In this document: in pieces, positions 1-64,000 of the stretch
How positions within the stretch are numbered: position 1 is the stretch's first letter
Layout: the number at the start of each line of letters is the position of its first letter
Origin: Pegea sp. RAD2-039
Taxonomy: Eukaryota > Chordata > Thaliacea > Salpida > Salpidae
Reading direction: 5' to 3'
DNA length: 64,000 nt
Assembly (NCBI GenBank): GCA_034620365.1
Contig: JAQGEQ010000110.1
Coordinates: forward strand, 62,001-126,000
Program-made: the position numbers and the translations under genes
The notes under the pieces: model-generated
What the model was told of the DNA's origin: nothing
The model's input: only the letters and a program-made list of their open reading frames with translations
Database searches by the model: none

Positions 1-145
1 CCACAACAAAAATGTCCCAGATGACCCCTTAGCTTGAAGTATTGGCACTAGCCGGATCTCATCTTGGTAAGACGCAGCCTTCTAGACAATGGCATATTGA
101 CAAGATCATACTCATAGTGCTGATTGCAACAGCGATTACTATCTT
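1..145. repeat. Dispersed repeat, copy 1 (matches about 12620-12775)
   Basis: This stretch matches about 12620-12775 in the same orientation. Shared words include 'ccttctagacaatggcat' and 'agtgctgattgcaaca'. Copy 2 contains a 66-codon minus-strand frame (12471-12671) that I do not recognise. The repeat is probably a transposon fragment of unknown class. The left end may extend outside the window. Confidence 0.6.
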
Positions 146-279
146 GCATATCTTTTTAATATGCTGCGAATGATTTATATCTGTTTAGAAAGATAATGTG
201 TAAGTTAAAAACGGCTCGTAAACTCTACTTAGACATCATCTTAATAAAACAGAATCTTTAACAACCATACACATACAAT

Positions 280-1258
280 CGTTATGTCAAGATCTATCAT
301 CTCAGAGACATTTGTGAAAATGTCGAAGTAGAAAAGAAAAGGAGTATTATCATCATCAGTTATAAAAACTCTATTAAATTGGTTGTTTAGCAGTTCAGCT
401 TCAATCTCTGGTTCCATCACAAGCTGGTTGTTGTTATCAATCAAGGAAAGTATTTGAGATCTCGCCTTAAGCTTGTGATTTATGAAACCAAAAAATGTTT
501 TCTAATGTTTTAGATTTGAATTTGATTCGATTTTGGATTTGAATGCTAGGTGAAGATTAGAATGCACCCTCTCTTCCAAAATAGAAAGTAGAGATAGATT
601 TGTGAAAAGCGATACTAAGATCTTTACAAAGATATTTAATAAAGGGTCCAATATTGTTTGCTTGTATGGGAAGTTTTCCCACTAATCTTAAATTCGGAGT
701 ATTCAAAGCAATTTTAATAACATTTAAGCCCCCAAAATATACAACTCAGGACAAATAACACTTTTCAAACCTCTATAAGACCTTAATAGTAAACCTGTCA
801 TTGATTTTAGAGGGTGGTGGGTATATACATAAAAATGGAGACAATTAGGACTTTGAGTAATGAAAATTTAAAGTGATAATCTCAAATCTGGGACATTTAA
901 TGGCATCGATCTGATTTCTGGAGATCTTGGGTGTCAGCGAAGTTTTGTAAATTACGCAAACACCACCGCCTCTATCACACAGTCTGTCACACCGTAAAAC
1001 ACAAAAGAGATTCCCGTCAACCAGAAAAGAATCAGGATAAAACGGTTTCAACCAAGTTTCAGTAATAAGAACAAATGTGAAATCTTGAAAATGCAAAATA
1101 GCTTTCAATTGGAAAATTTTATTAATAATCGACCGTGCGTTGAAGAACATACCTAATGTAATAGAAGAATTGTCTTTTCGACGCTGGTGAGATTTGATGA
1201 TGGGCTTCTGTGAACCATTATCTTTGGCTGGAAGGATGGTATTCACAACTGTTTGCAA
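280..1258 (-). mobile_element. LINE remnant (CR1/Jockey-like), endonuclease part
   Basis: Reading the minus strand from 1258, a 137-residue frame resembles the start of an apurinic-type endonuclease of a CR1/Jockey-like non-LTR retrotransposon. Motifs are FNARSIINK near residue 40, LITETWLK near residue 65 and DRGGGVCVIYK near residue 97. A second minus-strand frame (241-444) resembles the linker that normally precedes the reverse transcriptase. The same linker is found at about 13800-13920 and 60910-61030. The copy is broken by stops and lacks the reverse transcriptase, so it is dead. It is one of three related minus-strand copies in the window. Confidence 0.7.
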
Positions 1259-2264
1259 ACAGGATGTGACAGAAGGAGATGTGGGTCCAGTAGTTACTTG
1301 CCACTTCTGTTTTTTAATAAAAACCTTGACAATTCACAAGGTCTAAAGTGGACCTCTAACTTAGTATTTGAAATCCGTTGGTTGTTTCTTTTGATTTCGA
1401 TTATAAGTTTCCTTAGAAAAACATTTTTGTAAATAAATTGATTTAACTTGCTGCGAGGAACCTGAACTTATATAACAAGTAGAAATGAAATCTGCAAAGA
1501 AACTTTGACAAATATTTAGATATATTTATTATCAGTTAAATGCAAGTTTACTTTCTTTTTTATTCAAGCATGTAAGTTGAATTTCTTCTTGATATTTTTA
1601 GCTTTTTATAATTCAAAATATTTTATTCTTAAAGTTTTTTGAGTGTGTCAAATTTCAAAAGTCCTCTTTTCGAAAAAACAAAATTTCATTCTTACAACTA
1701 CAGATTAACTTAACATGATTTAGCAGTAAAAAGAAAACATTTTGAAATGCTAAGATAAAAGATAATTTAATAAGCTTGATTTTATTACAGTTAATAATTC
1801 GCCTTGCAAAAAACCATAAATTATCTGCATTTAAAAACAAGAATTAATTTCATCTAGCTTTCATTGATTGAGCTTAATTCTCGAAAATCGATTTTAACAG
1901 TTTTCAGATGAGTTTAAACTTAAAATATCTTTCTTATGTTTTAAGCTGATGGCTGAAGTGATATTTTCAAAGAATAAAAATAACAAACTAATTTTGTCAA
2001 ATTATTAATTTATATAATTTGCTATTTGCTCACATCTACACTAGAATAGTTTTCCAAAGCTAGATTTTAACCAACTATTACACTAATGACGTCATAATGC
2101 CAATTTTTAGTTGATGGGTGAATATAACAATTATTATCAAATATTTTTCACTTGATTTAATGAGCTAACTGCGTTCTTTGTATAAAGCCGAAATTCAAGT
2201 TATCATGGAAAAAACTATTGAAGTAATTTGATTTTTGTAATCTATTATCAGTTTTAATCTTTAG
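1259..2264. other. Non-coding stretch before the micro-exon gene
   Basis: AT-rich sequence without a supported gene. A short ATG frame with a donor (1540-1571) was considered as a first exon of the next gene but does not keep phase. The interval contains a full CRE palindrome listed separately. Confidence 0.5.
2087..2094. promoter_or_regulatory. CRE-like palindrome TGACGTCA upstream of the micro-exon gene
   Basis: A perfect TGACGTCA lies about 180 bp upstream of the proposed start at 2266. Its 3' side continues TAAT, as at the copy at 12106. TGACGTCA is the known binding site of CREB/ATF bZIP factors. Use as a promoter element here is inference. Confidence 0.3.
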
Positions 2265-2265
2265 A

Positions 2266-5200
2266 ATGCTTAGTGTTGTATTAAGTAAGACTTTTTATAA
2301 GTATTTTAAACAAAAGAAGAGTTTAAACATTTAGTTGCTTAAACTTACGTAGTAAAAACCAGTTTTTTGTGCGCTGGCGTCAGTTCTGCTTCAAACTTTT
2401 CGGTGGCAGAACAGTTGTTTTAAGTCAAATAGAATCATTTCTTACAAAAATTTGATTTATTTGTTGATTATCTGCATATTCAATGAAACTATTAATGTCT
2501 TCTAAATAAGTTTTATGCTACATTTGAAATAAAAGCATAACTTTTTTTAGCTTAAAATTAATAGTAAAAAGTAGTAAAAAAATTAAATAATTGCTGGTAA
2601 TTGCTAAATTTATTAATGGTTATTACATTAGTGAGTTTATACATATAAACATTTTAATTAAACATTTGGGACTTTATGAGGTCTAGAAAGTTTGAGTTAG
2701 TTGGTAGCTATTAAGCATTTCTTACTTTTGGTAACTAAAAAAATATACAAATTAAATGAGTTTTTGCCGAATAATATATTTAGTACTCTTAAATAAACAA
2801 TTTTTGTTCTTGAAAGTCGGCAGTGATAAGAACTTATTTAATTTGAAAAGTACCTAAAAAACATGAAGAAAATAAGTAATTATCTTATTTTAATTTACAA
2901 AATTTAAATCTTTTTAAGGTCTTAAATACTAACTCTGTTGAAGTTGTTGAAAAAACTATTTTCAACTCTAAAGGAGAAACAGGACTCCCTGATCTTTCTA
3001 AGGTAAAGAAAGTTTCAAACTTTTTTTAACTTGTTCTTTAAGTGATGATTATTCCAACTACATGTTCAAAATAAACATAGATTTTAAAACTTACAAATTT
3101 GATCTCAAGTCAAAAAAAACTCTTTTTACCTGTTTAAAATCATTTTTTTAATTCCTCATATATAATAAATAATAATTTGTATTTAGCAGCAGTTTAATAA
3201 ATATTTATCATGCGCTAATTTGACAATTAAATTTTACAGCGGTCTGTATCTAACAACGATGACGTCACTGCTTCTCTTCAAGAAGTAAGTTGTATTTTAA
3301 AACACTGAAGATAAACTTGAAGTTTCTTTTATTATTCAAGGGAGCTGTTATTGGTAAAACTGGAAATTATGAAAAAGTAGCTTTCAATTGCATAGGAGCT
3401 TCTGATTTTTCTGAGGTGATTAAATTCTGAAAAACTTGTATTTTGTTGTCAATTGATTTATATGATGTTTTGATATTAAAAACATATTAATAAATTGAAT
3501 GCTTTTGAAAAAAATGTTTTTAACAATTATTCTAAAGTTATCGATATTGTCAAATATTGTAAAATGTTATTTAACTTTTTTTACTTATTTTCAAGGAACC
3601 AATTTCAAAAGTAAACGAGAAACAAAGTTATTCATCTACAAGCACTTCAGATATACTCCAAGTATGTAGAAATTAAAACATTTGATTTGAGCTATTAGGT
3701 GTTTTTTATAATTGTTTTTAAAGTTTTAGTCACTAAAATAATTATTAATCTTCTTACTAATTTATTACCTCAGATGTAAATTTAAAACCAAAATTTTACA
3801 GCGATCTGATTCTAGTGTTGATGACGTCATTGAGTCTTTTGGGGATGTAAGTTGGTTTTAAACATCGAAAGAAAGAAATTTCTAAAACTTAATTTTATCT
3901 ATTTCTTTTCAAGGGAGGTGTTATTGGTAAAAGTGGGAGTGATAAAAGATCGGTTTTGAACTTTTCAGAAGATACTAAAGCTTCTGATTGTTGTGAGGTA
4001 TTCAAGTTTGTAATTTTCTATTTTAAATGTTTATCGTTTTATTTGATTGGTTAAAACTAATCAACTAACTTTGAAGATGATGATATTAAACATTAATATT
4101 TAACATCTAAAATAAGTATTCAGAAAAGTTATCGATTATATTAAAATATTAAATAAAAATATTCTTATTTATTTTCAAGAAAACCGGTTTTGTTTCAAAC
4201 GGAGCCGATACTAAGAGTTCTGCATCTGAAAATACTCCTGATATTTCTGAGGTAAAAACAAATTGAAATAAATATTCATAGTTTCAAGTTGCTTTATGAA
4301 ATTCTTTCAAAAAAATTCTTATCAATGTTATGACAGCCACAACTCTCAAGTGGAAAATTTTAAAGAAGTCTTATAACAAACTTGATCAAAAAGATCTTTA
4401 CAAATCAATGCTTATTTAAATCATAATTACCTAATACAAAAAAGGAGATACAAAAATAAAAAATTAAGAAATTAACTTCAGAATTAATTCATCAATGTTG
4501 TAAACAATTTTATCAAATTATGTTTTTAAATTTTTTTCTGATATTTCAAATTAGAAAATTTTTTTTGCAAATTTACTCTAAAACTGATTTAACGATCTAA
4601 CTTATCTCACTTTTAAACTCTTTAATACTTATAGATTGTTCCCTCTGTTGTTGATTCTGATGTATCTAATAAAGATGCCCCAACAATTGAAGATGTGAGT
4701 GTTGCATCTTTTTCCTTAAAAGTTTCATAAAATTATTTTGTTTTACTTATGCAAATGTGATTTTAAGTCTTAATGCTTTTGCAAATCAATATTTATTATT
4801 AAAAAATCTTTTACTATTTTTGCAACGATTTCATTATTAATTTAAAATATCTTCAGTATCTAAAAACTGATATTTGGAAAGATCTTTCTGCCGAGAAGAA
4901 ATTACATGGGGACGAATTGATTGTAAGATTTCTAACTTATTTTTTCATTTATTTCTTATACTAATTTTTTAAGTTCAAATAAACTATCTGAAAACAACTT
5001 TTCAGAAACAAACTGAATTTAAGATAAATAAACCAAGTTAAAGTTAACTAGTTATTAAATTTCAGAAACCAACTACAAAACCATCAGAAGAACTTTTGGA
5101 TGAAGAAACAGCAAAAATGGTGGAGGTACTCCATCATATAGTTCATATTTAGCTACACAAATTATTTGTAACTCATATTTATCAGTTTAAAACAAACTAA

Positions 5201-8200
5201 CTTGAAGCTAATCACTATTTTGTTAATATATTTAACTACTGATCTTTAAAACTAGGAGCTTTTGAGTGATGATATCTTCGACTCTGAGCAAAATACAATG
5301 ATAGAAAAAAAAAAGAGAAGAAGGAAAAGATGAAGGAACAGTGTTTGCTTGAATATGAAGCCAAACACAAAAGAGTAACTTTTTTCAAATAAATTGTTGT
5401 TGTATAAGCCTCTTTAGTTTGTTTTAAAATTTTGTAAATTATTGAACCATTTGGTGATTTAAACTTGCTTTTATCTTTTAATGTTTAGTTTTCTAATTTA
5501 CCAAACTTTTAGGTGGTTTTTACTGACCCAATAGTGATTGGGAGGACGGAGCCTATCCTGGTTATGAAATCATTATTGAAGAAGAAGGGTCCAGCCAAAG
5601 TTAGACATTAAATTGTTGAACAACAAACTTAATGAAAATTAATCATCAAAAACCTTTTGTAGGTATCACAAGTTACATCTTATAGTGATGAAGAGTTTGA
5701 TCTGATATCGGATGTAAGCTGATTTAGAAACTGTTATTTATCACCATTTATAATTTGTATATTATTTAAATTAGTTGTTCAATGATTTTTTGAATAAATT
5801 ATCAAAATTGTTTTAACATCATTTTTAAACACTCAGAATCACATTTAAATCATATTAATTTTAAAACAGGATAATTTGGATGATGAAGAGCTTTTTGAAA
5901 AAATTAATTTGTTACTAAAGAAAAAGTCTGAACATAAAGTCAGTATTTAAAATTTATAAATGAAACTTTTAGCAATTGAAATATTAGTGAATATTTTATT
6001 TTTCTTATTATTCAAGTTCTGACGGAAGTTATTTATTACAGCAAGAAGTTAATTTGCATTTCTAAAACATTTCTTATTTTTACAAACTAAATACTTAAAA
6101 TAATAAAATAACTTTTTGCCGAATAAAATATTTAAAACTTTTAAATTCAAAAGATTTGTGATTGAAAGACTGTAGTGATAAGAATTAATTGATTTTTAAA
6201 GTACCTTAAAAATTATTTATAAAACAATTAATTATCTTATATAAAATTGACTAAATTTAAATCTTTCTAAGGTTTCAAGAACTGATTCTGTTGAAGTTGT
6301 TGAAAAAAGCATTTTCAGCTCTAAAGGAGAAATAGGACTCCTTGATATTTCAAAGGTGAAGAAAAATTTAAAATTCCTCAGAAATTAGTTTTTACTTGTT
6401 GATTTAATTTCTTTAATCTTGTAAAACTTTAGAACTAATTTTATATAAAGAAAAATTTTATCAAATTTAGCTTAATTATGTTTTTATTTATTTTCAAGGA
6501 ACCAATTTCAAAAGTAAACGAGAAACAAAGTTGTTCATCTACAAGTGCTTCAGATATACTCCAAGTATGTAGAAATTAAAACATTTGATTTGAGTTTTCA
6601 GTTACTTTTTACAATTATTTTAAAAGCCAAATATCCCAAATAATAATATAGAAGAAATATAACAAAAAACTCACTTAGACACATCTTTCAGAAAATTAAA
6701 ACTTCAAACAAATGTCTTATTTATCTAAATATAACTTAATGATTGTTACTGATGATAAACTATCAACTAATTGACCTAAAATAATCACATTTTACTTAAT
6801 TTCTATAAAAAGTTCAAATTAATAATAATCGGAAATCAAACTTTTTAGGAGTTCATTAATCAACCATCTAATGATGTAATCAATAACAACACTTTGACTT
6901 GTAGCAAGGTAAGTTTTCTTAGTTAGTAGATTAAATAAAGAGAATACTTCTGCTCAAAGTACTTTCAGTAACACCAAAAATCACTTTTTAATTTTTAATA
7001 AGGAGCCTGAAACTACTGTAACTGCAACTGATGGAAAGCTTGAATTGAACCCAAATGTTAGAAGTCCTGACTTATCCAACGTTGTAAGAGTTTTAGATAT
7101 TTTTGTAAACTCTATGATATGATTGAATCAGAAAATAAAATATTTAGTTTTGAAATTAACTTAACAATCTAACTTATTTCTAGCTTAAAATAAATATTCT
7201 TTAAAATCTAATTTAAAAACAATTTAAAAGTTTGTTGAAGTAAAATTTTGGGTAGAATTTATTAGATGTAAATTTAAAAACAAACTTTTACAGCGATCTG
7301 ATTCTAGTGTTGATGACGTCATTGAGTCTTTTGGGGATGTAAGTTGGTTTTAAACATCGAAAGAAAGAAATCTCTAAAACTTAATTTTATCTATTTCTTT
7401 TCAAGGGAGCTCTTATTGGTAAAACTGGGAGTGATAAAAGATCGGTTTTGAACTTTTCAGAAGATACTAAAGTTTCTGATTGTTGTGAGGTATTCAAGTT
7501 TGTAATTCTCTATTTTTATTATTCATTATTTTATGTGATTTGTTAAATAAACCACTAACTTTGAAGATGATGATATTAAAAATTAATATTTAACATCTAA
7601 AATAAGTATTCAGAAAAGTTATCGATTATATTAAAATAGTAAATAAAAATATTCTTATTTATTTTCAAGAAAACCGGTTTTGTTTCAAACGGAGCCGATA
7701 CTAAGAGTTCTGCATTTGAAAATACTCTTGATATTTCTGAGGTTAAAATAAACTAAAATAAATGTTCATAGTTTCAAATTTCTTTATGTAATTATTTCAA
7801 AAGTTTTTTATTAATGTTATGACAGCCACAACTCTCAAGTGAAAATTTTTAAAAAAGTGTAATAAAAAACTTGATCAAAAAGATCATTCAAAATTTTAAA
7901 TAATTTATCTTTTATTTTAATGCATAATATTGATACAAAAGTAATAATTTCTTTCCTTGATCGATTTAAAACTTATTTAAATCTTAATTATCTGGTCTAA
8001 AAGATTAGTTGATAGAAATAGAAAATATAAATAAATAAATTTAATATTATTTATAAATACATTTTTGCTATTACTTTTGAACAGTTATTCTAAGTATTTA
8101 GATATTGTAAAACTTTAATTAATCATGTTTTTACTTATTTTCAAGAAACTAAAATCAATAGCAAATGAGAATTTAAATAAAATATAGGATACTTTGGATG

Positions 8201-9913
8201 ATGAACAGCTTAATGAATATCTTAATTTGTTATTAAATAAAAAGTCTGAGCATACTATCGATTATTAAAAATTATAAATGAAATATTAGTGTATAAACAT
8301 CTATTTTATTGCTCAAGTTCTAAAATTGACCTTATTTATTACAGCAAGAAGTTGTTTTGACACCAAACATTTACAGAAAAAAACTGTCTTCACTTCCCAT
8401 ATCGAAGGTGAAAATAAATATTGTTTACTTTGTGATAAACCTTTAATCATAAAACTTGCGAAGATTAAGTTAATTGCAAACTACCATAAATTAATCATTG
8501 AGTTCTATCTGCTTTTGACTTATAAAACTGAAACAAATCTTGTAACATATTTGAATTTTATCAAATTTTTATCTCGTTGTTACTGCGTTTTAATAATTTG
8601 CTATTTATGTTCCATATATTGGTATTTCTTGATATACTTTATTCAATCTTTTTTTACACAACAATAGGTACCCAAAGTTCAAAACTGCTTTCTGGAAAAC
8701 CCAAAGTTGAAAGCAAACAAACTAGAAGGAAAAATCACAGATGAAAATGAGAATGTGAGATTTCGAACTTTTTGTGTTTAGTTTTGAAACAATATTAGTT
8801 AAAAGTTGTTTTCCAAATTCGTTGTGTTAATTGATTAATGAAATTATTAAAAAATGTTTTTACTCTATAATAAAATATAAGGTGATCTTACAAAGTTTAA
8901 TTTTGTATACTAATTTTTTATCGAAAAATTGTTTCGCTTTAAATTTGAGATTCTAAAAATTAAATGTCTATTTCAACAGATTATTGCAAACACAATAATA
9001 CAACATCCAAATATGATTATATCTGAGAATTACAACAAATTGGTAAATTTTCTTTTGAATGCTTTTAAATAAAATTGCAAACTTGATGTTTAACAATCCC
9101 TTCTACTATTAAGTTTTTGCAAACAGCTAAACTAAAAAGTCCAATTTTAAGGCATTTTTAATATTATTATTAATTTCAGGGCTTTCTTAGACCCAATTAC
9201 AGCTTGGTTTTACCTGAAATTAAAGAGTCAACCACGGTAAGTGTTTTGCTTAAAAAACTTTTATGTCAGTTTGGAAATCATGATGATATTATCTATTTTT
9301 TAATTAAGGTTACAAGCAAATATAATGATGACAACGTCTTGGCCAATGAGATAAAACCAAAGAAAAAGAGTAAAATAAGAAAAGTAAATTATAATTACCA
9401 AATGTTAAGATCATTTAGAAAAACAAATACAAAGTTATTTTTCTATCTTTTTTAAATTGACCTCTAATATTTACTTTTTTAATAGTTTTTTAGAAATCTT
9501 CTGGGTCTAGATAAGAATAAAGTTGTAGCTCTGGTAAGTTCAAAAAGCTTATATTTTAAATATATATTTTAAAGATTTTAAACCAAACCATCAAACTCTG
9601 TTGATAATAATTAATTTGGATTCAGTTTTATTAATAATCTAGCTTATTAGTTTTACTTATAATTGAATTATTATTTCAATATTTATCAAACTAAGTAATT
9701 TATTACAAAAGCTTTAAATACTTTTATGTAAGTTACAAATAAAAGGTTTTTATAAACATTACAGACTCAAAAGGATCTTGAGATTGAAGAGGTAACATTT
9801 AAATAAGAAAATATATTAGCAACAGTTTTTTAACTTTCACTTTTCAAGATATTTTCTTTTATTTATACTTTTTACTTTCATAGAAAATTAAAGTAGCGAA
9901 AAAACCGTCATTA
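2266..9913 (+). CDS. Micro-exon gene of about 30 short symmetric exons, unknown function
   Basis: I do not recognise this protein (about 680 residues). Exons I can support: 2919-3002, 3240-3284, 3341-3415, 3596-3661, 3802-3846, 3914-3997, 4180-4251, 4635-4694, 4857-4922, 5066-5125, 5256-5374, 5513-5599, 5663-5713, 5870-5938, 6272-6355, 6499-6564, 6849-6908, 7003-7083, 7294-7338, 7406-7489, 7670-7741, 8345-8407, 8668-8754, 8980-9042, 9180-9236, 9309-9383, 9486-9533, 9765-9791 and terminal 9884-9913 (TAA). Each internal exon is flanked by AG and GT, and all but one are multiples of three in phase 0. The exception, 5256-5374, is 119 nt. Proposed first exons 2266-2284 and 2353-2378 would give MLSVVLIKTSFLCAG, a weak signal-peptide-like start; this part is uncertain. 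The product is rich in Ser, Asp, Glu, Lys and Asn, with no membrane segment or known domain. The architecture resembles schistosome micro-exon genes, but I see no sequence similarity to them. A poly(A) signal lies at 10221. Confidence 0.72.
2715..4400 (+). repeat. Intragenic duplication block A (exons plus introns)
   Basis: Introns and exons of about 2715-4400 align with about 6075-7885 (block B). Shared intron landmarks are 'tttttgccgaata' near 2760 and 6110, and 'gacagccacaactctcaagtg' near 4333 and 7820. Exon families shared by both blocks are at 2919/6272, 3596/6499, 3802/7294, 3914/7406 and 4180/7670. Block A also carries an extra exon pair (3240 and 3341) that is itself a diverged copy of the pair at 3802 and 3914. 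Confidence 0.85.
5305..5314 (+). other. A10 tract that breaks the frame of exon 5256-5374
   Basis: Read as given, the exon meets TGA at 5331-5333. Its length is 119 nt, one short of a multiple of three, whereas all neighbouring exons are multiples of three. Past the A10 run, another frame stays open through KEQCLLEYEAKHKR up to the donor at 5375. The simplest reading is a one-base deletion in the homopolymer, either a consensus error or a real mutation. Confidence 0.75.
6042..6065 (+). pseudogene. Decayed copy of exon 8345-8407
   Basis: After an acceptor identical to that at 8344, the sequence begins CAAGAAGTT as in the intact exon, then reaches TAA after seven codons with no usable donor. 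The upstream intron also matches (5939-6041 against 8257-8344). It is most likely a dead exon spliced over in the mRNA. Confidence 0.65.
6075..7885 (+). repeat. Intragenic duplication block B (exons plus introns)
   Basis: Partner of block A. The exon at 7294-7338 is identical in translation to 3802-3846 (RSDSSVDDVIESFGD), and its flanking intron is nearly identical, so part of the exchange is recent. Two unique exons (6849-6908 and 7003-7083) occupy the place where block A has no equivalent. This implies gain, loss or shuffling of exon cassettes after duplication. Confidence 0.85.
8146..8256 (+). pseudogene. Decayed copies of the 6499 and 5870 exon types
   Basis: The part at 8146-8187 follows a tcaag acceptor and resembles the EPISKVNEK exon, but stops at TAG. 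The part at 8188-8256 matches exon 5870-5938 (DTLDDEQLNEYLNLLLN against DNLDDEELFEKINLLLK). Where the intact copy has the donor gtcagt, this copy has atcgat, so the 5' splice site is lost. Read through, it ends after IDY at a TAA, so it could act as an alternative last exon. Confidence 0.6.
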
Positions 9914-11081
9914 AACATTTTCAAGTGCTTCCAGTTTATGAGTAAGTTAACATGTTACTTATTTTCTTCTTTTAAAGAGTTATTATAAATGAAATACTTT
10001 ACTCATGTTTTGTTAATAAAAATCAAAAATATTTTCTTATTTAGAAAAGAAGTTCTAAACAAAATCGAAAAGGGATTCAAGTATTACTCCCAAATTATTT
10101 TCTGATTCGCACGCTTTCCTGTTTCAAAAAGTTTCTTTCAAGTCGCGCTTTCCTTTCTTGGAATATCTTTTCAACTCTAACTCAATGATTTCAAGATCGC
10201 CTTTGATAATTTGTCAATGTAATAAAACTCGATTTTAGCAAATATTTAAGTCTGTTTTTATCAGTACACGCCACTCCCCACTATAATCACATTTAATGAT
10301 CATACATGAAAGGATTATTAGATCCAACATACATCTCTAATAGTCTAAAGAGGTTCTATATTAATCATGCGGGAACTATTTCAGAGTTAGTATCTAACTA
10401 TTAAAGACACATAACAAGAATATAACGCTGTTTGCTTTGGGGGACCTCTGTGTTGAGGTTGCTAGGAAAGGATTTTTTCCAAAGTCACAAAGATGAATGA
10501 GTTATGAGGTCCACAAAAAGATTTAGCTAAATATATGACCAAGAAAACACACAAAATTGTTGCCAAATATTTCAGATGTGTGCAAGAGGAAGGTTTCAGA
10601 ATCAGATTTTACCTTTTTAAAAAAATTAAATATGTAAATGAAAAGTTAAACGATATTAACTGAACCTTTATAATTTAAATTTAACTTAACTAAAGTTTGA
10701 ACTTCATGAAAAGTTTTGGATATTTTATTTTTACCTCGTTTATATAAAAAACAAATTTGTAATTATCGAAAATATGGCAAACATTTGATTTCAAACAAGA
10801 ACTATGTTTCTCAATGATATTTGGTTTGATATAATTGACAAAATAAAAAGAGACATCCAATTTTTTGAGTTTTTATTTAATTTATTGAATGAAATAATAT
10901 CAAAAATCGTGAAAACGTTTAAAAGTTTGCAACAATGCAGATTAATAACAGAACGTTCAAAGACTACGAATAAATTAGCATATTCATAAGCACTTTCTTT
11001 GAAAATATTTGAAGAGCTTTCTCTCAAATGTTCTTACATCGAAGCTTTATTGATGTTTGCAAACATCCACAATAAATTACT
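9914..11081. other. 3' flank of the micro-exon gene and convergent gap
   Basis: Contains AATAAA at 10221-10226 as a likely poly(A) signal for the micro-exon gene, and TTTATT at 11046-11051, the complement of a poly(A) signal for the minus-strand gene that ends at 11082. About 10300-10620 has slightly higher GC and may be a decayed transposon, but I see no clear frame. The 78-codon and 61-codon frames at 10791-11027 overlap on opposite strands and look fortuitous. Confidence 0.4.
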
Positions 11082-12035
11082 TCATTTTGCAATTAATAAA
11101 GTAAAGTTAAATGAAGGAAATATTAATTTTGAGGATGCAGCACCCATATAATAAAAAGTTTTGTCAAGAATGGAACTTTTGCAAGAAATGCTAAGTTTGT
11201 TTTTCAAACTTTTCCAAACTGACTTTTTCTGAGGTTTAGGTTCAACAGCCATATTTAATGGTGAAACCCGATTCTTCCTCATAAACAAATTACAAAAACT
11301 AGATGAGCTTCTTGCTTTAATCGGTGTAGTTTTGATGGTTTCTTTAAATGGCATATATTGAAAGCTTTGCTCAATACTTTTCTTTTTTATTTCATTGTTA
11401 ATGCCATCACCTCCAGCATAAAACGATTCAATGCTTTTTATTTCATCTATGGAGTTTAAACTATCACCATCTCCATCACAAGCACCATGAGTATCACTAC
11501 TTTCAGAGCTAGTTGATTTGATGTCTTCAACTAACTCGGGAATACAAGTTGGTATGCTAAGATTTCGTAGTTGATTCTTAAACTCAGCTTTTGTTACAGC
11601 TAAATTTCTATTATTACTCAACTGAATCTTCTTTTTATTTTTCTTAGAACGTTTTTTAGATTTTTTAAATGTAGGTTTCTGTGTGGAAATCCACAAAGGT
11701 GGAAGCCCATTAATATGTTTGTAGGGCTTGTTACAACCAATTTTAAGGTTCTCAAGTGAATAACTTCTTCTTCGAAGCAAGTTAGTTTCTTTCTGACTTT
11801 TCATCACCAACAAGGGTGGAGCAGAGTCTGGTCGAGAAATACCATCTCGATTCAGGTTTATTTTTTCAACATCGTCGATGTTAAAATCTTCCTGAAGACA
11901 AATTTTTTCAAGGGCCAGAAACTCCCATAACTCGATTTTATCTTTGAGTAAACGATTACAATGAGAGCTGACTCTATAATCATTCAAACTTGGCTTCACT
12001 GAAAGACTCATTTTAGAAATTCGTGAAATGCTCAT
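11082..12035 (-). CDS. Orphan single-exon protein, Ser/Lys-rich (317 aa)
   Basis: An uninterrupted 317-codon frame. I do not recognise a family. The N-terminal half has a helical, charged stretch (residues about 28-60). A very basic patch follows (KKSKKRSKKNKKK, about 123-135), a possible nuclear localisation signal. A middle segment is Ser/Asp/Gly-rich (about 175-215), and the C-terminal region is basic and Ser-rich with FxNLFMRKN near 250. There are no membrane segments or signal peptide. An acceptor-like tract ends 14 nt upstream of the ATG, and a poly(A) signal complement lies about 30 nt past the stop, both supporting a real gene. A CRE palindrome is 71 nt upstream. It converges on the micro-exon gene. 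Confidence 0.65.
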   Translation of the reverse strand: MSISRISKMSLSVKPSLNDYRVSSHCNRLLKDKIELWEFLALEKICLQEDFNIDDVEKINLNRDGISRPDSAPPLLVMKSQKETNLLRRRSYSLENLKIGCNKPYKHINGLPPLWISTQKPTFKKSKKRSKKNKKKIQLSNNRNLAVTKAEFKNQLRNLSIPTCIPELVEDIKSTSSESSDTHGACDGDGDSLNSIDEIKSIESFYAGGDGINNEIKKKSIEQSFQYMPFKETIKTTPIKARSSSSFCNLFMRKNRVSPLNMAVEPKPQKKSVWKSLKNKLSISCKSSILDKTFYYMGAASSKLIFPSFNFTLLIAK

Positions 12036-12105
12036 ATGCGTGCCGAATACTAATAATAAAATGTGTTAAAACTTGACGAAAGTATAAAGATGAAATGTTT
12101 AATAG

Positions 12106-12113
12106 TGACGTCA
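12106..12113. promoter_or_regulatory. CRE-like palindrome upstream of the orphan gene
   Basis: A perfect TGACGTCA lies 71 bp upstream of the ATG of the minus-strand orphan gene. The word TGACGTCATAAT is the same as at 2087. A CREB/ATF role is inference. Confidence 0.3.
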
Positions 12114-12469
12114 TAATTGAATTGGGTAACAACTAAGCTCGTTGTCAAAATAGTCAGAGGTATCGACAATCTCAATGAGGTATCTCAAACGCTTGTTTAT
12201 TCTTTTTTAAACATTCTAGTAATATAAACTTTCAGCTATTGTACATCCAATAAAAAAGTTTATCAAATATAATTTTTGATTTCTACCATTGAAGGGTGAA
12301 GTAAATATCCTTCAGTTAAACTTTAATCTTATAATCATTCCATAACAAACATATGCAGTCACATGTAACAAAGTAATCAGTATCTTCTAATTATTTATGA
12401 AATCTTAGTTTGAAGTTATAAAAATATAATTTTATACATTATCAGTTTGTTGTTGAAGAGTGAGGAAGT

Positions 12470-13135
12470 CTTATAGTTCTTGAAGACAATTGTTGGTGCA
12501 TTCTTGAATTCTTGAAGCTCTGTATTTTGGACGTTTTGACAAGATGAATTTTAACAGAAACGTTTTCTTGAGCTTTGTAACTCGCAAAATGTTTGTGTCA
12601 CCAATTGATTTAAAACACCAAAACCACAACACAAAGTTTCTAGATGACCTCTTAGCTTCAAGCATTGGCACTAACTGAATCTCATCTTGGTGAGACGTAG
12701 CCTTCTAGACAATGGCATATTGACAAGATTATATTCATAGTGCTGATTGCAACAACGATCACTCTCTAGCATGCCATGTAGTACCATCTGACTTACTAAA
12801 ATAATGCAAAGATGTCTTCTTATCCTTCTTCATTGGATACTTTGATCAAATATTTCAGAAGAATAGAGGTTCCACAAGACATGTGCGATGCAAATATTAT
12901 TACATTTTACAAAATTAAAGCGTACCAGATTCAATTGCAACAATTATAGACGAATGTATTCACTTAACAATGTAGGTAAAGCATTTACTCGTGTGTTACT
13001 TGCTCGCTAGCAGATATTGGCTGAAAGAATATATCCCGAGTCACAATGTAGTTTTGACTTCGTCAGTAAACAAGGTCTGTCCCGATACTGTTTAGGATTG
13101 GCTGCCTACCAAGCGTCCTAAATACGGTGAAATTA
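12470..13135 (-). repeat. Unclassified transposon fragment, includes copy 2 of the 1-145 repeat
   Basis: The part at 12620-12775 matches window positions 1-145. A 66-codon minus-strand frame (12471-12671) runs through the match but shows no motif I know. The rest, to 13135, has many stops in all frames. It is probably a decayed DNA transposon or a LINE section. Confidence 0.45.
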
Positions 13136-13139
13136 TTTC

Positions 13140-15045
13140 ACAAGAACACTAAGGCAACAGTCTAGTATGATGGAAGCTGGTTCCATGTATTAATTGTGCG
13201 GTATGAGAAAAAAATTGCTCTGATTAGTGTACCAGGTAAAATAGGCTTATTAAGATATAATGTGTCTCCTCTGAATTGCTATTACTTGAGGAAAGGACTA
13301 ATGGAAAAGAAACCATCGAATTGAATTTCAATAATATTCAGTTTGTGAACAATTTTTAAAAACAAGAATTAAGTCGTATTTAATCCGTCGAATTTTCAAA
13401 ATATCTAAATTGAAGAAGCTGAGACGATGTTTATAATTATCATATTTAATATTAAGTTTTCTGCATACTAATCTCGTAAATGTTGCCTAAACAGATTCTA
13501 TTTTTTTGGTATCACTAACTTGATATGGCATCCATGCACTATCATTGTATTCAAGACTTAGACGTACGTACAATTTGATAAGATTGATAAAAAAGCAGGG
13601 ATCCTTAGAATTAACGGTCTAAATAATAAAATAAAAAGATGATTGACTTTGCAAAGATTTTAAAACGACGTAAAACAATAATCAGCTGGTTGCGTAGGAC
13701 AGAGTCAAATGCCTCCGCAAAATCGAGATAGATGATGTCACAAGAAGTATTGCTTCCATTTGAGGGTGTAAGCTCACTAAGAAAAGTGAGATGTTGAGTT
13801 AAGGAGGGTATATATAATCTCAGAGACATTTGTGAGAATGTCAGAGTAGGACAGAGAAAGAGTATTGCCATCATTTGTTATAAAAACTTTATTAAATTGA
13901 TTGTTTAGCAGTTCAAGAAAAGTATTTGAGATCAAGTAAGGGAGATATTTTAGATCTCGCCTTAAGCTTGGGATTTATGAAGCCAACAAATTTCCTGCTG
14001 GTTGAATTTTAGACTTTTTTTTTCCTAAGTAGAAATTAGAGATAGATTTTTGATAAATTATAAAAAAATCTTTATAAAGAGATTTGATGAAGGGTCGGCT
14101 TTTGTCTGTTTGTATTTCTGGAAGTTTTTCCAAATGTTGTAAATTCCTTAAATATTTAGGCAAATGTGGCTTTTTGTTGAATCTATAAAAAAGTAAAAAT
14201 TTCTCTGTTGACTTTTAATGATGTTAGTAAACCGTGAGTAAATAGTATTGATGTCTTCGGTAGAGCAACTGATAAAAACTCATTAATACCATCATAATTT
14301 TCACGATAAGAATTCCGTTTCCATGGAGTTTTAACGTTCATATAAAAAGTTTGATAAAGCTTTAATACAATCATGTTGTGCTTGAAAGTTAGATTGAAAG
14401 ATTCTTTTAGATCAACGTAGATAATATTCTGAGATTTTTTTTCTTTTTTATATATATAAATGCAAAGGAGGGTGCCTAAAGAGAGCACATCTCGCTAACA
14501 CACATTCTCGCGAGTTTTTTATGGTTTTTCTCTGAATTTTATAAATATGTCTCTACCTGGGGTCGAACCCGATACTTCCTAGCTAGAAGGTAGGTGTAGT
14601 AACCGCTTCGCCATCAAGCAGGACTTGCTTGATGTGATAAGAAGATTTAAAGTATTACCACTAACTTCGGTCGGAAAAGTAACCATCTGATATAGGTTAT
14701 TGGCATCGAGAAAGCTTACAAAGGTATGCCTTAGATGGCTGAACTAGGATTGTCGCTATCCAAGTTAAACAATTTTTCCACAGATGGCGAATTCGGGTTA
14801 TTCCAATCAATTTTTCTTAAATTTAAATCCTCTATCAGATATAACTCAAGACACACATCACTCTTCAAAACTTTTAATAAGACCTTAATAGTAGCCCCGA
14901 AATTATTTTAATTTTAGAGGGTACTAGGTAGGTTACGTATAAAACCAAAACAGTTGGACTTTAAGTAATGAAAATCAAAAGTAATGATCTCAAATCCTGG
15001 ACAAGTAATGGCATCGGTCTGAATTCTGGAGATCCTGGGTATATG
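13140..15045 (-). mobile_element. LINE copy 2 (CR1/Jockey-like), 5'-truncated and interrupted by a SINE
   Basis: The 3' part (13160-13600) matches 59600-60060 of LINE copy 3, including 'ttccatgtattaatt' and 'gcggtatgagaaaaaa'. Reverse transcriptase motif A is visible on the minus strand at about 13690-13740 as IIYLDFAEAFD, with the catalytic Asp. The 5' edge at about 15045 stops within the endonuclease region that is seen more fully in copy 1 (match to about 897-935). Several stops and shifts make it inactive. A tRNA-headed SINE sits inside at 14465-14625. Confidence 0.75.
14465..14625 (-). mobile_element. tRNA-derived SINE 1
   Basis: On the minus strand, an RNA polymerase III box A (TGGCGAAGCGG, complement of 14603-14613) and box B (GGTTCGACCCC, complement of 14559-14569) are spaced as in a tRNA. 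The acceptor ends do not pair, so it is not a functional tRNA. The 3' tail (complement of 14465-14510) reads ...GAATGTGTGTTAGCGAGA...AGGCACCCTC. It is closely shared with the 3' end of LINE copy 3 near 59355-59395, which suggests mobilisation by that LINE family. Confidence 0.7.
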
Positions 15046-16500
15046 TTTAAAAATAAATAGTTGAAATTTCAATATAAAACTTAATCTAAATGATAATTTT
15101 TACAAAGTCAAATCTAACGAAAGGGCATAAACATGTTATTTATCACTCAAACGTATACACTGCTTTTTATTAGGCCAGTTTGTTCGCTCGTATTTTGGTT
15201 TTCGTAACACGTTTTCTTCAATACAACGAGATAAGTGCTGACTTTAAATGTCACTTTTACAGTACTTTTTGGGCATAATATGCTTAGATATAATCGATTT
15301 AGATACTTGGCAATTACCAAGAGCTTTATTAATTTATTAATGAGTTATTTACTGATTTTTTAATAACATCTTTTATTTATGATGTTTCCTATGAATATTC
15401 GCAAAAACCTTGTTATAATTGAAATTTTCTTTCTTGAAAAAGTGCCTAAATATTTTTTATATTCTGATAAAAAGTTTAATTAGATTTATCAAAAGTATTT
15501 AAAAGTATTTTAGTTTTATTTATAAATGTTGTAACTTCTGCAATATCAGTTAAATTATATTTTTAATCATGAAATTTTCTAGGCTTTTTTCAGTTCTCTT
15601 TTATAATTTATTTTTTAATTTCTGTCTTTCTTAGTTTTTTAGTTTTTATAATAACAAACTCAGATTTAATTTCTTATAATGATCTAACAAGTATAATTTC
15701 TTCAGTATAGTGATGTGAAAATTTTACAATTTTAATGACTTCTTTAAAAATTGCAATGTTTCCTACATCCTTAGAAACTCATCATTAAAAATTAGCAACT
15801 TTGATAAGGTCCAGTGAAGTAGTAGGATTGTAATAGGATTATCATGACTTAGAGTTTTTTTTTTCAACCTTATCACTATATCAAAACCTATTTAAAATTT
15901 TTTAGAAAATTTTACTAATTTCCTTGTAAAGTCAAATATAAAACTGTCATTTTCCTTATTTATTTTGTACTTTTGATTTTTATCTTATGTTTATTTATAC
16001 CTCCTAAGCCTTCTTATTTTTTCTACATCAATTATTTTAAACTATGGTACTTAAGACTTTTTCATTATTTTTCTGAAGCCATATTTTTGTTGTTGTTATA
16101 GGAGCTTTATAATTTGTCATCTGTAGCCATGCATTAAGTAAAATAGATGAATAATTTTTCTTTTTAGACTCATTAGAAAACTTTCTTTTTATATGACTTG
16201 AAAATATAAAGCATTATTGATATTTAAAAATAAGTTTATAATAAATGTTTAATTGTAATTTAAAGTAATTTTTAATTGTATAATGACTATTTTGTAAAAA
16301 TTGTAGAATATTATTTTATTTCAAATTTTAATCAAGCTAGAAATTAAATTACTATAAAGTTTTTTTAATTTTGTAGTTAAAATAAGTAAATCAAAATCTA
16401 AAAAATATATATTATAAATAGTATTAAGTTGTAAATTTCCAATTGTAAATAAATTATAAACCTGTTAATAATTAATGAAATTATATTTACAAATTTTGTT
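15046..16500. other. AT-rich intergenic stretch
   Basis: No coding frame, tRNA or repeat recognised. Presumed upstream region of the sepiapterin reductase cluster. Confidence 0.5.
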
Positions 16501-16536
16501 GTTTGTCAACTTTTATAGGATCTTTTGTTATTAAAA

Positions 16537-17589
16537 TTAAAATGTCAGTTTTTGTTGGAAGATCGATTGTAATTGTTACTGGTGCTTCTAGAGGTTATGG
16601 TTTGGAATTATGTCTTCAATCGATTAAACAACTTGCAAAAAAGTCCCTTCTTATAATGATTAGTAGAAATTATGAAAAACTTCAACAATCTAAAGATCAG
16701 GTTGAAAGTATTGTATCTGATAATGATATTCAAATCATTTCTAGAGTTTGTGATCTTTCTATTCTTGACTCTATTCCAAAACTAATAGAAGATTGTTTGG
16801 TTGATGTGGATGATTATAAAAACTTTTTTCTTTTCAATAATGCTGGTACAATAGGAAATTGTGATCAAAATATTGATTCTATTTTACAAGTTGAAGACGT
16901 TAAAAGTTACTTTGATTTGAATATATCAAGTTGCTTTTTGGTGACATCATTGTTATTAAATAAGTTGAAGAAATCTCAGATTTCAAACAAATTTGTAATC
17001 AATATATCAAGTTTGTTTGCTCTACAACCAACTGCTAGCTTTTCAATGTATTGTAGTGGTAAGGCTGCTCGTGATATGTTCTTTAAAGTATTAGCTGCTG
17101 AAAGGTCTGATGTTAGAGTACTTAATTGGGCACCTGGTCCTATGCCTACTGATATGTTTCAACAAGTTGTAAATCAAAGCTCAAATCGTGAAGTTGTTGA
17201 TCAATTTAAAGAAATGGTTAATAATAAAAGACTTGTTACTTGTACTCAGTCTGTTGGAAAACTGTTTGAGGTTTTGGAAAAGAATGAATTTGTTTCAGGA
17301 GATCATATTGATTACTTTGACATATAGTTTGATAGGTTCTTATTCCTTGCTGTCTGATTATGCTTCTACTATTATTCAATTATATTTATGTTATATATAA
17401 TGCTTTGCTAAAGACTAAGTATTCAAAATTAGTAGTAACTAAAATATGACTTTGTTGCTAACTTATAAATTGTTTGAAAAATGCTATTTTCTTATATTAT
17501 TGCTCATATACACTTCAGTTTAATTTAATATTAATTTTTGATTATTCAATTATAGAAAATATTTCTTTTTGATTTTGCAGATTTTACTG
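16537..17589 (+). repeat. Tandem duplication, unit 1 (SPR-a to MUS81 start)
   Basis: Unit 1 (1053 bp) and unit 2 (19014-20067, 1054 bp) are about 98% identical over coding and 3' flank. Both begin with TTAAAATG at the SPR start codon. Both end just before a second TTAAAATG, which in unit 1 is the MUS81 start (17590-17597) and in unit 2 is 20068-20075. Confidence 0.9.
16542..17327 (+). CDS. SPR: Sepiapterin reductase, copy a (intact)
   Basis: A 261-residue short-chain dehydrogenase, the usual length for sepiapterin reductase. The enzyme uses NADPH to reduce 6-pyruvoyl-tetrahydropterin or sepiapterin in tetrahydrobiopterin synthesis in the cytosol. Visible motifs are the dinucleotide-binding TGASRGYG (13-20), NNAG (99-102), catalytic Ser157 in NISS, Tyr170 and Lys174 in YCSGKAARD, and APGPMPTDM (197-205). 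The C-terminal FVSGDHIDYFD matches the family. I chose ATG 16542 because the second copy begins at the same residue and an acceptor-like tatag ends 23 nt upstream. It is followed 267 bp later by MUS81 on the same strand. Intronless. Confidence 0.92.
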   Translation: MSVFVGRSIVIVTGASRGYGLELCLQSIKQLAKKSLLIMISRNYEKLQQSKDQVESIVSDNDIQIISRVCDLSILDSIPKLIEDCLVDVDDYKNFFLFNNAGTIGNCDQNIDSILQVEDVKSYFDLNISSCFLVTSLLLNKLKKSQISNKFVINISSLFALQPTASFSMYCSGKAARDMFFKVLAAERSDVRVLNWAPGPMPTDMFQQVVNQSSNREVVDQFKEMVNNKRLVTCTQSVGKLFEVLEKNEFVSGDHIDYFDI

Positions 17590-17594
17590 TTAAA

Positions 17595-18839
17595 ATGGGT
17601 AAACCAAAATATTCTAACCATTCATCCAAGGTAAATAGTATTTTTTTTACTTATTTGAAAGAATTTGAAGAGAAAGCTTCATCTAAAGGTTGTAAATCTG
17701 CTAACGGTTATCGAAAATGTATTTCAACTTTAAAAAAGTATCCTTTACCGCTACAAAGAGGTGCTGATGCTTTTATATTGCAAAATTTTGGTGAAAAAGT
17801 TTGTAAAATGCTAGATACTAGACTAGATGAGGATGCTAGAAAAAATAATTTAGAAATAAAAGAATTTCTACAGCTTAACAGAACTGTTGAATCTTGTAAG
17901 TTCTTAAATATCTCCACCCAGCTAAATACTGTTGAAAAAGGAAAAGTAACAAAAGCAAAAAGCATCCCTGTGAAGAAATCTAGCATCACAAATCATAAAA
18001 AACCAACCCATGAGTCTATGATGTTTGATTTGAAGCCAGGTGGGTATGAGATTGTTTTATGTGTTGATAATCATGAAGCGCATGGTGCTGGAGATAAGAA
18101 AACTGTGAAAGATCAATTAAAGAATCTTCAGGTGAAATGGGCTTATAAAAATTTAAGTATTGGGGACTTTGCGTGGGTGGCTAGAGAAAAAACTGATAGC
18201 AATCCAAAAGAACTGATGATTGATTACATCATTGAAAGAAAAACTGCTTCGGATCTTAACCAGTCAATAATAGATAAACGTTTTTCAGAACAAAAGGTTC
18301 GTTTGAAAGACTGTGGGTTGAAAAATGTTATTTATTTGATTGAAGAGTATAAAAAATTGGAACATCAAAGATTGCCACCAAAGACATTGATGCAAGCTAC
18401 TATCAATACTCAAATAATTAATGGCTTTTTATTAAAGTTTACTAATGATTCTAAAGAAACTTTTGAATACTTAGAATTCGTCACAAGAAAAATTGAAGAT
18501 AAATTTAGAGGAAAAACTTTATCCGCTGCATTAGCTATTGATGATAATGAATGCAACCTTTTGACATTTGACAATTTCAACAAATCAGTTACAAAGACTA
18601 AAAACGTAACAGCTACTGAGCTTTTCATCAAACAGCTGATGCAAATTAAAAATGTATCATACGATAAAGCAAATTCTATTACAAAGGTATATCCAACTCT
18701 AAGGAGTTTACTTGAACAATATGAAAAATGTGAAAATGAAAATGAAAGGCGTAATTTAATTTCGAAAGTTAAATTTGGCGTTTTAGGAAAAATGGTTGGC
18801 AAAGCTATTAGTTCAAACATATATTATCAATTTAGTTAG
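17595..18839 (+). CDS. MUS81: MUS81 structure-specific endonuclease subunit
   Basis: A 414-residue MUS81, the catalytic subunit that with EME1/EME2 cuts branched DNA such as 3' flaps, stalled forks and nicked Holliday junctions in the nucleus. The N-terminal helix-hairpin-helix region (about 1-85) contains KYPLPLQRGADAFILQNFG. The ERCC4 nuclease domain starts near EIVLCVDNHE (about 151) and carries the catalytic IIERKTASDL (about 211-220), followed by IIDKRFSEQKVRLK. A C-terminal tandem helix-hairpin-helix region follows. It is shorter than the human protein (about 550), mainly because the central linker is short. The frame is intronless. Acceptor-like 'gattttgcag' ends 14 nt before the ATG and the upstream gene ends only 267 bp away, fitting trans-splicing of a cluster. 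Confidence 0.93.
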   Translation: MGKPKYSNHSSKVNSIFFTYLKEFEEKASSKGCKSANGYRKCISTLKKYPLPLQRGADAFILQNFGEKVCKMLDTRLDEDARKNNLEIKEFLQLNRTVESCKFLNISTQLNTVEKGKVTKAKSIPVKKSSITNHKKPTHESMMFDLKPGGYEIVLCVDNHEAHGAGDKKTVKDQLKNLQVKWAYKNLSIGDFAWVAREKTDSNPKELMIDYIIERKTASDLNQSIIDKRFSEQKVRLKDCGLKNVIYLIEEYKKLEHQRLPPKTLMQATINTQIINGFLLKFTNDSKETFEYLEFVTRKIEDKFRGKTLSAALAIDDNECNLLTFDNFNKSVTKTKNVTATELFIKQLMQIKNVSYDKANSITKVYPTLRSLLEQYEKCENENERRNLISKVKFGVLGKMVGKAISSNIYYQFS

Positions 18840-19013
18840 ATTTAATCTAATCTGTTGTACATAAAAACTAAACTGTCATCTGTTATGAAACGTTTGAATA
18901 TTGTAATTTTTGGTTTCTTAACTTTAATTGATATTTAAAATATTTTTTTATACTTTACAGCTAATAACTAATACAAAGTAATAACTTTTAACTGTGATAA
19001 TATTTGTATGTTG

Positions 19014-20075
19014 TTAAAATGTCAGTTTTTGTTGGAAGATCGATTGTAATTGTTACTGGTGCTTCTAGAGGTTATGGTTTGGAATTATGTCTTCAGTCGA
19101 TTAAGCAACTTGCAAAAAAGTCCCTTCTTATAATGATTAGTAAAAATTATGAAAAACTTCAACAATCGAAAGATCAGGTTGAAAGTATTGTATCTGATAA
19201 TGATATTCAAATCATTTCTAGAGTTTGTGATCTTTCTATTCTTGACTCTATTCCAAAACTAATAGAAGATTGTTTGGTTGATGTGGATGATTATAAAAAC
19301 TTGTTTCTTTTCAATAATGCTGGTACAATTGGAAATTGTGATCAAAATATTGATTCTATTTTACAAGTTGAAGACGTTAAAAGTCACTTTGATTTGAATA
19401 TATCAAGTTGCTTTTTGGTGACATCATTGTTATTAAATAAGTTGAAGAACTCTCAGATTTCAAACAAATTTGTAATCAATATATCAAGTTTGTTTGCTCT
19501 ACAACCAACTGCTAGCTTTTCAATGCATTGTAGTGGTAAGGCTGCTCGTGATATGTTCTTTAAAGTATTAGCTGCTGAAAGGTCTGATGTTAGAGTACTT
19601 AATTGGGCACCTGGTCCTATGCCTACTGATATGTTTCAACAAGTTGTAAATCAAAGCTCAAATCGTGAAGTTGTTGATCAACTTAAAGAAATGGTTGATA
19701 ATAAAACAGTTGTTACTTGTACTCAGTCTGTTGGAAAACTGTTTGAGGTTTTGGAAAAGAATGAATTTGTTTCAGGAGATCATATTGATTACTTTGACAT
19801 ATAGTTTGATAGGTTCTTATTCCTTGATGTCTGATTATGCTTCTACTATTATTCAATTATATTTATGTTATATATAATGCTTTGCTAAAGACTAAGTATT
19901 CAAAATTAGTAGTAACTAAAATATGACTTTGTTGCTAACTTATAAATTGTTTGAAAAAATGCTATTTTCTTATATTATTGCTCATATACACTTCAGTTTA
20001 ATTTAATATTAATTTTTGATTATTCAATTATAGAAAATATTTCTTTTTGATTTTGCAGATTTTACTGTTAAAATG
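19014..20075 (+). repeat. Tandem duplication, unit 2 (SPR-b plus copied leader of MUS81)
   Basis: Carries SPR-b, the same 3' flank and a copy of the MUS81 acceptor and leader ending in TTAAAATG. After 20075 the sequence no longer matches MUS81, so only the MUS81 start context was copied. One extra A in an A-run near 19958 accounts for the one-base length difference. Confidence 0.9.
19019..19804 (+). CDS. SPR: Sepiapterin reductase-like, copy b (catalytic Tyr replaced by His)
   Basis: Same length as copy a (261 residues), with nine substitutions: R42K, F95L, Y123H, K144N, Y170H, F222L, N227D, R230T and L231V. By my count only about four differences are silent. Codon 170 (19526-19528) is CAT instead of TAT. 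It changes the catalytic tyrosine of the Ser-Tyr-Lys triad (SMHCSGKAARD), while Ser157 and Lys174 remain. In short-chain dehydrogenases this tyrosine is the proton donor, so reductase activity is expected to be lost or very low. The frame is otherwise intact. It may be a new non-catalytic protein or an early pseudogene. It starts 180 bp after the MUS81 stop, and an acceptor-like 'tactttacag' ends at 18960. Confidence 0.88.
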   Translation: MSVFVGRSIVIVTGASRGYGLELCLQSIKQLAKKSLLIMISKNYEKLQQSKDQVESIVSDNDIQIISRVCDLSILDSIPKLIEDCLVDVDDYKNLFLFNNAGTIGNCDQNIDSILQVEDVKSHFDLNISSCFLVTSLLLNKLKNSQISNKFVINISSLFALQPTASFSMHCSGKAARDMFFKVLAAERSDVRVLNWAPGPMPTDMFQQVVNQSSNREVVDQLKEMVDNKTVVTCTQSVGKLFEVLEKNEFVSGDHIDYFDI

Positions 20076-20454
20076 ATTAATTTTAACAATTTTGTAACTA
20101 AAATAAAACTTTATAGTTTCTGGGCCTTTTATTAAGCAGTGAAGCAACTTATTACACAGAACAATATAGAAATGCTGAAAAGTCTGGAGTACCAAACTCC
20201 AATGTAGAGAAGATTTAGGAATACTTCAAAGGTAATGTAGGTACAAAATCAGTAGAAAAAGGGGGAGTCGTATATGATTTTGAAAACAATTACTCAAAGA
20301 ATACTCTCTTAGTAAAATTTCAAAGAGGTCAAAAATATGGATTTTGCAAGAAGATTCCGAACTGGTTACACTATTGAGAAAGCTACAGGGCGTTATTAAA
20401 GTCATTAACTGGATTAATTCTAACCTCTGAGGAATATAAAAGATCTTTAAAAAA

Positions 20455-20550
20455 ACCATTTGACCCTAAGATGAGAGAAACCATTAACAATTTAAAGTAT
20501 GAGATGAGTTTGTTTCACGAGATCATATCGATTACTTTGATGAAGTTTAG
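20455..20550 (+). pseudogene. Remnant of a third sepiapterin reductase C terminus
   Basis: The frame ending at TAG 20548-20550 reads DEFVSRDHIDYFDEV, close to EFVSGDHIDYFDI at the end of copies a and b. Just upstream, in another frame, DPKMRETINNLK resembles the region about 40 residues before the end in vertebrate sepiapterin reductases. The rest of the gene is missing or unrecognisable. It points to an older copy at this locus. Confidence 0.55.
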
Positions 20551-20686
20551 TTTATTTAATTATTTTTTTTGCTTTATTACCTACTGTCTTCATTACTATT
20601 TTCTTTATTGAATTCTTAGCTTGTATCGATTTAATTTTTATTTTTTTGGTCACATTAAGGGTTTGGTAATTATAGTTATATTAAAT

Positions 20687-21645
20687 ATGAAACGAAAAAA
20701 TGTTGATGATCAATCTAGTAATAAGATAGCTAAGAAGAAAGCAGTTTCATCTAATTGGTTATCACTTAAATCAAGTTTGGATCAAGAGAAAAGCTCCAAA
20801 ATAGTCAAGAAGAAAAAAATATTCTCCAAAAAGCCTGCAATAAAGCAAGCACCTAAATTCTGGTTTGATGGAGTCGAACCGGAACTACTTGGCGAAGACA
20901 CTAGTTCTACAAATGATGTTTTTGTCAAATCAAGATCTTTTTCGGGAATGACTAAAGTAAAGTAAACTAATTTATATTTGTCAATCATTATTCAACATTA
21001 TCTAGGCAATTGCTATGGATTGTGAGATGGTTGGCGTCGGTGAACTTGGCAAGGGTTCTGTTTTAGCTCGTATCTCACTCGTCAATTTGTTTGGACATTG
21101 TATCTACGACAAACATGTTAAATCAAGAGAAGAAGTAACTGATTATCGCACCTTTGTCAGGTTTGTGTATCAAATATTCTTCTGTTTGTTTTTATTTTGT
21201 TAATCAAAAGTATTTAAACAGTGGAATAAGACCTAGCGATCTAGAAAACGCTGAAGAATTTGATGTAGTTCAAAAAGAAGTCTCGGAAATATTAAAGGGG
21301 AGGATTTTAGTTGGACATGCTGTATGGAATGATATGAAAGTCTTGTTTCTAAATCATCCTAAGAAAGATATCAGAGATACTGCTAGGTTGGCTATTGAAG
21401 TCTTACAAACATACAAGTTTCTTGAACTTTTTTTTCAAATTTACAGATATAAACCTTTCCGAGCGTTAACTAGAGGGCGCTCTCCTGCTTTACGTGTCTT
21501 ATGCAAAAAGATTCTAGGAGTTCAAATTCAAAAAGGAGAACACAGTTCTGTGACAGATGCACAAGCAACTATGAGACTGTACACGATGCATAAAAAGGAA
21601 TGGGAAAAAGCTATCAAAAAAGCAGCCGAAAACAAAACAGCTTAA
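20687..21645 (+). CDS. REXO4: REXO4-like DEDDh 3'-5' exonuclease
   Basis: Four exons: 20687-20956, 21006-21160, 21222-21386 and 21447-21645 (about 262 residues). REXO4 (yeast Rex4) is a nucleolar RNase D-type exonuclease linked to rRNA processing. The N-terminal 60 residues are Lys-rich (KIVKKKKIF), as expected for nucleolar targeting. The exonuclease domain shows Exo [11 protein letters not shown], Exo [15 protein letters not shown] and Exo [17 protein letters not shown], which supplies the His and Asp of DEDDh. YRTFVS joins GIRPSDL across intron 2. The third intron (21387-21446) is 60 nt and open in frame. It is inferred as an intron because DTAR then joins directly to YKPF as in the family. 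AATAAA lies at 21680. Confidence 0.88.
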
Positions 21646-24600
21646 ATATATTTCTCAATTCATGTTTGCATCACATACAAATAAATATTATTTGTTTTCT
21701 TATCTTTTTATCTATTAGTTTTAAATTTGTTTTTAATGAACAACTTTAGATTCTCATTTCGTAAAGGGTTAGGGTTTCAAATACTTCTTTTTTGCAAATT
21801 TCCAGAAATCTCATAAGTTTTTTTTCTTTAATATCTCTCTTTAATATTAAGTATATACACTACTATAAAAATAGGTTGGTAGCTAGTTGGTGAAGGTCAG
21901 TCTTGATTACTGTAAGGGGTGTACGTTTGTATTTAAATATGGCTGCAAGTTATACAGTTGTTTTGAATCAAGTTATAGGTCCCTAACACTATCAATCTCA
22001 GGTTTTATTTAACAGTTTTTTTTCTAATGAGTTTGTTGTTAGAAATTAATCCAATTTACTTTTTACTAAATACTTGTACTCTGTAAAAACTCAGAAATCT
22101 TTTTGAACTGCAATATGAGCAAGTTTACTGTAAGAAGTATATAATTTGACTAAAGTTCTCATAGATTACTTTAAAAATTAGGTAGATTTATGCTTCATTT
22201 TTGTAATTTAGAAAATTATATTTCTAAAAGTTCATTGAATAATTAGTTTTTCCATTTTTATCCCACGCTATTTCGCTCTCAAAGCGAAATATTTATTTAT
22301 AAGAAAAATTTTCCTTTTGTTGAAGCTGTTAGTATATAAACTTGACAAATCAAGGTGCTGAAAAGACTTAACACGTTTTTTTCAGTTTGTATCCTCTAAG
22401 AATTCGTATTTATGTGTTCTACGTGTTATAATGTCATCAAAAATACTGTCAGATCAGCACCATTCCAGTATAAGGACTACAGCATTAGTCTACAAGCTCA
22501 AAACTTAGTAGTATCTTTTTTAAAGAAATTAGTTTTAAAAAAAATCATTTTTTTCAATAATGCTCTGTGTACTTAATGCCACTTTTTCATTTAACACGCT
22601 GAATGAAATAAAACTTAAGACATAAAACATTTATCTTTATGTTGTAAGCACAAAAAAATATAACTGTTTTCTACTAAGATGATTTAACTACGTATTTCAC
22701 CATATAAGTTTTAAAATTGTTTGTATTACAATTCAGTATGATACAAAGCTTCTGACTTATTTATTTAGCTTTAAAAATTCTTTTCACTTAGTCACGTATA
22801 AGTTTTTTACTCAACAAGCTTGATGAGACATTTGTGGAGTAAAATATGCATCAAGAGATAGTCTGTTATGAAATTTGAAAATTTTTTCCTAAAAAAAATA
22901 GGGGTCTATCCTCAATTTTTGTTAAATTTTTAACTTCTTTCTTTTACATTTACCAACAAAAAGTTTATATCAAGACACGTGATGCAAAAGTAGAATTAAT
23001 AATATCACACATGTACCTGCCATATTTACTCCATTATTATTATGCTATCAGCAACCGATAATTTTTTAGTGATTGGTCTAGATGACTTAGTTATAAAAAA
23101 ATCATCTTTAAAAATAAATATTAGTGTATATCAGCCCTTTTACGCCTTTACAAATGTTATAGTTTGTTGACATTTAAATATGTACATTGCGCATTAATTG
23201 TTTTAATAAGCTTTTTTTGAGCTGTTGGGTTTGTTTTGAACTTAAAAAATTCAAAAAATTTAACAAAAGTTTTTTTTTTTATTTTTAATAAAAATTTGTT
23301 TTTGTGAAATTGTAATATTTTGAGATAATATAATTATCTAAATTAAAATTGGCTGAAAAAAAACTTTTTTAATTCTTTTATATTATCTATCATAAAACTA
23401 ACTTATTAAATAACCCTTTTTGAATTTATTAAGACAATTTTTTTAATGCTTTAATTCCATAATAAATGACTTCATAAAAGCAATTGCGGTTTGGAAATAT
23501 TTTGTTGTTTTTCCAGGTAGCCTAATAATCTAAAAGTTAATACTTGATGTTTATTAAATTCTGTAATTGTTACCTAAAATTTGTATCAGAGTAAGCTTTT
23601 TTTCAAAATGTCATATTTAGTTATTTTTTAAATCTAAATTCTTCTTTTGTTTTTAGCTTCTTAATAAAAGTAAGTTATTTTTTAAACGTTGTAAGTTTTT
23701 ATTTCTACTATTTGAAAAGGTTGTAATTATTTATGTAATTTTTATGTGTAATATTTACTTTAATGTTGAATTTAAATAAATGAGATAAATGTATATATTT
23801 AAAATTAGTAATAGGTTTAGTTTTTGTCATTTTGATATTTGCTTTTATATAAAAGTTGTTTTATGTTGATTCTATACTTTCAATGATTATAAGAATTTGT
23901 TTAATTTATATTTGATTTTTATCTATATTTATGAATAACAGAAATATATCAATTATCATTTTCAAGTAGTTAAATTATTATATAAAGTTTATGAAAAAAT
24001 TCAATTTCTTTCACCATTTATTTTATATTAAAACTTTATTACAAGGTTTTATTTATAAGATGTTATAGATTATTAGCCATACAGCTTTTATAATAAACAT
24101 TTATGACTTTGTTTGTAAAAGTATTTAAGTTATACTTGACTTATATTTTCAAATGATTATAAATTTTATAATAGATGATATTATTTATTAATTATTAATT
24201 AAGTTGGATAAAATTTTTTTATTATTTAATCAAAATTGTTAATTGTGTTTTTGTCTAATCAACATATTTGGTATAGCTAAAAATAGATACCTAAAAGTAT
24301 TTTTTGAAATCAATCTTAAATATTAAAAGCTAGCATGTCCATGTTATTGAATATAAACTATTTATATCAATTGTTAATCTTATATTAATATTTTATCTAT
24401 CTTGTTATTTAGTTCAAGTTATTCTTACTTTCAAATAGACTACTTATTCCCAATTAAATTTCCTTTTAGTTTGATATCTAAAATTATTTAAGCTGTTTAA
24501 ACTTTTAATTTATATCTTAAAAAGATTGATTGATTTTATAAGCTGATAGATTTATTATAATATAAATATAATTTGTTATATGTTAGATTTATTTATATTT

Positions 24601-25250
24601 TTCTACAAATATTTATGATAACTATTAACTTTAATTTGTTATTCTTTTTATTGTAGCTTCTCACTTGTTTATAAATCTTGTTTTCTCTTTAATTATATAA
24701 AAAAAATAATATATTAGTTTTATATTTTTCTCAACTTTAATAGCTTTTTTATAAACTTAAATTCTTATTTTCTTATAATAATTTCTTAATATGATCATTT
24801 TTACTTATCTTTATTTGTTTGTGTCATTATAGATGTTTTTTGTATTATCACAAAGTTTAACTGGTTTTAATAATGCCCAAACTGCTTGCTTCTACTATTT
24901 GAATTGATAAGTTTTAAATTTATAAACTTGATTATGGCTACTATTTTTATTCCTTATATTTCTGTTGAAAGGTTTATCACAACGATGGTTCAATTTTTGT
25001 TTAAAAGTTGACAATTAGAAACATAAAATATTAAATAAAGTTGTTTGATGTTGAAACTAATTTATCTTTATTTTTCTTTAATTTTAAATGTTTATAAATC
25101 TTTTATGCAAAATGAATTTAAATTTGAAAATCTCTATTTGAGTTTTAATCATTTCTTTCATTATTAAATTCAAAAGGTAGAACATTTTTCTTTCTCATTT
25201 TTTAGTTTTTCTATTAGATATAAATATTTTATAAAATATTTCTTTTGTTA
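21646..25250. other. Long AT-rich intergenic stretch
   Basis: After the REXO4 poly(A) signal there is no supported coding frame. A perfect hairpin at 22269-22291 is listed separately. From about 23200 on, the sequence is very T/A-rich with homopolymer runs. Confidence 0.5.
22269..22291. other. Perfect 9-bp inverted repeat (hairpin)
   Basis: TATTTCGCT, a 5-nt spacer CTCAA, then AGCGAAATA. The stem is unusual in this T/A-rich setting because it contains CGC. No adjacent gene explains it; it lies about 620 bp past REXO4. Confidence 0.4.
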
Positions 25251-25275
25251 TTTATAGAAATAAAATAATTGAAAA

Positions 25276-27240
25276 ATGATGAACTCAAATGAGAAAAAAA
25301 CAAATGCAGTGGATCTGATATTTGCTATAGAAGCTACTGCCAACATGGCTTCAAACTTTGAGACTATAAAGAAAAACTACATTGTTCCTATTCTAAAGCA
25401 TTTTGAAGATAGATCAAAACCAAATACAGAAATAGTTAACTCAAGCCATTCCACCAGATATGTTGCTGTTCTATTCCATTCTGCTGACCAAAGCCCAGGG
25501 CATCTTACTCAATGTTTTTTACCTGTTACTAATTCACAAGAGTTTTTGAAGATACTAGATAACATTGAATTAAGTGGAGGTGCTAGTGAAACTTCTGCTC
25601 ACATAACTGAAGGATTAGCTACAGTTTTACAAGCATTTATGGATCTAAAAGAACAAGAAAATTCTGAAATAGTGGAAAGATATTGTTTCATCATTTCAAA
25701 TTCACCTCCTTATCGACACAATTGTGTTGAAAGTTATAATTATAATGGATTATCATTAAATCAAATAGGTGAGAAGTTTTTTGAAAATGAAATAAAACTT
25801 TCAGTTATATGTCCGAGACATATAAATAGCTTACGAACTTTATTTATTGCAACTTCAAAAATCCAATCAAACTTATTAAATTATGCTCAAGATAGAAGGC
25901 ACCTTGTTCTTATTTCAGGGTTTTCAATGCCTACTGAGCGAGAACCTTACCCATTGGTTGAAAACAATGAACAGACTGAAATGAATTCTGTTGAGCCAAA
26001 TGAAGTTAACAATGAATCAATTTATAAAATTTTATCACCACCAAATGAAGCAACATTGAATCGAAACCAATTAATTGGACATGATGTACGTCCACAACAA
26101 AGATTAGTTCCAGCTCAGAAACCTCCTAATCCGATGGTATATACTCCAAAACAACCAACCAGACCTATTCAAAATGTACCAGAAAACCAGAATTTTGATA
26201 AAGCAAGAGAAGCAGCAGATAAGATATTACAAGCTGCTGCTTCTAAACCAAAGTTCATCTGGGAAGGTCAAATTGAATGGAGTCTCAGGCATAGAAACGC
26301 TCATTACAACGGCCAGCCCCAACCCCGTAAAATAGTTGCTTGTAAGATTTACCAACAAATGACAAGTGGACAACAGGATATCAACACTACTCATTGGCAA
26401 CAGAAATTTACTTTATCATTTATATCACCTCAACTGATGCAAACAGTTCATGATTTGATGAAACCTATTGCAAAGATTTTTCTTCATTTTACACCTTCTG
26501 CTATTCCTCAGTTAGTTGAATCATTTCAAAAACAATACGGAGTTATTACTTTGTTTAGTAGACCACAAAATGAAGAACCTAAACATGCGTTTGTTTTATG
26601 TCATCAAAAAAGTGATGATAATAGTTGTATATTTCAAGGTTTTATACCTAAAAATTCAACTCAAATATTACATGCGTTAAAGAAGATATATAATAATCAA
26701 AATCAGCACCCACAAATTAGATATCCTACAAATCAGGCTAACCGTCAGTACAACGTACCATCAAATAGTAACGTTGCAGTAAGTAACTCTATTAATTTGG
26801 TTTCCTCTCAAGCTACAAATGTTAGAATGAATAACATACCAGGAAAACCTCCGCATACAGCTATACAGCAAAGAGGTCATTTAGGAAACACAGAAATGCA
26901 CAGCATGCAAAATCAGCACAATATTCAGATGTCTTCCATCAACTCTTCAACATTGCCGAGTAGCTCTATGACTTCTGGTTTTAATCAGATGATAAATACT
27001 TCAATTAATAATAACAAACCTGCTACTCAAATACATATGCCTAATAGTATCTCAACAAATAATAGAAGTTCTACTCATGATGCTAATATGCAAAGAATGA
27101 TGACCCATGAAAGTCCTCAAGTTCCAGGCTCAATAAATAGTCAGTTATCATTAAATAGACAAGCAAATAACGTGCAGATGCAGCAACAACAGACTTATAT
27201 GCAACATTCTAACATGATATCTAATAATCGACGATATTAG
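25276..27240 (+). CDS. MED25: Mediator complex subunit 25
   Basis: A 654-residue intronless MED25, the Mediator tail subunit that receives signals from activators and passes them to RNA polymerase II. The N-terminal von Willebrand A-like domain (about 1-215) begins with AVDLIFAIEATANM and anchors the protein to Mediator. A linker rich in Pro, Asn and Gln follows. The activator-interaction ACID domain (about 326-475) runs from FIWEGQIEWSL through HWQQKFTLSFISPQL. The last 180 residues are Asn/Gln/Ser/Met-rich and probably disordered. ATG 25276 is followed by a second Met codon; a tatag acceptor-like site ends 18 nt upstream. Human MED25 is somewhat longer (about 747). Confidence 0.9.
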   Translation: MMNSNEKKTNAVDLIFAIEATANMASNFETIKKNYIVPILKHFEDRSKPNTEIVNSSHSTRYVAVLFHSADQSPGHLTQCFLPVTNSQEFLKILDNIELSGGASETSAHITEGLATVLQAFMDLKEQENSEIVERYCFIISNSPPYRHNCVESYNYNGLSLNQIGEKFFENEIKLSVICPRHINSLRTLFIATSKIQSNLLNYAQDRRHLVLISGFSMPTEREPYPLVENNEQTEMNSVEPNEVNNESIYKILSPPNEATLNRNQLIGHDVRPQQRLVPAQKPPNPMVYTPKQPTRPIQNVPENQNFDKAREAADKILQAAASKPKFIWEGQIEWSLRHRNAHYNGQPQPRKIVACKIYQQMTSGQQDINTTHWQQKFTLSFISPQLMQTVHDLMKPIAKIFLHFTPSAIPQLVESFQKQYGVITLFSRPQNEEPKHAFVLCHQKSDDNSCIFQGFIPKNSTQILHALKKIYNNQNQHPQIRYPTNQANRQYNVPSNSNVAVSNSINLVSSQATNVRMNNIPGKPPHTAIQQRGHLGNTEMHSMQNQHNIQMSSINSSTLPSSSMTSGFNQMINTSINNNKPATQIHMPNSISTNNRSSTHDANMQRMMTHESPQVPGSINSQLSLNRQANNVQMQQQQTYMQHSNMISNNRRY

Positions 27241-27584
27241 TAGTTGCTTTGTTGAAACAAGAAACTTTTAAATAGGAAATCAGTTTTAAAATAATTTTTT
27301 TAAACAAAATCTAGAATCTTTAGTCGAATACTCTTCTACTATTTACATTTTATTTATTGGTGGTCTTTTATACCTCTAATATGATTTTACATAATTCTTA
27401 ATAATGTAGTTCAGGTAAGATTTTATAAAAATAGTCGAATATGATTTTATCAAGTTATTCAAAATAATTTTATCTTTTTTGTACGAACTTTTTCTTTAAA
27501 AGCTCCTGCTTCTTAATTTCATGTACATTTTAAGGTAATAATTGTTTAAATTCTTCAGTCACTCGGTAACTTGTAAGCAAAAAA

Positions 27585-28521
27585 ATGTTTGAAAATGAAC
27601 GTGAGATCGAAATGGACAGTGACGTAAGTCTCAAGCATCGTTTATTTCCTTGTTTATATCTGAAACTTTTGTTTTTCTCATTTCACAGACTACTAAAAGG
27701 TCCCATCATAATGCTCTTGAAAGGAAACGCAGAGATCATATAAAGGAAAGTTTTAATGGGTTGAGAGATTCTGTGCCTTCACTAAGTGGTGAAAAGGTTG
27801 GTTTTGAACTTATTTACTTGGAACATCACTTCTATGTTCCCTTAGTACGAAGTGACATCGAATCATTTAATAAGTAAAAGTACCAAAAGTTGTAAAAGTC
27901 ATAAATGTCAAAACTTGCAAACAAGATGTTAGAATTTGGTTCTTGTAGAATATATGTGTAGATTGTGGCTCAGAATAAATTTAAACTTTCATCTGAAGAT
28001 TCTTCTCGATGTATCGCTTTAAATGAATCTGACTTTTAGTTTAAGGAATACTAAAGACATTTACAACTTTTTACTTCAACCCTTCTTAATTCAATCCTCC
28101 AAATCACAGAACTTTATTTGTTAATCTTAGATGTAGACTAATCTCTTTTTTAGACTATTTTTTAGATCTTGATCTTTATTAATGATCGCTTCTTATAAAT
28201 TTATGAAGAAATTCAATGAATCTTTTCATCATTTGATCTTTTATAGGCATCCAGAGCCCAAATACTTAATCGAGCAACTGAGTATATTCAATCAATGACA
28301 AAAAAGAATCAAAGTTTTAAATCCGACATTGATGATTTGAACAAACAGAATCAGGATCTGGAATCACGAAGCGAGTCATAGTTTCTTTCTTTTTGATTTA
28401 TTTAAATAATTTGTTTGCAGTTCAATTGCTGGAGCATGCCAAGAAAAATGGTCTTATGGTCCAGCAAAGTAATGGGCAGCCTGAGGAACAATCTAAGCCC
28501 ATAAAAAACGAAAGCTCGTAG
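27585..28521 (+). CDS. MAX: MAX bHLH-zipper transcription factor
   Basis: Four exons: 27585-27623, 27689-27796, 28247-28370 and 28421-28521 (123 residues). MAX is the obligate partner of MYC, MXD and MNT proteins and binds E-box DNA. The basic region and helix 1 read [18 protein letters not shown], followed by LRDSVPSL. Exon 3 starts [15 protein letters not shown] at the same place as the human exon. The zipper has leucines at seven-residue spacing in [19 protein letters not shown]. To keep that register, intron 3 (28371-28420) must begin with GC rather than GT (GAA|gcgagt). Without this splice the protein stops at 28378-28380. AATAAA lies at 28715. Confidence 0.9.
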
Positions 28522-31500
28522 CAATTTCTTCTTTACCATTCCTTCAAGGCATCTTTTATGGCATCTTTCGTATGCGGCCTGTATCTGTGGATTTAATCAA
28601 GTTTGCTACGATTAATGTCTTTCTACACAATTTCCTGTTTTAAAAACCGTTTCTTCCTTTTACTTAGTCATGTTTAAAAGAACATTTCAGTTTGTTGCTT
28701 TACTTTGTGAAGCTAATAAATGCAGTGTGACTTTGTTTTAAAGATTATCTCAAATATCAATTACTTTTTGACAAATTTAGTAATTCTGTTTAGCAAAAAT
28801 ACCACTTTTCTGTCGTCAGCAAAAGTTTATAGTTTTCAAATCGAGAAAAACAAAGTTGAAACTTTCAGTAAAAATAATTTTGATTATTGAATGAAAAATC
28901 CTTTTTGTTTAATCTGAACAAAAACGTTTATTTTTCAACAAAAGCTTTTCTATATTTCACTAATATAAATAGAATGACAAGTAACGACTATTCCTTGCTC
29001 ACTATGTATAGACTGAGTATTGTTTCCAGTTTTTTTTTTTGAAACGAAGTCGATAGTTTTAAAATAAGTTTTTTATGAATTTTGCAAATTGTTTTTTGAT
29101 GTTTGGTGTTAAAAAAAGACTTTTTTGATGAAGCAAATTATCTGGACTTGAAAGAATTATTTTCTTGAAAGATTAAGTTTGTTTTGAAATTGTTTTAAAG
29201 TTTTATTTAATCTGATTATAAGATATATTTCAGTAGAAAGCTGTAAACAGCTATTTCCGGTTAATCTCTTAATAACATCAGACAAGTTTTTTAGTTGAAT
29301 TCAGTCTCAGATATTTTCTAGCTGAAGTAATAATATCAATTATAAGGTATTTGTATGATTGTAGCAATTTGTATTCAGAATGAGTCATGTAGTGATGTAA
29401 TGAAGTATCCTCGTAGTAGTTGTGTAAACAAACTATCAACTCTACTGTGCTTTCTATTTATCAGTTTTAAATTGATTGTAGTTTCAATTACATCGGTGAG
29501 AGTTTTTACAAGAAAACAGTGAATGTTGTAGATCTTCTTGCTTCAAGTATTCAGTCAATTAACTCTTACAAAAGTGCTTTACACTTTTCAAGATTTACTC
29601 GATATAAATGCTTTAGTTGAAGAATTACCGAGAAGTATTCAGAATCATTTAAGCTTGAACTTTGTATCAACTTCAACTGACTATTGAATATTACTTTGTA
29701 GCTTAAATTCCATAAAAGAATTGTTTCCTTTTAACTTAACAGAACAACAGAAATAGAATTTGTCAAATTAGTACCGGTAAGTAAACACGATCTTGACGAT
29801 GTAGCAAATAATCTAATCGTAAATTTTATTAACAAAAAAATTATCAAAAAAATTATTAAAAATGAATCTCGCTTTACAACCAACACTTGAATTAAAATTT
29901 ACTTTTTGCTATTAAGAGACAAGCACTTTTTATAACTTAATATTAATATATGGCAGATAACAATATATAACTTGACAAAATTTAGATCAAACGTAAAAAT
30001 GAATAGTTTTATGAGCTAACAACTTAAAGTTACTCTCTAACGGTTTGCCAAAAACTTTTAGGAAAGACAAAATTTGTCAAAGAACAAATGACTCGTCAAC
30101 TAAAGAAATGAAGATGTTAGCTTGTAATATCAACGATGTTTCAGATGTAAAATAACCATTAAAATACATATCGCGTCGATTTAGTTCCTTCAAACATAAA
30201 AAGTTCTCGGCTAATAGAACTAAGCAAAAAAATTGATTTTTATAAAGAAAATTTGTGTTTAATGGTTGAGAGCTCTTAGAAGACCCACTAATGACAAAAT
30301 TAAAAATGTTTCTCATGATAGTAACATTTCTATATCGCTTGAATGATAGAAATTAGATAATTTTCTATAGCACAAAATGTAAAAATTTAAGGTTTTAATT
30401 TTCATTGAATATTATTTTTTATTCATTTAGTAAAAAATATTTTTTTTTAGTTAAATCAACTAGCTTATTAGTTAGAAATTTTAAGTTTCAACAGTTATTG
30501 GTAAAGCTATAAAAAATTTTCGATAAAATTTTCTCAAACTAAAAATCTAAGCTTTTTCACAGCAACTTTTCTGTATGAAGACAAAAATACAAACATTTTC
30601 AAATCTGTGGGCTCGCTATGAGAACTAAATATACATTTTAAGAAATTTGATTATAACCTCAAATTACTCTATTTTAAATGATAGGTTTGACAACAAAAAT
30701 TTACAACAAATAAATTCGATAGTGTTGATAGTTGAGCAATTTCAGACTCTTGATCTTTTATATGCCTAGAGCCAAATTTCAAAATTTGAAGTTGACTCTG
30801 AGCTGTAAGTTAATAGCATTATTAACCGAGGTCACAAAAGTACAATAAAGTTGCTGATAGCTAGGTACAAAAAAAGATAAATGAACTCAACAAAATTTAA
30901 ACTAATTCCATCTAATTTTCGATAGTAGTATTGAGAGCAAACAGACTAATTCAGCTGCGCCCAGCTGGCGTCGCAGGAGCTGCCAGAACGACACTGAGTA
31001 CAGGCTCTAACTCCGGCTTTAAATTTGGAGTTTTGCGTCTCTTAGACATGTTGTCATAAAACAGATTAAAAAGGTCCTTCAACCCGGGCTTTTTATGGAC
31101 TTTCGTGTCGCAAATATGTGTCTGCCTGGGCTCGAACCTGAGACTTTCCGTTTATCAGGTGGGCGTGACAACCACTACACTATGGAGACAGACTGAAAAA
31201 TGAGTTGATATTTCAAGTTAAACAAAGATCCAACCTCTGGCTTTGAAAGAAAGAGCTCATATATAATCAATTCTGTATGATCTATTTACTGCTTTGTTGT
31301 AATAGCAGCGTACTAAAATCACACAAAAAGTTGTAACGAATTATCGAAAATTTATCTTTATAAAACTCTTAAACTCATACTCAACCAATACATTGTAGGC
31401 TTTGCAAAACATTAATGTCGTCATTGAACATGTCTTCTAATTTCAATCATATTTACTATCTTTGTCTTAAATATTTTATACAATTTACCTAAAACTTCCA

Positions 31501-33530
31501 TTTTGTTATTTAGTATTTGTGTATTTTCATTTTTAATAATCAAACAAAAATAAGTATTTTTTTACTTTTACCGTTTTTATGCAAACCATATTTTAATTGT
31601 TCAAATTTAATAAAGTTTACAAGCAAAAATTTCAGTCACTAAAGTTAAATTGATCATTTTTATAATAAGAAGTTTGTTAAAGACAGATAAAAACATAAGA
31701 ACGAATCAATTTGTATTATTTTTTATCCAATTTAATTATTTTTTGTCAAAAAATTAATCAAACTACTTGTAAACAAAAACAATTGTCAGATGTCGTAGTT
31801 TGTAGTTAATTTCAAGTTGTCATCTTATTTTTGATTCTAAGCTATTTTTTTACACATTACATGTGAACTATCAGCAGTATCAATTCGCAAAAGTAATTTA
31901 ATCAAGTAATAATTTTTTTATTTCATCAAATCAATTTTTATCTTCCTGTAATTTATTATATATATAAAGTCTCTTTTGTTAAGTCCATCATCAACTTTTA
32001 TTTTACTTTTTTAAAGATTTCAATACAAGATCTTTTTTCAAACTAATCACTTTGAAAAGTCAGCTTTCAGAAACTCTTCTTATAAAGCTAGTTCTAATTT
32101 ACTTGATTTATTTTGTAAATTTTAAAAGTATTTAGAAGTTTTATAAATATTGTTTTTAAATAAGAATTAAATCTTTCTTGAATACTGCTGAAAATTATAC
32201 CAGCTTAGAATGTAATGATCTACCTTTCAATATCTTGTTTTAATCTAAGATCTTTGCATATCTAAGAGCTCCAACTAAAAAAGATCTGAAAACTGCTTAT
32301 AAGTAATTGGACAACATAAATTTTACTTTATATTTTCATCATATTAAAGCTAATGATAAAGCTACGGGTAAATTAGCTAGGTATAAATCGAAGCATAATC
32401 TTAAAGCGAATATATTTTTTTGTCATTACTAAATGTTTTTGTGTAGCCATTTTATATAATACCCAAAAGTGTTTATTTGGTATTTGATAAGCACGTTTTA
32501 CAAAATAACTTATCTTAATTTCGTTGAGCTATGTATTAATACTACTAGAAGTTTTCAAGTTTATCTTTATTCTAGAAACAAATAAAAACTTTATTCTATA
32601 CTTTCTATTATTACTACTTAGAAAATTTTAATAATAGTGTCTTTTTCTTTGTGACCAATATACTTGAAATGTTAGTGCCATATTTTATTATAGCTTGACA
32701 TAATTTTAGAACAAATGCTGATGTTGAATCATTTTTCAGTTTTCATTCAACAAATATTTGTTTAATAATTTTTTAAATAATATTTTGAAATTTATAATTG
32801 GATATGTCATCTATTTTATCTTATATAAAATATTTCAATATGAATTATTTATTATTTTTATGTTTTAACATACTTACAACTAATCATAACAACTAATCAT
32901 AATTCACTTATTGTAACTTTATTTCCAAATTTATCCTATTTTTATAAACTATTAAATGTAATATTTATCTATTTCAATAAATGTAAAACAGGGTGCCTAA
33001 AATGAGTAATAATTAATCAAAGAAAAAAAAATGTTTATAAATAGTATACTTAATCATTTTAGTTTGCTTCAACTGTTATATCTTTAAACAGACTCAATTT
33101 TGTGAGTAGGTTTATTTTTACTTCTTAATTTAAAGAAACCTAATATACCAAAAGGTAAATTGTAGTTTATTGATAAGGTAATTCATTTATACTTTTAATT
33201 ATTTATTGCTCTATAATAAATGATTTAGGAGCTGAATAATTTGTTATCTAAATATGGTTAAATAAATATATAAATTACATAATACTTTTTATATTAGTCT
33301 ATTTTTTTAAATGGATTTCTTTTCGGAGTTTTACTTGAATTATTGTAATAAAATAATAATTATTATTTAATGGGTCTTATAATTTGGTATGATTAGTAAA
33401 ATTTAGAATAGCGTCATGTTTTTGTAGACCTCATAATTTTTTAATCACTGGATAAGACATATTATTATGACTTAATTTATTGATATATATATAAATATTA
33501 TATTTTTATTTGTTTAATAAATTCTAAATT
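28522..33530. other. Long intergenic stretch with one SINE
   Basis: No supported gene apart from the SINE at 30952-31190. A 79-codon minus-strand frame at 30077-30316 has no recognisable features. The part from 31900 to 33500 is strongly AT-rich. A fragment 'agggtgcctaaaatgag' at about 32991 resembles the LINE/SINE tail. Confidence 0.45.
30952..31190 (-). mobile_element. tRNA-derived SINE 2 with conserved core
   Basis: The minus-strand head (complement of 31119-31190) is tRNA-like, with box A TAGTGTAGTGG (complement of 31172-31182) and box B GGTTCGAGCCC (complement of 31128-31138). The anticodon loop would read CTGATAA (GAT, Ile), but the anticodon stem pairs poorly. The overall sequence is Val/Ile-like. 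The body (30952-30990) contains tcgcaggagctgccagaa, identical in SINE 3. Between head and core lies a moderately similar stretch including the word caaatatgtgtc. The region is GC-richer than its surroundings. Confidence 0.75.
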
Positions 33531-33564
33531 TAGATTTAATTTATTTTTAACATCTAATACTTTT

Positions 33565-34932
33565 ATGATGGAAGAGAAAAAAAATTATCTCTTTCTTTTT
33601 GGTCAAAACAAATCAACTTCTGATTTAACTGAATTTGCTGTTTCTGAAATAGAAGCTGCAGCTAAAAGCCTCAATATATCTCTGCAACCTACTGATCCGA
33701 TATTTAAACCAATTGAAGAAGTTTTAGATTCAGAATCAGGTTATTCAATATTTACTTTTGAAAATGATGACTCTCTACATTCTCTCATGTCTCGATTATT
33801 TCTGACAAAATTTTCCATTGAAATTTGGGGCTTCGGTAGAAATTATAAAGAACTAAATCACTCTCTCTTATCAATATCTGATCAAAAAAGAAGATATTTT
33901 CATGCTGATGTCAGTTTCTCTTTTCGAGTCAAAGGTATCCGAAAAAAGGTTCAGATGAAGACTCAGTCTCAACGGATTGGTTTGTTGAGTGAAGAGGCTC
34001 TTCCATTTCAAGGAAAAGTTGATCTTTCTAATCCAGATGCAGAGTTTTACATTGTTGAAGAATATGTTGTTGTTGATAACGTTGTTACAGATCAATTAAA
34101 ATTTATTTACTTTGGAAGATTTATTTGTGAAGGACAACGTAGACTTTTAGATCAATTTGCGTTAACCAAACGAAAGTTTATCGGAAATACATCAATGGAC
34201 CCAGAAATGAGTTTTGTGATGTCAAATATGGCTTGTGTTAAATCTGGCTCTCTAGTACTTGACCCTTTTGTAGGGTCAGGAAGTTTGCTTGTTGGAGCTG
34301 CTTATTTCAAAGCTTACGTCGTTGGAGCTGATATCAACTACAATGTTGTTTATTCAACTGGAAAATCTTCCCGGCATTCTATAAAGTATCGAGAAAATGA
34401 TGAAAGTATTCGAAACAATCTTAAGCAATATGGATTAGAAAAACAATATATCGATGTCTTGTTATCAGATGCAGCACAGCATTGTTGGAAGCAGAAAGCA
34501 GCTTTGTTTGATGCCATCATTACAGACCCTCCATATGGTATTAGAGAAAAAAGTAGCAAAATCGGTTGTAAGAATGAAATACTTCCAGAAGTCGCATTAA
34601 ATATGATTCATCATCCTGAAAAGAAGAAGTATCATTTAGATCAAGTCTTTAAAGATTTGCTTCAGTTTTCAGCTACGATGCTTGTACCTAATGGTCGTCT
34701 TGTTTACTTTTTACCAGTTAGTCGAATAGATTATAGTTCAGCACTTGTCCCAACTCATCCAGCCCTACGGGTTGTTGGTAATTATGAGCAAGTCCTAAAT
34801 CGACATTCATCGCGGCGATTGATTGTAATGGAGAAAATTGCTGATTCGAAAATGTCTTTTAATTTAAAAGCAGAAATTAAAAGCGATTTTTATACGGGCC
34901 CTAATGCTTTTCGTAAAAGTTATTTCAATTAA
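33565..34932 (+). CDS. TRMT11: tRNA (guanine-10-N2) methyltransferase catalytic subunit
   Basis: A 455-residue intronless homologue of TRMT11/Trm11, which with TRMT112 methylates N2 of guanosine 10 in tRNA using S-adenosylmethionine in the cytosol. The N-terminal region (about 1-175) is the THUMP-type RNA-binding part. The Rossmann fold starts with the SAM-binding motif LDPFVGSGSLLVGA (about 231-244) and carries the catalytic TDPPYGIRE (about 318-326). The C-terminal part VPNGRLVYFLPVSRIDY fits the family. Two Met codons stand side by side at the start; an acceptor-like 'tttag' ends 31 nt upstream. AATAAA lies at 35032. Confidence 0.93.
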   Translation: MMEEKKNYLFLFGQNKSTSDLTEFAVSEIEAAAKSLNISLQPTDPIFKPIEEVLDSESGYSIFTFENDDSLHSLMSRLFLTKFSIEIWGFGRNYKELNHSLLSISDQKRRYFHADVSFSFRVKGIRKKVQMKTQSQRIGLLSEEALPFQGKVDLSNPDAEFYIVEEYVVVDNVVTDQLKFIYFGRFICEGQRRLLDQFALTKRKFIGNTSMDPEMSFVMSNMACVKSGSLVLDPFVGSGSLLVGAAYFKAYVVGADINYNVVYSTGKSSRHSIKYRENDESIRNNLKQYGLEKQYIDVLLSDAAQHCWKQKAALFDAIITDPPYGIREKSSKIGCKNEILPEVALNMIHHPEKKKYHLDQVFKDLLQFSATMLVPNGRLVYFLPVSRIDYSSALVPTHPALRVVGNYEQVLNRHSSRRLIVMEKIADSKMSFNLKAEIKSDFYTGPNAFRKSYFN

Positions 34933-37500
34933 ATGATTTATTTATTTCTATTTTGATCAGTTTTAGTATGTTTACTTTGCCAGTAGATAAACTGTCAAAA
35001 TATTTTTAGGACTTGTTATATGCTTTAAACGAATAAATTTATATTTTATCGTATAATTTAGCTGTTTTAATCTTTAAAACTTAACAAACTAAAAGGACTG
35101 TTCTAAAATTTATTGTTTTAAAAATACTTGTTTTCAAGTTAGCATGAATAATACCAAACAAAAGAAATCAAACTCAACAAAACATCAATCTAATATTATA
35201 AAGATTTCAATATTACCTAAAGGTTGCTTGATGTTCATCAATTTAGCTTAATAAATTTCAAATCTCTTATATTTATTGATATTTCAAGATACAAAAATTG
35301 TCATTGCTGTTATCAAACATTCTTACTTTTAACAAATAATTATAGTGTATAACATAAGTATATAATTGTACTACTAAATGCAAACAACAGCTATTTATAG
35401 CTATTTAATAATAGCTATCTTACAAGTTGCTAATATTTACTACGAACTAAAAAATGTTCTAAGAAAAATAATTAGCTTAAAAAAGTTTCAATAATGCAAC
35501 TCCACGAACTTCTAATTTGGGGAGTAATGAATATATTTGAATTGTAAAGCTGAAAATTAATCACTTCGAGTATATAGCTTAACTTTCATGCGAAAGTAAA
35601 ACTTAAAAATAATTTTATTAGACCTGCTTCGGCCGAGAACGACCATCCATATATATGCCAGGGCAGAAATCATGGAGATTCAGTTGTTGCCCATGCAGCA
35701 AGATTCCACCCTCCACGCCAGTAGGGTTATGCAGCGGAACAAACGGACTGATGCAGCTACGCCTGGCTAACCTCGCAGGAGCTGCCAGAATGATTAACTG
35801 CCTACGAGGCTTCAACTCCGGTTGTAAATTCAGAGCTAAGCGTCTTCTATGAGTGTTTTCACTAACAAAACTCACAGGGTTTATTTTGAACTTTTCCTTG
35901 TCTCAAATATGTGTCCATCTAGACCGGAACCTCCCGCTTGGTAGGCGGGTATGATGCCCGCTAAACCTACAGATGGACAATTTATGAATAATGATGTAGT
36001 CAATCATGGGGAAAAATCTATGCAAAACTTACAAAATGACACTTTTTTCATCGTAACTAATGTTTATGGATTTTTTACTGAAAATAGTGCATCTTACTAT
36101 TTTGAAACATATTACATTATATAACTGTAAAAAAAGTGAATAGTTGGTTAATGGTTTAAAGAAGATTCGCTACTTTAAAATTGTTCACGATTGCTGTTAA
36201 AGTATGCTGCATACAATGAAAAATATTAAATTAAAACTTTTCAATATTTCTTCAACGCTGATCACATAAAAAATTCTGACATGGAAAATTTTGATCAGTC
36301 TTACTGTTTCAAAACAGATTTCTTCAAATGTAGATTTCACAATAATATCATTTTATTATCTTTAATCTAATATAATGTAACTTAATATAAAATGAATATT
36401 TCTAATCACTAAACTTCTTTATTATTATATAGCAAACTCGATGTGAAAAAAAAATTTAAAAGAACTCCCTTTGCATCTTTACTCTTGTTTTTACCGCTCA
36501 CGTCATTTCTATCACATAAGATTACTAAAATATGGAGCGTATTTAACTAGATTTATTCAGTTTTTCTTTTGCTTGGTTTTATTATCTATTATTGTAGCAT
36601 TTTGTATAAACTAAATCTTGATTTAGTATTTTCAATATTGTTCGGTATGCTTTAAAGAATATATTACTAAAGTTATGTTCCATTATTAGGCTTCTAGTAA
36701 TTATATTTTATAATTAATATATACTGGCTTGTGTTTTATATGCTACTAAAATAGTTTCCCAAAATTGTTCCTGTATATATTTTGAAGCTGCATTTACTTG
36801 TGAGAATAATAATTTTTCATTTCTTTTAATTATGACATTTATTTTTTGTTAATTTTATTATTCACAATATTTGATCTGTTTCTTTGTAAAAGATTATTTT
36901 TTCTCTTCCATCAATTTATAACAGTTATAATTATTTTTTAGATTAAAAGTATTGTATGAAATGTATAACAGAAAAAATTGATAATTGAGATAATTTTTAT
37001 TTTATACACTAAGAATTTGTTTATAAATATAATTTTTTTTTGTAATACATTTGGTTTTCAGTTTATTTTTCTTTATGCTTTCTAAAATATTTTTCATTAA
37101 ATGTAAATTTTATTTACGAAGTTTATATTTTTAACATTTTGAAACTGACGTTTTTAGAAATAAAAAAGTTTTGATGCTTCATAAAAAATCTTCATAATTA
37201 TTTAAAGATTTTTATCTCATGAAATCTTTTTAACTATTATTTTATATAAAAATCTCAATCTTTTTTTACTCTCTTGCTTAAATTTACTTCCTAAAATTTA
37301 TTTGTTAGATATCAAATTGTTAGTAATTTTTTATTCTAGTTTATCAAAAATATGAATATTTATTTATAAACTTATACATATTCATGTATAATGGTCTATG
37401 TTTTTGATTATAATTTGTGAACCAGAATTGGTGTTTGATTATTCATCTGTTGATTCTTATTATCAATTTGATGTTATAAGCCTCAAAATTTGTTTCTTTT
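34933..37500. other. Intergenic stretch with one SINE
   Basis: Contains the TRMT11 poly(A) signal, SINE 3 (35640-35979) and AT-rich sequence. The 85-codon and 65-codon frames at 35618-35875 are opposite-strand readings of the GC-rich SINE body and are not genes. Confidence 0.5.
35640..35979 (-). mobile_element. tRNA-derived SINE 3 with the same core and a Gly-type head
   Basis: The minus-strand head (complement of 35912-35979) has a perfect 8-bp acceptor stem (TGTCCATC with GATGGACA). It also has a perfect 5-bp anticodon stem around loop CTACCAA, anticodon ACC, as in tRNA-Gly. The T arm is shortened by several bases and box B is degenerate, so it is not a working tRNA. The body shares the 18-nt core tcgcaggagctgccagaa (35774-35791) with SINE 2. 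Further GC-rich sequence from about 35640 probably belongs to the element. Confidence 0.72.
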
Positions 37501-37525
37501 CAGCAGATCTTTGATTTTTGCAAAT

Positions 37526-40365
<2,840 letters not shown>

Positions 40366-40890
40366 TTGCCCCTCGCCACCATCTCATCGACTTCTCGATC
40401 AATTCAAAGGGCTGATTTTCCAACTTTCGGATTTTAACTTTATTTTTAGATTTAGAATAGTAATTTGTAAATAAGTTTTCTTGTTTCCAACGAACATCGT
40501 CTTTAAGTAATTTTCTTTTCGGCTGCACCTTTGCTAGCTAGCCGTGTTTCAGTAATAAATGTGTCATAGGTTAGTTTCAATGTTTGTTTTATCTACAAGA
40601 GGTTTATGAGGAGCTGCTAGTGTGTCTTTTTTTAATCTCTAAGTTATCTCACTTGGTGTCACGTGACCAGATCTCCCGGTAACATTAAAAATTGTTTGGA
40701 ATAAATAAAATTGAACATGTGCTTGATTTGTGGAATTGATTTAGTTGGCAGATCAGTACTTGATACAGTTTTAAACTCAGGTGCCTTCAGGTCGTCATCA
40801 AATACTCATCAACAGGTTTCAAGAGAATCGAAAATTTTTATTAGTTTTTACAAACACGAAGTAGCTTATACACGAAGCAGCAAACAACGA
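40366..40890. other. Convergent gap between U2AF2 and MCM6
   Basis: Holds the U2AF2 poly(A) signal (40554-40559, plus strand) and the complement of the MCM6 poly(A) signal (TTTATT, 40837-40842). The two 3' ends therefore need not overlap. No gene is seen. Confidence 0.55.
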
Positions 40891-44343
<3,453 letters not shown>

Positions 44344-47300
44344 TTAAAAGTTTATCCTACAAAATTTATGGTAAATTAAATATTATTAAACTTATAATTC
44401 AACAAATCACTTTTGTTAAAAACAAAATTGCATCTTTAAAATAGTATCTTGTCTTATATTATACATTTATAAGCTTTTAATAACTTATAATAGATTACAA
44501 ATTATATAAAAACATAATCAAAAAATAAACTGAATATAAATAAAGTAGAAAACTTTCTAATCTTAATCAATTATAAATTCAACAAATAACAAAATTATAC
44601 ACAATACATAATAAACTAATAAATAACAAAATATCTATAATAAAAATACTGTGTTAATTTTCTTTCTTAAACCATCAAAATATAACCAAGCTTACTACAT
44701 GGCTCAAAAGATATTTTAAATCATAGAGAGCATGTGTTTGATATTTCATAAAGTTTAAGAATAAAATGAATTACAAATATTTGCTATTTTCAGACAAATT
44801 CAAATAAACAATAATCTATTTTTTTAGTTATCATGATTTGCCTCTTATTAATGGTTTTATTTATGATACTTTAAAAATAAAGATAATTAAAACACTATCT
44901 ATTGGTATTCGCGCCACTAAAAAGTAGAAACATTATAAAACGTTATTGGTTTTAGCATAGTTTACAAATTAAAAAAAAATGATACCCAGAATTTTCAAAC
45001 TAATTATGAAATTAGAGATCTTTTTATAATAATTTGCTTTGTATGCTGTGCATCTGTATTAGTTGAGGTTTTGCCTACTGTAAAACTCACCAGTTTCTAC
45101 TTTTATTCTATACTTCGATTTGGTTTATTGAACAAAGTTCCATCAATTTTGTTAAAATAACATTTAAATAAATAATTCAAATAAGTTTTATCAAATATAA
45201 ATCTAAGTAATTATTTTCAATATTATTTTTAGCTTTCTTTTAATTCTTTGTGAGAACTGCTACTTGTGGTTCGACTTCGAAAAAAAAAGTAGACTTTTGT
45301 TGATCTAAGTAGCCAAATAGATGTTGACTTGCTTTACTTGAATATTTTACCCAGATTTTAGGAAATTTTTAGCTATTTTATACAATTTTTAACATTAGTA
45401 CAAAACGTTTAAAGATTTGTGCATATGAGCTAAAAATTAAATGCAATTTTAGTCAATTTGTAAATTTTGTAATTATTTAAAATGTTTTAATGTCGATATA
45501 TCACAACATAATATTAATAATATTTTAATAAAGTTTAAACATAGTGAAAGTTGAATGTGTCAATACAAATGAAATATAGTTTTAAAATGATGTTATCTAA
45601 AAATATACACAGCAAAATGCTAAGTTGTAAATCTCTGGAAGCTATAAGTTAATCTACGCGTCTAATTTTAATAAAAAAAGTCTTAATGCGCATTAAAAGT
45701 TTATCAAGATTTAAATTGTATATAATCAAAAATAATTATATTTTTTTGCCAAAAATCAGCAAACATCTTATTATACATTTTTACTCCTAAAAATTTAGCG
45801 TTGGTTTTTTTCTTATTTTATATTTAACTAAATTAATTAAGATACTGTGAACAAATTACTGAATATAAATTAGTTTTACTTGTATTAAAAATGTTGCTCA
45901 ACAATCAATTTTTTTTTTTTATTTAAACTATTTTCAGACTCTTAATATACTCTTGTTTTTTTGAGTAGAAAAATCAGTTATAGTAAATTACTTTAAGTTA
46001 TGGTTCACTGATTAAAATATGTTTGTATTTTTAGTTTAACCGCCGTTAAGTTTACAACAAGAATTACGGTATGGTCAGTCATTTATTAACATGTCTCGAC
46101 TTACAACTACAGTTTTAAGTTTATGTTTTTCACGTGAATTAGAGTCGTTTCATGATAAATATTTATGTTATACTGCTTAATAATTAATAAGAGCTTACTT
46201 AAGCATAAAAAATATTGTATTTGCATAATTGCAATTATTTAGTTTCATTTTATTGATATTTTCAATCTATTTTTACTTTTTATTTGTTTTTTGTATAACT
46301 TGTTTGCACATTAACCTATAAGTAGATTTTTAATAATAATTTGAATATCATTTTACTATGAAAATAACAAAATATGTAAAAACTTTTATTAATAACTAAC
46401 TTATTAATAAACTTACAAATGATTTTTGAATTTCATTTTCTCTAATGAATAAATTATTAATAATTTTAGACCATTATTTACTTTTCACTCATAGATAAAT
46501 ATTAGTCTTAAATAACTTCCTCGTCTGCACAATTATTCATTCCATGATCTTTATATTGAACTTGTGTGTGAAAATGCCATATGTGTAAATTAAAATTATT
46601 TTGTTGTGAAAATTATATATTCAATTTAAATTAGTATGACAAATTTAATAGAGTAATTTGATATATATATATAATATTTTAATTTTAATTAATTTATAAC
46701 TTTTAATTATAGAATATTATTATTATAAAATGTAAACTTTAAATATTTTTAGTGAACTATATTTCTTAAATATTAACTTGAACAATTTTTTTGATTTTCT
46801 ACCTTGAACTTTAACATGACCTTATTACCTCTTTGAAACTCAAAGTTTTTTATCATTAAATCTTATAATCATAAACAAAATCTTACCAAAAAAGATATTT
46901 CTGTTTAGATATTAATCTTTATTTTACTTTTTATCGAAAGTTTAAATGTTTTAATAAACTTATTTATTTAAAAATTTGTTGCAAATTAATGCAATGTAGC
47001 TATATGCTACTATATATTGTTAGTGCATTATTGATTTAAGTTTTAAATAAATCCAAGAAAAGTATCATGAATAATAAATGGTTTCTGATGCATAAGTTTT
47101 TATTATTCAGTAACTTTATTAAAAGTAATGATAACTGTTTTCAGATTGTTATATAATTTGCTATATTATAGTTTAACTTTTATCTTCATTTGCCTTATAG
47201 TTTTATAATGATTGTTTTTACACTGACTAACATAGCCATGTGCTTAGTTTGTATAAATGTGTTAACTTAAAATCACTATATTGTTTGTTTTGTTTATTTA

Positions 47301-48260
47301 TATGTGAAAATAATTTTCAATTAATTGAATTTAAAAGTAAACTTAGAAGTAAATTTTAGTATTTATTTTACAATATTTTGGTTTTCTTCTATCAGTTTAT
47401 TTTTGATTTTGTTTATTTGAAGCGTAAACAATATTTATTAAAGGGGGTTTAAAGTTTGAAATATTCAAAATAGAAATAATATCACTTGTTAAGTTTAAAC
47501 TTTTTATCTCCATCTATACATCTCATCATATAGATGTAATAATTAATTAGCTAATGAGTAATTTGTTTATTTGTGAAACATAATTATTGTAATGATTGTA
47601 ATTAAGATCTATAATGACTTTCTTATTTTAATTTTACTAATTTTCATTTCTTTTTGTTAATAGATAAATAAAAAGTTTTTGATATGAAATATTTATTTAT
47701 TTAAAGTTTATAAATGTTTTAGTAGTATTGTGTTTAAGTTGTATATTAACTAATGCTTTCTTAGTATGATTTTTACTATGAAAAATATTTTTACCTTAAT
47801 ATAAAATAACATATATTTTTAATCATTGTTTACTTTTGTAATAGTATTAATTTTCTGATATAATAATATATTGATTTATTATAATAAAATTACCTAGTTT
47901 TATCTTCTTACTAATTTATGATTTAATTATATGTAAAATATGTAGGCTACTTAATGTAAAATTGTTTGTTTTAAATATATAAATTATATATTCTCTATTC
48001 TGAATATTCTATATTTCTGTAATTAAACTTAATTCTGTGATACAATTTGTATAACTGAAACTCTTATATATGAATCTTATAAACAATAATGATATATAAA
48101 CTATGATCTAAAAAATCTATACACTTAAACTAATATTGATTGTAAAACTTTATTCTTATAATGTTCTTATTTCAATTGTTAGCTTTAAGTCCATGTAAAA
48201 TTGTTTACTGGCTACTGAATATTTTTCAGTATTAATACTTTAATTGTTATTTGTTTATTT
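44344..48260. other. Long, strongly AT-rich intergenic stretch
   Basis: Nearly 4 kb with no supported coding frame, tRNA or transposon. It is dominated by A/T runs and short TA repeats (about 46660-46680). It is the shared upstream region of MCM6 and the divergent AT-hook gene at 48268. Confidence 0.5.
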
Positions 48261-48267
48261 CTAAGGC

Positions 48268-50936
48268 ATGGGTAATAACCAAGGTTTGTCTAATAATAAC
48301 CATGATAGTATGAATAATATATCAGTAAGTTCAAATCAATCATATACTACTCAATCAGTAGTAGACGTTGTTCAGTCGGCTGATCATCAAGTTAAAAGTG
48401 AAAAATTAATCAAGGATAGCCTTATGAAAGTTGAAGATGGTGCAAATGATGAGACAATCAAGGATATTGCTGATAAGTCGCAAGAAAACTTAAATACTGC
48501 GATTATGAATTCTAGGATTAAAACTGAAACTACTTCAATGAATGTCCAGCCTGATGTTGATCATGACAAAAATTTAAAAACTGATTCTTCTTGTAAGAAA
48601 AATGATAAATTCTTAAATGATAAATCTGAAGTTTTAAAAATCAATGTTGCTCAAGATATTTCAACAGAATCCAAAGCTTTAGTTAATCAAGTTGATATAG
48701 AAAATAGTTCTACTACTCAGTCTGAATCACAAGAAGTTTCTAAAGTTGAATCTGAATCACAAGAAGTGTCTAAAGTTGAATCTGAATCACAAGAAGCTTC
48801 TAAAGTTGAATCTGAATCAAAAGAAGCTTCTAAAGTTGAATCAGAATCACAAGAAACTTCTAAAGTTGAATCTGAATCACAAGAAGCTTCTAAAGTTGAA
48901 TCTGAATCAAAAAGCTTCTAAAGTTGAATTCTTCTAAAGTTGAATCTGAATCACAAGAAGCTTCTAAAGTTGAATCTGAATCACAAGAAACTTCTAAAGT
49001 TGAATCTGAATCACAAGAAGCTTCTAAAGTTGAATCTGAATCACAAGAAGCTTCTAAAGTTGAATCAGAATCAAAAGAAGCTTCTAAAGTTGAATCTGAA
49101 TCAAAAAGAAGCTTCTAAAGTTGAATCAGAATCAAAGGAAGTTTCTAAAGTTGAATCTGAATCACAAGAAGCTTCTAAAGTTGAATCTGAATCACAAGAA
49201 ACTTCTAAAGTTGAATCTGAATCACAAGAAGCTTCTAAAGTTGAATCTGAATCACAAGAAGCTTCTAAAGTTGAATCTGAATCACAAGAAGCTTCTAAAG
49301 TTGAATCAGAATCAAAAGAAGCTTCTAAAGTTGAATCTGAATCACAAGAAGCTTCTAAAGTTGAATCTGAATCACAAGAAACTTCTAAAGTTGAATCAGA
49401 ATCAAAAGAAGGTTCTAAAGTTGAATCTCAAAAGAAGCTTCTAAAGTTGAATCAGAATTTTCTAAAGTTGAATCTGAATCACAAGAAGCTTCTAAAGTTG
49501 AATCAGAATCAAAAGAAACTTCTAAAGTTGAATCTGAATCACAAGAAGCTTCTAAAGTTGAATCTGAATCACAAGAAGTTGAATCTGAATCTTTCTAAAG
49601 TTGAATCTGAATCACAAAAAGCTTCTAAAGTTGAATCTGAATCACAAAAAGTTTCTAAAGTTGAATCTGAATCAAAGAAGTTTCTAAAGTTGAATCTGAA
49701 TCACAAGAAGCTAAAGTTGAATCTGAATCACAAGAAGCTTCTAAAGTTGAATCTGAATCACAAGAAACTTCTAAAGTTGAATCTGAATCACAAGAAACTT
49801 CTAAAGTTGAATCTGAATCAAAAGAAGCTTCTAAAGTTGAATCTGAATCACAAGAAACTTCTAAAGTTGAATCTGAAGCTTCTAAAGTTGAATCTGAAGA
49901 AGCTTCTAAAGTTGAATCTGAATCACAAGAAGGTTCTTCTAAAGTTGAATCTGAATCACAAAAAGCTTCTAAAGTTGGATCTGAATTAAAAGAAGCTTCT
50001 AAAGTTGAATCTGAATCGTCAAAGTTAAATTCATCTCAAGATAAGATTAAGTCTTCAAGTGTAACAGAATCAAAGTTACTACATAATTTGACTTCTATTG
50101 CTGATGAGGATAAAACAGCTGCTGCTTCTACTACAGAAGAAGTAGTAGATAAAGAAAGTAGTTTACCTGAACAGTCACAGTCTGTTTCTAGTAAATTATG
50201 TGTCCTAAACCCAACTAACGGAGATAAAGCAGATTTAGCTTCAAATGTCAAAGACCTATCACAACAACAAAATAAAAAAACTGAATCATCTGAAAATGAA
50301 GTGAAAGAAGAAGCAAACACTAGAGGGCGCTTAAGAAATAAAACTCGCTCGTCTGTAGTTGATGAAAGCGTCCCTTGTTCAGATGGTAGAAGCATAAAAG
50401 GAAGGCCTAGAAAGCAGTTAAACTATTGTGAGTTCAACGACTTGGATGTTGATATATCTGAAACTTTTGAAGAGGTAGACTCGTCGAAAAAAAGAGGAAG
50501 ACCTCGGAGTTCGAAATCTGTGTCTCATCGGAGCATATATAAAGTGAAGACGGCTTATGAAAACATCTCAACTGAAGTGAAGATCAAGAGCAAGCGAGGA
50601 AGACCTCGTAAGTTACTCAATTACTCTGAGGTTACCTGGGATAGCGATAGCTCCTTTGATCCTAGTGATTATGATGATTATGAGGATGATGAGGATGTAA
50701 AGAAGAATAAAAAATTGAAGACAGATAAGTACGATTGTACTTCGACAACAAAAAATAAAACAAAAGCAACTAGAAGATCGAGTAGAAAAAGGAATCAGAG
50801 TTTTCCTGTTTCATCGATTACTTCTACTAAAAATAAAACTTCTCTGAAAAGAAAGAGACCTAAAAAAGCTTCTGATGAAGATTATAGTTCTAGTGACGAG
50901 GTGATTCCAAAAAGAGCAGCTATCAAAAGATTTTAG
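48268..50936 (+). CDS. AT-hook protein with acidic decapeptide repeat array (frame disrupted)
   Basis: I do not recognise a family. The unique N-terminal part (48268-48720, about 150 residues) is Ser/Asn/Asp-rich. The middle is a 30-bp repeat array coding SESQEASKVE (48721-50009). The unique C-terminal part ends at 50936 and has three AT-hook-like motifs: KGRPRKQ near 50400, KRGRPRS near 50490 and KRGRPRK near 50595. They are followed by Asp-rich and Lys/Arg-rich segments (KRKRPKKASDEDYSSSDE). AT-hooks bind the minor groove of AT-rich DNA, so a chromatin protein is a reasonable guess. The two unique ends are in different frames because the array contains five net single-base shifts. This may reflect assembly errors or a broken gene. 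An acceptor-like 'ctaag' lies 2 nt before ATG 48268. Confidence 0.6.
48721..50009 (+). repeat. 30-bp tandem repeat array, about 43 units
   Basis: The common unit is 30 bp, reading SESQEASKVE in the frame of the unique ends. Variants alternate Q/K at position 4 and A/T/V/G at position 6. Irregular units are at 48901 (28 bp), 48929 (16), 49095 (31), 49426 (26), 49452 (21), 49563 (21), 49584 (22), 49666 (29), 49695 (27), 49872 (21), 49893 (24) and 49917 (33). There are no spacers, so it is not a CRISPR array. Confidence 0.9.
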
Positions 50937-52640
50937 TTTCACTCATGTCAATATATCTCTTCACTTTCTAATCATTTGGATTCAACTTTATAATCAACTA
51001 ACTCACAAAGTGCTATTATCTTCATGGCAGGGTTTTGTGGAAACATTTAAGAGCCAAAATATCTACTTAAAGAGATTAAAATAATAGTTTAAAGATTGCT
51101 TTATGGAGGTTCTGTAAAAAGTTTTTATTGTATTATAAATCGAGCTTGTTTTTCGCTACACATTTTTGTTTAATTTTAAAATAAACTTTATCGTTCGTTA
51201 AAGTTAACAAGTAATAGAGTTGTTTTAAATAAAATACAAAAACACGAACTAACTTTTCCATGGTCAAGTGCTTACCAGTCTTCAAATAGTTGTTCAGAAA
51301 TTTAAAAAAACTGAGATTTGGTATTTCAATCAGGCTTTTGTTTTTAGTAAATCTTTGGACTTCTTTTTAATTAACTATGACTGCTTAGCACGATTAGTGT
51401 TCTAATTGGTTTAAATTTGCATAGCAAAAAGGAAACAGTTATTTAGCCTCTTATATGTGATCTCAACAACCAATGTACACAATTGTTGGATTTTGCGGTC
51501 AAGGGTGTTTGCCTCTTCAAATGTATTTCGTAGTTCAAATTTTCGTTAAAAGTAGTTAGATTATGAATACAGGTTTTTAATAATTAAATTTGAAGCTCTT
51601 AAATTTAATTAATATCTAAGTCTTGTAATAAAATTTCTGTAGTATAAATCATCAAAAATGAAGTTAAGTATAAACATTAAATGTTACTTCTATCATAATT
51701 AGTTTGTCATTTTAATAATTGAAAAATTGTTTTTTTCCGAACTTACCACATATAGTGCTTTGAATTTTCTTATTAAATTTGTTGTTTTTGGTAACTTTTT
51801 ATCTAATAAATGAATGACTATTAAATCTAAAACTTAACGTGTTAACCTTGACAACAATCTTGTAAATGATTATCGGTTTTAACTGCTTTGATTTTACAGA
51901 GTATTCGTTCGAATAATTTCAAAAAATTGATACAGTAAAAAAATATATCATCAAACTCATTTTAACTAATAAGAATATTAAATCTTTTAAAAGAATCTAT
52001 TTACAGAGCTGCATTTTACGATGAGCTTTCAAAACTGCACGAAGAAGCAAGGCAAAGTATAAAGACCCAAATATAAACTACCTCTGCCTTCTTGCTTATG
52101 AATAATTGTAAGATTTAAAAGCTCTGTAAGAAAATTGGTACAAAGATATAAAAAATATGCTTAAAAAAGCCAAACCCATATAAAAAGCTTGAATGTGCTA
52201 AATTAATTTTAAAATAAAGGGGCTTTCCCTTAAATGAGTTTGATTTAAACCAGAATTTGATCATAAAAAAGTAGGAAGGTGAAATAATAATAAACAAACA
52301 GTTTTTTTGTTTACAACAAGTGAACTGTTACTGTGGTGAATAATTATTATATCAGTCAATAGCTGTAATAATTATAATTCCTGCAAATATAGTATAATTT
52401 TGTATTTAACTCGTTTAAGAACTTTAGAGTTTTTCGGTTTAATAAATTTAATTTGTTATTGAAGTGCGGAATAATCTACTTGTAGAAATAATTGTTTTTA
52501 AATTGAGGTTAAATATAATTTACTTTTTTGAGTCATCCTTTAATACTATCATAAACAATCGTTTAGTTTGGTTACTTTAAATAGTTAAGCTTTAGTAAAT
52601 ATAAAAATATGTTTTAATTCAAAAATCTAAGTATTTAAAG
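50937..52640. other. Intergenic stretch
   Basis: AT-rich, with no supported gene. The 60-codon minus-strand frame at 52115-52297 is Phe/Ile/Ser-rich and looks fortuitous. Confidence 0.5.
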
Positions 52641-52687
52641 TATTTACAGATATTTTGCATTTTAATTTATTCTGAAATTTCTTCAAA

Positions 52688-55600
52688 ATGAGTTCTAATC
52701 AAGTAAAGTTTAAAATCATAGCAGGTATTTCAACATTTTCAAAGCATTGTTAATTATTTATTTCCAAGTTGCTTAGCTTTTTTTCTAAATGACTTTTAGT
52801 ATAATTAAAATGTTAAGATTCTTATGATAATAAATTAATAACTTGATTTAATTAATTATTCTATAAAAATTTTTAATACTTTTTGTGCTTTAGCCTAATA
52901 TAAATATATCAAATTTTAGATTAATGATTTTTTAGATATCTATACTACAACTAAATGGTATTCATTTTTAGAATCACCCAAAGATGTTATTGGAATAGTT
53001 GGGAATATATGTGAGCTTGGTTGTTGGAAACTTGACAAGGCAGTTTTAATGACAAAAAAGTGAATAATTTGTCATTGGCATTTTCATACTTTCATATCTA
53101 GAAATAAATTCTCTTTTTATAGGTTCAAAGATGAATTTTCTCATGAAGTTAATTTATCTAAAGACACAGTTGTTAGATATCGGTATTTCACAGGAAGAAT
53201 TTTTGCAGGGGTAAAACTGTTTGGTTCTTTATCATTTTGAATTAAATTAAACCCAATAACTCAAACTAACTTTATTTTTACATTATTAGTTGAAGAAAGC
53301 ATAATAAACCTTTTAAAATGTTACAATAATTTAATTTATTAATTTTTTCTTATTTTGATCAAACAATTACTGCATCAAAGATAAAATGATTTTATAACAA
53401 AAATTGTTTAACTTCATTTGAAGTGATCATTTGAATAATATTTGAATTATCTTTATTTTTATCATTTATTTTGTATTTTGTTAAAATTTAAGACAATTCA
53501 TACTCTTGTGAAAATACAAATTTCTCATTTATCAGAAAATGTTAGTTGATTCTTGGGAAGCTTCTTCTAACACAAGATCTTTTGTGGTTTCCTCTGAATC
53601 CAAACAACTTAGAGAAGATGGTGTCTATAATGCGCAAGGATCTTCATTTGTGAGTTTTCAAAAACATACTTTTTATAAATTAAACTTTTTTCTATTTTTG
53701 GATTGTTTAAAATGAATTATTAATTTTTGAGTAAGCTTACAAAACTCATCAAAAGTAATTCATCCATTTTGTATTCAGCCAACTACAACAGGATGGTTAT
53801 CTTATCAATCAGAGATGAGAATCTATATCTCATCTTCAGAACAACAACCTTTTTTGAAGCCTTTTAATTGTCAATTTGGGTGTAACAAGTAATTTCAGTT
53901 TGAATATTAAAACGTTTTATACAAAATTGTTTTTTGGGAATTATGTAGAAAGTTTATAAAAACAAACAAGTTTTATTTTTTGAATTGTAGATTATTAATC
54001 AATGTTACATCTGAACCAAGCATCTCATCCAAACTTCTAGAGGTTGATTGGTCAATTTCTCATCAAAACAAATTTGTTTCAGGTATTTAATCATCTCACT
54101 TTCACTTACACATTAATCAATTTTTACAAATTTCTACTAAAATCTCTTTTTTAAACCTGAAATTAATAGATGCAACAAAACCAGTTGAAATTCCTGTTGA
54201 TAGTTCTCGATTGCTAACATATGTATTTGAATACATAGAAGAAGATAGAGAAGTTATCACCGCCTTAAGAGTTAGTTTTTCACATTTTAATTTAGTTATC
54301 ACTAAAAGTATTTAAAATAGAATTCACATCGCTACTTACTGTGATAGCTGCTTCATATTTACATCTAAAAACTGATTCTTATTGATTTTTACTTTTTCAA
54401 CTGTTCATCTGAACACCTGATCAGCGTCTGCATGCATCTAAAACAAGATGTTTAAAACCCATCACATCTGGCTTGTGGTTACTCATTCCTTTTGTTTCAG
54501 TTTTATAATGAAGATCTTACTTATGCTGGTATTGCTTATATATCGTCTTCTATGTTGCAAAATTCGCGAGGTTTTCTTAAAGTTGTTTTAACTGGACCAA
54601 CATGCCCAGTGGCTTTACTTAATGGTAAATTTATTATGACTTTTTAATTTTTTCAGATCAATATTTTAAACAAAACTCGAACCCCAAATAGAAAATAGTT
54701 TTTTTTTTTTCAGAAAGTTTAAGAAAAACAAAAATTAGAAAAAACTTTTAGTTCGATGAATTAAATTGTTTTGTTTATTTTGTTACAATCTAAAGGTCAG
54801 GAAAACTGATTTACAATTTACTGATCCAAAAATTGACCTATTTTTATTTCGATTTTATTTGCGATGCTACTTAGTACCCCAAATAGAACACAGTAGTTAC
54901 CCCAATGTTGGTTGGATTGGTTTAGTGCCTTGATTTGTAAAAGTCCCTCGACCAACAAACCAAGATAAACAAACTTGTCTTAGAAATTCGAGTGGTGGAA
55001 GGTACTGAGGACTTGTATGGTATTATCAGATGCACTTACCAGAATAGTTCCTTAAAAAGTTTCGAAATAGAAATTGTTTAATTATTTTTATCTCCAACTT
55101 TTGTAATGACATTTGTACTTAAATTTTATGATTTAATTGTATTTCTACAAAATACCTTTTTAATCGTTTTGATGAACTTTTTTTTAGTCGGCTACTCAGT
55201 AATTCATCCTTTTAATAAAGTTGAGATGTTGATGAAGACTTCAATGAATATTTGGAAGAGAGAAACGATGTTATTGGTTGGTCATAGAGGCTGTGGAAAT
55301 TCATTTACATCTCACAAGCAAGTTGTCATCAATCATATTTCAACTGACATCTAATTGAAACTTACCAATCAACAGTTGAATTTTGCTTACTAAAAACTTT
55401 TCTATTTTGCAAACTAAACAGTTCTTCTTCTCTTTCGTTTTTATCTCTAATCTTTTGTCTGATTATTTTATTAAATTTTTAATGAATTTTTTTGATAGTT
55501 ATTTTGCAATTAGATTTAAAATCGCAAATTTTTTTGCAGATTATCAAATGTTCGTGAAAATAGCTTGATGAGTTTTAATATGGTTTCTAACAAGGTAAAA

Positions 55601-56799
55601 ATCACTTTCTGCAAATTTCAAACTTGCTAAATATACATTTTTCAAAGCCTGGAGCATTTATTGAGTTTGATGTACATCTAAGCAAGGATAAAGTCCCAGT
55701 TGTATATCATGATCTAACAGTATGTCTGGAGACCTGTAGTGTGAGTCTTCAGTTGATCTGTTGATGAAGAGTGTAAGTAGATCTCTTATAGGTCAGTGGG
55801 AAAGGAGTTCTAACTGAAGTTCCTGTTTGTGGTTTATATGCTTCAAGTTTGAAAGTTTTGAAGACAAGACATCGAAGTCGTAAACATTCAGTTTTGAAAC
55901 TCGGTGAGATGAAAGTAGTTGAAGCAAGCTCATTTGCAAATCGGATTTCTAAATAGATTTCGATGAGGATGATTATGAAGTGAACCCTCCCTTTCCCACT
56001 CTAGTCGAAGTTTTTGATCAAATACCGGTTCAAACCGGTTTTAATATCGAACTGAAATATCCTTGTATCGATATTGTGAGTTAATCAAGATGTCTTGTAG
56101 CAAATATTCAACAAATATTCAACAGAATGGACATCATGAAGATCATTTGAGAGATTATATTGATGCAAATGAATTCCTTGATTCGATTCTAGAAGTAGTC
56201 TTTAGTAAAAGTCAAGATCGTGAAGTCATCTTCTCATCTTTTAACGTCGATATCTGCATCATGTAAGCTACTCATCATTTGATCTTCAAGACATAACTCA
56301 GATGATTCTCAGGGTGAGGAGGAAGCAGAATAGGTACCCGGTGCTGCTACTTACAAACGGGGACACAAACTTCTACACCCCAATACAGGACTTGCGTGCG
56401 AGAAGCAACAAAATGGCGTTAGGTTCGTGCAAACTCGTCTGATAGTTTGTTGATTTATTGATTGTAGCTACTTCAATTGCTGAGGACTTTCTGGGGATCG
56501 ACTCTTTAGAACAAGACATTTACGTGAATAGCGATATCGTGAAAGAGGTGCACAGTTGCGGGAAAGTAATTGCGTTTTATGGGGATAATGTTGCTGATAA
56601 TCTAGAGACGTTTGAAGAATTGGGTGTTGATATCGCGATATATGATCGGTAAAACGTCACTTTTGTCATCAATGGAAAGTTTATTTCGAATATTTAATAT
56701 AGAATTCACACAAACGAATACAAGCCGATGAAGAAACGAACAATTAGTAGCCAGGAGGCGACTGCTGAAGATGAAGCTTCACCAAGTGGCAGCGAATGA
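52688..56799 (+). CDS. GPCPD1: Glycerophosphocholine phosphodiesterase GPCPD1
   Basis: Seventeen exons: 52688-52724, 52972-53059, 53123-53210, 53536-53649, 53779-53888, 53991-54082, 54170-54270, 54501-54624, 55188-55317, 55540-55594, 55648-55740, 55792-55903, 55957-56075, 56126-56262, 56313-56422, 56468-56648 and 56703-56799. The enzyme hydrolyses glycerophosphocholine to choline and glycerol-3-phosphate. The first exons encode a CBM20 starch-binding-type domain (IVGNICELGCWKLDKA, then RYRYFTGRIF). The GDPD catalytic domain starts with LLVGHRGCGNS and continues with EFDVHLSKDKVPVVYHDLT, GFNIELKYP and FSSFNVDIC, covering the HR, ExD and catalytic His motifs. Intron 9 (55318-55539) appears to use a GC donor (CAA|gcaagt). 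The stop is 8 nt from the stop of the convergent ATP6V1D. AATAAA lies at 56815, inside the other gene's last exon. Confidence 0.92.
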
Positions 56800-56807
56800 A
56801 AGAAATC

Positions 56808-57972
56808 TCAAAACAATAAATCTCGTTCTTCTTCATTAATAAACAAATCTCTCATCTCATGATCTAACTTCTGGAGGTTCAAATCATCCATCTTATTATT
56901 ATATTCTTCGCGTCTTTTTTCTTCCGCCTTTCGCATGATTTCTTTCTTCTTTTGAACCTTTTTAAGTCGATAAAAATCTTCTCTTTCGCGTTCATCCAGC
57001 TCAGTTTTGATGTAGCCGATTGTTCCTTCGATTCTTGGTATGATCACTACAAGAAAAGATCATTAATTAGATGAAAAGACATCAACTGATCTCACCATGT
57101 TCGATTGCATTCACTCTTCTGTTTGTTACTTTTATCACTTCATCCAAAGTAATAAAAGAAGTCTGAATGTTTGAAATTGATTAATTTGATTCGATATATT
57201 TTCGACGAATCATCAACAAACCTGCAAAGAAGCTAATTCGACGAGAAGTTGAATAGCTTTTGAGTAATTCTTCTTCAAACGAGCCAACTGTTCTCCACCT
57301 CTTGCTAAACCAGTCAACTCATAACTATCAGTTCCATCCTAAAACAGATTCACAGATTAAACTTGAAACCTCAAACTTAATACTTTACCTCATAGTTCTC
57401 AAACACGGGGAGTTTAACTCCAGCTACGTTGTCCTTCTTAGTTCGAACCTTCACTTGAGCCTTAGTTACATTTTGAAGAACAACTGGCCCAAAATCTCCT
57501 GCAGAAAACTTGGCTTCAGCCAATGAGAAGGAAGCCTCTTTCATGAGTTCACCCATTTGTAGCTTCGCCTATACATCAATATACATTTTGCTATCACTTT
57601 TCAGATATATCAACAAATTAGTTATGGAACTAACTTCAATAATCTTTTTAAGAATGGCATGAAAACGAATTTTCAGGGCATCAGCTTTCTTTTTCAGCAA
57701 GCTGTACCCTTTGTTGGCCCCCTTCAATTTGGCCTTCATAATCGTCAGATTCCTTTAAAAAAATTAAAAAAATCATTTCAAAAATGCTGCAGAGTAAAAA
57801 ATAGTTGAGTCCTGATCATTGAAAAGATGAAGACTTTATTAAATTTGAAGTGAAAAATCATTGTTTTATTTTATGTTAAAAATAATCAATTTGGGGTTTT
57901 TATGTCAAACTAAATTGTGAATGAAACCTACATTCTGGAAGGGAAAACATCAAGGCGATCGCGTTGTGACAT
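56808..57972 (-). CDS. ATP6V1D: V-type proton ATPase subunit D
   Basis: Six exons on the minus strand, starting at 57972 ([14 protein letters not shown]); the first three are 57932-57972, 57635-57752 and 57389-57568. Subunit D is the central-stalk rotor subunit of the V1 sector and couples ATP hydrolysis to proton pumping in endomembrane organelles. Family segments in order are [43 protein letters not shown]-like [22 protein letters not shown], and the C-terminal coiled coil [20 protein letters not shown] then [14 protein letters not shown]. The protein ends DLLF. An acceptor-like 'ttattccag' ends 33 nt before the ATG. The 3' end must run into GPCPD1, since only 8 nt separate the stops. Confidence 0.94.
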
Positions 57973-59354
57973 TTTGTTTGTTGTTATGACAAATTACTTA
58001 ATATTCTGGAATAAAGAAACCTGGAAAGAGTAAAGTTCAGTTGATATATTTATTATATATCATTTCAACTTTTTATAAAATAGACTTTCTTGATATACAT
58101 AAAATAAACAGATAATAACTTTATTTCAAATTCTACCTTACAATAATAAATTACATATAAAATGATAGTGGCTTTTATCAGAAAAGTAATATAAAAATAT
58201 TTTCTTTCAATTAAAAATAAACTTTATTTTTGAAATAAAATCTCAAGTTTACTAAAATATATTTTCATTAAGACTATTTAAATAATAATAAATATAATAT
58301 TATCTAAACACAAGTAAACATAAATTACAGATATAATACTATTATATCATTATTATGATATATTATTAGATATAAACTAATAATTCAAAACAATCCAACA
58401 ATAATATCAAACATATTGTACATAAACTACTTATCTTATAAACTTCAAAAAACTTAAAGAAAAAAATAAATTTTTATTTCTGAGTGCCTACCAGTAAGTA
58501 GTAATTAAAAGAATGATATCTAATTAAAGATTTACATTAGATATAAAACATTTATGATCTTGATGTGATTCATGAGTGATGAAGTGATGAAGTAAGATAT
58601 GACATAAAAATGACCAAAAGTCACTTATCTACAATTCAAGTAAACATTTTATCAGTTCATCAATTTACAATCAATAAAAAAGTTATGAAAATTTTAACTT
58701 GGATTTATAAACTAATTATAATTGAAAAAATTGCTCATTACAAAAATAAGTAAAAAAAAAACTGATAATAAATCATAAAAGCAAAAATAAACATTGTAAG
58801 CTCAGTTTATAATACCAATTTAAGAAAGTTTTACTAATTAATGATATAACTCTTGTTGATTTATAAAAACTATCAAATATGATACTGAATTACAAAGATG
58901 AAACAAAGTTTTTAAGTAATGACTAAACTGATTAGTTTCTATCATGTAATAATTTTTGAGTAAACAAAACAAAATTTAAAACTTTAAACTGAATAATTTA
59001 ATTTCTAAACAAAGTCACAAAGTCATAGGACAAAATCGACGAAACATGAAAATGTACACAGAAAGAGCTTTGTCAGTAAAATAGTCATATTAAAAAAATT
59101 GACGAATTTGTTTATTGCATAATGTTGTCAATTTAATAATCATTAATAAAGATGAAAGTTACTTCAAAAACATATCGGGTCGTAATATTTTAACTTTTAT
59201 TAATTTTATATATTTGTTATAAATAATTTGTTTTTAATAAAAATATGTCTACCAGCTGATATGTGAAAATCTGGTCAAATATATATAAATATTCATATTA
59301 GTACGAAGATTAACGTATTCTAAGCTTAAGGTTAAATATTTATTTACAACAATA
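57973..59354. other. AT-rich intergenic stretch
   Basis: Upstream region of ATP6V1D, with long AT-rich sequence and no supported gene or RNA. Confidence 0.5.
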
Positions 59355-61440
59355 AACGTGAAAGAGGGTGCCTCTCGCCAACACACATTCTCACAAATGA
59401 TAACTTATATATATGATTAGGTTGAAAATATAGAAAGAAAAAGATGCAGCACATAGCATTTCAGTAGGCCTCAAAGTATATAACAGTGAGCAATTGCATA
59501 GAATGTTAATAATATAAAAAATGAAAAAATCACAGTTTAGAAATGACAATATTGGCAATATTATAACGGTTCAACTTCTGCTTGAACAACGCTAGTGACT
59601 TCGACATGGCAATGTCTGATGGCAGCTGATTCCATGTATTAATTATGCGGTATGAGAAAAAATTTACTCTGATTAATGTACCCGGTGATATGAGCTTATT
59701 AAGATGTAATGTGTGTCGTCTGAGTTGATATAACTTAAGGGAAGGACTAATTGAAAAGAAAGCATCGAAATAAGGTCAACTAAATTGTGGATAATTTTGA
59801 AAATAAGAGTTAAGTCATATTTAATCCGTCGGATTTCCAAAGTATCTAAATTGAAGAAGCTGAGACAAAGTTTATAACTATTGTAATTAATATTAAGTTT
59901 CTTGTAAACTAATCTCGTAAATGTTGCCTGAACAGATTGGATTTTTTTGATATCACTAACTTGATATGGCATCCATGTACTAACATTGTATTCAAGAATC
60001 GGACGTACGTATAATTTGAAGAGATCGATAAATAAGTATGGATCCTTAGAATTAAAGGTATAAATAATAATGTAAACACAAGATGATTGACTTTGCAAAG
60101 ATTTTGGAAACATAAATGTGAAAGCCATTTAAAGTCAGATGATAGAGTAATGCCAAGGTTTAAGACCCTATATATTCGTGAAATAATAAATCCATTGATC
60201 TCACACTGCTTTCCACAATCCGAACTTCCGGGGCATCTAATCGGGGATAGTTTGTTTAATTGCTTCCTGATCTTGCCAGACTACCAAAGATAAAATGAGA
60301 AGATTGCAAATGAATAGATGAATATGATACCAGCTCGGCTGAAAGACTTCGAATATGATAAGAATGATTCAAAAAGGAAGAAGACACAGTTTAAAAAAAT
60401 TCAGTTGAATAAAAATTCAGTTGAATAACCTTTATAAGGAACATTAGTTTAAGGAGTTTTCAGCTGGTTTACCGTAGAAAACTGTAAGTTCAGACTTTGT
60501 GAGATGGGTTCTGAGCTGCCAACTCATAGACCAGTTTTCTATAGTGTGTAGTGCAGTTTGAAGTTCTGAAAGATTACAAGATAATAGCTGGATGTCATCC
60601 GCATACACATACACACGAGAAGGGGACCCAGAATGGAACCTTGAGGAGCACCACTGGTGATTTAGATAGAAGAAGATAATGATATTTCAACACAAGTTTG
60701 TTGAATTCTACCTGATAAGTAATCTTCAATACACTTTAGGATAAAGCTGTTGATTTTTAATTTTTGTAAAACATTAACGAGTTTGTTGTGTGAGACAGAA
60801 TCAAGGTAGTAGAGGAAATAGTTTTCTTGAAAACAAAGCTGGGATCTGATCAGAGGTGTTGGAAACTGATAATTTTAGAGAAGAAATGGCCTTAGTTACC
60901 ATATCAACCAATATATCAAGATCTATTATTTCAGAAATATTTCTGAAAATGTCAGAGTAGAAAAGAGAAGTATTGCCATCATCTGTTATAAAAATGCTAT
61001 TAAATTGATTGTTTCCATCACAAGCTGGTTGCTGTTATCAAGTAAGGGAGGTATTTGAGATCTCACCCTAAGCTTGTGATTTATGAAGACAAAAAACGTT
61101 TTATTGCTAGGTGAAGATAAGACTGCACTCTCTCTTCCTAAATAGAAATTAGAAATATATATCTTGTAAACTATATTTGGCTAAATGTGTTTTTTTGTAG
61201 ACTCAATTCACTCTTTAATGTTGTTAGTAAACCGTGAGTAAATAGTATTGATTTTTACGGTAGAGTTGAAAACATAAATTCAGTTAGCAACTGATAGAAA
61301 CTTGTTAATACCATCATATTTCCCATGATAGAAGTTTCGTTTGCTTGGAGTTTTAACGTTCATGGAAAAGTTTGATGAAGCTTGAATACAATCATGTTGA
61401 GATCGCATGTTAGAGTGAATAATTTACTTTAAAAAGTATG
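59355..61440 (-). mobile_element. LINE copy 3 (CR1/Jockey-like), broken
   Basis: On the minus strand, in order from high to low coordinates: the linker also seen in copies 1 and 2 (about 61380-60910), then reverse transcriptase motif SGAPQGSILGPLL (near 60640). The catalytic YVYADDIQLL follows (YADD = complement of 60594-60605), and then the thumb/C-terminal part KLYVRPILEYNVSTW and MPYQVSDIKKIQSVQATFTR (about 60040-59900). The sequence between the GAPQGS and YADD motifs is shortened and the frame shifts, so the copy is dead. The 3' end near 59355-59395 (complement reads GAGAATGTGTGTTGGCGAGA then GGCACCCTC) matches the tail of SINE 1. Confidence 0.8.
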
Positions 61441-62380
61441 TCTTACACTTGAGTTTAATCAGCGAATTGAACTTATTTAGAGAAGATAATTTTTTAATGT
61501 TTTTTATGATATACTAATATTTAATCAGTTTGAGTCCGGCCAATTTCCCCAATATACCTTATTTTATGTTTGTTGTGCTCTTTAGCGCCTCCGTAAAATC
61601 TTGTAATATTTCTATTAGCGTCCTAAGATACAATTATCGAATAAAAAAAACTTTGAACTCAGTGTTAATTTTTATGACAATCAATAAAATTAGAAAAGTT
61701 TTATTATGTTCACATATAAGATTTTTTAAAAACATTCATTATTTTAGCCTGTTATCATTTATTTGATTGTTGATCTTAAGTTTGTTTTTATAATTGTTAT
61801 AGTTAGTTTTACTTTTGTTATCAATTAATTTCCATGGTTAAAAAATAATGTAGAAATTAGTTTCAAAAACTCTAATTCTAATTCTAACTTTAACTTTTTA
61901 TCTTTTATTTATGAGAGGTTAGTCATATTTTAGAAGAAAAACTTCTGATATAAATTAGTGATTTTAAAACTTTATTCAGAGACACTCTAGCAGACAAAAA
62001 ATAAAGATATTATGATAATTAGTTTATTCCATTTCAATGTGTCTTCCTCATGTATTTTCTTCGCATTTCTATGCTTTGTTTTTTTAACATATTCACTCAG
62101 AGCATATTCCACAAAGGAGTTGGCCCTTACTATAGTCTCCATATATTTTTCTGTGATTAAAATGGTTGTACCTTTATGTTGTCATGTGTTTGAAACCTTG
62201 AATAAAAAAAATACAAAGTTTTTGTTCATTTATATTCAAATATTTTTATAATTAATATAAAATTATAATACTGTAATGAATAAATGTTACTTAAACTCGA
62301 ATAATATCAAGTCCTGTGATTTCCATCTTCATATTTTTATCTTGTTACAATTTGTTTAAAAAGATTTAATAAGACTTCAG
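61441..62380. other. Intergenic stretch
   Basis: AT-rich. The 78- and 79-codon plus-strand frames at 61530-61766 and 62012-62251 are hydrophobic and AT-driven, with no recognisable feature. An acceptor-like 'gacttcag' at its end precedes the next gene. Confidence 0.45.
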
Positions 62381-62406
62381 TAACCACTGTCACTGTGAAC
62401 CATAAA

Positions 62407-63500
62407 ATGTCGATTGAGCATAATGAGGTACATATAAATGGAAGATCAACTCCCAGGTTTAAAAGAGATCGTTCAAGAACAAGTTCCAAGTTAAAATGGA
62501 ATAATGTAAGCAGTACAACTGCTGATCGGTGAGTTGCATTCTAAAGATGATCATTTGAATGATTATGAAAATGTCTTTCAGTAAAAGCACAGGTTTAAAA
62601 GTAGAAGACTATGAGCCTGCTTTTGCTTTAAGGAAGATAGCTCTTCTCTATGAGAAGAATCTTAATGAGGAAGTTGCAGACTTGATTGGAAAGTTGTCTA
62701 TCTCCACTCTGCAACAAATCTATACTCAATTTCCTTTAGATCTTTTCATTGATGGAATTCCTCAAACTCTCGCAATTGTTAATACTTTATATTCTCGACT
62801 TCTATCAAATGTAAGCAATCATCTTCTTGTTCTTCTTTTACATCCATTGATCTTCTAGACACACTTGAATGAAATGAAACAAATTATACCTTTCAAAAGT
62901 CTTCAGTTACAAATCATCAAATTGCATGCACGAAATCTCTCTAAAGGTCTTCCTAAATTGAGAGATTGGGAAAAGATTCTTCAAGATTGCGAGAATCTTC
63001 TCAAGGTTTACATCAAATTTTCAAAAGATCATTTACTCACCTAATTTTATTAGATCATCGCAAAAGTTGATGGTGTAAAGAGCTTGAAGATGCTTCGCAA
63101 GCGACGTTATCGAATCCGGCATTCAATTGACAATTTTGGCGAACATGGAATGACAGAAGTTGAAACCTCTTTGATTGACAATGACGAGGTTCACAGTGAG
63201 CTTCTTCCTCTTCCAATAGCGCTCAGAGTGGAGTTGGATCGAATGATCAGCAACTGCAAGATCACTAGGAGTAAATTGATTAAAACTGCTCCACCTAGTG
63301 ATCGGTTTGGCAGCAAAAATTCTTCAACACCCTTTTCCAAGTTGAGCATATTAGACTCTTATGAACGTAATACTACAGATGTTAGAAGTCATCCAAATTC
63401 AGATCTTCCTTATGAATGTAATCATCAACAGATCCTTAATTTTACTTCACAAAGTATCCAGGTTTTTATCTCTTCAAAATGTTCTTTCTTTTATAAGTAG
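62407..63500 (+). CDS. Unrecognised multi-exon protein, possibly incomplete at 3' end
   Basis: Four exons: 62407-62528, 62582-62810, 62859-63005 and 63054 onward. I do not recognise a family. The first exon is basic (RSTPRFKRDRSRTSSKLKW). Exons 2 and 3 encode a predicted helical repeat-like region (FALRKIALLYEKNLNEEV, LPKLRDWEKILQDCENLL) that may bind another protein. Exon 4 starts with a basic stretch (MLRKRRYRIRHSIDNFG) and becomes Ser/Asn-rich. Reading on, the frame stops at 63498-63500. However, a possible donor at 63462 in phase 0 could send the transcript on past the window. An acceptor-like 'gacttcag' ends 26 nt before the ATG. Confidence 0.7.
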
Positions 63501-64000
63501 ATTTTAAGATTTATTAGAAATCTTTTGAAGCATTTTTAATACAGAAGCTTTCAGAATCTTAATTGATAAAAAGCTCCAATAAATCAACTATTAGTGATTG
63601 GTTATAAATCTAAGCTTTTAACTTCACTTAATTTGAAGCTATTCTATTTATTTTCTTATGTACTTAAATGACAAGTTAATAGTTTGCTTATTTTTCAAAC
63701 AATATATTTTGTTTTATGCTTACTATTATTTTCATTTATGTTTACCAAGTGGTTTATTTATTTATCCAAGATTTTTCAAATCTAACTTTTAGTGAGCTTA
63801 ATATTTCATTTTAATCATTATGCAAACCCTCAAATTATATTATTGGTCTGTTAATCGCAAATTATTGAATTCAATAAGTTTAGTGATAAACTCTATCCTT
63901 TTATCTCTATAAAACTTTAAAAGAATTTTCCAACTCGAATCGTCCTGCTTGTTTTTGAAGGATCGGTTATTCAAGAACAAAGCTTTATTGAATGTTATTG
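63501..64000. other. Right edge, non-coding or intron
   Basis: No frame or RNA is supported. It could be 3' flank or an intron of the preceding gene. Confidence 0.4.

Follow-up and report, generated by a model that had tools for sequence, protein, structure and literature searches.

A multi-copy tunicate gene family predicted to be built from short, exchangeable phase-0 exons

The genes for collagen, elastin and titin PEVK have grown by tandem exon duplication, and their internal introns lie in one phase. Gene copies can also multiply in ampliconic families, for example the co-amplified genes of sex chromosomes. Schistosomes and tapeworms have a third system, the micro-exon genes (MEGs), which in schistosomes yield protein variants by alternative splicing. 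In the portions of the literature available to us, schistosome MEGs have exons of about 6-36 bp (PMC8673669), encode a signal peptide and appear restricted to platyhelminths (PMC4350168), and a MEG is defined by at least seven exons, of which at least half are shorter than 70 nt and divisible by three, together with a run of such short exons (PMC7653826). Here, we describe a locus in a 64,000-nucleotide stretch of DNA (the window) that a sequence-only reading had likened to schistosome MEGs. We consider it reasonably likely that the locus is instead a lineage-specific, multi-copy, modular tunicate protein-coding gene with a phase-0 exon array, exon exchange and an intracellular product.

The tunicate gene and MEGs share numerous short symmetric phase-0 exons, tandem families, fast-evolving parts and the lack of a known domain. 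All 15 copies read contain 19-31 exons (exon 1 included and the last two excluded; C265b, with 19, was read in part), and in each of them 54-61% of exons, leaving out the last two and broken ones, are multiples of three below 70 nt, in agreement with the first two parts of the definition as excerpted from PMC7653826. The likeness to MEGs fails in other respects. Exons below 70 nt follow one another in runs of at most 2 or 3 in 15/15 copies, short of a four-exon run, and the exon after K, at 58 nt and not divisible by three, does not lengthen these runs. Most exons measure 45-87 nt, compared to 6-36 bp in MEGs, and only one or two per copy are 36 nt or shorter. Also unlike MEGs, the tunicate gene has a strongly shared promoter and a constant tail, and no signal peptide was seen. 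The host itself is a tunicate and not a flatworm. The MUS81 in the window groups with that of the tunicate Styela (99/96), and the related tunicate from which P0001 comes stands at 82% in MUS81. GT2 and GH6 matches share a strand of C14 with 1.8 kb between them, an arrangement that resembles the tunicate cellulose-synthase fusion as described in the part of PMC7464555 consulted. The open-licence literature searched yielded no tunicate family of micro-exon genes.

The predicted protein had been said to match nothing known, and our searches agree. It gave 0 matches at E 0.001 among 7992 candidates and, with a two-row alignment as query, 0 at E 0.1 among 7990, both searches pre-filtering candidates by shared words. 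There were 0 matches in PDB, and the profile search of the joined protein that had been proposed as a check returned 0 Pfam families (E up to 1) when run with two assembled copies and with the neighbour gene. Rfam gave 0 matches in the window.

Several observations support the view that the locus is a real gene with about 31 coding exons and with every intron except the last in phase 0. Direct reading, together with paralogues in the same genome, bears out the short AG- and GT-bounded segments noted before. The window copy (W) has 28 internal exons of 27-119 nt, all in phase 0, between 2919 and 9791, to which we add a conserved first coding exon and two last exons (Table 1). The gene had been taken to begin at 2266, downstream of this first exon. 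Exon 1 may begin immediately ahead of its ATG at 2205, or it may receive a spliced leader at TTCAAG (2193-2198). Of the earlier description of about 30 tiny exons, the number stands but the size does not; the median exon length is 66-69 nt, and most exons are therefore short, not micro. The single exception to divisibility by three, exon l, is 119 nt in W, 120 nt in six other close copies and 144 nt in the seventh; its odd length stems either from a lesion of one base in W or from an assembly slip there, at an A run.

Table 1. Features of the window copy and its surroundings (positions in the window).
Feature	Position	Strand	Basis or remark
Promoter-like block	2117..2204	+	contains TATAAA (2181); almost unchanged upstream of copies
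Exon 1 (MEKTIE)	2205..2222	+	donor gtaatt; ATG, frame, donor kept in 15/15 copies
Exon a (first)	2919..3002	+	close-copy alignment, exon strings of 15 copies
Exon b	3240..3284	+	among close copies only W and G; distant copies too
Exon c	3341..3415	+	among close copies only W and G; distant copies too
Exon d (first)	3596..3661	+	close-copy alignment, exon strings
Exon r (first)	3802..3846	+	close-copy alignment, exon strings
Exon g (first)	3914..3997	+	close-copy alignment, exon strings
Exon k (first)	4180..4251	+	close-copy alignment, exon strings
Exon i	4635..4694	+	close-copy alignment, exon strings
Exon y	4857..4922	+	close-copy alignment, exon strings
Exon p	5066..5125	+	close-copy alignment, exon strings
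Exon l	5256..5374	+	frame broken at A run in W; close-copy alignment
Exon v	5513..5599	+	among most constrained (close-distant dN/dS); close-copy alignment
Exon s	5663..5713	+	close-copy alignment
Exon n	5870..5938	+	close-copy alignment
Exon a (second)	6272..6355	+	close-copy alignment
Exon d (second)	6499..6564	+	close-copy alignment
Exon e	6849..6908	+	close-copy alignment
Exon f	7003..7083	+	close-copy alignment
Exon r (second)	7294..7338	+	close-copy alignment
Exon g (second)	7406..7489	+	close-copy alignment
Exon k (second)	7670..7741	+	close-copy alignment
Exon Q	8345..8407	+	constant tail begins; close-copy alignment, exon strings
Exon P	8668..8754	+	close-copy alignment, exon strings
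Exon I	8980..9042	+	close-copy alignment, exon strings
Exon F	9180..9236	+	close-copy alignment, exon strings
Exon T	9309..9383	+	basic stretch KPKKKSKIRK at its end; close-copy alignment, exon strings
Exon R	9486..9533	+	close-copy alignment
Exon K	9765..9791	+	27 nt; close-copy alignment
Penultimate coding exon	9884..9941	+	in phase 0, out phase 1 (ATGA, then gtaagt); 12 aligned copies
Coding end	10045..10058	+	KKKF, stop TAA; 12 aligned copies
AATAAA	10221..10226	+	candidate poly(A) signal; kept in 12/12 copies
Neighbour reading frame	11082..12065	-	convergent, intact, intronless; 327 codons stop to stop

Every one of the 28 internal segments of W has a counterpart with frame and borders kept in at least one of the seven other close copies, and 25 align in all seven; the first exon d is present in all eight close copies by exon strings, though the alignment matched it only in G. 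Within these matches, exon l of W and the second r of F have a broken frame, and the donor is missing from s in B, from the second a in D and from the second k in F. Across the eight close copies, AG is kept in 208/208 cases and GT in 195/200 (terminal exon left out). Three of the five GT misses are the donor losses just named, one reflects a donor taken as 7080 rather than 7083 (GT stands at 7083 in 8/8), and one is an in-frame insertion in G. Variable columns make up 9.8, 11.1 and 14.6% of the three codon positions (25 exons, 549 codons), third positions being only mildly more variable than the others, and 25.1% of 4667 intron columns. Pairwise gaps are multiples of three in 32/46 cases in exons and 154/1159 in introns; the other 14 exon gaps are as many as the lesions of W and F should give, each against seven copies. 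A mechanical scan of 7.5 kb found 13 strict phase-0 segments on the plus strand and 0 on the minus strand, compared to a mean of 1.8 and a maximum of 5 in 100 Markov sequences and 0-6 in seven further 7.5-kb pieces of the window. In this AT-rich genome, exons and introns cannot be told apart by codon usage, which is uninformative as a coding test. At the 3' end, the penultimate exon is 58 nt with donor GTAAGT in 12/12 aligned copies, and the last coding exon keeps its acceptor AG and stop in 12/12, encoding KKKF in 11 and RKKF in one. An unspliced C-terminus through 9990 was rejected, because neither D nor any of the four aligned distant copies keeps its stop.

The tunicate genome contains at least 21 copies of the gene, W among them. 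The promoter block occurs in 21 places (8 close and 13 distant copies) at 96-100% identity, each on a contig and strand that also has exon matches of the family; its position at the gene head was read in 15 of the 21. The block is about 100% identical between subfamilies that differ by about 26% in surrounding sequence. C233 and C244 carry exons of the family and gave no promoter match. The copies lie in tandem, inverted and contig-end arrays and code for roughly 450-720 amino acids, starting with MEKTIE in 15/15 (MDKTIE in one). The 16 r-g-k cassettes of the close copies separate from the five of the distant copies (100/100), so the doubling of this cassette, or its homogenisation, postdates the split; y-p-l-v-s-n is doubled instead in 4/7 distant copies. 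The diversity seen in the family lies between gene copies.

Because all introns but the last are in phase 0, any internal exon can be removed in frame, which upholds structurally the earlier claim that each exon is skippable without a frame shift. Such symmetry, the presence of fast-changing exons, and lesions confined to single exons that skipping could bypass would suit a MEG-like diversity generator, in which exons are skipped in many combinations and the variants are secreted or exposed. We regard this as quite unlikely, given the scarcity of exons of 36 nt or less, the short runs described above, and the fact that exon duplication by itself also necessarily yields symmetric exons. Secretion itself, which had been proposed from a leader MLSVVLIKTSFLCAG, is not borne out, since this leader is missing or unspliceable in 11/15 copies: 7/7 distant copies lack its ATG at 2266, and in 4/8 close copies (A, D, F, G) the acceptor of the second leader exon reads acgtaa or acgttg instead of acgtag. 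The conserved start MEKTIE is hydrophilic, and no hydrophobic stretch was seen near it. The highest 19-residue hydropathy among five assembled proteins is 1.11, and we see no hydrophobic segment. The protein is most likely intracellular and polar, and the basic tail KPKKKSKIRK suggests that it is perhaps nuclear. It is perhaps also largely disordered; by charge-hydropathy, two of the five assembled proteins fall on the disordered side and three on the ordered side, all near the border.

An intracellular product could also be a repeat-built structural or elastic protein whose exons are symmetric simply because they arose by duplication. The collagen, elastin and titin PEVK genes likewise combine a single internal intron phase with varying exon number. 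In the tunicate gene, cassettes are doubled, and the exon is the repeat unit in the pairs c-g (z 5.0) and b-r (z 3.9). These are, however, the only clearly alike pairs among 276 (next z 3.4), so most exons do not belong to one repeat, and the core exons are unique and constrained. The tunicate exons are mostly distinct and belong to a multi-copy family with changing cassettes, unlike one long repeat. We therefore consider a repeat-built protein unlikely.

Constraint differs among exons. Over 56 close-distant pairs dN/dS is 0.50, a value of about 0.5 indicating weak constraint and measured on exons chosen partly by protein likeness. It is lowest in K (0.06), v (0.08), P (0.16), R (0.19), p and l (0.24), and Q and T (0.26), and highest in a (0.80), g (1.18), k (1.30), n (1.31) and r (2.05). 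At least one exon is damaged in 6/15 copies read, namely W, B, D and F, as given above, C62 (P) and C243 (l, with exon K inside a deletion), and many copies may therefore be decaying. One interpretation is a decaying or selfish amplicon, whose copies spread by segmental duplication and are mostly pseudogenes with residual exon signal. The tandem, inverted and contig-end placement of copies would fit this, as would the co-amplification of an unrelated gene: the convergent intronless neighbour has 21 near-full-length places, all on C21, C25 and C236, is co-amplified with close copies, and contains an inner stop in none of nine full-length places read. No kinship between its product and the exon-array protein was seen (probability 0.8%). 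Similar copies in tandem and inverted order, with two unrelated gene types amplified together, recall ampliconic families in their arrangement. Against decay, exons vary less than introns, every AG is retained, exon gaps fall mostly in threes, the promoter is nearly identical in its 21 places, and no lesion was found in 9/15 copies (two of which, C265b and C385, were read only to before exon K). We judge an amplicon of pseudogenes rather improbable. A transposable-element boundary at 12456 was rejected; other aligned places continue past it with shared sequence and only W differs, and no terminal inverted repeat was seen against 1301-1900.

We favour a modular family of co-regulated, probably intracellular proteins. 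A near-invariant promoter-like block stands at the head of the copies, and the transcript would run from the short MEKTIE exon through about 19-30 short phase-0 exons to a constant basic tail. Since the internal introns share one phase, unequal exchange can insert, delete or replace entire exons in frame, and different cassettes have been doubled in this way in the two subfamilies. The constrained core exons p, l, v, Q, P, T, R and K would carry function, and the fast exons a, r, g, k and n would act as variable spacers or binding repeats. Exon skipping within copies is possible. We speculate, as a decidedly improbable extension, that a chordate independently evolved micro-exon-like diversity, with more than 20 co-expressed copies, each with up to about 30 exchangeable exons, giving a large intracellular or gamete repertoire through cassette exchange between genes and skipping within them.

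If expressed as modelled, the family would extend micro-exon-like architecture from flatworms to a relative of vertebrates, and would do so without the secretion invoked for parasites. Its shared promoter, constant ends and swappable middle would make it a clean case for studying exon-array evolution under equal intron phase, and it could also be suited to asking whether skipping rescues damaged exons.

Direct reading of 2266-9913 in the window (G000:C236:62001-126000; own genome 105.7 Mb), with AG...GT segments open in phase 0 listed, bore out the short phase-0 segments that the sequence-only reading had described there. A simple scan of 2501-10000 returned 13 strict segments on the forward strand and none on the reverse; 100 first-order Markov sequences averaged 1.8 such segments (at most 5), and counts in seven further 7.5-kb parts of the window ranged from 0 to 6. 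Comparison of paralogues provides the stronger test of these exons.

Searching the own genome at the DNA level with window 2900-4500 as query yielded 104 matches. Eight close copies, 85-93% identical across about 9 kb, comprise the window copy (W) and A-D on the same contig (C236), E and F on C21, and G on C25. Distant copies, about 75% identical to the close set over most of their length, were found by DNA search on C41, C45, C62, C180, C232, C233, C243, C244, C265 (two), C371, C372, C385, C386 and C387. We read 15 copies, namely all eight close and seven distant (C45, C62, C265 twice, C243, C385, C386). When the own genome was searched at the protein level, the exon matches listed (at least 159, with 98 of 365 candidates scored) were confined to contigs of the named copies. 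The C265 copies lie head-to-head inverted close to a contig end (C265:839001-867000 of G000; L024, L025, L032), and C45, C62, C243, C385 and C386 are small contigs of 16-26 kb, each with a single copy; together these are probably an unresolved array.

By translation of aligned exons, 25 of 28 internal exons align across all eight close copies; by exon-type strings, exon d is in all eight and, among them, b and c are only in W and G. Variable columns by codon position numbered 54, 61 and 80 of 549 (9.8, 11.1 and 14.6%), and 25.1% of 4667 intron columns varied. Identity was 95.6% in exons compared to 90.2% in introns, GC content was 35% and 20%, and gap lengths were divisible by three in 32 of 46 and 154 of 1159 cases, respectively. 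Acceptor AG was kept in 208 of 208 instances and donor GT in 195 of 200. Exon l measures 119 nt in W, 120 nt in six of the remaining seven close copies and 144 nt in the seventh; relative to copy A, the W exon is one base short in an A run. The first exon, 28 internal exons (one frame-broken) and two last exons give W a predicted total of 31 coding exons.

Features in the window and on contig C14
Feature	Position	Strand	Observation
Broken frame	845-1333	-	resembles LINE retrotransposon proteins; no Pfam match
Promoter-like and first-exon block	2110-2232	+	21 places (8 close, 13 distant), 96-100% identity; absent from C233 and C244, which have exon matches
Conserved patch	2117-2222	+	about 100 bp, start codon included, near-identical between subfamilies with about 26% divergence around it; TATAAA just 24 bp upstream of ATG
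First coding exon	2205-2222	+	ATG, MEKTIE, donor gtaatt; kept in 15/15 copies (MDKTIE in one)
Second conserved patch	2340-2400		cttacgtagtaaaaaccagttt; outside gene model
Exons b, c, d	3240, 3341, 3596	+	
Spliced 3' end	9941; 10043-10044; 10056-10058	+	ATGA, donor gtaagt after 9941; acceptor AG; stop TAA; donor, acceptor and stop conserved in 12/12 aligned copies
AATAAA	10221	+	12/12 aligned copies
Intronless orphan reading frame	11082-12065	-	21 near-full-length places, 87-100% identity
Short-chain dehydrogenase gene, twice	16537-17597, 19014-20075		98.6% identical, flanking MUS81
MUS81	17595-18836		
GC-rich stretch	40001-44000		GC up to 40%, vs 20-31% in other 4-kb stretches; gene there resembles an MCM helicase
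30-bp repeat	48721-50017		about 43 copies in coding sequence (like SESQEASKVE); open frame appears to switch several times
Broken frame	59673-60280	-	resembles LINE retrotransposon proteins; no Pfam match
GT2 match, C14	72156-72689	same as GH6	E 4.7e-15
GH6 match, C14	74494-74718	same as GT2	E 1.2e-4; 27.5 bits vs cut-off 27

With letters for internal exon types and QPIFTRK as constant tail, W reads abcdrgkiyp(l)vsn-adefrgk-QPIFTRK (l bracketed for its broken frame), A adefrgkiyplvsn-adefrgkn-QPIFTRK, C386 argyplvsn-abc-QPIFTRK and the first C265 copy argyplvsn-abgkiyplvsn-abc-QPIFTRK. Close copies double a-k; four of seven distant copies read (C62, C265a, C243, C385) double y-n. A tree built from r-g-k blocks groups the 16 close-copy cassettes together, separate from five distant ones (100/100). 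These differing doublings, together with the tree, indicate that exon turnover continued after the close-distant split. Close-distant dN/dS was 0.50 over 56 non-independent pairs (range 0.41-0.71), with dN lowered because exons were chosen partly by protein likeness. Per-exon values, noisy in short exons, rose in the order K (0.06), v (0.08), P (0.16), R (0.19), p and l (0.24), Q and T (0.26), s (0.36), I (0.62), a (0.80), y (0.81), i (0.91), g (1.18), k (1.30), n (1.31), F (1.41) and r (2.05). One or two exons are damaged in six of 15 copies (W, B, D, F, C62, C243).

All places of the orphan frame are on C21, C25 and C236; eight adjoin a copy of the studied gene and about eleven lie well away, and no inner stop was seen in nine full-length places read. 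As evidence on the host, the window's MUS81 falls in one clade with Styela clava, a tunicate (99/96; 8 of 26 rows), and adjoins other sequences in the tree (P0001 at 82%). Among 14 control genomes, none had a GH6 match and 11 had GT2 matches. For Metazoa, PMC7464555 records GH6 in tunicates and treats its occurrence in other groups as doubtful; it describes tunicate CesA as a GT2-GH6 fusion.

Two word-prefiltered protein searches (about 7990 candidates each), PDB and Pfam yielded no homologue, in agreement with the earlier description of a protein without known match. Across five assembled proteins of 452-687 aa, mean hydropathy ranges from -0.54 to -0.71; a charge-hydropathy test was borderline, placing two of the five on the disordered side. 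The tail KPKKKSKIRK resembles a nuclear signal. No 19-residue window in these proteins exceeds 1.11 hydropathy; the gene apparently lacks a signal peptide, contrary to the suggestion of a secreted product. The proposed placement among micro-exon genes (MEGs) is not supported either: the gene falls outside MEGs as delimited in PMC7653826. According to PMC4350168, MEGs appear confined to flatworms and their products all have a signal peptide; this gene is non-flatworm and apparently has none. The gene operates as do others made up of exons that share one phase. Co-regulation is suggested because the promoter is common to copies. The likeliest reading is a lineage-specific, co-regulated family of modular and probably intracellular proteins, evolving through the gain and loss of exon cassettes.
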